Source: a virus
Virus record (IMG/VR): IMGVR_UViG_3300035698_003858
Location: 1 to 54,409 of that record
Reading direction: 5' to 3' (one strand)
DNA: 54,409 nt
Shown: positions 1-54,409 of the stretch, piece after piece
Layout: every line of letters starts with the position of its first letter
Position numbering within the stretch: the first letter of the stretch is position 1
Translations under genes and position numbers: made by a program
Notes under the pieces: generated by a model
Told to the model about the DNA's origin: nothing
The model's database searches: none
The model's input: the letters and a program-made list of their open reading frames with translations, nothing else

Positions 1-80
1 CACATGATGGCTGTGTAAGCAAAGATGCATGATGCCATCATAATGATAGCACCAATAGCTTCCTTCTTAGTCTTAGACAT
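1..80 (-). CDS. Partial small membrane protein, N-terminus only
   Basis: On the minus strand an ATG at 80-78 opens a frame that runs off the left edge, so only about 26 residues are visible. A good Shine-Dalgarno (GGAGGA, complement of 85-90) sits just upstream and fixes the start. The N-terminus has a Lys-rich head (MSKTKKEA) followed by a hydrophobic stretch rich in I, M, A and F, as in a membrane-anchored protein with the N-terminus in the cytoplasm. The function cannot be told from this piece. It is the only minus-strand gene I support, and it is divergent from the long plus-strand operon. Confidence 0.6.
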   Translation of the reverse strand, partial: MSKTKKEAIGAIIMMASCIFAYTAIM

Positions 81-322
81 AGATTCCTCCTGTGTCGTGA
101 AAAGACGGGGTGGGCGTGTTCCTTTTGGACACAATAACCCTGGGACCCCTACAACACTATAGTGAAGAGATTTCTGTATTTTTTTTGTTTATCCAGCATC
201 CTGTATATATTTTTTTTACATCTTGGCCCCTATTAAAGGATTGCACTCGGTTAGACGATAACTGTATAGAGGGGAAAGAAAAACGCGCCGTTTGTATACC
301 CTCCCCGAAAAGGTAGTACCTA
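81..322. promoter_or_regulatory. Divergent intergenic control region
   Basis: This is the only substantial gene-free stretch and it separates divergent genes. It holds two runs of eight T (179-186 and 210-217) spaced 31 bp start to start, about three helical turns, which is the arrangement expected to bend DNA. It also has a perfect 10-bp palindrome CACTATAGTG (155-164) and a promoter-like element near 241-270. A weak imperfect hairpin lies at about 117-133. No credible gene is seen here; an open frame covering 110-316 overlaps these elements and has no recognisable protein features. Confidence 0.5.
241..270 (+). promoter_or_regulatory. Candidate sigma70-type promoter
   Basis: TTGCAC (241-246) and TATAGA (265-270) are separated by 18 bp, resembling -35 and -10 boxes. 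The T-tracts lie upstream of them. The expected start would be near 277, about 45 bases before the first plus-strand gene. This is a match by eye only; phage-specific promoters could look different. Confidence 0.35.
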
Positions 323-718
323 ATGAAAACACATACACTATACATAGACTTCGAGAAGACCATCATTAAGGATGGAGGGACTAACGACTCAGGTACAACG
401 TACGATAAGAGCATGATCATCATGAGACTGTTCAAGCAGGAAGAAGGTCTCTTCAAACTGATCCAAGAAAAAAAGTTCGAACCTCACAACTATATTGATG
501 AGATGGTTGACTTCGTTATTAATACCCTGGATATTCTTAGCTGGGGAAGGAGTACGGTGGTGTTGGCCTCCTGTGCTCCTATAGCTAAAGAGGGGGCACA
601 GGACTCAAGCAGAGCATACCCTCACATGCAAGACTTTGAAGCTAGCTTTGCTTTTGCCTCGAAAGCTACATTCGACAGCATCGCTAAGTCTTTATTCAAA
701 AGAGCCTCCTTCCTGTAA
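323..718 (+). CDS. Hypothetical protein, possible diverged HAD-like fold
   Basis: 131 aa, first gene of the plus-strand series, with an AAGG sequence about 10 bases before the ATG. I do not recognise a family. The N-terminus LYIDFEKTII resembles the first motif of HAD phosphatases (hydrophobic strand then DxDxT), but the second Asp is Glu. VVLAS near residue 83 resembles HAD motif II (strand ending in Ser or Thr). The later Lys and acidic motifs are not obvious and the protein is short for the family, so this is only a suggestion. Its stop overlaps the next start as TAATG, implying translational coupling. Confidence 0.55.
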   Translation: MKTHTLYIDFEKTIIKDGGTNDSGTTYDKSMIIMRLFKQEEGLFKLIQEKKFEPHNYIDEMVDFVINTLDILSWGRSTVVLASCAPIAKEGAQDSSRAYPHMQDFEASFAFASKATFDSIAKSLFKRASFL

Positions 719-1116
719 TGGACCTAAGTCAGGATACTATCAATGCTACAGAAGGAAAGACCGTATGGGTTGAGTACGATGGCTGTGATCATTGGATAGA
801 GATGACGGAGCTTCAGTATGCTGCTATCTTTGCTCACTATAAAGGCGAGACTGCCTGTCAACTTGGTGGCCCCTGTGGCTGCTGCTCTGAAGGTCACAAA
901 TTCACATTAACCTCTTATGATCATACAAGGAAGCTGTTGTCCTTAAGTGACAAGGAAATACTTGCATACCTCAAGCAAGAAGAAGTATTCCAAGAAGAGG
1001 TTGCTACTAATGCTGCTGCTCACAAGAAGCTACTAGAAGACGGAGGCCTGAAGATACCCGACTCCCTACCTAGCAGCACTGCCGATAAGGGTAGGCTATA
1101 CAACTCTGGACTATGA
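718..1116 (+). CDS. Small Cys-rich protein, member 1 of a tandem family
   Basis: 132 aa. The N-terminal VWVEYDGCDHW (residues 16-26) matches the start of the next four proteins, which share a Y-x-x-C-G-[C/H] type motif. A second Cys cluster CQLGGPCGCC (47-56) takes the place of their CxxC. The pattern suggests metal binding, probably zinc. The C-terminal half is charged and helical-looking (LSDKEILAYLKQEEVFQEEV). It overlaps the preceding gene by TAATG and the next by ATGA. The function is unknown; this is the most divergent copy. Confidence 0.6.
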   Translation: MDLSQDTINATEGKTVWVEYDGCDHWIEMTELQYAAIFAHYKGETACQLGGPCGCCSEGHKFTLTSYDHTRKLLSLSDKEILAYLKQEEVFQEEVATNAAAHKKLLEDGGLKIPDSLPSSTADKGRLYNSGL

Positions 1117-1418
1117 TATACTACTACTCTGGCTGTGGCTGCGGAATAGACATCGATGACGAGCGCATTGACGACTACTGCTATAAAGGCCCCAATGGTT
1201 ATGAGTTGAATGGGTATTGCTATCATTGCTCGTTAGAGTCTAATCTGCTATTTGATAACCGTGGTGCTGTTTTCTCTGCTGGTGCAGGTACTAACACATC
1301 TAAGGTCTACATACACAGTAGAACCCTACCGATCACAGGGGGGCCTAACTCTCATGCCACACCTATTGAAGGTCCCTCGGTAAGAGGACAGTACTGGGGA
1401 TTAACAGAGGTACGATGA
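1113..1418 (+). CDS. Small Cys-rich protein, member 2 of a tandem family
   Basis: 101 aa. The N-terminal YYYSGCGCGIDI carries C8 and C10, and YCYHC gives C36 and C39, with an extra C23. Together they make the CxC...CxxC arrangement of the cluster, likely a small zinc-binding fold. The C-terminus is low in charge and rich in G, T, S and P, without recognisable motifs. Start and stop overlap the neighbouring genes by the four-base ATGA. The role is unknown. Linkage to structural genes and late position suggest a small virion or assembly protein, but that is inference. Confidence 0.6.
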   Translation: MIYYYSGCGCGIDIDDERIDDYCYKGPNGYELNGYCYHCSLESNLLFDNRGAVFSAGAGTNTSKVYIHSRTLPITGGPNSHATPIEGPSVRGQYWGLTEVR

Positions 1419-1705
1419 TTAAGACGATCTGGGTTACCTACGAGTATTGTGGTTGTGATAGCGAGATCACCATAGAACAGTACAGGAAGTACAACGAAGG
1501 TAGTATCAAGATATACTACGTAGACGGAACAGGCTTTATCTTTGCAGGGCAGAGCTGTTATTTTTGCAAAAACGACCCACAACATTTATATGACCTTGTT
1601 AATCACCGGCTTAAAGAAGCTACTCGGACGAGAGAAGAACACGGATTCGATGCAGGACCAGCAGTCCCCCTCGTCTTCGACATCCCCGAAGGGACATCAT
1701 GGTAG
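1415..1705 (+). CDS. Small Cys-rich protein, member 3 of a tandem family
   Basis: 96 aa. IWVTYEYCGCDSEITIEQY holds C12 and C14, and SCYFC holds C48 and C51, the clearest example of the family pattern. The spacing suits a two-knuckle zinc-binding fold. The C-terminus is short and Pro-rich (AGPAVPLVFDIPEG). The gene overlaps the previous one by ATGA, and the likely start of the next gene lies inside it. The function is unknown. Confidence 0.6.
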   Translation: MIKTIWVTYEYCGCDSEITIEQYRKYNEGSIKIYYVDGTGFIFAGQSCYFCKNDPQHLYDLVNHRLKEATRTREEHGFDAGPAVPLVFDIPEGTSW

Positions 1706-2111
1706 GTACCTAAAGGCTTATGAGTGGATACAGTTCACGTCATGCGGCCATTCTTCTTTGGTAGCCACATCAGAGCTAGAAGACCATGACATAGAGTCTA
1801 TCACTACGATAGACGACGGAATAGCATTACCGTACTACTGTAGCTCTTGTGTGACCGATTTAAGGACAGATATACCAGAAGTGGTCCTATCTCACAATCA
1901 GCCCTACTTCCCTGGCCTAACAACCCCGGTAGACTTTTCCAACCTACAGTTGACGCGACAAGAAATAACGGAGCTACAAACTGCTGTAAACAACTCCACT
2001 CTACTGCGAGGCACCAAGTTTAACAACATTTCCATAACCAGATTTGGATCTGGGCTCCATATAGAGGTGTGCCCCAGTAGAACACTAACAAAAGTAACAA
2101 TCATAATATGA
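1650..2111 (+). CDS. Small Cys-rich protein, member 4 of a tandem family
   Basis: About 153 aa from the ATG at 1650. The frame is open further upstream (ATG at 1542), but family homology begins only at AYEWIQFTSCGH (residues 23-34) and no ATG, GTG or TTG lies closer than 1650, so 1650 is the best choice. It overlaps member 3 by 56 bases. C32, H34, C64 and C67 form the family motif, with His replacing the second Cys. The remaining C-terminal part is polar and unrecognised. The stop overlaps the next start by ATGA. Function unknown. Confidence 0.5.
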   Translation: MQDQQSPSSSTSPKGHHGRYLKAYEWIQFTSCGHSSLVATSELEDHDIESITTIDDGIALPYYCSSCVTDLRTDIPEVVLSHNQPYFPGLTTPVDFSNLQLTRQEITELQTAVNNSTLLRGTKFNNISITRFGSGLHIEVCPSRTLTKVTIII

Positions 2112-2599
2112 CTAACAGAAAATACTATACCTACCAAGACTGTGGCTGTGCCATAGAACTCACAGAGACCGAATTCGCAAAGGAGGCCTCAGTAGATGAC
2201 GACACTATCTATGGAGACTGTGCTGTCTGCGTTGACGAGACCAAGCAGCATGAGCCAGCAAACCCCTTTGATCACATCAGCGTGAGTGGGCTATATCAAC
2301 CAGGGGTCATACCCAATCACACGATGCAGGTACCTTGGTCACACCAGTATACGTATCCAGACCCTAACTCGAATATTATCATTAACGACACTACCTCGAC
2401 CCCTATTGATCATAACGCAATCTGGACGAACCACAACCATTCTATAACTAGTAGTCAAGGTAATCTCAGAGCTGGTGACTTCATTAGTATGGATGCTAAG
2501 GGTAAGCTCACCAACGTCACCGTTGATCAGCTCTCTGCGATGAATAAGCTTAATGCTGATGCCTCTCTTGGTAACTTTAAAGCTGACATTACCTTCTAG
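2108..2599 (+). CDS. Cys-rich protein, member 5 of a tandem family, longer C-terminus
   Basis: 163 aa. YYTYQDCGCAIELTETEF (C12, C14) and DCAVC (C38, C41) give the family motif. The remaining 120 residues are a polar extension rich in N, T, D and H, ending in a segment (RAGDFISMDAKGKLTNVTVDQL) that looks like a small beta-structured domain. This is the last of the five adjacent copies and is followed by the only gap in this part of the cluster. Function unknown. Confidence 0.6.
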   Translation: MTNRKYYTYQDCGCAIELTETEFAKEASVDDDTIYGDCAVCVDETKQHEPANPFDHISVSGLYQPGVIPNHTMQVPWSHQYTYPDPNSNIIINDTTSTPIDHNAIWTNHNHSITSSQGNLRAGDFISMDAKGKLTNVTVDQLSAMNKLNADASLGNFKADITF

Positions 2600-2659
2600 G
2601 ATTAATTTCGCCGCGTTTGCTTTACCCCTTAAAAGAAAACTCCTAAGTACGGAAAGGTT

Positions 2660-2692
2660 ATGGTAGACATTCTAAAGTACTGCACCGCATAA
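2660..2692 (+). CDS. Possible 10-codon leader peptide upstream of the next gene
   Basis: An ATG at 2660 with a good Shine-Dalgarno (GGAAAGG) opens a 10-codon frame, MVDILKYCTA, that stops four bases before the ATG at 2697. The next gene has no convincing ribosome site of its own. The short frame may feed ribosomes to it by reinitiation. Alternatively, it could be the true N-terminus joined by a +1 shift, since frame 2697 is open upstream to 2676. Neither is proven; it could also be chance. Confidence 0.3.
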   Translation: MVDILKYCTA

Positions 2693-2696
2693 AGAT

Positions 2697-3251
2697 ATGC
2701 TCATATTATACACCCACGCAACAGGAGAGGCCCTAACAGGCGTAGTAGGATCGATCCCTGATCGAACCCAGGCGTTCTCTACTACTTTCCTACTAGACTC
2801 CCTACCTCTAAGTAACATAGTTACTCCAGGAGAGGGGAGTGGTACCTTATGGGTATACTCAAAGCACTACTTCAATGTCTTTACGTTCGATGGCGCTACT
2901 GGAGCATCAGATGTTTCAATTTGTCTGTTATCAGCAGATTCGCCTGATCAAATCTATCTTGCTCCTGCTTTAACGCATGACGAAGGTATTACGGGTTCTC
3001 ACCATTATGGGGTTCAGACAGGTCTACCATGGACTGACACTGAACCTTCCTTCGTAAAAGGACAGGGGTGGGACAATAGTATTCTATTAACTAACGGATC
3101 CGGTGATCTAGGATCAGTAGTTGGGGTAGGCACTTCTTCTGGAGACCTCTTGGGCTTCTGGTTGGCAAGGCGCTTTACAGAGAACTATGAGTTCACTGGT
3201 CCAACAGGTACTGGTCATATTAACTTTGGGATCTCAGCACAACCATCCTAA
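2697..3251 (+). CDS. Hypothetical protein, beta-rich, virion-like
   Basis: 184 aa with few Lys, many G, S, T and aromatic residues and no signal peptide or membrane segment, as in many phage structural proteins with beta-sandwich folds. I recognise no family. The start is uncertain: there is little Shine-Dalgarno before 2697, while a well-placed one precedes the short frame at 2660. The gene stands between the Cys-motif cluster and a small zinc-ribbon protein. Confidence 0.55.
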   Translation: MLILYTHATGEALTGVVGSIPDRTQAFSTTFLLDSLPLSNIVTPGEGSGTLWVYSKHYFNVFTFDGATGASDVSICLLSADSPDQIYLAPALTHDEGITGSHHYGVQTGLPWTDTEPSFVKGQGWDNSILLTNGSGDLGSVVGVGTSSGDLLGFWLARRFTENYEFTGPTGTGHINFGISAQPS

Positions 3252-3267
3252 GCAAATGAAGAGAGTT

Positions 3268-3450
3268 ATGGCCAATGAACAGAAACTAGCAGTACTATGG
3301 AGGTGTGATAAGAAGGATTGTTTAAAGATCAACTACCGTACATTGCAACCTGGTAGTACAATAACAACAGATAGCTGTGACTCGTGTCACAGACATATAC
3401 GAGAACCAATCTGGGAAGAGGTTGGTCTCAAAGATAAAGATAAGAAATAG
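3268..3450 (+). CDS. Small zinc-ribbon protein
   Basis: 60 aa from the ATG at 3268 (MANEQKLAVLWRC); other in-frame ATGs lie at 3256 and 3187, and the last would overlap the preceding gene. C13 and C18, then C37 and C40 (CDSCHRH), form two Cys pairs about 18 residues apart, as in a single zinc-ribbon. The C-terminus is short and Lys-rich. Such proteins may bind nucleic acid or act as small structural modules; nothing here decides which. The stop abuts the next start directly. Confidence 0.5.
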   Translation: MANEQKLAVLWRCDKKDCLKINYRTLQPGSTITTDSCDSCHRHIREPIWEEVGLKDKDKK

Positions 3451-3849
3451 ATGGAAAGTTACGGAAACAAAATGGAAGATTCAAGATACTTAGTTCAGGA
3501 CGAAGCGTTACTGAAGGACACTAGCAGCTACCCTATTACGGACGCGTCTATCGTCTTGTCGCCTACGGCGACGGTACCGGACATCCTTACGGGGGGACAG
3601 CGTAAAAGAAAATTCGCAATGGTACTCTCAATGGCAGGACTGCCGGGGTTCCAGAAGCTAGAGGATCCGGTGATCCTGTCTTCATCGTTGCCAAAAGTCC
3701 TTATTGATGGGGATAGCATCGAGATTTTACGTTCGCGAGCTCATGCTGAGCTCGACGCAATGTTCAATGTGTTTGAAGACTCAACTAATGGCACACTCGA
3801 CATGACCATGCCTGACGAAAAGGAGCAAGTTGAAAGTGGAGAACGATAG
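3451..3849 (+). CDS. Hypothetical protein
   Basis: 132 aa, unrecognised. There is a second in-frame ATG at 3472 (MEDSRYL). The middle carries a basic GGQRKRKFAMVL patch. The C-terminus is acidic (TMPDEKEQVESGE). No membrane segments or catalytic motifs are seen. The end overlaps the next gene, whose AGGAG ribosome site lies inside this frame. Confidence 0.5.
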   Translation: MESYGNKMEDSRYLVQDEALLKDTSSYPITDASIVLSPTATVPDILTGGQRKRKFAMVLSMAGLPGFQKLEDPVILSSSLPKVLIDGDSIEILRSRAHAELDAMFNVFEDSTNGTLDMTMPDEKEQVESGER

Positions 3850-4195
3850 AAAGCTACAACAGAGACGAGACGCCATTGGTCAGTACATAACTCTACGCAA
3901 CGTAGGGACTGACAATGAATCGTTGTTCATTCGTTTCGACGAATTAGCAATGGACCTAATGCGTGTACCTCAGCTCAAGTTCTCCGTTAGTGCATTTGAA
4001 CACCACCTCATTAAAGAGGTGAACGACAAGGTCATGAACAGACCTATGACACAGGAGAGCTTCAACAGACTCTGTGATTATGTTTGGGACCTTGCTCTCT
4101 TCTGTACATCTGAAAGAAACAAAGATGAAAAACAAACAACTGGAATCTTGGAGGACCGCGCTCGAAGGAAGCGCGAGGGTCGTATTAGAAAGTAG
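3830..4195 (+). CDS. Hypothetical protein, TTG start
   Basis: About 121 aa. The start is the TTG at 3830, just after AAGGAG (3820-3825); an in-frame GTG at 3836 is an alternative with longer spacing. The protein is charged and helical-looking, with a basic C-terminus (EDRARRKREGRIRK) that could bind nucleic acid. It overlaps the previous gene by 20 bases and the next by about 70. No family recognised. Confidence 0.5.
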   Translation: MKVENDRKLQQRRDAIGQYITLRNVGTDNESLFIRFDELAMDLMRVPQLKFSVSAFEHHLIKEVNDKVMNRPMTQESFNRLCDYVWDLALFCTSERNKDEKQTTGILEDRARRKREGRIRK

Positions 4196-4361
4196 ATACC
4201 CAGATTACATGAGGACCTACTTTAGGTTTCGAGATCGTACAGGGCCGCAGTGCCCTTATTGTCTTGGTGTGCTAAAGAATCTTTATGTACGTGAGGTAGA
4301 ACGACTAAGAGGAGATTTCCTTAAGATGATAGAGACAGGAGACTGGTCTAACTATGAGTGA
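4125..4361 (+). CDS. Small protein with CPYC motif
   Basis: 78 aa from ATG 4125 (MKNKQLESW); an earlier in-frame ATG at 4074 would deepen the overlap with the preceding gene. The centre is basic and aromatic (MRTYFRFRDRTG), followed by CPYC at 43-46. With only two Cys it would need a partner or a dimer to hold zinc. A CxxC redox motif is an alternative, but no thioredoxin fold is apparent. It overlaps the next gene by eight bases. Confidence 0.5.
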   Translation: MKNKQLESWRTALEGSARVVLESRYPDYMRTYFRFRDRTGPQCPYCLGVLKNLYVREVERLRGDFLKMIETGDWSNYE

Positions 4362-5145
4362 TACACCAAACCCATTCGACCCCTTTGATATGCCTTCCCC
4401 AAAGAAGGCAGAGTCAAAGGAAGAGATAGAGACACCAGACAAGGAAGGTAACATTGTTCTGTCTGCGGACGCATCCAATCCCCTTGTGGCACATGCACAG
4501 GAAGCTGGTGTGTTCCTGACTAAGAACAGCATGGAGGTGCTGGACAAGTTCTATCACAGAGCTAAGTACGGCCACCAAGGGGCTATGCCCATGCGATGTA
4601 AGGCAGAGAAATGCCGGTTCATTAATATGTGCCCCCTTCATGAAGCAGGAGAGAAGCTACCCCTTAATAAGAGATGTCCAGTAGAGAGTGCTCTTGTTGA
4701 CATATGGGCTGGTAAGCTCATTGAATCACTAGAGATAGAGGTAGGCAACCCTGACTACGCAGTTGACCTAGACATGGTTTACGAACTCGCTGGCTTAGAG
4801 CTTATCAGAAACAGAGCTGCAGTTCACTTGTCTGACAACCCAGAGTTGTTCAACGAGAAGATCGTTGGATACTCCCCACAGGGTGACCCTATCTTCGATG
4901 ACAAGCCCAACCTTTCCCTCCTCATACTTGAGAAGTACGGAAAGAGAGTAGATAAGCTACGTGACCAGTTGCTTGCCACCAGGCATGCACAAGCCAAGCT
5001 CGGTAAGCTGGCTAGTGACAACTCAGTCCGTGCATCTAACATTAAAGAAAAAGCTCGCAAGATTGCAGAAGCCAGAAGGAGTGGAGACAAGCTAGTTGAT
5101 GCTGAATTCGAAGTGAAGGAACCAGAAGCAGAAGATGAATCGTAA
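4354..5145 (+). CDS. Cys-cluster protein, possible small-terminase role
   Basis: 263 aa. The N-terminus is acidic and Pro-rich. A four-Cys cluster (C82, C87, C93, C108) lies in the segment from MRCKAEKC to KRCPVE and could bind a metal or an Fe-S cluster. A long helical part follows, and the basic C-terminal half (KEKARKIAEARRSGDK) ends in an acidic tail. Proteins with this layout can be found near terminase genes, and a DNA-recognition or small-terminase role is possible. That is inference from position: there is no clear helix-turn-helix, and TerL is 5 kb downstream. It overlaps the nuclease gene by 11 bases. Confidence 0.5.
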   Translation: MSDTPNPFDPFDMPSPKKAESKEEIETPDKEGNIVLSADASNPLVAHAQEAGVFLTKNSMEVLDKFYHRAKYGHQGAMPMRCKAEKCRFINMCPLHEAGEKLPLNKRCPVESALVDIWAGKLIESLEIEVGNPDYAVDLDMVYELAGLELIRNRAAVHLSDNPELFNEKIVGYSPQGDPIFDDKPNLSLLILEKYGKRVDKLRDQLLATRHAQAKLGKLASDNSVRASNIKEKARKIAEARRSGDKLVDAEFEVKEPEAEDES

Positions 5146-6940
5146 GGCGTTTTATGACCTAGAAACAACAGGAGTCGGTAGAGGAGCTTTAGGTTCCTTG
5201 ACCGACCCTGTTGGTGTATACTCAGTTGGGTATCAGTTAGGTAACAACAAGCCAGTCGGTATGTTCGGCAAGACAGACTTACCTATGGAAGAGGGGGCAG
5301 CGCACATCGCAAAGATGAGCTCAAACGCCAGAGGGCTCGCTGCCACTACGATGACAGAAACTGCTATGCTCAAAGAGTTCGTATCCAACCTAAAGAGGGA
5401 TGGTGTCGATGAGCTAGTAGGATTCAACATACATAACTATGATTCTCCTCTATTGGTGAAGAGACTACGCCACTTGGGTCTATCTCATGAGGCAGACTAC
5501 GTGAACAGCGTTAAACACACAGATGTAATGCACATGGTCAAAAGCAAGATGGACCATGCTCTTTCTGGTTACAAAGGTAAGATCGATTGGAACTTCGGTG
5601 ACGAGATGTCCAAGGGGCTAAGCCTTGAGGCTATAGCCCGTGGCTTAGGTCTATCAACTGACACAGCACACGCAGCAGCTACAGACGTTAGTCTTACAAG
5701 GAAGGTGTACGACATCGCCAGTAATGGTGACGAATTCGCTAGACGATTTAATGCAGCTAACTGGGCTAAGGAAGTAGACGTAAGATCTGTGTCGGCCAAG
5801 CGTCGTCAATATAAACAGTCAGATATCTACACCCACGGAGACGCCCCCATAGACCCTGACGCGTACAGAGCCGTCATGTCGTCTGAGTCTATGCATAGCC
5901 AGGTTACGCAAGCACAGGCGCAAGGAGGAGTGGGCCCTAGGAGCTCCTACACAACAGCCTCTGCACCGTCACAAATGGCCGGGAATGATCTTCCTCTTTT
6001 AGGTGGTGACTGGGGCTCTCAGGGTACAGTCAAAGACCAAGCAGTACGTTTAGCTGACAAGCACGGCATCTCAATCAATGAGGCTACCGATATAGTCAAA
6101 AGCAACCTTAACAAAGGTAAAGACGAGATACTCAAAGGAATGGGTGACGTTGTCAGGAAAGGCAAGAGTGCAGGTAGCTTCATGCCACCTAAGCATGTAG
6201 CTGCAGTAGTTGGAGGTCTCATAGGTGGAGCATGGGTGCTAGACAAGGTGAGCTCAGACGACACACCCCTAGACGACGCTGATTTTATATCCGCTAGCCT
6301 TCTTGGTTCCAATCGTCGTGAGATCATGAAACTTGTGCAAGACACCGATGGTATACAGCATATGAACAAGGTAGTTGGCGAAAGAGCTACCTTTGGTGCT
6401 ATGAAAGCCGGTAAAGCTGTGCACAATCAGATAGAGCATGAGTTCTCTTCTTCAAGTGATTTTGTTGGTGCTGAGGTTGCAGTTTCTGATAAATATTTAG
6501 GAGTTAAGGGATTTGTTGATATTGTTACAAATGTTAACGGACAAGATGTTCCTATCGAAGTAAAAACAGTAGATGACGCGCGAATTGATGAGTTGCAAGG
6601 TCCTACGGAAAAACACAGAGCACAGGCTAATTTCTATGCTCACGCCCTTGGATCGGACCATGGCTACGTATTGTACGCCTCAAGAGACAACCCTAAGAAG
6701 AGAAAAGCCTTCCGTGTAACCTACGACCCTGGATCTTTGATGGCACAGGTACAAGAATTCAGAACTGCAGTCCATATGGCCGATTACTCGTCAGGTTGGA
6801 GAGCACCCCTGGACAGATTCTTCGGAAATAAATCAGGCACAAGAGACCAAACAAATCGTAATTATCTACACGGTCTTCCGCGCACAGAGCGCACAGAGAA
6901 TAATAGCTATGTAGGATCAAGATCCCTACCAAGGAACTAG
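5135..6940 (+). CDS. DEDDh exonuclease fused to PD-(D/E)XK nuclease
   Basis: 601 aa. Residues 1-195 are a DnaQ-like 3'-5' exonuclease: FYDLETTG (D8, E10), NYD (D103) and HAAATD (H179, D184, the HxxxxD signature). Residues about 215-350 are a polar linker. Residues 353-369 form a hydrophobic Gly/Ala/Val stretch, possibly a membrane segment or glycine zipper. Residues about 400-535 are a RecB/Cas4-like nuclease: GFVDIV (D462), IEVK (E475, K477) and QANFY (Q497, Y501). All catalytic residues needed by both families are visible. The fusion lies upstream of three membrane-like genes, not among replication genes. It may trim DNA during packaging or act on DNA as part of the virion; both are inference. 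Codons around 6430-6620 are more AT-rich than elsewhere. Confidence 0.85.
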   Translation: MNRKAFYDLETTGVGRGALGSLTDPVGVYSVGYQLGNNKPVGMFGKTDLPMEEGAAHIAKMSSNARGLAATTMTETAMLKEFVSNLKRDGVDELVGFNIHNYDSPLLVKRLRHLGLSHEADYVNSVKHTDVMHMVKSKMDHALSGYKGKIDWNFGDEMSKGLSLEAIARGLGLSTDTAHAAATDVSLTRKVYDIASNGDEFARRFNAANWAKEVDVRSVSAKRRQYKQSDIYTHGDAPIDPDAYRAVMSSESMHSQVTQAQAQGGVGPRSSYTTASAPSQMAGNDLPLLGGDWGSQGTVKDQAVRLADKHGISINEATDIVKSNLNKGKDEILKGMGDVVRKGKSAGSFMPPKHVAAVVGGLIGGAWVLDKVSSDDTPLDDADFISASLLGSNRREIMKLVQDTDGIQHMNKVVGERATFGAMKAGKAVHNQIEHEFSSSSDFVGAEVAVSDKYLGVKGFVDIVTNVNGQDVPIEVKTVDDARIDELQGPTEKHRAQANFYAHALGSDHGYVLYASRDNPKKRKAFRVTYDPGSLMAQVQEFRTAVHMADYSSGWRAPLDRFFGNKSGTRDQTNRNYLHGLPRTERTENNSYVGSRSLPRN

Positions 6941-6942
6941 TC

Positions 6943-7431
6943 ATGAATCTATCGAAATTTGCAAAAGGATTTGGAGAAAGCTTAGCCAGCGGACCAGTTG
7001 GTCGTAGCTTCATGCCCGGTCCTCTGGAGCTGTTCCAACAGGAGCAACGAGGTAAGCTTACGAGATTCTTAGGCGACAAGGCAGTTGTAGGCTCAAGCTC
7101 TAGCCCAGGCCTGATGGACAGTTACTTCTCTGGCAGAAACATGACTATGTCCAAAGGGGAGATTGGTTTTTCTGAGACAAGCGAAAGACTAGCCAAGCAC
7201 AGGAAGAGAGGTGCCATGATCGGTGGTGGCCTCTTAGCGGCCAACACCTTGGGGCTAAACCCTTTTGGTGCTACAAGCGGTGCTAACAACTTAGCTACCC
7301 TGGGTATGCATGCAACAGTAGGCTCTACTATGTACGGAATGGGTGGAGGTGCCAGAATGGCAGGCATGGGATATATGGCAGCCGGGGCATTTAATACATT
7401 CCGTTCAGGTAACAACCCAGGACCTATGTAA
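6943..7431 (+). CDS. Gly/Met-rich membrane-like protein
   Basis: 162 aa. The first half is soluble, with an amphipathic start (MNLSKFAKGFGESLA). After a basic AKHRKRG comes a hydrophobic Gly-rich second half (residues about 89-157: MIGGGLLAANTLG, MYGMGGGARMAGMGYMAAG) typical of glycine-zipper membrane segments. It is first of three similar small genes after the nuclease fusion and couples to the next by TAATG. No family recognised. A virion protein that enters or forms a channel in the host membrane is one possible role. Confidence 0.6.
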   Translation: MNLSKFAKGFGESLASGPVGRSFMPGPLELFQQEQRGKLTRFLGDKAVVGSSSSPGLMDSYFSGRNMTMSKGEIGFSETSERLAKHRKRGAMIGGGLLAANTLGLNPFGATSGANNLATLGMHATVGSTMYGMGGGARMAGMGYMAAGAFNTFRSGNNPGPM

Positions 7432-8207
7432 TGGTAGTCGGTGTAATAGCAGCAGGCCTAGGAATGGGTGTCCTAGGAAAAGTAGGAGCTAGGGGAGCAG
7501 CCAGTTTAGCTAACAAGGTTATGAGGTCTGGCTACAGAGCTGGGTCCACTGCTTATGCTTCTGGTGCAAAAGCATTCCCACGAGTTGTCCCTATGGCTAG
7601 AAGAGCAGCAATAGGTGGAGGTATGATTGCAGCCTCTGCAGGTGCACTAAATGCTATAGCGCCTATGGTGGATGAAAGATTCCTCTCTAAGCATGGAGAC
7701 ACAGAAGAGAACAGACAGTACCTAGCTGATAGGTCTGGAGTAAGAAAGGCAGCATTCTTTGGTGCACCACTAGCTGCGGCAGGTGGAGCCCTAGGTGCTG
7801 CAGGACTAATGAAGCTTGGAGTTAAAGGAGCAGGAGCTGTAGCTGGACGTGCCATTAATGCCCTACCGATTGAAGCTGGTGTCGCAGGAACAGAAGCAGC
7901 CTTCAGATTCGGCAAAGGAGTGAACCCTTTTGCAGGAGCACCTGCGGCTGTCAAGAAAGGCCTGATGATTGGAGCTAACTCGTTCAATCCTGCCACAGCA
8001 CGTGGTGCTTTTGCTTATGGAGGCGCAGCAGGTGTAGCAGCAGGAATAGGGGGAGCAGCTGCCACGTCCACTAGTGGCTACGGAAGAGAGGGGCAGATAA
8101 CTGGAATCTCATCCTCAAGGGGTGGAGGTATATCGCCTGAGCTACAATTCTCAACACAAGGCTTAACTCTTGGTCTACACAGTACACGTAAAAGGAGAGT
8201 AGTCTAA
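7431..8207 (+). CDS. Gly/Ala-rich multi-segment membrane-like protein
   Basis: 258 aa, extremely rich in Gly and Ala. Candidate hydrophobic segments lie near residues 2-18, 61-78, 107-128 and 199-212, separated by basic stretches. The C-terminus is soluble and distinctive (ELQFSTQGLTLGLHS then RKRRVV). It has no enzyme motif. It may be a minor virion protein that inserts into membranes, or a capsid-internal protein; the sequence cannot separate these. It overlaps both neighbours by TAATG. Confidence 0.6.
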   Translation: MVVGVIAAGLGMGVLGKVGARGAASLANKVMRSGYRAGSTAYASGAKAFPRVVPMARRAAIGGGMIAASAGALNAIAPMVDERFLSKHGDTEENRQYLADRSGVRKAAFFGAPLAAAGGALGAAGLMKLGVKGAGAVAGRAINALPIEAGVAGTEAAFRFGKGVNPFAGAPAAVKKGLMIGANSFNPATARGAFAYGGAAGVAAGIGGAAATSTSGYGREGQITGISSSRGGGISPELQFSTQGLTLGLHSTRKRRVV

Positions 8208-8773
8208 TGGAAATGGACTATCAACAACTAGATGGTGGTGACGAGAGGTTGCACGACAACCTCTTCTCTAACCCATTCAGATCTATTGCTATGGAGTTCG
8301 GAGGCTATGCAGTTGGTTCTGGCGTCCAAAACATGGGGAACAAAAGCTTCAAGACTGCTCTTGATGCGGGAAAGGCTGCTAGCTCTAAAGGTACAGGAGG
8401 ATTAGCTGGTTGGCTAGAAGACCCCTCTCGCAATAAAATGGCAAGAGGACTGGCCAGTAGAGACATGAAAAGAGCACAGGGGGTAATGAATTTTGGTAAA
8501 TCGATTAAACGTTTTGGCCATGTGTTTGGCCTCATCGGTTTAGCACAGATTGCTTTCGAAGTATCTTCATCGGTACTTGGGGCATCTCAGTCATTCGCAA
8601 CATCTAAGAGCGACGTTGAGGCTATGCGATATAGCAAGATGTACGATCAAGATGCTTACTATGACACGAGAGCAGCTTATACGCAGAGACAAAGAGCTTT
8701 GCAGGTAATACACAATTCTAGACTCTCTCTTAAGCCTGCACTGGGCAACGAGTCTGGATTTTTACACTCTTAG
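8207..8773 (+). CDS. Membrane-like small protein, third of a set
   Basis: 188 aa. Weakly hydrophobic segments occur near residues 26-40 (FGGYAVGSGVQNMG) and 105-125 (HVFGLIGLAQIAFEVSSSVLG), between basic parts (SRDMKRAQG). The C-terminus is Arg/His/Asn-rich and ends in ALGNESGFLHS. Gene order and composition group it with the two preceding genes, although I see no direct repeat among them. Function unknown. Confidence 0.55.
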   Translation: MEMDYQQLDGGDERLHDNLFSNPFRSIAMEFGGYAVGSGVQNMGNKSFKTALDAGKAASSKGTGGLAGWLEDPSRNKMARGLASRDMKRAQGVMNFGKSIKRFGHVFGLIGLAQIAFEVSSSVLGASQSFATSKSDVEAMRYSKMYDQDAYYDTRAAYTQRQRALQVIHNSRLSLKPALGNESGFLHS

Positions 8774-8782
8774 AGGTTTATA

Positions 8783-9121
8783 ATGGCCAATGGAACAGTT
8801 AGTAAAGATACGAAGATCACGGCAGGGTTCGCACTAACCCTGCTTATATCGTTCATCGGGGGCACATTTTGGTTGAAAGACGAACTGTCTTCAATCAATA
8901 CCAATGGGTTGCTTATGGACGTCAGGCTACAGAGTATCGAACGGAGTGTCGACACAAAATACGCATATCTAGAAGGATATGTGGATAAAGAACTCGGAAC
9001 ATTAAAGCAAGAATTTAATAAGATCTCACATGATCGTATCTATAGACATGAATTCTTGAGCTGGCTGAAATTGCTAGAAGCAGAAAACCCTAGTATAGTT
9101 GTTCCCGAAGTCGAACCCTAG
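8783..9121 (+). CDS. Single-membrane-segment coiled-coil protein, holin-like candidate
   Basis: 112 aa. A short N-terminus with Lys is followed by one clear membrane segment (residues about 12-31, ITAGFALTLLISFIGGTFWL). A charged helical part follows that could form a coiled coil (DVRLQSIERSVDTKYAYLEG, VDKELGTLKQEFNKI) and an acidic Pro end. Small holins and other membrane-tethered phage proteins look like this, but no lysin gene is adjacent, so lysis is only a candidate role. An AGGTTTATA sequence precedes the ATG. Confidence 0.55.
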   Translation: MANGTVSKDTKITAGFALTLLISFIGGTFWLKDELSSINTNGLLMDVRLQSIERSVDTKYAYLEGYVDKELGTLKQEFNKISHDRIYRHEFLSWLKLLEAENPSIVVPEVEP

Positions 9122-9179
9122 TAGGAAGTCTACATAGATAGTCGATACTATACTGTAGCAAATATTAGGTATACCCATT

Positions 9180-10208
9180 ATGACAATAAGAAACATAGAG
9201 AAAGAGGTTACTAAGATGATTAAGGACGGCTATGGCCGTCGTAGAATCGCTAAAGCATTTGGCATAACAGAGTGGGCAGCAAGGCATCTAATGCATGATG
9301 TTGTCAACCAAGTTACCGATCTTTCTGATAAAAAAGCTAAAAGATCCAAACCAAGACCCAGAGTTGGGAAGGCATCTGATCTTTCTGTGGTGGAACGCAA
9401 GAGGACAAAGAAGACACAAGTCAAGATCACTGCTGAGGTTAAAACCAGTGACGTGAGAACTAGACTAGAGACAAGACCTACCTCTATGAAAGTAGCGGTA
9501 ATCAGCGATATACACTATCCCTACGAGGATAAGCAGTGCATTAAGCTCACCAAGGCCTACCTGAAGGACTACAATCCAGACATGATTGTCATGAATGGTG
9601 ACATAGCTGACTGTTACTCGGTCAGTAGGTATGAAAAGAACATGAAAGGTCGTCTTGACCTACAAGGCGAACTGGATTACACAGAGGATAGACTTTGGGA
9701 ATGGGTCGAAGAATTCCCTGACACAGAGTTTAAGTATCTCGAAGGTAATCACGAAGAGAGACTCAAGAAGTATCTAGCTGCAAATGCTGCTAGCTTGCTC
9801 TCTATGAGGGGTTTAGACTTCCCAGAGAGGGTAAACCTTGAAGAGATGGGCATAGAATGGATCCCCGTGCATAAGGATATGCAAATCGGGGATCTTTTGT
9901 TTACACATGGACACTATGCACGGAAACATGCAGGAGCCTCTGCAAGAGGACACTTTGAGAGTTATGGATGCAGTCTTTTGATAGGACATGTGCACCGTCT
10001 CTCTATAGGGTGGAAACGGAACAAACAAGGCCATCATGCTATGATTGAGAACGGGACTCTCTGCGATTTCGACGTAGAGTACCTCAAGTTCCCAGACTGG
10101 CAACACGGCTTTACGACCATCGACTTTGATGGCGATGACTTCGCACCAAGCCAACACGCAATCATAGACTATAAGCTGATTGCTGACGGCAAGGTGTACA
10201 CAGTGTAA
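9180..10208 (+). CDS. Calcineurin-like metallophosphoesterase with N-terminal HTH
   Basis: 342 aa. Residues about 15-40 form a helix-turn-helix (YGRRRIAKAFGITEWAARHL). A basic linker (45-80) follows, then a metallophosphoesterase domain with all its motifs: SDIH (D109, H111), NGD (about 139), GNHE (about 189), THGH (about 241) and GHVH (about 268). The family hydrolyses phosphodiester bonds with two metal ions; members include nucleases and nucleotide phosphatases. Its stop overlaps the TerL start, so the two are probably co-translated. The DNA-binding head suggests an action on DNA, possibly at packaging ends, but that is inference. The 58 bases upstream hold a TATACT (9149-9154) without a convincing -35. 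Confidence 0.85.
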   Translation: MTIRNIEKEVTKMIKDGYGRRRIAKAFGITEWAARHLMHDVVNQVTDLSDKKAKRSKPRPRVGKASDLSVVERKRTKKTQVKITAEVKTSDVRTRLETRPTSMKVAVISDIHYPYEDKQCIKLTKAYLKDYNPDMIVMNGDIADCYSVSRYEKNMKGRLDLQGELDYTEDRLWEWVEEFPDTEFKYLEGNHEERLKKYLAANAASLLSMRGLDFPERVNLEEMGIEWIPVHKDMQIGDLLFTHGHYARKHAGASARGHFESYGCSLLIGHVHRLSIGWKRNKQGHHAMIENGTLCDFDVEYLKFPDWQHGFTTIDFDGDDFAPSQHAIIDYKLIADGKVYTV

Positions 10209-12175
10209 TGAGCGACAAGACTGAACCAACGATTGAGGAGGCTGCCGAAAGGCGGCTTCTTAAGTATAAGCCTGAGAGGGACTATAAAGCCAGGAACTAC
10301 AAGAAATTTGGTGGTCCTTGGTCTGATTTATGCAAACAGTGTAAACATTACTATGCCGATATACACGATAATGGTTTGACGCGCAAGGAGTTCCCTCCAA
10401 AATGTCATGGACATATCGTGGACGAGACAGCAGGCTTACTGCCTTCTGACTTCGAATCCGAAGAACAGTTCAATGAGGTTTTGATTCTCTCTGATCCTGT
10501 TGCCTGGGCTTTTAGTAAGTTCCCAGATGACAGTGGAGCAGGATGGGCAGCTCGCTGGTATCAAGAAGAAATTATGTCATGCACTGCCTTGAAGAAGGTT
10601 GTACGAGCAGGTAGACGAACGGGTAAAACCGAAGCTATCTGTGTCATAATGCTCTGGATGACTCAAGTTAACTCAAACTTCACAGTACTAGTCATTGCGC
10701 CATTCGAAGCACAGGTAAACCTGATCTGGGATAAGATCATGGGCTTCGTAAACAAGAGTCCAGAGATCCAATCTACAATCAAACAAAACAAGCGCTCCTC
10801 TGAACATCTTCTCTCATTTAATAACGGCTCTAAAATCCTTGGTTTCTCGTCTGGCCCCTCATCTGCTGCCAGATCTGATAAGATTCGTGGTCAGGACGCT
10901 CATTACATCGTACTCGATGAGGCCGATTATCTAGCCGACGACGACATCGAAGCCATCCTTGCCATTCTTGCGTCACACCCCGACTGCGGCATGTGGGCCT
11001 CTTCCACTCCCAAGGGTACTCACAACAAGTTCTACCAATTCTGTGTTCAGAAAGACCTAGGCTTCAAGGAGTTCCACTACCTATCCTCCGAATCTCCATC
11101 ATGGAACGATGACGCTGAGGAGTTCTTCCGTACCTCTTACGACTCCACTACTTTCGAGCACGAATTCCTTGCTGAGTTCGGTATCCAAGAAGCTGGTGTA
11201 TTCCGAAACGACCTTATTGATATAGCTCTACTGGACTACGACATGCCTAGACCTAAGACCGGTCCAGGTACAAGGGTCATTATCGGTGTTGACTGGAACG
11301 GACAGAACATCGGTACACACATCGCTGTAGTAGAGGCCACTCACTCATCGCAAGGTATCAAGTATGTCTTGCTTGAGAAGAAGATAATCAAGGGTGTCGA
11401 GTTTACACAGACTGAATCTGTGAAAGCCATCATTGACTTGAACTTCAAGTATGACTCAGACTTTATCTACGTTGACCATGGCTATGGTGAGACACAAGTA
11501 GAGATGCTACAGAAGTATGGGAAGGATAGACCTGGTTCTAGAATGCATAAGAAAGTCAAAGCATTTGCTATGGGTGGTAAGGTTGACATTATTGACCCGA
11601 TTACCAACCAAGAGATCAAGAAGGACGCTAAGCCTTTCATGGTCAACACCTGCGTAAGGGCCCTTGAACAAGGCATGCTTGTTCTTCCTTACGCGGAAGA
11701 CACGCAGGTTCTTGTTGCTTCTGCTGAAGACGCAGACCTTGGTAAGCAAGCTGGTATCGTACAACAGATGCGTAACTTTGCTGTAGAAAGAGTATCAGAC
11801 ACAGGTCGTACTACGTACTCTCAGGGCGAAGAGCATACACTCACTGCATACATGCTAGCAGTAACAGGTTTCGCATTAGAGTTCTCTGATATGAGAAGGT
11901 CTAGCATACCAATTGGCTTCCAACATATACGGAAGATGAACGAAGACGGGACAGCAGTAGCCAAAGACAAGGTCAACGAAGAGATAGCTAGTGTCGTAAG
12001 GCAGCTAGACGCAGGAGAGACTTCGTCTTCAGGGATCGGTGGCAAACTGACGTCAGGCAAAGCAAAGAAGGCATACATCGTAAAGAGCATCTCTAAAGGT
12101 GACCCCGCTACGATGCGTAGCTACTTCCGTTCTGGAGGCAGAGGCCTAGGTGGAGACGGAGGACGAGGCTTCTAA
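10208..12175 (+). CDS. terL: Terminase large subunit (TerL)
   Basis: 655 aa, the packaging motor and DNA-cutting enzyme. The ATPase domain shows a Walker A motif RAGRRTGKT (residues about 132-140), Walker B IVLDEAD (about 235-241) and the coupling motif SSTPKG (about 266-271). The RNase H-fold nuclease shows GVDWNG (about 360) and YVDHGYGE (about 421), with a later acidic/His segment GEEHTLTAY. An N-terminal extension has a Cys/His group (CKQCKHYY, KCHGH) that may bind zinc and is not a core part of the family. The C-terminus is Gly/Arg-rich. It overlaps both neighbours by TAATG. Confidence 0.95.
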   Translation: MSDKTEPTIEEAAERRLLKYKPERDYKARNYKKFGGPWSDLCKQCKHYYADIHDNGLTRKEFPPKCHGHIVDETAGLLPSDFESEEQFNEVLILSDPVAWAFSKFPDDSGAGWAARWYQEEIMSCTALKKVVRAGRRTGKTEAICVIMLWMTQVNSNFTVLVIAPFEAQVNLIWDKIMGFVNKSPEIQSTIKQNKRSSEHLLSFNNGSKILGFSSGPSSAARSDKIRGQDAHYIVLDEADYLADDDIEAILAILASHPDCGMWASSTPKGTHNKFYQFCVQKDLGFKEFHYLSSESPSWNDDAEEFFRTSYDSTTFEHEFLAEFGIQEAGVFRNDLIDIALLDYDMPRPKTGPGTRVIIGVDWNGQNIGTHIAVVEATHSSQGIKYVLLEKKIIKGVEFTQTESVKAIIDLNFKYDSDFIYVDHGYGETQVEMLQKYGKDRPGSRMHKKVKAFAMGGKVDIIDPITNQEIKKDAKPFMVNTCVRALEQGMLVLPYAEDTQVLVASAEDADLGKQAGIVQQMRNFAVERVSDTGRTTYSQGEEHTLTAYMLAVTGFALEFSDMRRSSIPIGFQHIRKMNEDGTAVAKDKVNEEIASVVRQLDAGETSSSGIGGKLTSGKAKKAYIVKSISKGDPATMRSYFRSGGRGLGGDGGRGF

Positions 12176-14145
12176 TGGGATTAGACTACCAAGGATTCCC
12201 TAAGGACTTTGAGAGAGTTAGAGATCTAACACTTGAGAAGATCGATAGAAACTCAGTAGATGAGTTTATGAGAAGAACGGAGCCTGTGCCACAGAGCGAC
12301 GTAATCTTTGACGATATCGCTAAACTATACCTCAAGGGCGAAGCCCTCAAGGAGGCTATAGCCAGTATGGACCCAGCAGGATTCATCCCCGTAGAGGCTG
12401 AATCTGCCGTTATAGCATCTATACAGAGGGTCAGACCTGAAGCAGATAACTATGAAGTTATAACCTTTGGTATGTTCAAGGATGCCTGCGACTACATAGC
12501 GGGGAGAGCGTCATCTCTTGATGAAGAGTTTGTCCTCAACTTTACTGCCATTGATCCTAAAATAGAAGATCAGGTTGTAAAGAAGAAGTACAAAGAGGTC
12601 AATAACTCAGGGGATGACTGGATCTCTCAGTTCTTAATCGGAACGTCAGCATATGCAGGTTTGATCCTAGCTGGATACATGCAAGATGTATTTGGGAGCA
12701 ACGTTACTAGGGTCACACTCGAATCCAACTCCTCTGGTAACGAGCCTAAGCTATGGAGCCTTCAAGGCATGGCAGCCGGAGTTTCTTTACTTATTGAGCT
12801 AGGCCTGAACTATGTAGCCCTAAAAGCTCTATATGGAAAATCAGAGACACTAGACCCTGATGTCGAAAAGAAGTTCATTGAGCTCACTAATGACCCCGTT
12901 AAGCGTAGAGAGATCCTAGAAGAAGCTAATTACGACTACGATAGTCTACAGAAGAACCAGAAGTTCAACGACTACAAGGCTATCAAGGATTATGCCTTAA
13001 CTTATATTTCTAGAAACACCAAGACAGCCAACTACGACCACTGGATCGGTTGGCTTCAGGTAGTAGAGAACCAGTCTATCGTTGTCAATGCCCTTGCAAT
13101 GGCTCCCTCGTTCTCCAGCAAATGGAGTACGTTCAATGATACTGGAACATTCCAAGAAGAAACAACAGAACAGCCCGTACAGTTCACCGAGTTCACCGTT
13201 GACAATTCTACCTCAAACAAGACCTCTATAGCTGAAAGCCTTAACGCTCCACTAAAAGGTTACCTATCTACTATCTTACAGCTTACAAACCCAGTTTACG
13301 ACGAGCTATACGGTGCATATAGCTTTGAACTAGACGAGAGAACCCTATGCTGTCTCATATACTTCATGGGTCCACTGGAGAGCGATTCTTTGCATCTACT
13401 CGCTGACGTTTTAGAGCTGAGTATTTTTTCTTTATCTTTAGACATCAAAGACATACTAGCTTTCATTACTGATAGCACCTTGAGCGCAGTCCTATCTATG
13501 CTGACTTCATATCTAAACAAGATGATCGATACAGTTCTAAATAAGATCTTCAAAGGACTCTTCTCTATCCCTGAGTCAGACATAGAGGCTATGATCAAGC
13601 TATGTATTGGTATTGACTGGCTATTCAAGATACTAGACGAGGCTATTAGTGACGTTCTAAAAGCCCTGCAGGACGCTATAGACTCTCTTGCTATGACATT
13701 AGAGGCGGTAACTAAGAAGACATCAGTGGGGGCTAAGTCTTATGTTGACCGTAAGGTTGTTATAACCATGTCCGCTCTCTTGAAGTCAATTGCTGACAAG
13801 GTAGATGACGTTAAAGACATCTGTCAGTTTGAAGAAGAAGGTTCGGGTCTATCCTTTGATAATGACAAAGCAGCTCAAGCAGCTGTTGAATTTGTTGCTG
13901 TAGAGTTACCAAAACTGTACCCAATTCTGGATATGCCAGAAGCAGACAGGAGGAAACACTTTAGTAACACATCAGCTTTTAAGACAAACCGATTGGGCGT
14001 AGAAGTCGGAGCCTCTGACGATCTGGGTATTATTACTACTCCAACCTCACTAGAGGACGCAACAGCGGACTGTAGCAGCAATTTAAGCGCAACACAAAAT
14101 CTAGTACTCGGCAGAAAGTTCGCTGAGGCACTCAAAGGTATTTAA
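12175..14145 (+). CDS. Unknown large protein between TerL and portal
   Basis: 656 aa, not recognised. A moderately hydrophobic stretch lies near residues 158-172 (QFLIGTSAYAGLILAG) and another near 197-217. The second half is a series of amphipathic helices (IKDILAFI, LSAVLSMLTSYLNKMIDTVL, DEAISDVLKALQDAID), suggesting a helical bundle or oligomer. The place between TerL and portal is typically held by packaging or connector genes, so a role in the head vertex is plausible but unproven. Its start overlaps the TerL stop and it ends six bases before the portal start. Confidence 0.6.
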   Translation: MGLDYQGFPKDFERVRDLTLEKIDRNSVDEFMRRTEPVPQSDVIFDDIAKLYLKGEALKEAIASMDPAGFIPVEAESAVIASIQRVRPEADNYEVITFGMFKDACDYIAGRASSLDEEFVLNFTAIDPKIEDQVVKKKYKEVNNSGDDWISQFLIGTSAYAGLILAGYMQDVFGSNVTRVTLESNSSGNEPKLWSLQGMAAGVSLLIELGLNYVALKALYGKSETLDPDVEKKFIELTNDPVKRREILEEANYDYDSLQKNQKFNDYKAIKDYALTYISRNTKTANYDHWIGWLQVVENQSIVVNALAMAPSFSSKWSTFNDTGTFQEETTEQPVQFTEFTVDNSTSNKTSIAESLNAPLKGYLSTILQLTNPVYDELYGAYSFELDERTLCCLIYFMGPLESDSLHLLADVLELSIFSLSLDIKDILAFITDSTLSAVLSMLTSYLNKMIDTVLNKIFKGLFSIPESDIEAMIKLCIGIDWLFKILDEAISDVLKALQDAIDSLAMTLEAVTKKTSVGAKSYVDRKVVITMSALLKSIADKVDDVKDICQFEEEGSGLSFDNDKAAQAAVEFVAVELPKLYPILDMPEADRRKHFSNTSAFKTNRLGVEVGASDDLGIITTPTSLEDATADCSSNLSATQNLVLGRKFAEALKGI

Positions 14146-14150
14146 CGACA

Positions 14151-16352
14151 ATGGGTCTTACCGACAGAATAAAGAAAGCACTGGGCATAGACGACATGAC
14201 TGCAAGAGTCCAGAAGGAGTTGCAGGACATCAAGTTGTCCGTAGGTAACGTTGCTACCACCCAGCAAGAACTAGCAGCTACGATTAAGAATAAGCGTAGA
14301 ACACTAGCGAAGCCATTGATGTACTCTAATCCAGTTTCATCTGGTGCATTAGATAGGTCTAACAATAGGGTCTATCATGGTCCTATGTATGATCTAGCAG
14401 AGATAGCAAGGATCATGGACATAGAAGCTTATGTCAATCAGTCCATTAGAAAGCACAGAGAGCAGATCCTCAAAGAAGGTTACTTCATCACTGGAGAAGA
14501 TGAAGAAATGGTTGACTACGTTAAGAAGCGTATCTTTGAAATGGAACTCGCTTCTGGCTACATATTTGAAGAGATCGTTAGAGATTTTGCTACCAGCCTA
14601 ATCGCTTACGGTACATCTATCTTGGTTCTAAAGCGTGATCCTGACAAGAGTACAGGATCCAAAATAAAGCTTTACGGCAAGAAGCTAGACCCCATTGCCG
14701 CTGTATATCACATGGACCCTACGTCTGTGTCGGTTAAGTTGAATGACTTTGGTCACCCAACGAGGTGGAGACAGAAGATTGAGAACTCAGCAAGTAATGC
14801 TACGGAAAAATATTTCCCTAACTCAGAGATCATAGCTGCAACGGTAGATAGAAAGCCAGGCTTTGTTTTCGGCACACCTTACATTCTTCCTGTAATAGAC
14901 GATGTACGTGCTCTACGTAAACTAGAAGAGCTTGCAGAACTTATCGCACGTAAGTTTGCCTTCCCCTCGGTCCACTGGAAAGTAGGAGACGAGAAGAACC
15001 CACCTGAGATCTTCGAAGATGGTGTTACGGAAATTGACGTAGTAAGGGCAGAGATAGAGAACCTTACTCCTCAGGGCGGTATGGTAACCTCCTATAGGGT
15101 GGACCATGATGTCGTAGCATCCCAAGATGGAATGCTGGACCTTAAGCCACTTATCGAATATTACGAAGCTCGTGTTCTCGGTGGCCTAAGACTAAGCCCC
15201 GTAGACCTAGGACGTGGAGACGTATCCAAAGCCAGTGCTGGAGCCTCCTCCAAGTCCCTCAGAGACTCCTCACGAGACTTCCAGGCAATCATTGAGTCTA
15301 AGCTCACATACGAGCTGATCCTTCCTCTGCTCCTTGAAGGAGGCTTTGACGTCAAGCACGACACCATGGTCAAGTTCAAGTTCCCAATGATCGATAGCGA
15401 AGAAGAGAGAGCCAACCAGCAGCATGGTGCAGACATGTTCAATAGCTCTGTCATCTCACGTACAGAGTTTCGTAGAGAATTCCTTGGCAAGAAAGAGCTT
15501 ACCGATGAAGAGAATGCTGACACAAAGGATGCACTCACTCATGAGCAAGCTATGGAGCAGACTAAGCTTGCTGGTCAAATCTCAGCAGCCAGTAAGGCTG
15601 CCTCCTCCACAGGAGGTAGCTCTGGTGACTCATCTAAGAGAGCTATTCAGAACAAAGTTCGACCTAAGAATCAGAATGGCCAGAAGGCAGCAAAGACTGC
15701 CATCACAGCCAACAACAACCTGCAAGACCAGAAGGAGCTATACAAGCTCTCTATCAATCGCAGCCTAGGTGACATTCGTAACGAGATGTCTCATCACGCT
15801 AAGACCGAAGGATCTAGTCCTGACTTCAAAGATACTATAGATTTTGCTGTCAGTGAGAATGCTAGCATCATAGAAAGCGCAATCAAGATAGGAGTAGAAG
15901 ATGCTCTTAGCCAGATGGGTCTTGATGAAAGTTACTCGATCCCAAAGAGGAGTGTTGATAGGTTTTCTAAGAACTATGTACGAAAAAGTATAGTCAGCCT
16001 CTTAGACGGTACGAGCAACTGGGTAAACAAGAATGCTAAGGATCATGACGACTTCAAGGTCTCAGCTATGCTAGAGCAGTTTGATAACGACCTCGAATAC
16101 CTACTGGATAAGCAGATAGATATATCTTACAGATTCGGATTCGTTAGAGCTCTGAGATGGCAAGGCGTAGAAAATGTCGATTTTATTCCTATTGAGGACG
16201 AAACCTGTCATGACTGCCTCAAGCAGGGCCCTAAGCGTGTATCGCTCACAGAAAGAGATATGCCATACAACTATCTACTGAGTACTCATAGTGATTGTGT
16301 CTTCAATATGGAACTACCCATAGACAGAGGCGGCGGTAAATTTAATGAGTAG
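14151..16352 (+). CDS. Portal protein with MuF-like C-terminus
   Basis: 733 aa. The dodecameric portal forms the DNA channel at one capsid vertex. The N-terminal two thirds fit the family: a helical start, the IEAYVNQSIRKHREQILKEG segment, GTPYILPVIDDVRALRKLEELAE (long stem-helix region), and the ARVLGGLRLSPVDLGRG region with its SSKSLRDSSRDF follow-on. After a low-complexity linker (about 475-520, rich in S, A, K and Q) a second domain ends with CHDC (about residues 686-689) and STHSDCVFN, which resembles the C-terminal zinc-type motif of MuF / SPP1 gp7-like head proteins. So portal and minor head protein appear fused. Confidence 0.85.
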   Translation: MGLTDRIKKALGIDDMTARVQKELQDIKLSVGNVATTQQELAATIKNKRRTLAKPLMYSNPVSSGALDRSNNRVYHGPMYDLAEIARIMDIEAYVNQSIRKHREQILKEGYFITGEDEEMVDYVKKRIFEMELASGYIFEEIVRDFATSLIAYGTSILVLKRDPDKSTGSKIKLYGKKLDPIAAVYHMDPTSVSVKLNDFGHPTRWRQKIENSASNATEKYFPNSEIIAATVDRKPGFVFGTPYILPVIDDVRALRKLEELAELIARKFAFPSVHWKVGDEKNPPEIFEDGVTEIDVVRAEIENLTPQGGMVTSYRVDHDVVASQDGMLDLKPLIEYYEARVLGGLRLSPVDLGRGDVSKASAGASSKSLRDSSRDFQAIIESKLTYELILPLLLEGGFDVKHDTMVKFKFPMIDSEEERANQQHGADMFNSSVISRTEFRREFLGKKELTDEENADTKDALTHEQAMEQTKLAGQISAASKAASSTGGSSGDSSKRAIQNKVRPKNQNGQKAAKTAITANNNLQDQKELYKLSINRSLGDIRNEMSHHAKTEGSSPDFKDTIDFAVSENASIIESAIKIGVEDALSQMGLDESYSIPKRSVDRFSKNYVRKSIVSLLDGTSNWVNKNAKDHDDFKVSAMLEQFDNDLEYLLDKQIDISYRFGFVRALRWQGVENVDFIPIEDETCHDCLKQGPKRVSLTERDMPYNYLLSTHSDCVFNMELPIDRGGGKFNE

Positions 16353-16518
16353 GTACCCAAAACCTTTTCACAACAAAGATTACGACGATTACACATCTGA
16401 CGACTTAGAGCAAGAAGAGAAGCTCGAACGTAAACGTCGCAGTGAGGACAAGAGATCCTCTAAGGAAGACAAGACTCCCCGTAAAACTAAAAGACACAAA
16501 TACCGTGATAAAGCCTAA
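16345..16518 (+). CDS. 57-aa highly charged protein
   Basis: ATG at 16345 overlaps the portal stop by eight bases and the frame runs to TAA at 16516-16518. The product is almost entirely charged: an N-terminal aromatic/acidic part (YDDYTSDDLEQEEKLER) then a Lys/Arg-rich part (KRRSEDKRSSKEDK, TPRKTKRHKYRDK). It has no hydrophobic core and is probably disordered. It fits exactly between the portal and protease genes. A small scaffold-like or DNA-contacting protein is possible; the function is not known. Confidence 0.5.
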   Translation: MSRYPKPFHNKDYDDYTSDDLEQEEKLERKRRSEDKRSSKEDKTPRKTKRHKYRDKA

Positions 16519-18106
16519 GTTTGAAATCATAGATAACCTGCAACTAGAACACGTTGTAGTTGCTAAGGATGCAACCAGCTTCATGCACGATGTATTTGAC
16601 TCTAAGCAAAAGTCTCTATTACGAGCATCAATTGACGCTACCCACTCAGGAAGACTCACAAATATGAGAGTTTATCCAGGCCGTCATATGCGTGACTCTG
16701 TTAGTACCTTTATGGAACCCGTACCTAAACCTGTCCTCAAGCATCATAGAGATGAAGAGGATGCAATTGGACGGGTTTCTTCTGCTGAATTCATTCAGTT
16801 AAAGAACGGAGATGCTTTTGATTTCGATTACAGAGAACCGTCTGAAGGGCGGGGCTCTGGTTTTATTAGGCTTGGCCTGGACATCATGGACAAAGATGCC
16901 ATGGAACAATTTGCCGATGGTCGCATTAGGCAGTTCAGCACACGGCAAGCTTTCCAATCAGTACACTGCTCCATCTGCGGAGAAGACATCGCAGACTCCA
17001 TGTCGTTCCTTGGTAGCTCACATGAGCACAAGGTCGGAGAAGTATACTCTAGTGATGAGGCAGGAGACACAAAGGGTGACAAAGATTACCTATGCTACCT
17101 CATTACAGGACCACTCACATACAGAGAAGTTTCATCAGTAAACATCCCTGGTGATGATGCGTCTGACATCAATGGTTTTGAAATCATTGAGCCACAGGTC
17201 GCATCTGACAATGCAGTTATGCATTGTAATATAGGGGGCGAAAAAGCCCAACTCAACAAATTAATCCTATCAGTTGGAGAAGAATTCGTTGATTTACTAG
17301 ATAGTAAGACAATAACAGATAGCAATAAGCGGAAACTAACTGGTAAGACAGTTGTAGCTGTTCCTCCATTATTCAAAGACCATTTGGCAACACCCGACGA
17401 GACAACTGATATGAAAAACAAAGACACAAAACCTACTGAGGATCTAGATCCAGAAGTAGAAGACAAGAACATCGATGACCCCACGGCCAGTAAGGACATC
17501 GACGATCCCTCAAAGGAAACCGAAGACAAGAAAGATAAGGAAGACGTCATAGTCCCTATCAAAGATGTCGATAAGGAAGACAAGAGTGATCATACCTCTG
17601 GCTTAAGCGCAGCTGCGATGTCTGCTTCTTTGGAAGCAATCACCGCTAGCCTAGCAACGGCCACCACCGAGAAGGAAGCCCTTCAAGGTAAAGTAAGCCG
17701 TCTAGAAGCAAAAATTGCTGAAAAGGATTCAGAGATTGAGAGGCAAAAAACAATCGCTACTGACAGTTTGTCAGAGACAAAACAAGCCTATGCTCAACAA
17801 CTGCTTTCTAACCGCATGGTACTTAAGAAAAGCGACGTAACTTCAATCGATTCGAAAGAAGCCTACGTGGAAAAACTCAAAGAGTATGCTGATAGATCGC
17901 TTGACTCACTGAAAGATGCTCTAAGCGACCTCGGTCCCGAGATCGTAGAAAGCTCTAAGGTACTAGGTGTAAAGTCTGCTCAAGACTTTATGAATGAAGA
18001 CACACTGGATAACCCAGTTGCCAACATTACCCTAGAGACTGAAGACAGTGAGATACCAGATCTGCCTAAGTCAGATCTGGAAACACTAACTAACTACATA
18101 AACTAA
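16505..18106 (+). CDS. Prohead protease fused to scaffold
   Basis: 533 aa from GTG 16505; a GTG at 16442 would add 21 residues but overlaps the 57-aa gene more. The N-terminal part is a phage prohead protease: KPVLKHHRDEEDAIGRV matches the conserved His-then-IGRV segment, and QFSTRQAF lies where the family has its catalytic Ser. A Cys pair (HCSICGED) and the SSHEHKVGEV segment probably bind zinc. Residues about 290-365 are an acidic Asp/Lys-rich linker. Residues about 370-425 form a coiled coil typical of scaffolds. A single polyprotein would both shape the procapsid and mature it. It ends 20 bases before the decoration-like gene. Confidence 0.8.
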   Translation: MIKPKFEIIDNLQLEHVVVAKDATSFMHDVFDSKQKSLLRASIDATHSGRLTNMRVYPGRHMRDSVSTFMEPVPKPVLKHHRDEEDAIGRVSSAEFIQLKNGDAFDFDYREPSEGRGSGFIRLGLDIMDKDAMEQFADGRIRQFSTRQAFQSVHCSICGEDIADSMSFLGSSHEHKVGEVYSSDEAGDTKGDKDYLCYLITGPLTYREVSSVNIPGDDASDINGFEIIEPQVASDNAVMHCNIGGEKAQLNKLILSVGEEFVDLLDSKTITDSNKRKLTGKTVVAVPPLFKDHLATPDETTDMKNKDTKPTEDLDPEVEDKNIDDPTASKDIDDPSKETEDKKDKEDVIVPIKDVDKEDKSDHTSGLSAAAMSASLEAITASLATATTEKEALQGKVSRLEAKIAEKDSEIERQKTIATDSLSETKQAYAQQLLSNRMVLKKSDVTSIDSKEAYVEKLKEYADRSLDSLKDALSDLGPEIVESSKVLGVKSAQDFMNEDTLDNPVANITLETEDSEIPDLPKSDLETLTNYIN

Positions 18107-18126
18107 CATAAACCAAGGAAAATTCT

Positions 18127-19044
18127 ATGGCAAATCCATCTTTTAGGATCCCAAGAGGATACGGAGTCAACAGACCTCCGTATCAAGAACTATCTGAAGG
18201 GGTTAGACTAGAGGCTAGTGCAGTTCCTACTGAGGCGTGGTCCGGTCTTCCGCCAGTCCGCGTTGACGAACATCACCACGATCCAATCGTATTCGACGCA
18301 GGTACTCTGGTCGGCCTAGCTACGGGAGGTCTTGCTGATGGCAAGCTCTTCCCAGCTCACGGCGTAACCGGTAGTATTCACCTCGCGTCCGTTTCAGATG
18401 ACCATACACAATGGGGCATCACGGATCAAGGTACTCAGACAGCTGCTGCACTAACTGCAGGTGACGTACTCCCCTTGGGAATCGTCTACCAGCCAATCTA
18501 TTCTTTCCAACTTCAAAACTCGTTTGTAAACTACAAGCGTAATGAAAACGTCGGTATTCTTACTAACTACCTCATTCAGGTTCCTGCTATCACTGCTCGC
18601 GAGAGATCGCTTCGTGATGGTGACCCCGTGATGGTCTCCCAGATTGGTGGAGACGCAACAGCTGTCGATACCCTCGACGGAACTACACACGTGGATGCTG
18701 AGTACGGTCGTATTGGAGATCTACTGACAAGTGCTGATCGACTAATTGGTCGTTTCGAGCGTTACGATGACACAGCAGCCAACGCTAAGTTCGTTGTAGG
18801 TAGAGTTGTGAAGGCTATCACCTTCGCTACAGGCTCTGCTTCCAGTAAGCTTTCTGATGACTACTCTGGCATGACCCTAACAACCGCTGGTACAGCTGAG
18901 TGGAAAGGACTCGACAAAGTACAGACCGTTCCTGGTCTGGCTGTCGCAGGTTCTGGCACTGGTGGTACCCCTGGATGGCTCGGAGCTGCACGCTCTGACG
19001 TCTCTGGTAACTACAAGATGCTAAACATCTTGGTAAGACTGTAA
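18127..19044 (+). CDS. Capsid decoration-like head protein
   Basis: 305 aa, beta-rich, with no charged low-complexity parts. The segment PIVFDAGTLVGLATGG resembles decoration or head-stabilising proteins that commonly have an xDAGTxxG motif. It lies between the protease-scaffold and the major capsid protein, the usual place for such a gene. Its Shine-Dalgarno AAGGAAA is good. The identity is inferred from position and composition more than sequence. Confidence 0.6.
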   Translation: MANPSFRIPRGYGVNRPPYQELSEGVRLEASAVPTEAWSGLPPVRVDEHHHDPIVFDAGTLVGLATGGLADGKLFPAHGVTGSIHLASVSDDHTQWGITDQGTQTAAALTAGDVLPLGIVYQPIYSFQLQNSFVNYKRNENVGILTNYLIQVPAITARERSLRDGDPVMVSQIGGDATAVDTLDGTTHVDAEYGRIGDLLTSADRLIGRFERYDDTAANAKFVVGRVVKAITFATGSASSKLSDDYSGMTLTTAGTAEWKGLDKVQTVPGLAVAGSGTGGTPGWLGAARSDVSGNYKMLNILVRL

Positions 19045-19063
19045 TCTAAAGGAGATATACAAT

Positions 19064-20503
19064 ATGAAATCATTTGAATTAACTCCTAGCGAACTTGAAG
19101 TCTTTGACGAGAAGCAACGTGAAATCGTTCTGCGTCTCCAAGAAGGCATGAAAGCTGTCGCAGATAGAGCAGTTGACCAAGCAGTCTCTGCCGCTCGTGA
19201 AGAGTTCGGTAAAGACACGACTCTAGAAGGGCTCATCCCTCTAGACAAACGCGCTAAAGCGCATATGCAAGATTCGGCTAAAGTCCAGAAGATCGCCCAA
19301 GTTTGGAAAAACAACGGTGTGGTTCCTGGAACTGACAGACGTATCAGCTACGACGACCTAGCTACGATGGATCGGAAGTACTCCGAAGGCATCGTCACTA
19401 ATGACAACTTCTCAACCGATCACCCTAACCTGATTCCTCGGGCTATTAGTGAGATCGTGAAAGAGGCTATTGAGCCTAACGTTGTTCTTACAGGTCTACT
19501 CCAGCGTATTAATTACTCTCACGGTACTCAACTAACCTTCCCGGCAGTCGGCGCTATCACAGCAGCTGACATCCCTGAAGGCGGCGAATACCCAGAGCGT
19601 AGTCTAGAATTCGCTGGTCAGGTAGTCGCAACCATCGGTAAGTCCGGTGTAGCCATTAAGATGACAGAAGAGATGATTCGTTATTCTCTGTTTGACATCA
19701 TGGGCATGCATCTACGGGCCGCTGGTCGTGCTATGATCCGTTGGAAGGAGCACAAGGTTGCCGATATGATTATCGACAACGCTGATGGTACAAACACTCT
19801 GTTTGACAACACCAGCACCTCTTACTCCTCAACGACTGGTCGTGACTCAGCTGGTGCCTACAATGGTACCATGACTCTGACTGACTTGCATAAGGCTTAC
19901 GCCGCAATGATAACGAGAGGCTTCACGCCTAACACCCTTCTAATGAACCCATTCGCATGGGAACTGTTTGCCGACGAGGCACTACAGCGTGCGTTCGGAT
20001 TCCAGAATGGTGCTGCAATGTGGAACGCTCACAAAGGTGGACCTGGTAACGCTCCTGAATGGAGCAACGGTGGATTCGGAAACGGTCTACTCCAGAACAC
20101 AACTGTGACTGCTCCTCAGAACATTGCCACTACTTTCACTGACGTACCGGGCATGTTCCCTTATCCGTTCAGAATCGTAGTGACTCCTTACATGCCTTAT
20201 AACTCTACTCTGAACACAACGGACCTGATCCTTTGTGACTCAAGTGAGCTCGGTGTGCTAGTAGTAGACGAGGACATCATGGTCGATAGCTGGTCAGACC
20301 CAGCCCGTGACATCCACAAAGTGAAACTACGTGAACGTTATGGTCTCGGAAGCATGAACGAAGGTAAAGGATCCGGTGTGATTAAAGGCGTCAGCCTCAA
20401 CCGTAGCTTCGACTTCGCTAGCAAGCTTGAGCCTGCAACGGTAACCCTTTCTAACCTACTAACTGGTGATGCAGATAACACTAGCATCGTCGGCCAAGTA
20501 TAA
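19064..20503 (+). CDS. Major capsid protein
   Basis: 479 aa. The gene order (protease, decoration, capsid) and the sequence fit an HK97-fold capsid protein. There is an N-terminal helical part (residues 1-90) that may act in assembly and be removed by the protease, and a body with LTFPAVGAITAADIPEGGEYPERSLEFAGQ, IKMTEEMIRYSLFDIMGMHLRAAGRAM and MTLTDLHKAYAAMI. The spine-helix plus NTLLMNPFAWELF pattern is typical of the family. A very strong ribosome site, AAAGGAGATATACA, precedes the ATG, as expected for the most abundant virion protein. A terminator follows 30 bases after the stop. Confidence 0.85.
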   Translation: MKSFELTPSELEVFDEKQREIVLRLQEGMKAVADRAVDQAVSAAREEFGKDTTLEGLIPLDKRAKAHMQDSAKVQKIAQVWKNNGVVPGTDRRISYDDLATMDRKYSEGIVTNDNFSTDHPNLIPRAISEIVKEAIEPNVVLTGLLQRINYSHGTQLTFPAVGAITAADIPEGGEYPERSLEFAGQVVATIGKSGVAIKMTEEMIRYSLFDIMGMHLRAAGRAMIRWKEHKVADMIIDNADGTNTLFDNTSTSYSSTTGRDSAGAYNGTMTLTDLHKAYAAMITRGFTPNTLLMNPFAWELFADEALQRAFGFQNGAAMWNAHKGGPGNAPEWSNGGFGNGLLQNTTVTAPQNIATTFTDVPGMFPYPFRIVVTPYMPYNSTLNTTDLILCDSSELGVLVVDEDIMVDSWSDPARDIHKVKLRERYGLGSMNEGKGSGVIKGVSLNRSFDFASKLEPATVTLSNLLTGDADNTSIVGQV

Positions 20504-20533
20504 GTTAAGCTAAATCCCCAAGGCGGGTAACGC

Positions 20534-20573
20534 AGCCCCTGGGGTACAATATGTACCTCGGGGGCTATTTTTT
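20534..20573 (+). terminator. Rho-independent terminator after the capsid gene
   Basis: A 14-bp stem (20534-20547 with 20553-20566, two G-U wobbles) closes a five-base loop AATAT. It is followed by a run of six T (20568-20573). It should stop or strongly reduce transcription after the capsid gene. Genes downstream are then read by leak-through or from another promoter. Confidence 0.9.
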
Positions 20574-20589
20574 GTCAGGAATATATCAA

Positions 20590-21288
20590 ATGGCTAATAG
20601 TAAAAAGAAAACAACAGAGAAAGTAGCTTCCAAGAAAGCTACAGTAACAGTACAACCACTAGGCGCATTGGACAACCATGCAGGTGTAGTACTATCGATC
20701 AACATGAAAGCTGGAGCCTACTTTGGAGTAGGTACAGACGACGAGATGAAAGTCTGGCTGTCTCCAGATAACTGGCACACAACTGTGCCTAAGGGACTCA
20801 CGGAGTCTGAAGCACTACAGGTTACACTTGCTATACAAGCTAATAAGATCGTAGTTGGGAAGACATGGATCCCCGCCATCACTAAGGCAGTTGGTACCAT
20901 TGAGCAGTACGTCAAGATCGTTAAGACAGCTAGGATGCTTGACGAGAAAGTCAAGCAAGTCTTTCGCGACTTAGTTGCTAGAGGATCTGATGGTGGCTAC
21001 ACTGCCCTTGAGGTTCTGTCGCAATGTTTAAGCTTTGAGCGTAGTAATCGCAACAGAGATCCGTGGCTTATCTTTATTCAAGCTGGTATCGATTCTTACC
21101 AAGGACCTCTACAGCTTGTAGAAGACTATGTAGACGAAGATGCATACGAGGTTGTTATTGATAAAGAGAGAGGTGTCGTCATAGAAGACACAGGTAAGAA
21201 GGATGACCTTAATATCCCCGTGTCCTCTGTTGTCTCACCAGAAGAGTCTAAAGCTGCAGCAGCTGACTTAGACAAATTCCTAAGCTAA
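20590..21288 (+). CDS. Hypothetical neck-region protein
   Basis: 232 aa from ATG 20590, with AGGA at 20577-20580. An earlier in-frame ATG at 20551 lies inside the terminator loop and is rejected. The N-terminus is Lys-rich and disordered (SKKKTTEKVASKKATVTV); the middle is globular; the C-terminus is acidic (DTGKKDDLN then EESKAAAADLDKFLS). No family recognised. The position just after the capsid gene suggests a connector, head-completion or minor capsid role. Confidence 0.55.
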   Translation: MANSKKKTTEKVASKKATVTVQPLGALDNHAGVVLSINMKAGAYFGVGTDDEMKVWLSPDNWHTTVPKGLTESEALQVTLAIQANKIVVGKTWIPAITKAVGTIEQYVKIVKTARMLDEKVKQVFRDLVARGSDGGYTALEVLSQCLSFERSNRNRDPWLIFIQAGIDSYQGPLQLVEDYVDEDAYEVVIDKERGVVIEDTGKKDDLNIPVSSVVSPEESKAAAADLDKFLS

Positions 21289-21292
21289 CCCA

Positions 21293-22657
21293 ATGACAGT
21301 TCCAGTACTTAGCACAAGCACTCCTCTAGCAGGAGCCTCCGATGTCTTTATCAATAAGCCATTGGAGGCTGTGTTCGTTGGTGACCTAAATACCACGAAC
21401 ATTAATGTCAACTCTGTCACTCTACTGAATGTAGCTACAAGCTCTTTAGTAGAAGTGTCTATTGAGTACATTTCTAGCAGCAAGACGATCAGGGTCACAC
21501 CTCTGTCTGTCTTGTCAGAGAAGTCATTGTACAAGCTGAGATTTATTGGAACTGACATTGCAATCAATGTATCTTATGCTTTAAGAGATAGTGGTGGTGA
21601 TTATCTTGCCACCACTATAGAGGTCTCTTTCACTACAGGTGTTAAGACCTACATAGACGATTCGTCTATAGACAAGAATGCTACAGACTTCTCGCTAGAA
21701 GGAGATCTGAATCTACCTGTCCATGTCAAGGCCCTTGGTGACTTCACTGTGAAGACTACCTGGCCTTACAACCATGACCATGATATTGCAACCGGATTGA
21801 ATGGAGCTAATCAAATCTCCATAACATTCAATAAAGCATTGTCTGGGGAGCTATGTGTGGATAGTTGGGTTGACATAGACATGTATGGTATGCTCGATGA
21901 CTCTCAATACTACGCAGCTGACTCCGTACTAGGTGCTGGCTCTCTACCTACCATGACTGGACTGGTCTGCAGTGGTGATACTATGTATCTCAACTTCAAT
22001 GGCACAGTACCTAACAACGTAGGTGTAGAGGTGGTTATCAACACAGGTGTCACAGCTTATGACGGTAGTGAGTTCGGACCAAGTGAATACGTCTTTGCTT
22101 TTACTACAGACAGATACCCCAAGGTATCTGGCATTCATGTGATCAAAAGAGAGATCAGAGCAGCCATTGAGGAGCTTAACGAAGACTATGTCGCGGCTTT
22201 GCTTTTTGCAAACACTGTGCATTTACAAGAAAGATTCGCAACTACCATAACTACTCCTACATTCCAGCAGAGTCGCTGGGTAATGTTAAAGACTATCGTT
22301 GACATCCTAGATGACAAAGAACTAGAGAAGGCTCTAGTGGACGGCACCAGACGCCAGCTAGGCGACTTAAACGTATCTATTGACCCGAAGCAGACAGAAG
22401 CAGCAAGACTCTCCCTGAAGCATGCCAGAGCCCTTGACGGTCTCGACAAGCTTGAGAAAACATTTGCTGGACGTAGACTTATAGCCATGAGATATAGCGA
22501 TACCCGTCGTATCGCTGGCTCTGTTGACAGAATGTGGCATGGAGTAGCCGGAAAACTAATACAGGATAAGTGGAGAACTTACCAACCTAACTTGCCGGTA
22601 GCTAATATAGCTGTCAATAAGCAGGCACAAAACCCTCCAAGTAACTTTTGGAGTTAA
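21293..22657 (+). CDS. Ig-like-domain head/neck protein
   Basis: 454 aa. The first 275 residues look like two Ig-like sandwich domains of the bacterial SbsA type: LSTSTPLAGASDVFINKPLE to VSFTTGV and a second ending YVFAFTTD. Such domains usually decorate surfaces. The C-terminal 180 residues are helical and basic (IKREIRAAIEELNEDYVAALL, EAARLSLKHARALDGLDKLEK), which may dock into the neck. It starts five bases after the previous stop. A neck or head-completion protein is likely by position; the surface role is inferred from the domains. Confidence 0.6.
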   Translation: MTVPVLSTSTPLAGASDVFINKPLEAVFVGDLNTTNINVNSVTLLNVATSSLVEVSIEYISSSKTIRVTPLSVLSEKSLYKLRFIGTDIAINVSYALRDSGGDYLATTIEVSFTTGVKTYIDDSSIDKNATDFSLEGDLNLPVHVKALGDFTVKTTWPYNHDHDIATGLNGANQISITFNKALSGELCVDSWVDIDMYGMLDDSQYYAADSVLGAGSLPTMTGLVCSGDTMYLNFNGTVPNNVGVEVVINTGVTAYDGSEFGPSEYVFAFTTDRYPKVSGIHVIKREIRAAIEELNEDYVAALLFANTVHLQERFATTITTPTFQQSRWVMLKTIVDILDDKELEKALVDGTRRQLGDLNVSIDPKQTEAARLSLKHARALDGLDKLEKTFAGRRLIAMRYSDTRRIAGSVDRMWHGVAGKLIQDKWRTYQPNLPVANIAVNKQAQNPPSNFWS

Positions 22658-22670
22658 CAACTAACTAAAT

Positions 22671-22877
22671 ATGACAAACAAACCAGAAAAAGGAACCGAG
22701 TGGGAAAAGGGACATCAAATGAATCCCAGTTTCAACGAGGAAGCTACTGCATCAATTAAGAAGCTTACCGAGAACCCCAATCAAGGCAACCATTATGCCT
22801 TGCCCAAGAATCCTACCCTACCTAAAGACTTGGACACTCACGGAATGGAATCCATTCATGAGAATCCAAATGCCTAA
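22671..22877 (+). CDS. Small disordered protein
   Basis: 68 aa, polar and rich in N, E, K and P (EKGTEWEKGHQMNPSFNEEATASIKKL). No structure or motif is evident. It lies between two neck-type genes and is probably translated with them. Function unknown. Confidence 0.5.
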   Translation: MTNKPEKGTEWEKGHQMNPSFNEEATASIKKLTENPNQGNHYALPKNPTLPKDLDTHGMESIHENPNA

Positions 22878-22885
22878 TATAGTCC

Positions 22886-23395
22886 ATGCCTAAAATCGGG
22901 TTTATAGATCTAAAGAAAGAAGCCAACGACCTGATTAAAGAATTCGGTCAGTGGGTAGCTTTACGATCTGTAGACCTGACGGTAAAGACTAGAGAAGCTT
23001 CTGACCTAGTACCGGGTCAGTATGACCAAAGCAACCCTGACTTTCAACACATAGTCAAAAACTATGCTTATGTAGATAAGCTGATTCAGGGTTTCAGTTA
23101 CCTTGCCCAACCTGGGTTTGATCATCAGACTCAGATTGGTGCACTGAACACAAAGTTGCGCGTCTTCATTGTTAGATCAGACAAGCAACCAAAGAACACA
23201 GACTTCATCCTAGAGATGGAGTTAGACGAAACGAATGGTGAGCTAAAGCAGCCATTCAGGATTCGTAGAATATGGAGTATACAGGACGCAGAGCCTCTCC
23301 GTGCCGGTCAACCGACCTTGCACGCTGGAGGCATTGAGTTCTTTCGTTGTTTTGTAGAAGAGGATAACCTCGGATACGGGAATAGGCCAACATAA
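22886..23395 (+). CDS. Head-tail connector or tail-completion candidate
   Basis: 169 aa, globular beta-type (IQGFSYLAQPG, IGALNTKLRVFIVRSDKQPKN). Its length and place before the sheath gene fit head-tail joining proteins. I find no diagnostic motif, so the call rests on position. Its stop overlaps the next start as TAATG. Confidence 0.5.
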   Translation: MPKIGFIDLKKEANDLIKEFGQWVALRSVDLTVKTREASDLVPGQYDQSNPDFQHIVKNYAYVDKLIQGFSYLAQPGFDHQTQIGALNTKLRVFIVRSDKQPKNTDFILEMELDETNGELKQPFRIRRIWSIQDAEPLRAGQPTLHAGGIEFFRCFVEEDNLGYGNRPT

Positions 23396-24498
23396 TGAGC
23401 GACAATTTAGACAAGCTTGGTCAACCAACGAACCTAGAGGATTTCGACGATCCTTCTATTCTCTACCAAGACCACAGTACAACCAACTCATGGTGGACAT
23501 CACTCTACCAGAAGAGAAGCGTTACCAATAGGAACGCTGATCTTCCAGAGACAATGATGATGATCGATAGGCTACTCAAGCAATTTGAGTCCTACTATCG
23601 TAATCATGATTATGACAACAGACTACTACATCTTCCTTACCTCTTTCAGAAACCAGAAGAGGGAGATCGTATTAGAAACAAAACAACAGGCGAGATTTAT
23701 TCAATTCAAGAAGCACTAGTAGATCCTATCACCAAACGGTGGGAAGGACTCATTAAGCTTTCTGCAACTGACAGCCCGCCTCTAAGAACTCAAGCCCATA
23801 AGATTCAGTTCCTCAGCAAAAGCGCGTACGTACGTTTTACCGCTGAAGACCCTGAACTACTCGGGAATGAAAACCAAGACAGCAATGGCTTGATTGTAGA
23901 CAAGGGTCCTGTGATCCCTACAGTCGTGTATGCCCTTATCCGAAAAACTCCTGGGAGTATTACGACTAGGCCATTTGGTGTCGCAAAGCAGTATCGTCCT
24001 CGATACAGAGAAACTCATACACCATCAGATAGTACCAATCATCAGATTGAGATCTCTGGCCAATGGTTTGACAATCTCTTACAGTTCGACTGCTGGACTA
24101 CTGACAATTTATCAGCTGACAATCTGGCCGATTGGTTTGAAAGATTTATGTGTCTTTACGGAGGGGTACTAGTGAAAAATGGTGTACAACAAGTTCTTTT
24201 TTTAGAGCGCTTGAGAGATAAGGCAGTTTCCAAATGGAGACAGGATTTAAAGTCCAGAGCCTTACAGTACTTCATTCGAACAGAAGCCCTGGAGGCTCGG
24301 GCTATTAGAGAGATCACGGATATTGATTTGACAATCAAATTGTCAAGTCAAATTGTTCCTGTGGTTGGAGAGTATAACATTGCTGGGCAAGCAGTCACTG
24401 GCCAAATCAGTGCTGCCGAGTATAAAGATCTCTTCCATGACTCTAATGGCAATTATCTGTTTGGGACAACCGTCCTAGACGACCAAAACCTAACCTAA
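23395..24498 (+). CDS. Neck / tail-terminator candidate
   Basis: 367 aa, globular, with an N-terminal acidic arm and helical middle (ETMMMIDRLLKQFESYY). The part around residues 215-300 (EISGQWFDNLLQFDCWTTDN, WFERFMCLYGGVL) is the best-ordered region. The gene directly precedes the sheath gene. Tail-terminator and sheath-ring proteins are commonly coded there. The identity is inferred from order only. Its stop lies in a (CCTAA)x3 run at 24489-24503. Confidence 0.5.
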   Translation: MSDNLDKLGQPTNLEDFDDPSILYQDHSTTNSWWTSLYQKRSVTNRNADLPETMMMIDRLLKQFESYYRNHDYDNRLLHLPYLFQKPEEGDRIRNKTTGEIYSIQEALVDPITKRWEGLIKLSATDSPPLRTQAHKIQFLSKSAYVRFTAEDPELLGNENQDSNGLIVDKGPVIPTVVYALIRKTPGSITTRPFGVAKQYRPRYRETHTPSDSTNHQIEISGQWFDNLLQFDCWTTDNLSADNLADWFERFMCLYGGVLVKNGVQQVLFLERLRDKAVSKWRQDLKSRALQYFIRTEALEARAIREITDIDLTIKLSSQIVPVVGEYNIAGQAVTGQISAAEYKDLFHDSNGNYLFGTTVLDDQNLT

Positions 24499-24516
24499 CC
24501 TAACGGAGATAAGGAC

Positions 24517-26082
24517 ATGGCATTTGACTCTTTACCGGCCTTAACGGTCACCCTAAATGACTTGGGGTTGAAGATTGCACCGCCACCAGCCGGGCCTAAA
24601 GTTACTATTCTAGGGGTCACCTCAAACTCATCGATTCCGGTGAGAGACCCTTTTCAAGTAACTAACGTAGGCCAGGCAGCTTCCTCACTATACTTCTCTG
24701 GCGCAAGCGGAAACACCTACCCAGGTGAACTCGCTCTTGCTCTAGAAGAGGCTATAGGTGGGGGGGCTAACGCCGTAGAGATCGTAGTTATTGGGCACTA
24801 TTCAGGTGCTCAACTAGAAGACTACATCTCTCCTAAAGGAACTGGCATGCTACAACGCTACGCTGATCTTGACCTCGCATATGATGTGATCAAGAACACC
24901 GAACTTGACGTTGTAGTCCCTGTCGGAGCCTGGGCTGACGCCACTGGTGTAACTGGATCGTTCGCGAACCAGCTTGCAAACTTCTGCTACCAAGCAACTT
25001 CTGAATTTGACAACACATGCCTTGGCGTGATAGGCAATATGCCTGTACTCACCTGGGCATATGCATGGAAAGAAACTCTTCTAACCACTTCTTTAAGTGG
25101 TGAGATAGCTGCATTCTATGGTCAACTCGACGAACCAAGTAATAAAAACTCGACTGGAAATATGATGTTTGGAATTCCGTCTCTCTCCCTTGTGGACGAG
25201 TGGACGAATTACGCTTCACAACAAGACGACGACGGAACTTCTGTCGCCCCATATGTTGCAGACACCAACGCATCATTCCCTACGATCTACTCTAACTTCC
25301 TCAAAGGCTCTACAGATACTGCTGGTGTTTTCTATCCTGAAAATGCTGACAACCTAGCTGACAGTGTCAATAGTTCTTATTGGACCAGCTGGCAAGCAAC
25401 CGATTCACTCGGTGCTTTAACAACAGACCAGAAAGGAAACAGAGTTGACGCAGGGCGTAGACTATGCATTATCGCATCGCCTATGATTACTGCTAACAAC
25501 CAGACGCGAGATCTTGCACGCGGTGTATTCGCTCCTTTGAGCAACACTGTGTACAATACTGATGGAGCCGCAGCTTATGCTGGTTTCATGAATACACTAA
25601 TACCTCACTCCTCAACGACTAACAAGGTCGTTGCTAACCTCAAGGCAAGACGTCCGCTTTCTGCAAAGCAAGCGAACAAACTAGCCGCTCGTAGGTTGAC
25701 AACGTTCATGAACAAGCGTGCAGGCCATACGGTAGCTAGTGGAGTGACCGGAGCTCACAACGTATCTAAGTACGTACGTTCCGATTTTGTTCGACTTTCG
25801 ACTATGCGCATCGTTGATGCTGCTCTTCAGGCAATCAAAGCTGTTGCAGAACCCTTCCTGGGTGAGGCTAACAGTGCAGTAAACCGTAACGCCATGCAGG
25901 CTGAGATCGACAGAGTTCTCTTCCGTATGCGTGAAGCTGGTGCACTGAACGACTACGAGTTCTTCGTAGCCGCAACTCCTGATCAGCAAGTCCTCGGTGA
26001 AGTTGAAATCGATTTAACCTTGGTACCAGCCTTCGAGATCACTAAGATTTCGCAGTCAGTATCACTAGCTAAAACACTTTAA
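24517..26082 (+). CDS. Contractile tail sheath protein
   Basis: 521 aa, forming the contractile sheath around the tail tube. The N-terminus (GPKVTILGVTSNSSIPVRDPFQV) and the C-terminal domain (VDAALQAIKAVAEPFLGEAN ... DYEFFVAATPDQQVLGEVEIDLTLVPAFEI) fit the conserved Phage_sheath fold, whose C-terminal domain joins neighbouring subunits. A CGGAGATAAGG ribosome site precedes the ATG. The tube gene follows 11 bases after the stop, the classic sheath-tube order. Confidence 0.9.
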   Translation: MAFDSLPALTVTLNDLGLKIAPPPAGPKVTILGVTSNSSIPVRDPFQVTNVGQAASSLYFSGASGNTYPGELALALEEAIGGGANAVEIVVIGHYSGAQLEDYISPKGTGMLQRYADLDLAYDVIKNTELDVVVPVGAWADATGVTGSFANQLANFCYQATSEFDNTCLGVIGNMPVLTWAYAWKETLLTTSLSGEIAAFYGQLDEPSNKNSTGNMMFGIPSLSLVDEWTNYASQQDDDGTSVAPYVADTNASFPTIYSNFLKGSTDTAGVFYPENADNLADSVNSSYWTSWQATDSLGALTTDQKGNRVDAGRRLCIIASPMITANNQTRDLARGVFAPLSNTVYNTDGAAAYAGFMNTLIPHSSTTNKVVANLKARRPLSAKQANKLAARRLTTFMNKRAGHTVASGVTGAHNVSKYVRSDFVRLSTMRIVDAALQAIKAVAEPFLGEANSAVNRNAMQAEIDRVLFRMREAGALNDYEFFVAATPDQQVLGEVEIDLTLVPAFEITKISQSVSLAKTL

Positions 26083-26093
26083 GGAGGTAAGCA

Positions 26094-26759
26094 ATGGCTG
26101 GAGGTAGCACAACAAGTGACTTCAAGACATACAACTCTTTCTCTGGAGTAGATATGCTTGTTACCTTTGGAGGCACCTTAGTCGGTGAGCTCCAAGGTAT
26201 CTCGTATACTGTCCAAAGGGAGAAAGCCCCGTTGTACACAATGGGTAGCCCAGATCCACGTTCTTTCTCAAGAGGGAAACGTGGTATCGCAGGATCTCTG
26301 GTGTTCATGGTATTCGACCGTTCAGCTCTTCTGGAGGCCTTCAAGGACTCCGGTTTCCTAATTGGAAAAACAGAGAGACACGGTGGAGTTCTAGTGGATG
26401 TCAGTATTCCTCAAATTAACATTAGCGGTATCGCTAATACATCTATTGGTGCAAATGGCCCCAAGACGGTAACCCTTGATAAGGTTGTCGCAAGGCCTAC
26501 TTATCATGATCAGATTTTGCCATTTGACATTGTGATAAACGCTGCAAACGAGTACGGACACTTCGCGTCCATGAAGATCCACGGTGTAGAGATCTTGAAC
26601 TGCGGTTCAGGAATGAGCATCGATGATATCTCCACAGACGAAGCGTGTACGTTCATCGCGAGGAGCATTACACCATTTAACGCTACGCACCAAGCAAACG
26701 GTGTTGCGTCTAAAGGCCTTGACATTGCGTCAATCGCTGGTGGACTCAACTTTGCCTAA
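26094..26759 (+). CDS. Tail tube protein
   Basis: 221 aa, right after the sheath gene with a very strong ribosome site (TTAAGGAGGTAAGC). It has the compact beta-barrel composition of contractile-tail tube proteins: a start near FSGVDMLVTFGGTLVGELQG, RGKRGIAGSLVFMVFDR in the middle, LPFDIVINAANEYG and a final SIDDISTDEACTFIARSITPF. The next two genes carry the same layout, so this is the high-copy member of a small tube family. A terminator follows at once. Confidence 0.8.
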   Translation: MAGGSTTSDFKTYNSFSGVDMLVTFGGTLVGELQGISYTVQREKAPLYTMGSPDPRSFSRGKRGIAGSLVFMVFDRSALLEAFKDSGFLIGKTERHGGVLVDVSIPQINISGIANTSIGANGPKTVTLDKVVARPTYHDQILPFDIVINAANEYGHFASMKIHGVEILNCGSGMSIDDISTDEACTFIARSITPFNATHQANGVASKGLDIASIAGGLNFA

Positions 26760-26781
26760 GCTGATTAGCTAGCCCTGACTC

Positions 26782-26818
26782 GGGGGGATAGGGTCAAACC
26801 TATCTCCCCTTTTTTTTT
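26782..26818 (+). terminator. Rho-independent terminator after the tail tube gene
   Basis: An 11-bp stem (26782-26792 with 26799-26809, one G-U wobble) with loop GTCAAA is followed by nine T (26810-26818). It would restrict expression of downstream tail genes relative to sheath and tube. Confidence 0.9.
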
Positions 26819-26827
26819 CTTTAGACT

Positions 26828-27610
26828 ATGACTGTACAAAGCTTCTCTGGCACAGACTTCTCTGTTGTATTGGTAATCGACTCAGCGTTCCTCAATAACG
26901 CTGTGCCCGCTAAACCATTTAAGTTGTCTTCTGAGATGCAGACTATCACAATTAGCTCAACGGCATCAGTAAGCCCCGTACGAATCCTTGGTAGACGAAA
27001 ACCAAGATGCTATGGTAAGGGAGCAAGAACATTCGCCGGTTCTATGATCTTTTCGGTTATAGACAAAGACCCATTCCAAGAGCTGTTCACATTCGATGCA
27101 ATGAACTCAGCTGTCAGATCAGACGGTAAGTGGCACGTAGACATGCTACCACCCTTTGATATTATCCTAAGTGCAGTCAACGAAGGTGGAACTGCTGGAG
27201 TACAGATCATCAGTGGTGTCACCTTGACCAACACGGGTACAACCTACTCAGTAGACGACATCTACACTGAAAGCACCTACACGTATGTAGCAGAGCATGT
27301 AAGCCCGTTCATTCAGAACCCGGTATACGATGCCTTCCTCAAGTTAACACAAAGACAGCTCACAAGGAATAAGACACCAGACGATCTTCTATTCGATCAC
27401 CTCATGGAGACCAGTGGAGGCCTTCCAAGGAACGATACCAATGTAGACTTTGGTGCATTCTTCCAGAGTGTTGGACCAGGAGGGGTTGGCTTCTTCTCTA
27501 ACGGTGGATCTGTAACAGACCCCGTTCTCTTCCAGTCAATAATGGAAAGTCAGCTGATCAATTTCAACCCCACAATCCCACCTCCTAGCGTATTCGGTTT
27601 CGATGAGTAA
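26828..27610 (+). CDS. Tube-like paralogue (tube initiator or baseplate-tube candidate)
   Basis: 260 aa. It aligns by eye with the tail tube: SFSGTDFSVVLVIDSAF, ARTFAGSMIFSVIDKDPFQELF, LPPFDIILSAVNEGGTAGVQIISGVTL and SVDDIYTESTYTYVAEHVSPF correspond to segments in the same order in the tube protein. An extra polar C-terminus of about 80 residues is rich in N, D, G and P. The terminator in front should make it scarcer than the tube. A low-copy ring that starts or caps the tube, as some contractile phages use, is a fair inference. Confidence 0.7.
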   Translation: MTVQSFSGTDFSVVLVIDSAFLNNAVPAKPFKLSSEMQTITISSTASVSPVRILGRRKPRCYGKGARTFAGSMIFSVIDKDPFQELFTFDAMNSAVRSDGKWHVDMLPPFDIILSAVNEGGTAGVQIISGVTLTNTGTTYSVDDIYTESTYTYVAEHVSPFIQNPVYDAFLKLTQRQLTRNKTPDDLLFDHLMETSGGLPRNDTNVDFGAFFQSVGPGGVGFFSNGGSVTDPVLFQSIMESQLINFNPTIPPPSVFGFDE

Positions 27611-28373
27611 TAGATTTTACCCTACCCCATCCGATGTCAGGTGCTATATCAATGGCATTGAGATCGACGACATGTTTAGAGTGGACACCAAAAGGCAGGT
27701 AAACCACCAGCCTATATACGGTTACAACGATCAACAGTTTGGGTTCATTGCTAAAGGCAAAGAACTCATAACTGGACAGCTTGTTCTCAACTTCAGATAC
27801 CCTGGATACTTAACCGCTGCCCTAGAGAAGGCAGCCACTACAAAGATCCTATCTGACGAGGTCTTCAAGGAGTCATTCGAGCGTTCTGCTATTCCTGTCC
27901 CTAAGGATATATTGGACTTCTCAGCAATGGACGGCATGTCTACAGACCAGAAGCTATCTCATATAGCAGAGAGATTCGAAAGAGATATAGGCACCAATCA
28001 GTATATAGTAGACAGGCTGAAGATGCAGTTTGACAAAGCATACAATGCGGAGGACGACGTAGACAATACCCCAGCTGGTATGTTCGATAGCCCCCTTGAC
28101 AGAGGCACACATCTGTATATATTTGACATGACTGTCAAGTACGGTAACCATGAGAAAGAGGCTGGTTTCAGGAGAATCTTCAGAGACTGTGTCCTAATCG
28201 GAGAGTCTAGCACCTACTCTGCGGCAGCTGGTGCCGGAAATGATATGAGTAGTTCATCTCAACCAATCTTCGAGATCTATCCTTTCTTTGCTAGAACGGT
28301 AGATGTTGTATCCAACACAGCTAGGAACACCAATTCACAAGTGAACGAGACAAAAAAGAAGCTAGAAGCTTAA
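27603..28373 (+). CDS. Third tube-like protein
   Basis: 256 aa. The first and last parts look like the same tube fold (RVDTKRQVNHQPIYGYNDQQ, KGKELITGQLVLNFRYPGYL, GFRRIFRDCVLIGESS, PIFEIYPFFARTV). Between them is a charged insert of about 90 residues (about 80-170), absent from the tube. It overlaps the preceding gene by eight bases. A baseplate-proximal tube ring is likely by position and similarity, less certain than for the second copy. The C-terminus is polar and probably flexible. Confidence 0.6.
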   Translation: MSNRFYPTPSDVRCYINGIEIDDMFRVDTKRQVNHQPIYGYNDQQFGFIAKGKELITGQLVLNFRYPGYLTAALEKAATTKILSDEVFKESFERSAIPVPKDILDFSAMDGMSTDQKLSHIAERFERDIGTNQYIVDRLKMQFDKAYNAEDDVDNTPAGMFDSPLDRGTHLYIFDMTVKYGNHEKEAGFRRIFRDCVLIGESSTYSAAAGAGNDMSSSSQPIFEIYPFFARTVDVVSNTARNTNSQVNETKKKLEA

Positions 28374-28387
28374 CAAATAACTAAGTA

Positions 28388-28750
28388 ATGGAAAAAGACA
28401 AAAAAGAAACAACAGAATGCATGGCAGCCATCAAAGAAGCAGCCAAAGAAGGCTTTGAAGTAGCGATGATTACTATCGCAGGCAAGGAGTATGGCATTAG
28501 AGCAGTGACTCGTAAGGAGTGGCGTATCCTGATGGCAGAGAGAAACACCAAACTGGAAGCAGCTGGTGATGACATGAAGCTCACTGTAGAGATTCAAGAA
28601 GACGAGATCGAGAACCTAGTAGCCAAGTGCCTAGTCTTCCCCGAGGTCGATGTCACTAAGATACTAGCAGGCGCAGTAGACACCCTATCTAATGAGATCC
28701 TGGCATTGTCAGGTTTTGCAGGAGCTGACTTCGAAGCAACCAGATTGTAA
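28388..28750 (+). CDS. Tail assembly chaperone candidate 1
   Basis: 120 aa, acidic and helical, placed between the tube genes and the first giant gene, where tail assembly chaperones are usually coded. The segment GKEYGIRAVTRKEWRIL corresponds to GRDFLFRPLTFDEYQMV in the next gene, so the two are probably related. No slippery sequence or frameshift is needed to join them: the next gene has its own AAGGAACC ribosome site. The call rests on position and composition. Confidence 0.55.
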   Translation: MEKDKKETTECMAAIKEAAKEGFEVAMITIAGKEYGIRAVTRKEWRILMAERNTKLEAAGDDMKLTVEIQEDEIENLVAKCLVFPEVDVTKILAGAVDTLSNEILALSGFAGADFEATRL

Positions 28751-28759
28751 GGAACCAAG

Positions 28760-29368
28760 ATGAAAGACGAAACCGCAAAGGCCTTCGTCGCTCTCCGTGT
28801 AGAGGGACATCAAGAAATTTACTACGTAGTAATTGAAGGTCGAGACTTCCTGTTTCGGCCTTTAACTTTTGATGAATATCAAATGGTGTGCGACTTAGAG
28901 AAGCACTTAGATGCTCAGTTTATTAATGACACGATCATTAGGTTGTGTGCTATGTACACTGACTACGACCAAGGTGTAGAGAACTTTCTAGATATCACCA
29001 AGGCATTTTATCCTGACAAGTTTGCTGAAGTCATCCTACTAAAGAGTGGGTTCCAGAATAAGAATCTCTACCTAGAGATGGTAATGCAGAAGAGATCTGA
29101 GGCAACTCAGTTAGACTCTATCATGCAAACATACGTGTGTGCTACCTTCAACGTCAAGCCAGACGAATACGAAAGATACACAATGGAGAAACAGGTCAAG
29201 CTGTTCGCTATGGCAGAGGCTGCCATTGGTGCAGAGGTTGATGTTGTCAATATCATGAATGGTTCAACTGACGTTGAGCACGAACAAAACATGCCTCCTA
29301 TCCCAGAGGGAATGGAGAGCATAGACTTCCTAAATAATCCTGATATAGCAGACCTCCCAGAGTTCTAA
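28760..29368 (+). CDS. Tail assembly chaperone candidate 2
   Basis: 202 aa, acidic and helical. GRDFLFRPLTFDEYQMV near residues 27-43 matches the preceding protein. The rest (DITKAFYPDKFAEVILL, MEKQVKLFAMAEAAIGAEV) is predicted helical, ending in a Pro/Asp-rich tail. It would help fold or load the long tail protein that follows. Its stop overlaps the 1434-aa gene by TAATG, so translation is coupled. Confidence 0.55.
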   Translation: MKDETAKAFVALRVEGHQEIYYVVIEGRDFLFRPLTFDEYQMVCDLEKHLDAQFINDTIIRLCAMYTDYDQGVENFLDITKAFYPDKFAEVILLKSGFQNKNLYLEMVMQKRSEATQLDSIMQTYVCATFNVKPDEYERYTMEKQVKLFAMAEAAIGAEVDVVNIMNGSTDVEHEQNMPPIPEGMESIDFLNNPDIADLPEF

Positions 29369-32300
29369 TGGCAGATATACCAGACGGATTCGAAGAGAGC
29401 ATTCCAAGCTTCGACTCCAACAGCACAGAAGACAACCGTAAGGACGCTGAGTGGCTATCTAGAATAGTATTGCTCAGCGCTGCGGGTGCTGTATTTGGTA
29501 AGTCAATAAACAGGAACTTCTTTGCAGAGGCAGCAGACAAGACTGGTCGGTACGCTAGGTACATCAGTAGTCTTGGGCGTAAAGTGAACCCCGAGTTCCC
29601 GCCTGAAACGTCAGACATGCTCTACAAGACTCTGGGGATCCACCCAGACGCTGGAGGTAGAGCACTTACTCTGGGTCTCGGAGGAGCAAGAGCTGGAGAG
29701 CTAGACTCAGTACAGGACTTAGCAGAAGCATTGCGTATTCTGCAAAGACCTGATATGCACTCGAACAGGCCTGATATAGAAGAGCTGTTCACAAAGCACT
29801 TCCAAAGCCTACCTAGGTCCGCTGGTAGCGCTACCCCTAGCGGGTTCCACCACGACCTCCAGCCTCTCACCTTTGGTGAGATCTTAGACAACGCTTCGAA
29901 CTGGGAAAAGAACATTGGTTCTCTCCAGTTCCAGACAGTGGGGTCATCAGGTAGAAGGATACCACTATCTCTCGGTGTAGTTGAGAAAGCTACAGAGATG
30001 AAGTGGATCACTAGAGACACTATCGTGGACTCTAATCTCTTCACTGCTAAGGGTGGTCGTGTCGTAGACATGAGAATGACCAACCCTAAGAAGGCTGTCG
30101 TTCAGATGTCGAAGATGTTTGACATAGCCGGTGTCTTCAAGGCTGCACCTGACTTCATGAAAGGAGGTAGAGCGGTAGCTCATATCACTCCTGGTAGAGA
30201 CAGGATGCCAACGATAGCTGTTGGTGGTAACGTTTACAAATCCACCTCTAAGGGGCTAGTTAAAACCGCTGAGAATCAGATCATCGGTACCAGTGGAGAC
30301 AAGAGGTTTCAGTCAGCAGTACTCAGAGAGGCATCTGACAAGGGAACTATAGGCAAGCTCTACACACCAGACACCGGTTCTGGTCTGTACAATGCACTCC
30401 AAGAACGTACAGGTGTGGGAACCAAGTTCCACGACAAACAAGGCGTGGGGCTTTCTTTCTTTAAGAATGTCTTACGTAACATCTCTAAGGTAGGAACAGG
30501 TGACGCTAAGTTCTACGGTAGAGACTATAAGGTAGCTCAAGAAAGCATACTGGGTAGGTTTTCTAAGTCTTTCGCACCAGAGATTGACTTCGTAGGAGCA
30601 ACAGGATCTGAGTTCACTAAGGGTAAGTTTCATGGTCAAGGGCTCCTAAGGAAAGATGTTCCAACCAAGAAGGAGAGAGCTCTAGCCTACATGGGAATGA
30701 ACCCCGATGTTGTAGTCCTCAACTCGGAAGCTGCTCTTGCTATTAAACCAAACAAGGGCCATATCACTTCGCACTTTGGGCAGAGCGGTATCAGGTCTCT
30801 TGATAACCAAGCAGGGCGAAGGACTGTAGCTCAAGGTGCCACTGGTGTAGATCAACTAGGTAACCTTGAGTACATAGAGAGAGCTTCTCACTACGCAACG
30901 TCAGGTGGTGCTCTAAACACAGCCAAGGACTTTGGTAATTACATGACCATTAGGCTCAATGCTCTGGCTAGCTCTACAGGTCTGGGTATAGGATTCCGAC
31001 CCAGTGGAAGCCTACTGGGCAACACAGCAAGGCTTGCTGCCATACCTGCTGCCTACATGGTTCTTGCAGAGGGGATACGCTACGCCAACTATGCTACTGA
31101 GCAGGTTACAGGCGTCAACCCAATGAAGACTGCTGCTTCTGTTTATACGAGTGCACGAGTAGCACAGCAGAAGATCAGAGAGGGCACCGGCATAGCTGGA
31201 GCATCTAACTACGTAGAGACATCTCTTCTGCCTGGACTCAGTGTTGGGCTACTTGGTACAGCAGGAGCACTGGGTGCTGGTATCAAGATGCTCGGCAAAG
31301 GTGCCTCGTACCTCAAGGCAACAGGTGTAGGTGCAGCAGTCTACGGCGTAGCTGGTGGACCTGAAGTTGGGCAGAGCTCAGCAGAGTTACAGAACCAGTA
31401 CGCTGGAGAGGAGCTTGTCCCAATCAGGAAAGCCAGATGGTGGGGCTTGGGTTACCAACCGTTCAAGGGTGGAGAGATAGATCACTTCGCTCCTAGCTGG
31501 TATCGTAAGATGATAGACCAGCCAGGGACTGTCAACACTTATGGCAGCGAAGGTAACTACTGGAAGAACGTTTCCTTACTTCCTACGCCAAGCAACCTGT
31601 TCGGACTAAAGCCGCTGCTTGATCCTTATTCCTTAGAGAAAAGAAACTACTACAACAGACCATACCCTGTCACAGGTGGTATGCTAGAAGGGGTACCAAT
31701 CTTTGGTCCCATCTTGGCTGACACTATAGGTGCAGCCCTGAAGCCTAAGAAGACAATGCATGCCCAAGCGGACATGGTTGCTTCATCTAACATCACAGAG
31801 AGAGGTGTACCTGAGAACATTGGATCACAACTAGGTATCCCTGATCTACCCAATGCCCTCGTAGACCTCAATAGACCAGATGTTCTAAGAGACAGAGTGT
31901 CCAAGTGGACTAATGTAGCTCTAGAACCTATGGGTATCTGGAAGTTTGCCTTGCAGTTCTTTGGTGTACAGTTCGATGAGAACTACACCATGGCTGACGC
32001 TGGTAATATGAACAGCATAAGTCGAGACTTCTATGGTCTTAACCTTGGTGGCCTAGGCGGTCAGACTGAATTCATCAGACGTTTCCTGATGTCAGACTAT
32101 AGTAACCCTAGTAAGATTAACCAACAGGTCAATCCGATACCCAATACAATGCCAAGGTGGTTGCCCGGATCACTGGGTGAGTATCAGGAAGATCGTAACT
32201 ATTTTGTAGACTTCACTAGAGGTGATGCATACACTAAGATCTCAGGTGGAGACTATAGACTGCCTGGAGCAGGCTATGAGGCAATCAATAGATTGCACTC

Positions 32301-33672
32301 AGGTCAAGCAGGTGTGTACGACGACGTCGATAAGCTTATGGTCCTAGCTGATGTCGCACCCAACTCTTCTGCTTTTCATGCAGCTAGAGGTGGTATAGAA
32401 TCGCAGCAGCTTTCTCCTTACTGGACACAGAAGGTAGATCAAGCTCTCAATAACAGAGAGAAGAAGCTAGACCGTCTCGGATTCAACAGTCAAGATATTG
32501 TAGCTAAGGCTAACCTCCACCCACTGGCACAAGTTGTTAGATCAGGTTGGGACTCAGCCTATGACCTAGGCAGTGAGATCCCTCTTATTGGCAGCAAGTT
32601 CATGCCTAAGAGACAGCCTCTAGATCACTATGTGAAGTTCCAAGTCGAGGGAGATACCTTTGCAGACTGGCAGAGGCCTCTAGAAACGATTGTAAGGCCC
32701 GCGATCTATGATGTCATGGGATCGGACCCTGCAACGGCTACGGCTAAGGGAGAGCTTCTGGGGGGTCTTCTAGCTGCTCCTCTTGCTAAGTTCATGAATC
32801 CGTTCACACCATCCACCTTAAGCATGGGCTCTAACATGATAATTGGTGGAGCTGCTGGTGTATTAATGGGTACGGCTCGCATGGTTGGGACCGGAAAGTT
32901 ATCTGGAGGCTTTGTACCCCAACATGTCGAACGAGAGAGAGAAGTCAATCAGTACTTCGATTACTTACAATACAGTAAGTATGCTAACTTAGCAGAGATG
33001 TCACAGAGCAACCCACAGCTAAGAGCTGCGTTCTTGAGACAGTCAGAGAAGACTACTGCATACGGTTTGTCTACATTCCAGAAGAGTGGTGATGACTCTG
33101 CCTATGCTAGGTCACTAGGAAGAACCGAGAGAGAATACTTTCGTGCCTTCAAAGGAGCCTCTGCAGTCAATAGAGAGCGTATCCTAGAGTATGTACCTGA
33201 TCACATGAAGACAGTACTATCCGGATTATGGTCTGGTAGATCTGGTGTGGCAAGCGACACAGCTCATGGTGCAGCTCAAAGAGGTGCTGCTGATTACTTC
33301 GAGTCCCATGGAGCCCCAAGCTCCGATTGGGCTGGTTGGCATCCAGGAGTTCCCATCAATGCTATCAAAATTAAGTCTATCGAGTCTGGCATAAATGGAG
33401 TGTCAGATGCTGTTCACAGGTTTGGATACTTCCCTGCACAGCAACGAGAGGTTGCGAATCGATTCCCATTCTTAGAAGGGATTGAAAACATTAAAAAGAA
33501 AAGGAAAAGAAATAATCATTCTGCAGTTTATGATGCGTACGGTGACTACGTCCCTTACGGTAATGTCATGGGTATGGACTTCGGTGACGGACCTAATCTT
33601 GACATACAATTTAACTCCCTAGAGGACACAAGGCGCGACGATGTCTTTTCCTTCTTCCAATTATATAGGTAA
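29368..33672 (+). CDS. Giant tail protein 1 (tape-measure-like candidate)
   Basis: 1434 aa. Following two chaperone candidates, it has the position of a tape measure protein, but it is not mainly coiled coil. It contains hydrophobic/Gly-rich segments near residues 30-45, 555-575, 615-660 (GLSVGLLGTAGALGAGIKMLG) and 1135-1185 (ATAKGELLGGLLAAPLAKF, MIIGGAAGVLMGTARMVG). There is an aromatic segment ARWWGLGYQPFKGGEIDHF near 690-708. The C-terminal part carries a basic KKKRKR patch before an acidic/aromatic end. No peptidase or lysozyme motif is seen. It could line the tail lumen or be ejected at infection; either is inference. Confidence 0.55.
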   Translation: MADIPDGFEESIPSFDSNSTEDNRKDAEWLSRIVLLSAAGAVFGKSINRNFFAEAADKTGRYARYISSLGRKVNPEFPPETSDMLYKTLGIHPDAGGRALTLGLGGARAGELDSVQDLAEALRILQRPDMHSNRPDIEELFTKHFQSLPRSAGSATPSGFHHDLQPLTFGEILDNASNWEKNIGSLQFQTVGSSGRRIPLSLGVVEKATEMKWITRDTIVDSNLFTAKGGRVVDMRMTNPKKAVVQMSKMFDIAGVFKAAPDFMKGGRAVAHITPGRDRMPTIAVGGNVYKSTSKGLVKTAENQIIGTSGDKRFQSAVLREASDKGTIGKLYTPDTGSGLYNALQERTGVGTKFHDKQGVGLSFFKNVLRNISKVGTGDAKFYGRDYKVAQESILGRFSKSFAPEIDFVGATGSEFTKGKFHGQGLLRKDVPTKKERALAYMGMNPDVVVLNSEAALAIKPNKGHITSHFGQSGIRSLDNQAGRRTVAQGATGVDQLGNLEYIERASHYATSGGALNTAKDFGNYMTIRLNALASSTGLGIGFRPSGSLLGNTARLAAIPAAYMVLAEGIRYANYATEQVTGVNPMKTAASVYTSARVAQQKIREGTGIAGASNYVETSLLPGLSVGLLGTAGALGAGIKMLGKGASYLKATGVGAAVYGVAGGPEVGQSSAELQNQYAGEELVPIRKARWWGLGYQPFKGGEIDHFAPSWYRKMIDQPGTVNTYGSEGNYWKNVSLLPTPSNLFGLKPLLDPYSLEKRNYYNRPYPVTGGMLEGVPIFGPILADTIGAALKPKKTMHAQADMVASSNITERGVPENIGSQLGIPDLPNALVDLNRPDVLRDRVSKWTNVALEPMGIWKFALQFFGVQFDENYTMADAGNMNSISRDFYGLNLGGLGGQTEFIRRFLMSDYSNPSKINQQVNPIPNTMPRWLPGSLGEYQEDRNYFVDFTRGDAYTKISGGDYRLPGAGYEAINRLHSGQAGVYDDVDKLMVLADVAPNSSAFHAARGGIESQQLSPYWTQKVDQALNNREKKLDRLGFNSQDIVAKANLHPLAQVVRSGWDSAYDLGSEIPLIGSKFMPKRQPLDHYVKFQVEGDTFADWQRPLETIVRPAIYDVMGSDPATATAKGELLGGLLAAPLAKFMNPFTPSTLSMGSNMIIGGAAGVLMGTARMVGTGKLSGGFVPQHVEREREVNQYFDYLQYSKYANLAEMSQSNPQLRAAFLRQSEKTTAYGLSTFQKSGDDSAYARSLGRTEREYFRAFKGASAVNRERILEYVPDHMKTVLSGLWSGRSGVASDTAHGAAQRGAADYFESHGAPSSDWAGWHPGVPINAIKIKSIESGINGVSDAVHRFGYFPAQQREVANRFPFLEGIENIKKKRKRNNHSAVYDAYGDYVPYGNVMGMDFGDGPNLDIQFNSLEDTRRDDVFSFFQLYR

Positions 33673-36600
33673 TGCCAGATAAGTCTAATCTACTGAACAA
33701 CCTGAAGCAAGTGCAGGAGTCTCTGCACTCTCAGGTGTTTGACAGCAGAGGTAGCAGCTCTAACGTGCTGTTCCCTCAATTGTCGTATTCTAATATCACA
33801 GCAGCTCCTAAGGATGCTATCGGTAGCCAAGCATACCTCGGTGCCTCTGCGGTAACGACCAATCTCCATGGCATGACTCTGGCAGAGCGTGGAGTCAGTG
33901 AGGGAAGTGGCTTCCTCAAGAAATCTGTTATATCTTCTGGCGGCATGAGAGAGGCTATGGGTGCATTCACTAAAAGTGGGCATGCAACTTCAGGCCTTGG
34001 TGATATGACTATCCCCTGGGAACGTGACATGTTCACGGCTCTTACAAGGAAAGGACTGTCTGAGTCTACTCATGTAAACTCAATGACTGCAGTGGTCCCC
34101 GCCAAGGGACTGCTACAGAAGTTCTTCCCTGGACTGTCGTCTATGGCTGCCTCAACCAAGGCAGAGGACATAGAAAGCTTAGTCAGAACTACGTCTATGT
34201 CAGGTGGTATAGAGGCTGGCTCTGGTATGGAGTACCTCGACAGAGCACGTAAGATGCTCATCGATGAAGAGTACGCAAATATTAGCAAGCTCCCCGGCTT
34301 CGAAGCAGGAGCAGTTGACTACAATGCTGCACTCAAAGGGAATCAAGTATCTCAGATGGTCACCTATGGCGCATACATGCAAGCACAGCAGAGAGGTACT
34401 ATACCTTTCTTCAAGCAAGTGCTAGCAAACCATGGAGTAGAAGGACTCAGTGGGACAACAGGTGGTGTCTTTAGTCAGACAGACCCCTACGCCCTAGCAA
34501 GAGCTATCAAGAGTAAGACCAAAAGCTGGGCTGTATACGGTAGCGCCTCAGGCACTGGCCCTGCTGGTATGAATACGGTAGGATTTAAAGACTTCTTTGA
34601 TCGTGTCGAGGGCATAGCAGGCTCTCGTTACAGAGGAGAGTTCGAAGCTATCATGAGCAATCTCTATCAAGAGTCTGGTGGCAAGATTGCCATGGCTCTA
34701 GATGAGACTGGCTCTGTATATGTCGGTACTGCCGGTACAGACCTCAGCGGATTCAAGCCTCTTCCCATCGGATTCGCAGACAGAGCTACCGGAGTAGGCG
34801 CTTCCTCTGGAGGAATGACGTCAGGTATATACAAGCTCGGAGGTAAGGTCGGAACTGTACGTCCTACACTGTCAGGTGGTCAAGTAGAGTCTCCTGTTAT
34901 GCTGGCACTACGAGCATTCGAGGCTGGTACACAGCAGGTGCTCGGCACTAGACCTGAGAACGTAGGTATAGCCCTCTCAGCTGGTTACGAGAACATGAGG
35001 AGATCTGACCTCATCACCTCTGATACGGGGATAGCCGCAAAGGCCACCACGTTCGGTGATCTCACCAACCCTATTATATCACAAGGCCAGCGCTCTGTTT
35101 ATGGTAGCCTCTTTGACCAAGGCACTGTACGTGTGGCTGAGAACCAACTGTTCTCTGTCGACGAAGCACTGGGCAAAGTATTCAGTGACGTGGCCTCTGG
35201 TAAGGTCACAACAGCTGAAAGATTTCACTCAGCAGTAAGGACATCGATAGAGAGCTTACCTGATCATGTACAACAAAGTACATCTATGCAGATGGTCAAG
35301 TTCAGTAAGATGGCCTGGCCTGCACTGAAGCACGAGATCAAGAAAGGAAATGTATTGCCTAGTATGATGCTAGAAGATGGTATGTTCCTTCCAGGGGAGC
35401 TATCTACCAAGAGAGCTCAGTCCAAAGGTTTCTATCAAGCACGTGGTATCCAAGAGATCTGGAGACCACAGGTGCTCAGTCGAATAGGTAAGACATCTAA
35501 GGGTATGGGAATGCACGGCAACATCCGTAACGTTGGTTCAACGTTCGGAGAGTACCGTATAGGCAAAGCTATGAACGCAGCCTATGCTCCTGGCTCTGTC
35601 ATGTCTGGCGCTCTAGGCGCAGCTGGTGGGGCTAAGCCTATGTCTCACGTCATGAGCCCTGTTGTTGTAATGCACAACGGCATGAGTCCAGCAGCCAACC
35701 TAAGATTGACTGGAGACGCGGGTGCTTTACTTACTAAGGCCGGTAGTAGCTCTATCGGATGGAACATGTCTGCCTCTAGGCAGATAGAGAAGATGATGAC
35801 TGTCGGTGAGACGGTCGGTATGCTTGAGGATGTCGCAGGACGTCACCTTAGTATGCCAGCATGGCAGGACTATATAGGTAGGGTCCGTGAGCAGGGAGTC
35901 AGACCAGGCATGATACCTGCCGGGCAAGGTCTTCCTATTGACCCTTCAGCGATCAACAGAAACAACCTCAGCTATGGCACGACCCACTTCTTGGGTGCAT
36001 CCTGGAGTGACTACGATGCTGAGCGTAAGCTGTCGTTCGGTAGAGGCGCAAGCAGAGATCACGTATCTGGTCTACTAGGCGGCAGCGCTAGGTACACAGC
36101 GGTAACAGAACGTGGTGGGTTTGCTGAACGAGAGTTCGGTGACCTAGCCAAGTACTCACACATGATCACCACCAAAGAAACAGTTGGTGGTATCGACCCA
36201 TTCCGTATGGACTTCCAGCATAGGTCAAACCTCCTGGGAACCATGGAAGGAAATCTAGGTGATAATGTCAACGAGTTCATATCACAATACCGTAGACACG
36301 GTGGTAAAGGGCTAGTCGCCAGAGGTGGTCAGGTAGTAGCAGGGCGTGGTCTGGACCAACAGAATTACATGAAGGCTTCCAAGTCTGCCCTAGAGTCCAT
36401 GGGGTTCTACAACGATGAGATCAGAGCCAAAGCCGGAGCTATGATACGTAGGCTTGGCGGTGGTGCAGGTGACTTTGGTAATGTATCACCTGAGGCAATG
36501 AAGCATGCAAGACTATTCCTGACAAGCCACTCTGAAAGATTCGGAGCAGCTGAAGAGATCGTCTCTCAGGCTAATCCATTCAGCATTAAGCTACAGACTC

Positions 36601-39017
36601 TCAACCAAATGGCCCAAAGCTTCGGACAAAAGAACCCGATGTATGTCTTGATGAGCAGGACATTCGAGCACCAAAGCGGTATGGAGCTCAGTAGAACTGA
36701 CCTAAGCCCTAGTGGTTATGTCAATAAGGCGTCGATACCTGCTGCCATCAAAGCACCGTTCATGCCCCTCGTTGACAATGGTGGGTTCAATTCCTGGGCT
36801 GGGATGAACAATCTGTCTATTATGGACAGCAGCCAGATGTCTAAGAGATACGGACAAGAGGTTGGGCTCAATGCTATCAAGAACAAGATGCCATACGATG
36901 AGCTTATGTCTACATCGTTTATGGACGAAGGTCGCGCTGGTTTCTTCCTTGACCTAGGGATGAATGACGTCAATGTCCCCATGAGCGGTGGGCATGTTAA
37001 TGCAGGGCACGTATATATACCAAGTGGACTAGAGATGGGACGTGGAGTGAGAGGTGTAGCTGGTGAGCCAGTCACCTTAGGTAAGGAGTCTCTTGAGTAT
37101 GGAGTCTTCAAGCTCCTGTCTGCTGTATCAAGTGGATCACAGGACGATATCAGAACATCCGCTCTACAGGTGTTAGGTAGACAGATGTCTGGAGGTACCA
37201 AAGACGGTTACCTAGAAAGCTCAGTCTTCAAGGCCAGAGCCGAAACAGCAGGTAGAGGACGTATCCTCCCTCAGATCGGTGGCGGTGCAATGAACAACAA
37301 GTCCAAGTCTATTGCTGGACACGTCAGAGGAGATACGTACAACGTAGGTATGTCTCGTACTACCATGATGCAGATGTTCCATAACAAGAACGGCGGTCTT
37401 GACGTTGACGCATACAATCAGGCCAGAAAGCAGATGAAGAAAGAAGGCTTCATATATGGCTCTCTAATGCCAACCCCGACCCATGGAGCTGGGCATGTCA
37501 ACCTTGTTAGGTTCCACATGGACAGAGGACTGGCAGAGGGTGGTCAGCTTGGCTATCGTATGTCTGACTTCCTTGCCTCTATGATGGAGCGTGACTTCGA
37601 TAAGGATACCATTGAAGCTATGCTATTCGCTGGAGCACATAGTAAGAAGATCATGATGGACGAGTACGGTAGCGAATCAGCTGCACGTAGAGCTCTTGAC
37701 GATGCCTTCACTGGGCAACAGAAGAAACACAATGCACAGCTACTAAACTATGAGTTAGGTAAGAAGGAATGGGATAAGCTGTTCGACAGCAAAGCTCCTA
37801 CCCAGGTAGGAACAGATGAGTTCTATAGACGAGCTTCTTCACTCTTAACGTTTGGTAACCTACCTCCTATGCCTTGGTTGCCTTACTACTCACAGCTGTC
37901 GTTCAGCTCTAAGCTTGTATCTCAGCAATCAGCAGAGAACATAGCTCTACAGTTGACGAAAGAGAATGGTGCAAACCTACAGAAAGCATTTGGTGCAGAA
38001 GACATTAAGGCATTCCAGAACGCGATGAAAACACAGAACTTGTCAGCAAGACAAGTCTGGAGTGAAAGCGTTCTAGCCTTCCAGTCAACCGCTCAGTCTG
38101 CTATCACTAAGGGTGGTGCATACCTCGGTGCTCTCTCTGACTACATGAACGTTGGTCCTGAAACTGAAGAACTACTAAGATCAGGTGCTATCGACACAGC
38201 GGGTGCTATCGACAGACAAGTTGGAGCAGCTCAAAACTTCTTTGGTAGTCTAACAGACGGAGAGTCTCTTGGTAAACTAAAGCTACACTCAGGTATATAC
38301 GAAGGCAAGACTGCCCAAGAGGCAGCAATGCTTGCAGGTAGCATAGTTGGTAGAGCTCAAGGAGTTTATATGGCAGCTAAAGCTGGCCATATGGCACCAG
38401 AGAAGACCTTCAAGAACCTCATTAGGAGTGGTGTTGCAGCAGCTAAAGCAAACGCAGTAGCGACTATCGAATACATTACTGGTCATGATATCTCTGGTCA
38501 GATAGTGAGAACAGGTAAAAATGCAGGAACTAACATACAAGACAACATCGCACTTGCCAACAAGGGCGCTGTTAGTCGTGGACTTAGCTTCCTAGGTGAT
38601 CACTGGAAAGGAGCAGCTGTAGTAGGTGGTGGATTGCTAGCTGCACGTGCCGCCTATGGTGCTATGGGTGGAAACGATATGGAGGCTCCTCCTATGAGGA
38701 TGCCTAGACCAGCCCCAGCACCTCTACCTCCAGAACCAATGGTAGGCAGGAACGCTCCAGGGCCTTCTATGTTCTCCAGACCACAGGAAGTTAGGATGAG
38801 CAATCCTAACGGACACCTCATGATGAACTCCAATAGCGGAAGCCGGAATACGGTAAATATAAATGAGATGCAAGTGAATGTAAATACCTCTGCAGTAGCA
38901 AGTAATATTTCACATACAAACATCCAAGACTCTCGTAGGTATTCATCTAACTGGGAAATGGCTAACGCAGCTAGCATGAATAACCGAAGCGACTTCATAC
39001 ATCAATATCAATCATAG
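33672..39017 (+). CDS. Giant tail protein 2 (tape-measure or ejected-protein candidate)
   Basis: 1781 aa with many short Gly/Ser/Met-rich stretches over its whole length and few long helices. A late hydrophobic segment (residues about 1640-1660, HWKGAAVVGGGLLAARAAYG) is followed by a Pro-rich hinge (MPRPAPAPLPPEP) and a polar Asn/Ser-rich end. That layout resembles the hydrophobic middle segment of the 601-aa nuclease fusion and could be a membrane-inserting tip. Start and stop are coupled with the neighbours. The size suits a tape measure, but the low coiled-coil content makes the assignment uncertain. Confidence 0.5.
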   Translation: MPDKSNLLNNLKQVQESLHSQVFDSRGSSSNVLFPQLSYSNITAAPKDAIGSQAYLGASAVTTNLHGMTLAERGVSEGSGFLKKSVISSGGMREAMGAFTKSGHATSGLGDMTIPWERDMFTALTRKGLSESTHVNSMTAVVPAKGLLQKFFPGLSSMAASTKAEDIESLVRTTSMSGGIEAGSGMEYLDRARKMLIDEEYANISKLPGFEAGAVDYNAALKGNQVSQMVTYGAYMQAQQRGTIPFFKQVLANHGVEGLSGTTGGVFSQTDPYALARAIKSKTKSWAVYGSASGTGPAGMNTVGFKDFFDRVEGIAGSRYRGEFEAIMSNLYQESGGKIAMALDETGSVYVGTAGTDLSGFKPLPIGFADRATGVGASSGGMTSGIYKLGGKVGTVRPTLSGGQVESPVMLALRAFEAGTQQVLGTRPENVGIALSAGYENMRRSDLITSDTGIAAKATTFGDLTNPIISQGQRSVYGSLFDQGTVRVAENQLFSVDEALGKVFSDVASGKVTTAERFHSAVRTSIESLPDHVQQSTSMQMVKFSKMAWPALKHEIKKGNVLPSMMLEDGMFLPGELSTKRAQSKGFYQARGIQEIWRPQVLSRIGKTSKGMGMHGNIRNVGSTFGEYRIGKAMNAAYAPGSVMSGALGAAGGAKPMSHVMSPVVVMHNGMSPAANLRLTGDAGALLTKAGSSSIGWNMSASRQIEKMMTVGETVGMLEDVAGRHLSMPAWQDYIGRVREQGVRPGMIPAGQGLPIDPSAINRNNLSYGTTHFLGASWSDYDAERKLSFGRGASRDHVSGLLGGSARYTAVTERGGFAEREFGDLAKYSHMITTKETVGGIDPFRMDFQHRSNLLGTMEGNLGDNVNEFISQYRRHGGKGLVARGGQVVAGRGLDQQNYMKASKSALESMGFYNDEIRAKAGAMIRRLGGGAGDFGNVSPEAMKHARLFLTSHSERFGAAEEIVSQANPFSIKLQTLNQMAQSFGQKNPMYVLMSRTFEHQSGMELSRTDLSPSGYVNKASIPAAIKAPFMPLVDNGGFNSWAGMNNLSIMDSSQMSKRYGQEVGLNAIKNKMPYDELMSTSFMDEGRAGFFLDLGMNDVNVPMSGGHVNAGHVYIPSGLEMGRGVRGVAGEPVTLGKESLEYGVFKLLSAVSSGSQDDIRTSALQVLGRQMSGGTKDGYLESSVFKARAETAGRGRILPQIGGGAMNNKSKSIAGHVRGDTYNVGMSRTTMMQMFHNKNGGLDVDAYNQARKQMKKEGFIYGSLMPTPTHGAGHVNLVRFHMDRGLAEGGQLGYRMSDFLASMMERDFDKDTIEAMLFAGAHSKKIMMDEYGSESAARRALDDAFTGQQKKHNAQLLNYELGKKEWDKLFDSKAPTQVGTDEFYRRASSLLTFGNLPPMPWLPYYSQLSFSSKLVSQQSAENIALQLTKENGANLQKAFGAEDIKAFQNAMKTQNLSARQVWSESVLAFQSTAQSAITKGGAYLGALSDYMNVGPETEELLRSGAIDTAGAIDRQVGAAQNFFGSLTDGESLGKLKLHSGIYEGKTAQEAAMLAGSIVGRAQGVYMAAKAGHMAPEKTFKNLIRSGVAAAKANAVATIEYITGHDISGQIVRTGKNAGTNIQDNIALANKGAVSRGLSFLGDHWKGAAVVGGGLLAARAAYGAMGGNDMEAPPMRMPRPAPAPLPPEPMVGRNAPGPSMFSRPQEVRMSNPNGHLMMNSNSGSRNTVNINEMQVNVNTSAVASNISHTNIQDSRRYSSNWEMANAASMNNRSDFIHQYQS

Positions 39018-39018
39018 C

Positions 39019-42000
39019 ATGGTCAATAACTTTACAGACGAAACCTTTACAGCAGATGTTGCATCGGTAATAGCAGGAGATTCAAGTCTTGAATCTCTAC
39101 AGCTGCAGTATAGCTATGAAGAACTGAAACAAATTGCTCCTCTCCTTGCTACATCCGCGAATAAGGAGCAGGCTAAGGCATCCTCTACGTCTGCATATTC
39201 TCACCTGGATAAGAGCGCTGTTATTAACAGAGCAAACTTACCAGCACTCAAGGCTAAGTTCAATAAGTACATCTACGCTTCAGCACCAGCAGAAACGAAC
39301 TTACAGATCGGGCCGCTTACTTTTGGTTCGGAAGTCCAGAGCATAAAGATCATAGAGCAGAAAGCCATCGGCGTAGTACAAGGTGTAAGATCTGGTACTG
39401 ACTTCGTTGTAGACAATGGGTCAGGCGATGCAGATGTCCACGCTACCCTGTTACTGTCAGGTCATCAACACATCCTCGATGCCCTTAGACCTTTGATAGC
39501 CCTGTTCCGCTTGTCACCTATCACTTCAGTGAAGAATGACATCATCAAACAAGCTCTGTATAATGATTTCTCAGAGAACCAAGTGCCCACACCAGAGGTA
39601 CAGTTACTAGAGAATGCAAGGCTTGAGATTGAACTAGCATTTCGTACTGCCAGACGTAAGGAACTTCTACAAATTGTAGGACGTCCTCAAGAAGATGACA
39701 TCTCATTCGCTCTATACACAGAAGCTATAGAGAAAGGATTCCCAAAACTTGATGATGACATCAAGGTCGGGTATGAGAAGTTCCTTGACTCCACTCGCCT
39801 ACAGGACCTGAAACCTTCAGACCTTAAGGATCAGTTCCAGCGCAATAATGTACTGGACCAGCATGCCAATGAGAACCTAAACGAGAACAGAGTAGACCGC
39901 ACTGGCTATGTTCCTATGGCTCTGATCGGTATTGAACTGCAGACTCATCCTGAGTTACCAGAGGCCATGATCATTAACCTGTATATGAAGAGGATTGATG
40001 TAGGCAACTTCCTCACTGACTTCCTTCAGTACAGAGATGTAGATGGCTTGCCAACTGCAGATGCTAGAGATGCCTTCTGGCTGAACAGAGCAATCGATCT
40101 GTACGTAGACACTATTCTACCAGAGACCTTCTTGGGCTCTGGAGTAATGGGAGGTGTCACTATGCATTTTCAAGGAGACGATGTTGAGCTTGAGCAGTTC
40201 AAGAGATCGAATGATCTCAAGGCATTTAAGCTAGACCCCAAGGGAGGTCCAGACTCAACAAACAAAACAGCTATCGGCCAGATGAGCTATAGTGTCTACA
40301 ACAAGTTCAAGTTCTGTAGACTACTGGGGAAGTCGTACCCCACTGCTCAGCACATGGGGTCAACAAGTGGTACACTCAGAATGAACATCAAGACATCTGA
40401 CGATCTTGAGTTTGAAAGAATCCATGCATACAAAAGCGCAGCTGACTTCTTCGTTAGACACACAGAGAGATTCACACGCTTCAATGGATGGGTAGTAGAC
40501 TCAGTCTTCACTAGACTCCTGAACTTCAACCCACTGGGCTTCAGTCAGGACGCATACAATCAGTCTACGTCTGATGTAGAGGAGTTCAAGCTTAAGAGAT
40601 CGTTCTATCCTACACAGGTAGTCAGCACAACAGACGATCAGCTCCCTGGAACTAAGCACATTGTAATGGAGTTCAAGGAGACCAACCCAGACTTCTTCGA
40701 GGAGTTCGGGTTCACTATAAAGAAGGGTGGTTATCAAGTCAGTATCTTGCATGAGTTCTTTGAAGCTCTATACGATAGAGCAGAGACCGTAAGGGTCACT
40801 GCCTCACCTGACACTATGCCTGAGATTCTCAAGAATAACTCAGGACAATATGACATGTATGCATTTGAAACATTCTTTGGTTTCGGCAATGCAGACTACA
40901 AGGCGATGCTACTGAATCCTGATACGATCATAGCAGCTATGCTTGAGCCGACTGCTTATCAGGACGGCAACTACATATCAAACGCAAACCTACCATTTAA
41001 GCTCATGCTTAAATTGGCAGGAGATGAAAGACTATCAGGTGTTATTGAGGCTGGCGGCTCTACTTTGGACGTCATAGAAGAAGAGTTCAATAGCTTAGCG
41101 CTAGCATTCTCGGGACCTTTGTACTTATTTAATACAGAGATTGAACTACCAATCCAACTAGCGCGAGAGCTAATGGATGAATACTTTGTCTTTAGAGACA
41201 GCGAGAACATCCCGGTATTCACAGAGGCAGGTGCAGGTAATGATACAATAAATATCAGTGCCAGTAGAGACTATGTTGAGAAGCTAATGATCAAGATAGC
41301 AGAACCTGATGCTCGTGATGAGCTATACAAGTACCTCATTTCGCATAGCGAAGTTGGCTTCACTGATACATTCGTACAGAAACTATTTACAGCCATCGTC
41401 AAGAGACGTAAGGTACCGATCACAGACCGTCTCTACAATAGAGGTGGTGTCATTAGCGCATTCCAATCATTAAGCATAGCCCTAGAAGCCAGAGGTCAAG
41501 CCTTTATCTCAGAGGAAGCGCTAGAGCCTATGTCCAAAAAGGGCAGCAGTGAAGACAAGATCATTGTCGGCACTGATGGTAGATTGAAAGTTGGAGAGTC
41601 ACAGACGACATCTTATAATGACTTCTTCTTCCTGTCATACGAAGAGCTCTTTAACCTATCAGGTACTGAGTTTGAAGACGAAAACAACTGGCAGAAGTTT
41701 GCTCCTACGTTTAACGAGCTAGGTATCGTTCACTTTGACGTGAAGACTATTGAGGATAAGGGATTTACGGACGAAGCAGTCACAGCCCTACAGAACCAGA
41801 TAGCTGTCATCTTGCAATCGCCGGTACCTCCTTCTATATTCTTCTATAGAGAGAACGAGCTAGAGGAGATGCGTATCTCACTTAAGACAGAGTACACTGA
41901 ATGGTTCGACAAGATGAAGTCATTCATTCTTGACATACCATATGACATCGAGAGAGCCACTAGGGACATTCACGGAAGAGATACTGGCTCAACCGAGATT

Positions 42001-45000
42001 GCTATCGATGACAATGAACTAGTCAAGAAGATAGGAGACCAAACCTCTACCAGAATAGAGAAGATGGTTGAGCGTTATCGTGTCAAGAGACCTGAGGAGT
42101 TTAGAAACAAACAGCGTGATGTCATCCTTCAGCAAGTCAGTAAGCTTATTGAAGCTGGCAAGTACTCAGAAGAAGACATTGTACAGCAAGCTCTCGATGG
42201 CAATCTAGATGACGAGTTCTTCAGAGAGGTCTCATGGTTCACAGAGACTGCAAGAGACGGTGTCGTCCTTCCTTTTATGCTAGGAACAACTCTCAACAGC
42301 CCAGTAGCCAAGTACAACAGAGTTACAGGTCTAGCGGGAGAGGGGATCCTCAGGACTGTAGTCTTTGGTAACGAAGTAAGATCATATAGGAACAAGGAAT
42401 TCAGAGAGCTCGTGACTAGCGCAGTTACAACCTCGGCAGCAGGTGGCCTCAATGGCATCACAGTAAGTGATGCCCACTTAGAGGAAGTAGCTGCTAGCTT
42501 CTTGAAGATCACACAGGCTATGCCTGACAACGGTAACGACATAGTAAAGGCATTCCCCACTATGAGACTGTACCTAATTGAAGATACTGGACCCAACCTT
42601 GTCATACAAGACAACTTCTATGGCTATCATGCCATTCAGAGTATAGACATAACTCTAGATAAGTACGATGCATCACTAGCCGTTATTAGAATAGCAGACC
42701 CATTCCATATGCTACAGGGTACTGCGTTCAGCATTACAGACAAAGGGAATCTAGACAATCAGATAGCCTTACCTACTAACGCTGAGTATGATGAATCCCT
42801 TATGGAGCGCATCAAGCTGCGTCAAGGACGTTCTATACAAATTAGAGGTGGGTACTCTGCAGACCCTGACCACCTAGATACTCTATTCACTGGAAGGATT
42901 GCTGAACTTCAGTTCGGTGACGTCATCACTGTAGTAGCTCAAGGCTGGAAAGCTGAGCTCATGGGTGCACAGGTAGAGTTTGAAGTCAACTCTGTAGCTA
43001 ACAGCTCGGTCAAAGACCTAGTTGTTAAGACGGTGCGTGGTTCAAACCCCAAAGGGTTTGGTGAGGTCTACAGCGGTAACGAGTATCAGGCCATCAAGAA
43101 CATTGCCTTTGACCTAGGTATCGAAGAAGAGGTTGGTCAGATGAGAACCAACTCCCTTGGAACCCACAACGGTGGTGGTGCCTCTGGCCTAAGCGCGGGT
43201 ATGTTTGGATTCACACTTATACAAAACCGAGATGCTGGTTTAGATACAAGACTGAGAAACATCTGGGTACCAGACAACAATAGAGAGAGGTACCAGTACT
43301 TCAAAGATATATCAGAGCATGGATGGCAAGGCTCTAGATGGGTTGTGCCTCTAACTCCTGCATGGGAAGTCCTGCAGAATGCAGCTAAGTATATCTGGGG
43401 TTACATCTGTCAAGTCGTTCCGTACGACGGAGAGGCCACTATCTTCTTTGGTAGACCTGAGCAACTGTATTACCATACAGGCGGCAGAAGAAACGTGGGC
43501 AAAGCATTCCGTCACCTCAAGCAGAATTCTATTGCTAAGGTCACAGGGAACTGGCATGACCTCATGAAGCCATTCTTCAGCTCTACACATTATAACAAAG
43601 ACCTTCAGGTCCTAACTAAATACGCTAAGACTAACTTCATTATAGAGAACAAACCAGGCAACTACCTACAGAACGCCGTGAACCTTAGGTTCGATAGCAG
43701 CAACCCAGCTAGTGCTGTCATGACATTACCTAATGGATTTCATAGCTACATGTTCTATGTGAAATTCACAGAACATGAGAATACTGTAGGTTTCTTTCAG
43801 GGCTTGGAGAACTTCGCTGATACCCTTGCACCTAAGCATGTAGAAACAGCGTCAGAAGAAAGGTTGAGATTAATCAAGAGAGACAATCTAAGTCAAGATT
43901 TCTACAGTAGAGACTTCGAAGACATCGTGAACTTCATTGGCAACAGGCAATTGGTTTCACGAATGATGCTGTCTTCTTTCTACGGACTGTCGTCACAGTA
44001 TGTACAAAAGAATGTAATTGGACTAGAAGGTTTCGTTAGATCCATGCTGGAGCCAATGAAAGATGACGGCAAGAGTATCACTCTAATCAGTAACGCACTG
44101 GATGGCTGGTACACAGCTGACGAAATTCAAGAAGGACTAGGGAAAGGAGCCCTTGAGTCTATAGGGTTGACGTACGAGCGTGCAGTTGATTGGATTCAGA
44201 TCCTACAGAACCCAGATGAAGTAAAAAAGTTTACTGACTACCTATACAACCCTACAGGCAAGGACAGAGGTCCTTACTCTAATGACGATATCTACTCAAA
44301 TATGGAATTTTCAATCGCAGAAGACAACGCTATCTTCAACTTTATTGAAAAGGGGGGAGTTTTGCCACAGCTAATGTCTGCTATGTCCATGTATTGGAGT
44401 AACACTGATAAAGAAAAATCAGAGAACTATGGTTTAACTTGGGCTCAATTCCTAAAACTAGGAACAGGTAAAGGAAAAACTGCCTACGTAGATTCGGGTA
44501 GTAACCATGGAGACGTATCTCTTCCTAGCATGTCTGTCATCATCAGTAATGCAATTACATTCTACAGCGTAGCACTAGCAGAGAAAGACTCAGCAGACAA
44601 GAACAAGTCTGCTCTTAGTGCCTTCTTTGATAACGACATCTTTGCATATCACTCACGCAAGCTAGGAAACCCTACGCTTGCTGACGATCTATTCAGCTCT
44701 AACAAAGAACAGATGAAAGAACTGTTCATTGATAACCTCTGGAAGTTCCGCACATTCGTTCATTACTTTGCTAGATACATAAGGGACGATATGTCTACCT
44801 TCCCAGAGGAGGCAGCAGAAGCTGCCCTTCAAGGGCTGCGTGACGATCACACCTTTGACCCTAGGCTTATTCATAACATGAAAGTCTTTAGGGATTATCA
44901 TTACATTACAGATGAGAAGGACATCATCTCTAACGACATTGCAGCTACAACTCGTGAGATGCATAACACGGTCATAGTGAGGTACCCAGCTGAACTGGTA

Positions 45001-46041
45001 ACATCCAACAACATTGGATGGATACCAGACTTCATTGAGAACAGAGCCAGTGGTGACGATGAAAGCGTACAGGTCTCTTCAGAAACATCATGGGTTAGCT
45101 GGCCTGCTGCTAGTGACGGACATGTCGGTATGCAGTTCGATGACTCCTTGACTCTGGAAGACAAGAAGGTTTTGGTTCATACTGATCTTAATGTAACCAG
45201 AAAAGAACAGGCAGCCCTTGTCGGTACTAATGTATTGACTGAAGCTATGCGTTCTATGTACAGGAACAAGATCACTATACTGGGTAGGTCCATTAAGCCA
45301 TGGGACTATGTCATCATCAATGACAAGTACACAGACATGCATGGACTGGTCGACGTAGAAAGAGTGGTGCATCACTATAGTGCATCAGATGGATGGATAA
45401 CAAACCTAGTACCACATGCTGCCTGTGAAGCCAATCCAGGTAACCGTAACATCCAGGCTGCTGTCTTTGCTTCCAAGATGGACCGTATCTTTGAGACAAC
45501 AGAGTACGCCTTTAACGCGCTGTTAATTCTTAGCTTCATTCCATCAGGTGGATCTTCAGTCGCACTAGGTTCTGCGATCAGAGGAGCCTTCGCTAACGCT
45601 AGTGGTAATGCACTCAAGCGTGGAGGTAAAGCCCTTGCTGCTTCCTCCGTCTCAGCTCAGATGCAAATCATGAAGAAAGCCCTCTTCAGTGATAGTAAGA
45701 AATTCCTACGTAACTACATGATTACAGAAGGACTTCTGTACGGTGGTACTTACTTCAATAGACTTATCCAGACTAACATGAGAGCTGGAAAAGATTCACT
45801 ACCGGTTATGATGATGCCACTCCAATTTAAAGGAGCACCTCTTCAGGCTGGTATGCACGGATCAGATCTGACCTATTGGTCTCTGGGGAGCAGAGTCCAC
45901 TGGGCACGTAAACACCTTATGGATTCTATCTCAGACCTCTGGACTCTGCTTGCAGATTTCGATGGCCCTCAATCTAGCGACAGACAGATCCTACTAGAAC
46001 GTCTTGCCGGTGTCAAACCTCTTAGCAACAACAACCTATAA
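39019..46041 (+). CDS. Giant baseplate hub-like protein
   Basis: 2340 aa, the largest product here. The N-terminal third (about residues 70-360) has beta-type segments (LQIGPLTFGSEVQSIKIIEQK, ALIGIELQTHPELPEAMIINL) seen in baseplate proteins. From about 1180 to 1330 the sequence IDITLDKYDASLAVIRIADP ... IQIRGGY ... LFTGRIAELQFGDVITVVAQG fits a hub of the gpD / gp27 type. IKPWDYVIINDKYTDMHGLVDVERVVHHY near 2090-2120 fits the end of that fold. Between them is a long unrecognised insert. A hydrophobic C-terminal part (about 2160-2260) is unusual for a hub. It starts just after the previous stop and runs into the next gene by TAATG. Confidence 0.65.
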   Translation: MVNNFTDETFTADVASVIAGDSSLESLQLQYSYEELKQIAPLLATSANKEQAKASSTSAYSHLDKSAVINRANLPALKAKFNKYIYASAPAETNLQIGPLTFGSEVQSIKIIEQKAIGVVQGVRSGTDFVVDNGSGDADVHATLLLSGHQHILDALRPLIALFRLSPITSVKNDIIKQALYNDFSENQVPTPEVQLLENARLEIELAFRTARRKELLQIVGRPQEDDISFALYTEAIEKGFPKLDDDIKVGYEKFLDSTRLQDLKPSDLKDQFQRNNVLDQHANENLNENRVDRTGYVPMALIGIELQTHPELPEAMIINLYMKRIDVGNFLTDFLQYRDVDGLPTADARDAFWLNRAIDLYVDTILPETFLGSGVMGGVTMHFQGDDVELEQFKRSNDLKAFKLDPKGGPDSTNKTAIGQMSYSVYNKFKFCRLLGKSYPTAQHMGSTSGTLRMNIKTSDDLEFERIHAYKSAADFFVRHTERFTRFNGWVVDSVFTRLLNFNPLGFSQDAYNQSTSDVEEFKLKRSFYPTQVVSTTDDQLPGTKHIVMEFKETNPDFFEEFGFTIKKGGYQVSILHEFFEALYDRAETVRVTASPDTMPEILKNNSGQYDMYAFETFFGFGNADYKAMLLNPDTIIAAMLEPTAYQDGNYISNANLPFKLMLKLAGDERLSGVIEAGGSTLDVIEEEFNSLALAFSGPLYLFNTEIELPIQLARELMDEYFVFRDSENIPVFTEAGAGNDTINISASRDYVEKLMIKIAEPDARDELYKYLISHSEVGFTDTFVQKLFTAIVKRRKVPITDRLYNRGGVISAFQSLSIALEARGQAFISEEALEPMSKKGSSEDKIIVGTDGRLKVGESQTTSYNDFFFLSYEELFNLSGTEFEDENNWQKFAPTFNELGIVHFDVKTIEDKGFTDEAVTALQNQIAVILQSPVPPSIFFYRENELEEMRISLKTEYTEWFDKMKSFILDIPYDIERATRDIHGRDTGSTEIAIDDNELVKKIGDQTSTRIEKMVERYRVKRPEEFRNKQRDVILQQVSKLIEAGKYSEEDIVQQALDGNLDDEFFREVSWFTETARDGVVLPFMLGTTLNSPVAKYNRVTGLAGEGILRTVVFGNEVRSYRNKEFRELVTSAVTTSAAGGLNGITVSDAHLEEVAASFLKITQAMPDNGNDIVKAFPTMRLYLIEDTGPNLVIQDNFYGYHAIQSIDITLDKYDASLAVIRIADPFHMLQGTAFSITDKGNLDNQIALPTNAEYDESLMERIKLRQGRSIQIRGGYSADPDHLDTLFTGRIAELQFGDVITVVAQGWKAELMGAQVEFEVNSVANSSVKDLVVKTVRGSNPKGFGEVYSGNEYQAIKNIAFDLGIEEEVGQMRTNSLGTHNGGGASGLSAGMFGFTLIQNRDAGLDTRLRNIWVPDNNRERYQYFKDISEHGWQGSRWVVPLTPAWEVLQNAAKYIWGYICQVVPYDGEATIFFGRPEQLYYHTGGRRNVGKAFRHLKQNSIAKVTGNWHDLMKPFFSSTHYNKDLQVLTKYAKTNFIIENKPGNYLQNAVNLRFDSSNPASAVMTLPNGFHSYMFYVKFTEHENTVGFFQGLENFADTLAPKHVETASEERLRLIKRDNLSQDFYSRDFEDIVNFIGNRQLVSRMMLSSFYGLSSQYVQKNVIGLEGFVRSMLEPMKDDGKSITLISNALDGWYTADEIQEGLGKGALESIGLTYERAVDWIQILQNPDEVKKFTDYLYNPTGKDRGPYSNDDIYSNMEFSIAEDNAIFNFIEKGGVLPQLMSAMSMYWSNTDKEKSENYGLTWAQFLKLGTGKGKTAYVDSGSNHGDVSLPSMSVIISNAITFYSVALAEKDSADKNKSALSAFFDNDIFAYHSRKLGNPTLADDLFSSNKEQMKELFIDNLWKFRTFVHYFARYIRDDMSTFPEEAAEAALQGLRDDHTFDPRLIHNMKVFRDYHYITDEKDIISNDIAATTREMHNTVIVRYPAELVTSNNIGWIPDFIENRASGDDESVQVSSETSWVSWPAASDGHVGMQFDDSLTLEDKKVLVHTDLNVTRKEQAALVGTNVLTEAMRSMYRNKITILGRSIKPWDYVIINDKYTDMHGLVDVERVVHHYSASDGWITNLVPHAACEANPGNRNIQAAVFASKMDRIFETTEYAFNALLILSFIPSGGSSVALGSAIRGAFANASGNALKRGGKALAASSVSAQMQIMKKALFSDSKKFLRNYMITEGLLYGGTYFNRLIQTNMRAGKDSLPVMMMPLQFKGAPLQAGMHGSDLTYWSLGSRVHWARKHLMDSISDLWTLLADFDGPQSSDRQILLERLAGVKPLSNNNL

Positions 46042-47183
46042 TGGTATCAACAAACAAATCTAGAGAAGCTGACAATCGTCGGAGAGATATTGGCTCCGGT
46101 GAATACTGGGAGCTATTGAATACTGACTTTCTTAACGTGTTCTTTGGAAACAATGCAATCAAGTCGGCTGTTCTTGCTTCCTTTGCTGCCTCTGGCCTCA
46201 TCACATGGGATGATAAACTTGGCATAGCCACCATGGGGACCTCTGAGAAGTTCAGTGTCCTGGTAGCTACTCCAGGCTCATGCAGGAGTATGGCTCAGTT
46301 TTTCAAGAGTCATGGCGGGATGAGTGGTATCAACAATAAGCTTGTCCCTAACAATGGTAGAGAGGAGATGATAGAAGCCATCACTAACGTCTTCTCCACT
46401 CACGTTAAGCTAGGAAGGATTCAGGACTATGGCATTGAAGGTACCAACGGACTAGCGAAGTTCAAGGCAGACCACTACACTCAGCCTGGTGAAACTTATC
46501 CTAGATTCAGACTCGTAACGGATCACACTGTTGACACTGGTAAGTCTGTAGGTTTCGCTCTTAGATCAAGTGCTCAGCCTGTTCAGAAAGAAGTGATCGT
46601 TCCTTCTAATCCAGCATACGCAAAGCGTGCCCAGGTTAAGCACAAGGCACAGAGTCAGAACACTCGGTTCAATAAGGCGAAGGTCGCACTTGCCTGGTTC
46701 AACGAAGAGAAGTCAACCACTGACTCCTATATTGCTGACACATTCATTAGCCCATCTGACGCAAATCATTTAGAGCAATTTATTTATGTCTCAAAAGAAG
46801 GGCGAATGGATCTCTTTAACGCATCAGAGCAGGCGACCACTCCTGCGATGTCCGTAGGTGGACCTCAGTCTAACCTACGTACACCTACTATTAACGAACA
46901 CCAGTGGGGAAGCAGGAAGCATTCTTACATGGACGAAGGGACAAAGGACAACCCTCTAGGGCAGCAAGCTCCTTCTTATTTTTCACCAACACCTTCTGTG
47001 GTGTCAAGCTTGTTCTCTCCACTAGGGTCTCTAGTTGATAACCCAGGATTGATAGTAGGACTTCTGGGGCTAGTTGCCTTACAGGAATCTAACAGTAACA
47101 ACAACTACACAGTCATACAAAAGACATTGCCTACCAATATTATAGACAATGCTGAAATAGAAAAAGAATTATTCGGAGAATAG
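46041..47183 (+). CDS. Unknown baseplate-region protein
   Basis: 380 aa. A globular N-terminal half (FLNVFFGNNAIKSAVLASFAASG, ITNVFSTHVKLGR) is followed by a basic middle (KRAQVKHKAQSQNTRFNKAK) and a hydrophobic stretch near 330-353 (PLGSLVDNPGLIVGLLGLVAL), then a polar tail. It overlaps the hub gene by one base and the gp25-like gene follows by two. No lysozyme or peptidase motif is seen. Baseplate assembly is probable by position only. Confidence 0.5.
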   Translation: MVSTNKSREADNRRRDIGSGEYWELLNTDFLNVFFGNNAIKSAVLASFAASGLITWDDKLGIATMGTSEKFSVLVATPGSCRSMAQFFKSHGGMSGINNKLVPNNGREEMIEAITNVFSTHVKLGRIQDYGIEGTNGLAKFKADHYTQPGETYPRFRLVTDHTVDTGKSVGFALRSSAQPVQKEVIVPSNPAYAKRAQVKHKAQSQNTRFNKAKVALAWFNEEKSTTDSYIADTFISPSDANHLEQFIYVSKEGRMDLFNASEQATTPAMSVGGPQSNLRTPTINEHQWGSRKHSYMDEGTKDNPLGQQAPSYFSPTPSVVSSLFSPLGSLVDNPGLIVGLLGLVALQESNSNNNYTVIQKTLPTNIIDNAEIEKELFGE

Positions 47184-47184
47184 C

Positions 47185-47622
47185 ATGGCAATATATAGCG
47201 AAAGAGGACTAGCTCTAACATTCAGTGGAGACCTACAAGTAGGTGCCAACGGTGATGTTAAGATAGATGATGCATTCGAGTCTGAGAAGTCAGCAGTAAA
47301 CTGGTTTCTTCGTACCAATAAAGGCGATTACGTACCAGACCAAAGGCTTGGTTGTAACGTCGGTACCTATATAGGCGATAAAATGTCTCGTAGTGTTCTC
47401 AGTCAATTAGAGGATTCTATCCTCAGTAACCTGGTTAAATTTGTAGCAGCTAGAACTGACATCAGAGTAGATGCAGTACCAATAGATTGCGATTCTGTGG
47501 GGATATTCGTTAGTGTTGGTGGAAAATACCTAGACACAGACGGAAACCTATTAGAGCCTGGGGTTGAAGTGTTGACTTATGTATTCCCATATCTCGAAGG
47601 GCAGCCTACACCTCTACCATAA
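47185..47622 (+). CDS. Baseplate wedge protein, gp25-like
   Basis: 145 aa. The segment NGDVKIDDAFESEKSAVNWFLRTNKGDYVPDQRLGCNVGTYIG matches the gp25-like / W-type baseplate wedge family, with the characteristic DxE/KSAVxWFLxTxxGxxxxDxxxG spacing and a helical SRSVLSQLEDSILSNL. The wedge proteins join the hub to the sheath. The next structural gene is baseplate J, the normal order, but an HNH gene has been placed between them. Confidence 0.85.
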   Translation: MAIYSERGLALTFSGDLQVGANGDVKIDDAFESEKSAVNWFLRTNKGDYVPDQRLGCNVGTYIGDKMSRSVLSQLEDSILSNLVKFVAARTDIRVDAVPIDCDSVGIFVSVGGKYLDTDGNLLEPGVEVLTYVFPYLEGQPTPLP

Positions 47623-47631
47623 TAGACCAAC

Positions 47632-48240
47632 ATGCCACGTAAACTACTTAAGACTTGCAAAAAATGCAATGAAGCAAAGTCTCTTGACGAGTTTCATAAA
47701 AATGCACAGTCTAGAGACGGCTACCGTCCTAGATGTAAGGTCTGTCGAAAAGCAGATTCTAAGATTGAATATAAAAATGCAGATGCAGAGCATAGAAGTA
47801 CCATTGCAAGAGTCAAGTATCTTCGCAATAGAGATCGTATATTGAAACGTAGTAAGTTGTATAGACAAAACAATAAAGATTACCTAAAACAGTATCATCA
47901 ACAATACTTAGCTGATCACTTAGATGAATATGCTGCTCGTACAGCAAAGAGACGTGCAATGAAAGTTCAGATTAACGAAGATTATACGGCAGAAGATAGG
48001 CAATTTACGGTAAGTCTATTTAAATCTCAATGTTTTAAATGCAAAACAACTAACCGACCAGAAATCGACCATCATATGCCTTTGTCTTTGGGTTATCCAT
48101 TGTCACGAGACAATGCTGTAATCCTATGTAAGTCATGTAACTCGTCTAAAGGTAATAAAATACCAACCGATTTCTATACAGAAGAAGAATACAATACCCT
48201 AACAGACCTACTAGGAGGTGTACTATCCCACGTAAACTAA
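47632..48240 (+). CDS. HNH homing endonuclease
   Basis: 202 aa. An N-terminal zinc-knuckle part has C9, C12, C35 and C38. After a long basic helical middle, a C-terminal HNH nuclease shows C134, C137, the D146-H147-H148 catalytic strand (EIDHHMP), N161 and C166/C169 (ILCKSCN). HNH proteins cut DNA at specific sites and promote spread of their own genes. It is more AT-rich than its neighbours and stands alone between two baseplate genes. No Shine-Dalgarno precedes its ATG. Its first codons share CCACGTAAACTA with the start of the next gene (47635-47646 and 48228-48239). Confidence 0.9.
   Translation: MPRKLLKTCKKCNEAKSLDEFHKNAQSRDGYRPRCKVCRKADSKIEYKNADAEHRSTIARVKYLRNRDRILKRSKLYRQNNKDYLKQYHQQYLADHLDEYAARTAKRRAMKVQINEDYTAEDRQFTVSLFKSQCFKCKTTNRPEIDHHMPLSLGYPLSRDNAVILCKSCNSSKGNKIPTDFYTEEEYNTLTDLLGGVLSHVN
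47635..47646 (+). repeat. Left copy of 12-bp repeat flanking the HNH insertion
   Basis: CCACGTAAACTA lies in codons 2-5 of the HNH gene, right after its ATG. An identical copy lies at 48228-48239 at the end of the HNH gene. Confidence 0.7.
48213..48220 (+). promoter_or_regulatory. Strong Shine-Dalgarno inside the HNH end, before an ATC
   Basis: AGGAGGTG (48213-48220) sits about seven bases before an ATC at 48225 that is in frame with the baseplate J gene. No usable ATG, GTG or TTG lies at this spacing in that frame, so the site points to ATC as the start of the J gene, or to one that was ATG in an ancestor. Confidence 0.6.
48228..48239 (+). repeat. Right copy of 12-bp repeat flanking the HNH insertion
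   Basis: Identical to 47635-47646. It covers the HNH stop region and codes PRKL in the frame of the next gene, just as the left copy codes PRKL after the HNH start Met. Confidence 0.7.
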
Positions 48241-48254
48241 AAAGCCTTGCCCAG

Positions 48255-49382
48255 ATGAATGCTGACAGTATAGCATACCTGGCCAACCATACAGACATTA
48301 CATATCTCACCGAAGGTAGTGTTGCTAGATCTCTTGTTGAAGCAACCAACGTAGAGATCTCTAGACTGCAAGAGTATATAGCTTCATCGTACCGTAACGT
48401 GTTCCCCAATACAGCGGAAGGGTTTTACTTAGACCTCATAGGGGAGGGTATAGGGCTAGCTAGAGCAGGAGCCACTAGGGGTTCATCAGGACTTGACGAT
48501 CAAAACGTCAAGTTCTCTGTTGTGGTAGGAGCTCTCGGAGATTACTTTGCTAACCCAGCAGACTCTAACCTAGGTCTAATCCCTAAAGGGACAACGATAA
48601 GTACTGGTGATGAGACGATTGTCTATGAAGTCTCTCAAAATACAACCTTCCCCTTCTCTGCTAAGGAAGCGTTCGTACCAGTAGTCGCCACATCAGACGG
48701 TGTGTTCACTCGCGTTGGTAAGAACAAGTTAGTCATACATGGTGGATCGAACATGGTCAACGTCACTAACGTCAAGCCTATAGCTAACGCTAGCACAGGA
48801 GAGACTGATAGGTCATACAGGTTCAGACTCCTGAACCACCTAACAGCCAGCCCCACAGGGAACCAGCTATCGGTCAAGCTATCTGTTATTGGCAACCCTG
48901 ACATAGCTCGGGTAGAGCTGAAAGAGTTCGCTAGAGGCGCGGGCACCTTTGATGCCCTCCTTGTCCCAGTAGGCAACACAGTCTCTACGACAACACAGAA
49001 CAGAGTACAGGCTTCTATAGACCAGGCGTCTTCTTTTGGTATCAACGGAAGAGCAGTCCAGCCTCAGTACAGAAGATTCAGAGTTAGCATACAGCTCATA
49101 CCAGTGAAGGGGAAGAGCAGTGGACTAGTTGACTCAGCTAAGATATCAGCCAAGAACGCTGTGCTTGACTACTTTGAAACCATACCTATCGGTGGCGAGT
49201 TGATCATCAATAGGTTGCGTTCCTCAATCATAGAGTCTGTTAATGATCAGATAAAGGACATCAAGATATTGGACCTATGCTTAGATGGTAGACCTCATAT
49301 CATTAGGAACATCAAGCTAAAGCCAGACGAATTATTCACACCAGACGTCAGTAGAGAATCTGACGCAATACAAATAGTATAG
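48255..49382 (+). CDS. Baseplate J-like protein
   Basis: 375 aa from ATG 48255; a start at ATC 48225 would add 10 residues (xPRKLKSLAQ). The sequence fits Baseplate_J: DITYLTEGSVARSLVEATNVEI near the N-terminus, FYLDLIGEGIGL, ETDRSYRFRLLNHLTASPTG and NPDIARVELKEFARGAGT. A C-terminal ISAKNAVLDYFETIPIGGEL follows. It is a wedge subunit like T4 gp6 / P2 J. No Shine-Dalgarno precedes 48255, while a strong one precedes the ATC, so the true start may be the latter. The HNH gene in front appears to have separated it from its gp25-like partner. Confidence 0.85.
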   Translation: MNADSIAYLANHTDITYLTEGSVARSLVEATNVEISRLQEYIASSYRNVFPNTAEGFYLDLIGEGIGLARAGATRGSSGLDDQNVKFSVVVGALGDYFANPADSNLGLIPKGTTISTGDETIVYEVSQNTTFPFSAKEAFVPVVATSDGVFTRVGKNKLVIHGGSNMVNVTNVKPIANASTGETDRSYRFRLLNHLTASPTGNQLSVKLSVIGNPDIARVELKEFARGAGTFDALLVPVGNTVSTTTQNRVQASIDQASSFGINGRAVQPQYRRFRVSIQLIPVKGKSSGLVDSAKISAKNAVLDYFETIPIGGELIINRLRSSIIESVNDQIKDIKILDLCLDGRPHIIRNIKLKPDELFTPDVSRESDAIQIV

Positions 49383-49383
49383 T

Positions 49384-49854
49384 ATGACAACTCATTGGAA
49401 ATTTTACCTACCAGAAGCACACCCCACTGGACTCGACGAGCAAGTTGGTGGAGCTATTAGCTCTACTGAACTGAAGCCATACCTGGGAGAACTATTCACA
49501 GACTTAGGTACTGACGCTCTCATAGCTAAGACACAATACCGTAAGGTCTTTGCTAAACAAGTTAGTGCCGAGACCTTTGACACTGTCCTAGTTGAACTAG
49601 GAAACGTAGAACATACAGGTCAGATCAGTTTCTATGCTGGTGACTTCACTGGCTTTGCTACTAATGCAGTCACCTTACCGAACGTACTGCAGTCAGACTT
49701 CTTCAGTGGCAACTCTACTACACACATGACCGGCTTGACCACCTCAGTAGAAGGTTCTACTATCCCAATCTGGATCAAAGAGTCTTTACCAGCAGGTGTA
49801 GCGGACGACGGTAAGGCTTCATTCACACTTAGGATTAGAGCTACGAAGACATAA
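49384..49854 (+). CDS. Hypothetical baseplate protein
   Basis: 156 aa, beta-type (TGQISFYAGDFTGFATNAVTL, PIWIKESLPAGVADDGKASF). It lacks catalytic motifs. It starts one base after the J gene and overlaps the next gene by TAATG. The position of a P2-I or gp7/8-like wedge component is possible; the sequence does not decide it. Confidence 0.5.
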   Translation: MTTHWKFYLPEAHPTGLDEQVGGAISSTELKPYLGELFTDLGTDALIAKTQYRKVFAKQVSAETFDTVLVELGNVEHTGQISFYAGDFTGFATNAVTLPNVLQSDFFSGNSTTHMTGLTTSVEGSTIPIWIKESLPAGVADDGKASFTLRIRATKT

Positions 49855-51536
49855 TGGTAACATCATACTACTCATCTACAGGAAACTATGGTTTCACAGC
49901 AGAGTATGCACAAGGGATTGAGGTTCTATATTCGTATATTGAACAAGATCCTTTCATTGCATACACCACTGTATCATATCTATACTCAGATGGAGTAGAT
50001 GGTGTTAAGCAAATCATAGGAAAGAGAGCGCCAGCTACTCAGGCCATCATGAACAACCTTCCTGAATGGATGGCCATGAGAAAAGAACACGACTCAGTAG
50101 GTCAGACACTGGCTCACTCATGGGGCGCTAACCTTGAAGACGCTAATGACTTGTTTAATGAGTATAGGAACGACCAATTCCTCTCAACTGCAGACCACTA
50201 TAGTGACATCCATATGGGGGTCTCGGAGCTGTCGTTTTCTGAAGAAAAAGTGTACACGTCAGATGTTCGCAATCTATTGTTCAACTCTAGCTTCTCTATG
50301 AAAGCTTTCGCTCGCTCTCAACGTCCTGAAGGATGGGGAGTCTCAAGGGACTCTCTTAATGACTTGACGTTCTCAGAAGATGAATCAATCTATGGCAACA
50401 GCGCTATCAGACTTGCAGGTGGTGTAGAGATGAAACAAGCCAGGGACCTTAAAGTTCCTGGTGGAGACATCACCTACAGTATCTATGCTAAGACAGAAAC
50501 AGATACAGGGGCAGCTTTAACTAGAAGATTTGACCCCACAGACGCTGGTCTGATTCTGACAATCCATTATGCAGACAACGAAGTAGATAGTTTTGGTGTA
50601 GGTTTTCCCAAGAACACTAAGAACGAATGGGCTAGGGTAGGACTCACAGTGAGCTTAACTAAAGAGGTTCATAGCTTTGAGGCTCTTATTGTTAATAGGA
50701 GCGCGACTCCTTTTGTTGTAGACCTACCAATGCTAGAAGGTAGCAAGGTGATACAGCCATGGTCTCCATCTATAGAAGACACTCCCATAGCTTTGACGGC
50801 CCCCTTCAAGAGCGTAACAGGTGTACAAGTTATAAGCTTAGGTCTAGACAATGATACTGTTAAAAAGATTGAGCTCCTTGAGCTTGGATCAGAAGCAGAG
50901 TTTTCTGATGTAACAATCCCAACTAGAGTCCTACCTTATTCCCCTCCTAAGGACTCTGGAAACTCTATTAACCTTGCACTAGGTAGGCAAGTGAACTTCT
51001 TTGAAGAGATTCATCCGACAATGTGGTTCGCTGAAGACGGAAAAATTACAGAGAAGTCTTTAACAACTCCAGATGAATTTGGAACGGTACAGCCAAGAGA
51101 CCTATTCAAAGATCAGAACGGAGACCTTTGGCTTGACGAGTCACTATCAGACGCTAACCTTACAGTCAAGGCGACTACTGTGTTAGGAAATAACCTACTA
51201 GTCCTAACTGAAGAGAGCTATGCAGGTAAGACTGCATACTACCTGAAGATAGTTAAGCCTGACAAGATCCTATATGAAGACACACGTGTTCAGTCTGTAG
51301 CTGACCTTGAGCTTCCGTTGGTTCTAAACAACCTTGGCATCTCAGCTGTGACTGAGGACATAGAGCGCATTGGTTTGTCCAAAGACATTCCAGGCGTTAT
51401 CTTTGTAGACACCACTCTCGATAGAAGATTCTATTACAAACTGAAATTCGACTACTACTACGCTGACTTTGGAGTTAGAAAACTCTTCTGTAGAGAGAGC
51501 TACGTAGATGACAACGCACACTTACAAATAATATAG
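49854..51536 (+). CDS. Baseplate or fibre protein with a carbohydrate-binding-like domain
   Basis: 560 aa. The first 130 residues are helical (FIAYTTVSYLYSDGVDGV). From about 140 to 300 a jelly-roll-like section (NLLFNSSFSMKAFARSQRPE, IYGNSAIRLAGGVEM, SIYAKTET) resembles galactose/carbohydrate-binding modules of phage fibres. The C-terminal half is beta-rich. It follows wedge genes and precedes the 909-aa fibre-like gene. A sugar-binding role on the host surface is inferred from domain style. Confidence 0.55.
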   Translation: MVTSYYSSTGNYGFTAEYAQGIEVLYSYIEQDPFIAYTTVSYLYSDGVDGVKQIIGKRAPATQAIMNNLPEWMAMRKEHDSVGQTLAHSWGANLEDANDLFNEYRNDQFLSTADHYSDIHMGVSELSFSEEKVYTSDVRNLLFNSSFSMKAFARSQRPEGWGVSRDSLNDLTFSEDESIYGNSAIRLAGGVEMKQARDLKVPGGDITYSIYAKTETDTGAALTRRFDPTDAGLILTIHYADNEVDSFGVGFPKNTKNEWARVGLTVSLTKEVHSFEALIVNRSATPFVVDLPMLEGSKVIQPWSPSIEDTPIALTAPFKSVTGVQVISLGLDNDTVKKIELLELGSEAEFSDVTIPTRVLPYSPPKDSGNSINLALGRQVNFFEEIHPTMWFAEDGKITEKSLTTPDEFGTVQPRDLFKDQNGDLWLDESLSDANLTVKATTVLGNNLLVLTEESYAGKTAYYLKIVKPDKILYEDTRVQSVADLELPLVLNNLGISAVTEDIERIGLSKDIPGVIFVDTTLDRRFYYKLKFDYYYADFGVRKLFCRESYVDDNAHLQII

Positions 51537-51537
51537 T

Positions 51538-54267
51538 ATGGCATACGAACAATATTCAACCCAAGCATACACGGGTGACGTAGAATCTGTCAAGAATAGG
51601 ATTCCATCTAACTCTCATGCTACGACTCCAGATCAGGTCCTATGGCCTGATCGTCTTGATGTCTTTACAAACAAAGAGAACACGTCACTTGCAGACTACG
51701 CAGTCACTGAGAACCATGGACTTGGAGAGTTTGACGGCTCTACACTCTATCTACATCACAGACCAGCCACCAACTCACAAGGTGGCTTCCTTGACATCAC
51801 ACCAAGTGATGGAACGATAGATACAGGCTCCACTGATCTATTCCAGAAATCTGTACAGTTCTCTACTCTACCAACCAACAGTAGCTTCAACATCAGCTAC
51901 ACTGCACGTGGAGACAAGATTGAGGATACTCATATCAACTCAATGCAAAATGCCATCATGGCTATGCAAACAGTTCTTGGGCTAAAGAGTCCTGGTTCTG
52001 AAGTTGGCACTGGTTTGATTTCTTTACCTATCGTTACCACGATGGACATAGCAACCCTCACTGAGCTACAGACTCTGCAAGGGTTCCTACCTGGCGTTGT
52101 GCTTACGAAGCACCTCCAGGAAGACTTCTACCTAACCTCTACTAACGACCCTGACCTACCAGCACAGAACATCACTGTATGGCTAGGCAACACAGGCACG
52201 GTATCAAGAGACCAGGCTGTCTTTGACTTTGACAGAATCCAAGTCCAAGCCACCAACACCTTGAACCCTGACGGCCTTCCCTCAGGACAATACATCTACA
52301 GTTCCAACACAGGAGACTTCATTGGCTTCTCTGGTTGCGTAGAGTTTGCGTCACAGATGACCGTAGGCATGCCTTACGGAACATGTATTGATCCATTACA
52401 ATTCACTGTGCCTGAAGAAGCAGGTGCGTTCTACTCTGGTGCAGCCATCAGAGCTCACGGTGGTATTTGGTTTGGTTCAGGACTATCAGGAAACGGAGAC
52501 GTTACCTTCACGACCACTACAGGTCAGGCTGTTACAGTCCAAGGGTCGTTCATAGCAACGACACTGACTGTCAATGACCAAGCTGTCTTTAACGGTGTCA
52601 GTCGTTTTAACAGTGCTGTTGAGATCATGCACCCTGGGTACCTGACTACTAACAACGACATAACCATGGGCAACAAGCCCAATGGTCAGCCAACAAAAGT
52701 CGACGGTCTTGATCCTTCTTATGCTAAGGCATCTCTGGATCATAACCCTGTGATCAACTCGTCTATAACACAGAGTGTTAGACATGACATCTCTGAGCAA
52801 CACAACGCACCATATGTCAATGCAACGAAGCATCACCCCCAGCATGGTTTTGATATGTACCCAGTTATGGGTGGATGGACATTCACTGGTAAGGTGAACT
52901 TTGAGAAAGCCCAGTCTGGACAACATCATAATGTAATACTACTAGAGTCAGCTCTCCTGGCAATAGGAGATAACTATCCAACTGTTGGTGGACAAAACCT
53001 AGGTGGAGGTACCCCCTCTTATGGAAGTTATTGTACCGGACTATTCAATCCTGGTGATACCTATATTGAGTTTGACATTCCAGTGGGAAATCAAAATAGA
53101 TTCTCATACCCAATCTACCACCACACTGCTGAACAGCTAACGTCAAGTATACTTACTGGTGTCAATGTCTATGTTGCAGCAGACGATAATGCCTTTGAAG
53201 ATAGTACTACTCTCGCTGGTCAATGGTACAGAGTGTATCAGCCTGGCAACGTTCCTCTTGACCACCTCAAGGCAGACAACGACACGTCGTTCTTAAGCTC
53301 TACAGCTCCTGCTGTGAGGCTTGGTAACTCTAACAACGATGACTATCCTGGTACTGACATTAAACTCATCACTGATTCCCCATGGGACGGTGGCAGCGCA
53401 GTTGGTGACCAAAGACCTCTGCACAAGAAACTCTCTGCTGGTAACATCGTCTCAGTTGACATCACTGACGCATTGAATAAGTCTCTAGACAACGAGACTC
53501 CTGCAGGAAGTGACCCGAAGACTGGTATCGCTTATGTCTATGCAACCTCTCGTCCTGGCAACACAAGCACCCAGGAAGGCTCAGTACAGCTGAGAGCCAC
53601 TCCAACGCCATATGGGCTCGCTTCTCAGTTCGTCTGGCATGACGGTTATGACATCAAGCCAGGGCAGCACTGCCCCGTAGGGGAGGTCTGGGCAACTACG
53701 ACCAACGGTACAAACTGGACACACCTCGACACCGCTCCCTATAGACCTGATGGCTTCTATGACTCAGGTTGGGTACCAATGGTTGAGTACAGATCTGCTC
53801 TCTCTTCTATTACACCACAAGTTACTGATCTAGGAAGGTGCCTACCTATCTTAGGGTCCAGAGCTGGCACTGAATATGTAGCAACTGAAGAGGACTTTAA
53901 CTTCTGGGTTGAGCACAACCTCGGTCCAGTACGCGGTGGTCTTGTTGGTATTGACTACAAAGTATGGGTCTCCTCATATAAGACAGACCCAGTTGGCTCA
54001 CCACAAGTAAGCCATGTGACAGGTGAAACTATCTACAAGAGAACCTCTGCTGGTGACCTGAACCTGTGGACACCAGTTGCAGAGCCGTACCTTGTTGGTC
54101 ATGATAGTTATGCTGCAACAGCTGGCGACAGAGGATATCTCTCTGACATCACAGACCTAGTAAGTATCAGAATGGTTGACTCCAGATTTGCTATGCTGTC
54201 TATCGACACGCCTACTGCAATCGAGTCTCACCAATACATTAGAGTATACATCAACAGAACTAGATAA
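51538..54267 (+). CDS. Tail fibre / baseplate-periphery protein
   Basis: 909 aa, beta-rich with few charges. FNISYTARGDKIEDTHINSM near residues 120-140 gives a helical attachment part, as seen in baseplate-bound phage fibre starts. The remainder is a series of G/T/S/N-rich beta segments with several aromatic pairs. I see no chaperone-cleavage or lysozyme motif. Its stop overlaps the next start as TAATG. A receptor-binding or connecting fibre is likely; which of the two is open. Confidence 0.6.
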   Translation: MAYEQYSTQAYTGDVESVKNRIPSNSHATTPDQVLWPDRLDVFTNKENTSLADYAVTENHGLGEFDGSTLYLHHRPATNSQGGFLDITPSDGTIDTGSTDLFQKSVQFSTLPTNSSFNISYTARGDKIEDTHINSMQNAIMAMQTVLGLKSPGSEVGTGLISLPIVTTMDIATLTELQTLQGFLPGVVLTKHLQEDFYLTSTNDPDLPAQNITVWLGNTGTVSRDQAVFDFDRIQVQATNTLNPDGLPSGQYIYSSNTGDFIGFSGCVEFASQMTVGMPYGTCIDPLQFTVPEEAGAFYSGAAIRAHGGIWFGSGLSGNGDVTFTTTTGQAVTVQGSFIATTLTVNDQAVFNGVSRFNSAVEIMHPGYLTTNNDITMGNKPNGQPTKVDGLDPSYAKASLDHNPVINSSITQSVRHDISEQHNAPYVNATKHHPQHGFDMYPVMGGWTFTGKVNFEKAQSGQHHNVILLESALLAIGDNYPTVGGQNLGGGTPSYGSYCTGLFNPGDTYIEFDIPVGNQNRFSYPIYHHTAEQLTSSILTGVNVYVAADDNAFEDSTTLAGQWYRVYQPGNVPLDHLKADNDTSFLSSTAPAVRLGNSNNDDYPGTDIKLITDSPWDGGSAVGDQRPLHKKLSAGNIVSVDITDALNKSLDNETPAGSDPKTGIAYVYATSRPGNTSTQEGSVQLRATPTPYGLASQFVWHDGYDIKPGQHCPVGEVWATTTNGTNWTHLDTAPYRPDGFYDSGWVPMVEYRSALSSITPQVTDLGRCLPILGSRAGTEYVATEEDFNFWVEHNLGPVRGGLVGIDYKVWVSSYKTDPVGSPQVSHVTGETIYKRTSAGDLNLWTPVAEPYLVGHDSYAATAGDRGYLSDITDLVSIRMVDSRFAMLSIDTPTAIESHQYIRVYINRTR

Positions 54268-54409
54268 TGGCCTATTCAACTGGTTACTATACCCCAGACT
54301 TTACTGGGCAGTATGGTACTTATGACTTCAATATCGTAAAGGTATGGCTGCCGGATCCCTCAAGGTATCCGGTTCAGCCTAGTGTGCCTTACAAGGTATT
54401 TGTGTCAAC
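54267..54409 (+). CDS. Partial gene, start of another fibre-region protein
   Basis: ATG at 54267 overlaps the preceding TAA as TAATG, and the frame is open to the window end (about 47 codons). The start is aromatic and polar (MAYSTGYYTPDFTGQYGTYD), as is usual for tail-fibre-region proteins of this module. Nothing more can be said. Confidence 0.6.
   Translation, partial: MAYSTGYYTPDFTGQYGTYDFNIVKVWLPDPSRYPVQPSVPYKVFVS

What the first reader, a model, noticed from the sequence alone, without database searches (positions are those of the whole stretch)
5135..6940. Two different nucleases and a hydrophobic segment in one protein, inside the structural operon
A complete DEDDh exonuclease (D8, E10, D103, H179, D184) and a complete PD-(D/E)XK nuclease (D462, E475, K477, Q497, Y501) are joined by a linker with a Gly-rich hydrophobic stretch (353-369). 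Such enzymes usually belong to replication or recombination. Here the gene sits between a Cys-cluster protein and three membrane-like proteins, near packaging genes. This suggests a virion-associated or membrane-tethered DNA enzyme, perhaps acting on host DNA at entry or on concatemers at packaging.
Basis: partly seen in the sequence, partly recalled or inferred. Interest (0 to 1): 0.75.

Follow-up and report, generated by a model that had tools for sequence, protein, structure and literature searches.

The report
Swappable nuclease beside phage packaging genes
A large tailed phage carries, among its capsid and DNA-packaging genes, a protein that joins two DNA-cutting enzymes; relatives keep the gene's place but swap or drop the enzymes, as expected if it is interchangeable enzyme cargo that the virus particle may deliver into the host, though that delivery has not been shown.

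Summary
Window 5135-6940 encodes 601 aa with a DEDDh exonuclease (D8, E10, D103, H179, D184) and a Cas4/MGME1-like PD-(D/E)XK nuclease (D462, E475, K477, Q497, Y501), confirmed by profile and fold searches and invariant or nearly so in relatives. The hydrophobic stretch is unremarkable alone but recurs in most relatives.

The window is the virion module of a 0305phi8-36/ME3-like long-tailed myophage. In related loci the gene, where present, lies between a Cys-cluster gene and Gly-rich hydrophobic genes whose C-terminal tails are conserved, just upstream of terminase. The fusion was never found in a replication cluster. The slot is modular: DEDDh+PD-(D/E)XK, DEDDh alone, or staphylococcal nuclease (often with DEDDh). 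Some loci carry kinase-like or DUF4406 domains there, or no nuclease. A C-terminal tail persists across several of these versions.

Best reading: a virion-module enzyme cargo, probably packaged and delivered with the DNA, logically like MuF toxins and polyvalent proteins but without a MuF domain. Concatemer processing is unlikely, because most related loci lack any recognised nuclease there. No virion proteomics was available, so packaging is inferred.

The parts
4354..5145 (+). Cys-cluster protein, gene directly before the nuclease (11-bp overlap)
   Evidence: homologues in ME3 gp9 (3e-11) and KLEB27-3 gp5 (4e-10); 117 hits by HMM in related loci
5135..6940 (+). DEDDh exonuclease - hydrophobic segment - PD-(D/E)XK nuclease - conserved tail, 601 aa
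5144..5725 (+). DEDDh exonuclease domain (residues 4-197)
   Evidence: HMM domain bounds; profile hit to solved exonucleases; conserved residues
6191..6256 (+). Gly-rich hydrophobic helix (residues 353-374)
   Evidence: model helix; equivalent segment in relatives; weak in this sequence alone
6284..6772 (+). PD-(D/E)XK nuclease domain, Cas4/MGME1-like (residues 384-546)
6818..6937 (+). C-terminal tail (residues 562-601, SGTRDQxNR...GSR), kept in relatives that lack the PD-(D/E)XK domain
   Evidence: 3-sequence HMM finds the L011 tail at E 4e-4; motif in 13 of 29 slot tails against 21 of 3958 other ORFs
6943..7431 (+). Gly-rich protein A, tail FNTFRSGxNxGPM
   Evidence: tail HMM 33 hits, all at the C-terminus
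7431..8207 (+). Gly-rich protein B, tail ...STQGLTLGLH..R
   Evidence: tail HMM 87 hits, all at the C-terminus; 78 of 78 just upstream of protein C
8207..8773 (+). Gly-rich protein C, tail TxRQRAxQxIHxSxLxxRxxLGNE
   Evidence: tail HMM 155 hits, all within 14 aa of the C-terminus; all-helical model
8783..9121 (+). small protein with one N-terminal hydrophobic segment
   Evidence: sequence; similar gene at this position in L009 and L015
9180..10208 (+). metallophosphoesterase
   Evidence: Pfam Metallophos 4e-9; phrog_221 6e-47
10208..12175 (+). terminase large subunit
   Evidence: phrog_2 4e-37; 35% identity to Moorella phage MTATph1
14151..16352 (+). portal protein
   Evidence: phrog_9232 9e-42; ME3 portal
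19064..20503 (+). major capsid protein
   Evidence: homologues in MTATph1, KLEB27-3 and ME3
24517..26082 (+). tail sheath protein
   Evidence: homologues in MTATph1 and KLEB27-3

Best explanation
The gene is the enzyme-bearing member of a conserved late cassette placed just upstream of terminase in 0305phi8-36/ME3-like long-tailed myophages. The protein has a small constant part (a Gly-rich hydrophobic helix and a clade-specific C-terminal tail), onto which nucleases are joined in different lineages. Most likely the cassette proteins are made late, loaded into the particle through their conserved tails, and delivered with the DNA. The Gly-rich helical partners would insert into the host membrane, and the nuclease pair would degrade DNA at the entry site: host chromosome, plasmids or a competing phage genome. 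Shown here: both nuclease folds, conserved catalytic residues, the syntenic slot, domain swapping, conserved tails. Inferred: late expression, packaging, membrane insertion, delivery, target.
For: Virion-module synteny with ME3, KLEB27-3 and MTATph1. Neighbouring genes overlap or abut (5135/5145, 6940/6943, 7431, 8207), so probably one operon. Wherever exonuclease, PD-(D/E)XK or SNase domains were found in the cassette they lie 0.01-2.3 kb before the protein C gene. ME3 gp11, in the same slot, is a DEDDh-type protein with a terminal hydrophobic segment and no second nuclease. The PD-(D/E)XK domain is cleanly absent in L011 between helix and tail, and SNase stands in its place in L019, L036, L038, L047, L106, L109, L117, L127, L174, L189 and L206. 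The RDQ tail occurs with several different enzyme contents, 13 of 29 against 21 of 3958, Fisher 6e-21, pattern chosen after the fact. Tails of proteins B and C are always at the C-terminus (87/87, 155/155). Replacement of one unrelated nuclease fold by another in a fixed slot fits cargo. MuF toxins in the packaging module, over half of them nucleases, give a precedent (PMC5576092).
Against: No particle proteomics was found. In the KLEB27-3 record the Gly-rich genes are labelled hypothetical while other genes are labelled structural; if those labels came from mass spectrometry, the cassette was not seen. The hydrophobic segment is statistically ordinary in the window protein. The protein C model matches no solved ejection protein. 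The tail differs between clades and is not one universal motif.
Confidence: 0.55

Rival explanations
1. Membrane-tethered late enzyme that is not packaged: the cassette inserts into the membrane of the producing cell and the nuclease degrades host or superinfecting DNA there.
For: Gly-rich hydrophobic segments in the cassette proteins; long helices in the protein C model; KLEB27-3 labels.
Against: Placement strictly inside the virion module beside terminase and portal; conserved tails look like assembly contacts; a late enzyme acting in the producing cell would need to spare the phage's own DNA.
Confidence: 0.2
2. Packaging factor: the nucleases trim or cut concatemers or ends together with terminase.
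For: Gene proximity to TerL. In the window's clade the TerL nuclease motif reads EHTLTA where other clades read DEHALDA.
Against: 27 of 69 loci have a detected slot nuclease and the rest do not, with the same terminase neighbourhood. The TerL change is clade-wide, also in L014 without a nuclease, and L091 and L113 have PD-(D/E)XK with the Asp intact. Kinase-like and DUF4406 contents do not fit trimming.
Confidence: 0.1
3. Ordinary replication or recombination nuclease that drifted next to structural genes.
For: Its two folds are typical of replication and recombination genes; Streptomyces and Eggerthella phages carry a separate Cas4-like nuclease in replication clusters.
Against: In every locus where the domains co-occur they are in the cassette. 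The slot keeps a nuclease across swaps between unrelated folds and keeps the tail when domains are lost.
Confidence: 0.07
4. Structural or assembly protein whose constant part (helix and tail) is the essential function, with enzymes as dispensable decorations acting on phage DNA, for example removing non-packaged or damaged ends inside the particle.
For: Short slot proteins without detected enzyme domains occur (L018, L172, L183), and L015 keeps the tail without a detected nuclease.
Against: Several lineages lack a clear constant-part homologue; catalytic residues are strongly conserved where present.
Confidence: 0.08

Closest known systems
MuF polymorphic toxins of temperate phages (PMC5576092)
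   Same: Gene in the DNA-packaging module near terminase/portal, with interchangeable enzymatic domains, more than half of the putative toxins being nucleases; proposed delivery by the particle.
   Different: No MuF domain found by Pfam in the window or tested relatives; the constant part is a hydrophobic helix and a C-terminal tail; a set of Gly-rich partner genes; no immunity gene identified; host and lifestyle of the window phage unknown.
Polyvalent proteins of phages and conjugative elements (PMC5512222)
   Same: Several enzymatic domains of different activity in one polypeptide encoded in a virion context, inferred to be injected with DNA.
   Different: That paper's main text does not use the terms SNase or DEDD; here one slot, one phage lineage, conserved partner genes and tails.
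Acinetobacter phage ME3 gp11/gp12 and Bacillus phage KLEB27-3 gp5-gp9
   Same: Same cassette position upstream of TerL; ME3 gp11 is a DEDDh-type protein with a terminal hydrophobic segment.
   Different: ME3 lacks the second nuclease; KLEB27-3 has no recognised nuclease in the slot; all but the ME3 Cys-cluster gene are annotated hypothetical or putative membrane protein.
Cas4 / MGME1 / RecB-type PD-(D/E)XK and TREX1/DnaQ-type DEDDh exonucleases
   Same: Folds and catalytic residues.
   Different: No Cas1/Cas2; outside CRISPR; joined in one protein through a hydrophobic linker.
Internal ejected proteins (T4 Alt, N4 virion RNA polymerase; T7 and P22 ejection proteins, from general knowledge)
   Same: Logic of proteins delivered with the DNA, some forming membrane channels.
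   Different: No fold match of protein C to a solved one found.

Membership tests
DEDDh 3'-5' exonuclease | Three Exo motifs with D-x-E, D and H-x4-D | tested here: met
   D8, E10, D103, D184 invariant and H179 at least 90% in 11 slot exonucleases; profile to solved exonucleases 1.6e-13
PD-(D/E)XK nuclease, Cas4/RecB-like | D-xn-(D/E)-x-K followed by a QxxxY motif | tested here: met
   fold and profile matches
Cas4 proper | CRISPR context with Cas1/Cas2 | tested here: not met
   neighbouring genes are virion genes
MuF polymorphic toxin | N-terminal MuF domain | tested here: not met
   no MuF match in Pfam scans of the window protein and tested relatives
MuF polymorphic toxin | Gene in the packaging module with variable enzymatic domains | tested here: met
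Polyvalent protein | Several disparate enzymatic domains in one protein in a virion context | tested here: met
   DEDDh+PD-(D/E)XK, DEDDh+SNase, PD-(D/E)XK+kinase-like in L113
Polyvalent / injected effector | Present in virion and delivered into host | not testable with these tools
   needs virion proteomics and delivery assays
0305phi8-36/ME3-like virion module | Collinear terminase, portal, capsid, sheath, tube, tape-measure and hub homologues | tested here: met
   description of the lineage in PMC2147016 and PMC5000817
Integral membrane protein | Transmembrane helix | tested here: inconclusive
   segment not above composition-shuffled threshold in the window protein; recurs in relatives

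The most novel reading that the evidence does not exclude
The conserved C-terminal tails of the slot protein and of Gly-rich proteins A, B and C are loading signals of an undescribed virion compartment or ejection apparatus in 0305phi8-36/ME3-like phages, which carries interchangeable nuclease, kinase-like and other enzymes into the host cell on a membrane-inserting scaffold.
Probability: 0.35. Interest if true: 0.87.

Novelty: new variant of a known kind. Interest (0 to 1): 0.68.

Why it matters
It points to a family of probable virion-delivered enzymes in a poorly understood phage lineage whose virion is unusually complex (55 virion protein genes by mass spectrometry in 0305phi8-36, PMC2147016). 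It names a cultivated phage (ME3 gp11/gp12) in which the idea can be tested at once, gives sequence tags that find the cassette, and shows unrelated nuclease folds replacing each other in one slot, which makes the question of what large phages inject besides DNA directly testable.

Tried and rejected
Scan of IMG/VR with the single window protein: no relative; relatives were reached through terminase alignments. Compensation of a defective terminase nuclease by the PD-(D/E)XK domain: rejected, the terminase change follows clade, not slot content. CRISPR-like adaptation pair (DEDDh plus Cas4): rejected on context. MuF family membership: no domain. Protein C as a known ejection protein: no significant fold match. 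Phage-collection searches with the large SNase and long PD-(D/E)XK slot proteins (L047, L091): no match. Literature with proteomics of the cassette: the 0305phi8-36 mass-spectrometry paper is not held and no KLEB27-3 or MTATph1 paper is held. Genome-collection scan with the nuclease alignment gave one marginal standalone hit with only the exonuclease part matched, so the host remains unknown.

Full report
Observation. Window 5135-6940 encodes a 601-aa protein. Pfam gives RNase_H_2 and DNA_pol_B_exo1 above threshold for the N-terminus and only a sub-threshold PDDEXK_1 for the C-terminus, but PHROGs (phrog_1706, 4e-18), PADLOC Cas4 (7e-12), a domain profile against the PDB (Cas4 4r5q, 6e-6) and Foldseek of the model (SSO0001 5.7e-6; MGME1 1.6e-5) establish the second nuclease. 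The exonuclease profile matches solved TREX1-like and DEDDh enzymes at 1.6e-13. The model has mean pLDDT 52, with much of the two domains at 60-87 and a disordered linker. The hydrophobic stretch is not unusual in this protein alone.

What the window is. It is a 54-kb IMG/VR virus record, with all recognisable genes on the plus strand. Terminase, portal, protease, capsid, sheath, tube proteins, tape measure and hub have homologues in the same order in Moorella phage MTATph1, Bacillus phage KLEB27-3 and Acinetobacter phage ME3. ME3 was described as a distant relative of Bacillus phage 0305phi8-36 (PMC5000817). No promoter-like or terminator-like pattern count stands out against shuffles in the cassette region.

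The slot in relatives. Three terminase alignments brought in about 200 loci, many redundant. The tail of Gly-rich protein C (consensus FVDTQQAYTMRQRALQAIHNSQLNARSALGNEASFLH) was found in 155 ORFs, always within 14 aa of the C-terminus; the tail of protein B in 87 ORFs, always C-terminal, and in 78 of 78 cases just upstream of protein C; the tail of protein A in 33 ORFs, always C-terminal. In 69 non-redundant loci with an intact Cys-cluster-to-protein-C interval, 26 have a detected nuclease in the slot, plus L011, whose gene start overlaps its neighbour and was missed by the automatic count. Two of these loci, L046 and L047, are near-duplicates. Because these loci were collected through terminase, nearness to terminase is partly built in; the independent scan with the nuclease alignment is the control. 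It returned five cassette loci (one on a new contig, L091) and five standalone 205-256-aa exonucleases without the second domain. No locus had the fusion in a replication cluster.

Modularity. Found in the slot: DEDDh+PD-(D/E)XK (window, L007, L009, L028, L091), DEDDh without the second nuclease (L011, L108, ME3 gp11), SNase with or without a recognised DEDDh (L019, L036, L038, L047, L106, L109, L117, L127, L134, L174, L175, L189, L206 and others), PD-(D/E)XK without a recognised DEDDh (L021, L146, L150, L155), kinase-like domains (L113, L118, L133, L138, L038; below the Pfam cut-off, but with HxDxxxxN and Dx[G] motifs in several), DUF4406 (L159), or nothing recognised. Five of 16 slot proteins without a DEDDh call still start with a D-x-E exonuclease motif, against 4 of 916 other long ORFs. 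A short tail, SGTRDQ...GSR in the window clade, is retained in L011, which lacks the PD-(D/E)XK domain exactly, and in L015, where no nuclease is detected. A looser form of the tail occurs in 13 of 29 slot proteins of several enzyme contents against 21 of 3958 other ORFs; the pattern was chosen after seeing the data, so the p-value is only indicative.

Mechanism. Shown: two nuclease folds with intact active sites, an apparent operon with Gly-rich partners, conserved slot, domain swapping, conserved tails. Inferred: the constant part targets the protein to an assembly or particle; the enzymes act on DNA after delivery. The absence of a recognised slot nuclease in most related loci with the same terminase neighbourhood argues against an essential packaging role. 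The swap between unrelated nuclease folds argues that DNA degradation itself is selected.

Known comparanda. MuF polymorphic toxins (PMC5576092) and polyvalent proteins (PMC5512222) share the logic; the MuF domain was looked for and not found. The lineage's SNase in the baseplate hub was already noted for BtI1 (PMC2147016) and is seen here in ME3 and MTATph1 hubs.

Noticed in passing
window 10208-12175: TerL nuclease motif reads EHTLTAYML where other clades read DEHALDALML; the Asp-to-Thr change is clade-wide and does not track slot nuclease content.
   Followed up: yes
L004:37999-44988 and L005:37880-44557: SNase domain inside the baseplate hub homologues of ME3 and MTATph1; the window hub (39019-46041) shows none.
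   Followed up: partly
L004:4078-5373: The ME3 Cys-cluster protein carries an intein between its cysteines (Pfam Intein_splicing 3e-17), which hints at an essential site; the record annotates the gene as an RNA methyltransferase.
   Followed up: partly
L113, L118, L133, L138, L038, L134: Protein-kinase-like domains or kinase motifs in slot proteins of related phages.
   Followed up: partly
L037:6302-9919: Protein C is part of a 1205-aa protein that keeps the protein C tail at its very end.
   Followed up: no
window 1113-4361: Run of small genes with paired Cys motifs, several conserved upstream of the cassette in L007, L009, L011, L014 and L015.
   Followed up: no
window 29368-39017: Two large tape-measure-region proteins (1434 and 1781 aa); only the first has recognisable homologues in the named relatives.
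   Followed up: no

Follow-up and report, generated by a model that had tools for sequence, protein, structure and literature searches.

Nuclease genes of phage T4 lie between conserved phage genes, often without a good ribosome-binding site, and are probably translated by coupling (PMC2988022). The T4 homing endonuclease genes are reported with their own AUG start codon, and mobA with GUG (PMC2988022). Other nuclease genes interrupt a coding region: MobE splits nrdA of phage Aeh1 and MobA splits the topoisomerase gene of T4 (PMC2988022, PMC5009743). Two further arrangements are known, an insertion with a hidden HNH gene in a phage methylase (PMC11855218) and T4 gene 60, where ribosomes bypass a gap of 50 nt and the gene is tied to a homing endonuclease insertion (PMC5009743).

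We analysed a stretch of 54,409 bases from an uncultured tailed phage (the window), in which an HNH nuclease gene separates a gp25-like baseplate gene from the baseplate J gene. Like the free-standing mob/seg homing endonucleases of T4, this gene occupies an intergenic site between conserved genes, has no promoter of its own that we could see, has a weak or absent ribosome-binding site and is likely translated by coupling (PMC2988022). Unlike them, it uses a copied start codon and codons of the downstream gene, which has lost its ATG. It also resembles the MobE/nrdA and MobA/topoisomerase cases in being inserted into the coding region of an important phage gene; whereas those genes are split mid-way, here only the start codon of J is affected and J stays in one piece. 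Insertion of a nuclease gene between conserved phage genes is already familiar, while a nuclease gene that captures the start of its target, and so deprives it of its ATG, is new relative to the known insertions. We consider it highly likely that a probable homing-type HNH gene was inserted at the start of J, so that the first 15 bp of that gene are now present twice. The features of the locus are as follows.

47185..47622, + strand: gp25-like baseplate wedge / sheath-initiator gene, intact through the stop codon and sharing 50% identity with the gene 5' of J in the related contig L093
47623..47631, + strand: spacer TAGACCAAC before the HNH start, without a Shine-Dalgarno sequence
47632..48240, + strand: HNH / endonuclease-VII-like nuclease ORF, 202 aa, both ends chimeric; PF14279 2e-7, PF01844 1.9e-6, phrog_1035 1.5e-25
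47632..47646, + strand: left copy of the J start, ATGCCACGTAAACTA, giving the HNH start codon and residues MPRKL, which are absent from HNH homologues
47647..48212, + strand: insert proper, LKTCKKC to ..YNTLTDLL (ends approximate), from alignment with the TunaTartare, Riptide and Jada nucleases
48195..48211, + strand: TACCCTAACAGACCTAC, alike at 14/17 positions to TACCATAATAGACCAAC at 47615-47631; the duplication may continue here in weaker form
48213..48220, + strand: Shine-Dalgarno sequence AGGAGGTG, within the HNH Gly-Gly-Val codons and preceding the J start
48225..48239, + strand: ATCCCACGTAAACTA, the right copy of the J start; native J codons 1-5, the first now ATC instead of ATG, aligning with MPRTL of L093
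48225..49382, + strand: baseplate J / gp6-like wedge gene, counted from ATC; PF04865 2.9e-12, phrog_6 1.2e-33
48255..48257, + strand: earliest in-frame ATG of J, 15 nt past the HNH stop; alternative start, with 10 residues lost

The window holds exactly two copies of the 12-bp sequence CCACGTAAACTA, at 47635 and 48228. Allowing for one mismatch, the repeat is 15 bp long (ATGCCACGTAAACTA at 47632-47646 versus ATCCCACGTAAACTA at 48225-48239), such that the second copy of ATGCCACGTAAACTA (47632) reads ATcCCACGTAAACTA (48225) at a spacing of 593 bp. Both 15-bp copies coincide exactly with gene starts, that of HNH on the left and that of J on the right. The preliminary description had placed the 12-bp copies just after the HNH start and at the HNH end, and both were found there; its statement that the right copy encodes PRKL in the J frame was borne out by translation, and the HNH stop is indeed formed by the repeat, the TAA at 48238-48240 comprising the last two bases of the right copy and the next A.

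Coincidence or an assembly artefact could be invoked, given that 12-bp repeats within 1 kb arise by chance at this window size and that the record is an uncultured contig. The window contains 10 such repeats at most 1 kb apart, versus a mean of 3 in simple shuffles; taken alone, a 12-bp repeat within 1 kb is not rare here and is unremarkable, whereas its register with two gene starts is not. When all pairs among the 37 gene starts of the window were compared, the HNH/J pair was an outlier (14/15 identical), and by our own arithmetic a match this good at two pre-specified positions is expected about once per 10^7 to 10^8. Usual assembly k-mers are longer than 15 bp, so a repeat of this length should not join unrelated contigs. 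With both gene starts in register, a right copy homologous to the J genes of relatives and HNH extensions that match the repeat exactly, we regard coincidence or artefact as very improbable.

The inserted protein belongs to the HNH superfamily, with PF14279 and PF01844 both above cut-off, and has the endonuclease VII-like arrangement of N-terminal CxxC knuckles and an HNH domain (phrog_1035, E 1.5e-25, residues 6-188). The HNH motif residues and cysteines are intact (D146-H147, N161 and N170, with C134/C137/C166/C169 aligned). The nuclease is putatively active and probably mobile. The gene had been described as more AT-rich than its neighbours, and its GC content (0.363; GC3 0.271) is in fact the lowest of the 37 genes, against 0.462 for the window.

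In alignment, the Met of MKTCK.C is the first residue of HNH homologues, and ..YPKLIAILE forms their end. The nearest nucleases found, the endonuclease VII / HNH proteins of the Streptomyces phages TunaTartare, Riptide and Jada (~30% identical over their full length; starts as annotated by depositors), begin MKTCK and finish near ..AILE. The window protein reads MPRKL+LKTCKKC...YNTLTDLL+GGVLSHVN, and its ends are J-derived: MPRKL equals J codons 1-5 in the J frame, and GGVLSHVN is the J leader and J start read in another frame. Because homologues are without such ends, MPRKL and GGVLSHVN are additions to the window protein, and because they derive from J, the HNH gene has no start codon and no stop of its own; its stop sits inside J. 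Among 92 related nuclease loci, surveyed with a start choice that followed the homologue match and thus favoured the short form, no other copy of a neighbouring gene's start was found. The one long repeat, at locus L228, was considered as a second start duplication and rejected: positions 1504-1960 hold two tandem zinc-knuckle nuclease fragments that share one 18-base start, TAATTATGAAAACATGTA.

A gp25-like family profile of 12 relatives matched T4 gp25 (5iv5_T, E 0.0033), 8v3w_L (6.8e-4), Pvc9 (6j0n_D) and sheath initiators; the window sequence alone gave no Pfam match. The J protein has the Baseplate_J domain, and its profile matches the baseplate component 9euf_C (4.3e-8). The structural genes of the window (10208-54267) are of the same lineage as those of Bacillus phage KLEB27-3, Moorella phage MTATph1 and Acinetobacter phage ME3, to which terminase and capsid are ~27-35% identical.

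Relatives were found via the major capsid protein and J, and whole records were then searched for J. At all 21 readable J loci in related contigs a gp25-sized ORF lies directly 5' of J, with no ORF of at least 40 codons between; nine of these upstream ORFs were confirmed as gp25-like by tblastn. In MTATph1 and KLEB27-3, too, a gp25-sized gene is followed by J with no nuclease between. Presence in the window and absence at the gp25/J junction of 21 contigs and two named phages is the distribution expected of a free-standing homing endonuclease. Neither of the two nearest relatives (G002 and G004) has the HNH gene, and in 3 of 30 other records searched the nuclease was detected, by weak matches elsewhere in the record; as records are fragments, absence genome-wide is weaker evidence than absence at the junction.

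In the empty site of L093, the gp25 stop is followed by AGGAGGT and then ATGCCTAGGACTTTAAAGACACTTGCTCAGATG. Its J start, TAAAGGAGGTCTAGCAAATGCCTAGGACTTTAAAGACACTTGCTCAGATG, encodes MPRTLKTLAQM and aligns with (I)PRKLKSLAQM of the window; this nearest J (58% protein identity; L094, 53%; L095, 38%) has the N-terminus MPRTLKTLAQMNAD, which matches the right copy, (I)PRKLKSLAQMNAD. The right copy is therefore the native J and the repeat is the ancestral J start. These comparisons uphold the suggestion that HNH parts two wedge genes that are normally adjacent, as gp25 and J adjoin in every relative examined, and support the entry of a foreign HNH gene at the J start, with adjacent genes, no HNH in the nearest relatives and a J-like peptide at the empty site. 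It had also been predicted that phages lacking HNH would carry one copy of the 12-bp sequence at the J start. The adjacency and the same start peptide (MPRTLKT versus PRKLKS) were found, but not the identical DNA, since J protein identity to the nearest relatives is no higher than 53-58%: in the nearest empty site, ATGCCTAGGACTTTA, all encoded residues but one agree, while most codons differ.

No match was obtained in a DNA-level search of phage records with window positions 46000-51500 or in a scan of viral contigs with the single J protein, and searches of viral and genome contigs for closer J relatives (N-terminal DNA pattern; close J alignment) returned only L093/L117 and L094 again. Against the insertion account, no relative found exceeds 58% J protein identity, and the case is a single instance, with no second among the 92 nuclease loci.

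In the history that we propose, a promoterless HNH / endonuclease-VII-like gene, probably free-standing and homing-type, would have inserted between the gp25-like gene and J, at the J start, a break there probably being repaired with HNH sequence. The event would have left the first 15 bp of J in two copies. The left copy would have been fused in frame to the nuclease, which would thus be read from the copied J start codon and carry the first five J residues. The right copy would have stayed on J, behind a strong Shine-Dalgarno sequence now overlapped by HNH coding sequence, and HNH would have lost its own stop, ending inside J and out of frame. We considered two routes for this insertion; the likelihoods given for them are shares within the insertion explanation and are not independent of it.

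The first route is a target-site duplication, in which the J start was nicked with a 15-bp stagger and fill-in synthesis took place on either side of the insert. It implies that the Shine-Dalgarno sequence of J came with the 3' end of the insert and that the native J leader was TAGACCAAC, free of a Shine-Dalgarno sequence and lacking AGGAGGTGTACT. Consistent with this route, the insert is directly bordered by two nearly identical copies, and most starts in the window are without a strong Shine-Dalgarno sequence; but to our knowledge HNH enzymes do not typically make a stagger of 15 nt, the AGGAGGT on the right is similar to the native leader in L093, and HNH similarity stops just at the Shine-Dalgarno sequence. 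We give this route a sizeable minority share. The second route, which we rate at somewhat under an even chance, is template switching during repair: HNH would have been attached ahead of the native leader of J, AGGAGGTGTACTATG, and the initial 15 bp of J recopied before HNH, the recopied stretch possibly including a diverged piece of the gp25 end. Similarity to other nucleases ending at the Shine-Dalgarno sequence and the AGGAGGT immediately after gp25 in L093 both speak for it, and for these reasons it is slightly favoured over the first. The weak upstream similarity of TACCCTAACAGACCTAC to TACCATAATAGACCAAC (14/17, equalled by 0.14% of random position pairs, a null of 0.0014) would also fit, but was noticed post hoc; downstream of the repeat, similarity was not significant (null 0.10). 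For this route, 13 nt must also have been lost separately from the left side.

The sole mismatch in the 15-bp repeat falls on the J start codon, which is ATG in the left copy and ATC in the right, a point absent from the preliminary description. This is odd for a functioning essential gene and counts against the insertion account. The aligned J start in the relatives read is ATG, except for TTG in two near-identical relatives, and in the window the J frame lacks ATG, GTG and TTG codons from the upstream stop at 48156 up to the ATG at 48255. The expectation that both genes kept a usable beginning is thus true of HNH, which has an ATG, and uncertain for J, which has either ATC or an internal ATG minus 10 residues. 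AGGAGGTG ranks second in length among the anti-Shine-Dalgarno matches of the listed genes, which are mostly weak; it ends 4 bases before ATC, and its AGGAGG 6 bases before. AUC is a weak start codon in E. coli. J may start at AUC with help from the Shine-Dalgarno sequence, or by re-initiation at the AUG at 48255 after the HNH stop at 48240; re-initiation drops with stop-to-start distance and is helped by a Shine-Dalgarno sequence (PMC2268962). Visual inspection for a minus-one frameshift from HNH into J showed no slippery heptamer ahead of the HNH stop codon, and RNA folding around both starts was not more stable than in shuffles.

Excision of 593 nt, one repeat plus the insert, would restore ATG-PRKL-J, an intact J with its ATG, which raises the question of a group I intron or other spliced element such as the methylase insertion with its hidden HNH gene (PMC11855218). 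However, positions 47000-49000 gave no Rfam intron match at E 10 that would point to an intron core, the ORF fills the insert, and the exact repeat would make the last base of the 5' exon equal to the last intron base, against the U...G rule of group I introns as we apply it here. Splicing is accordingly very doubtful. Still less probable is a ribosome bypass resembling that of T4 gene 60 but with a longer gap, in which ribosomes start at the left copy, skip 593 nt and land on the right copy. Take-off and landing sequences match, a Shine-Dalgarno sequence precedes the landing site, and gene 60 is likewise linked to a homing endonuclease insertion (PMC5009743); yet the T4 gap is 50 nt versus 593 nt here (PMC5009743), neither a stop nor structure lies near the left copy, and HNH reads through uninterrupted.

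Returning to the insertion account, we tentatively suggest, as a possibility with the odds against it, that the J start codon moved to the nuclease, leaving an essential baseplate gene that is AUC-initiated, rescued by a strong Shine-Dalgarno sequence within the nuclease gene and translationally coupled to the nuclease. If so coupled, loss of the nuclease ORF would harm J expression; and were J both to start at AUC and to depend on that ORF, this would be a simple route to a selfish gene that is hard to lose. The locus preserves the traces left when a nuclease gene settled, probably recently, at a new site, and it illustrates how translation signals can be taken by such a gene from its target. 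It also urges caution in automatic annotation: automatic ORF calling puts the J start at 48255, ten codons later than the start in relatives.

A related phage carries a nuclease in the same baseplate operon, one gene from the window's site. In record G033 (IMGVR_UViG_3300019487_000001), which has four such nuclease matches, a zinc-knuckle endonuclease VII gene (L108:505-1017; PF02945, 2e-21) lies directly before gp25; unlike the window HNH, it ends in an ordinary overlap without a repeat of its neighbour's start. The HNH part of the window gene (47930-48190) also gives weak matches to the IscB and Cas9d HNH families (NCBIfam ~1e-5, far below cut-off) and a profile match to a Csn1-family structure (2.9e-11).
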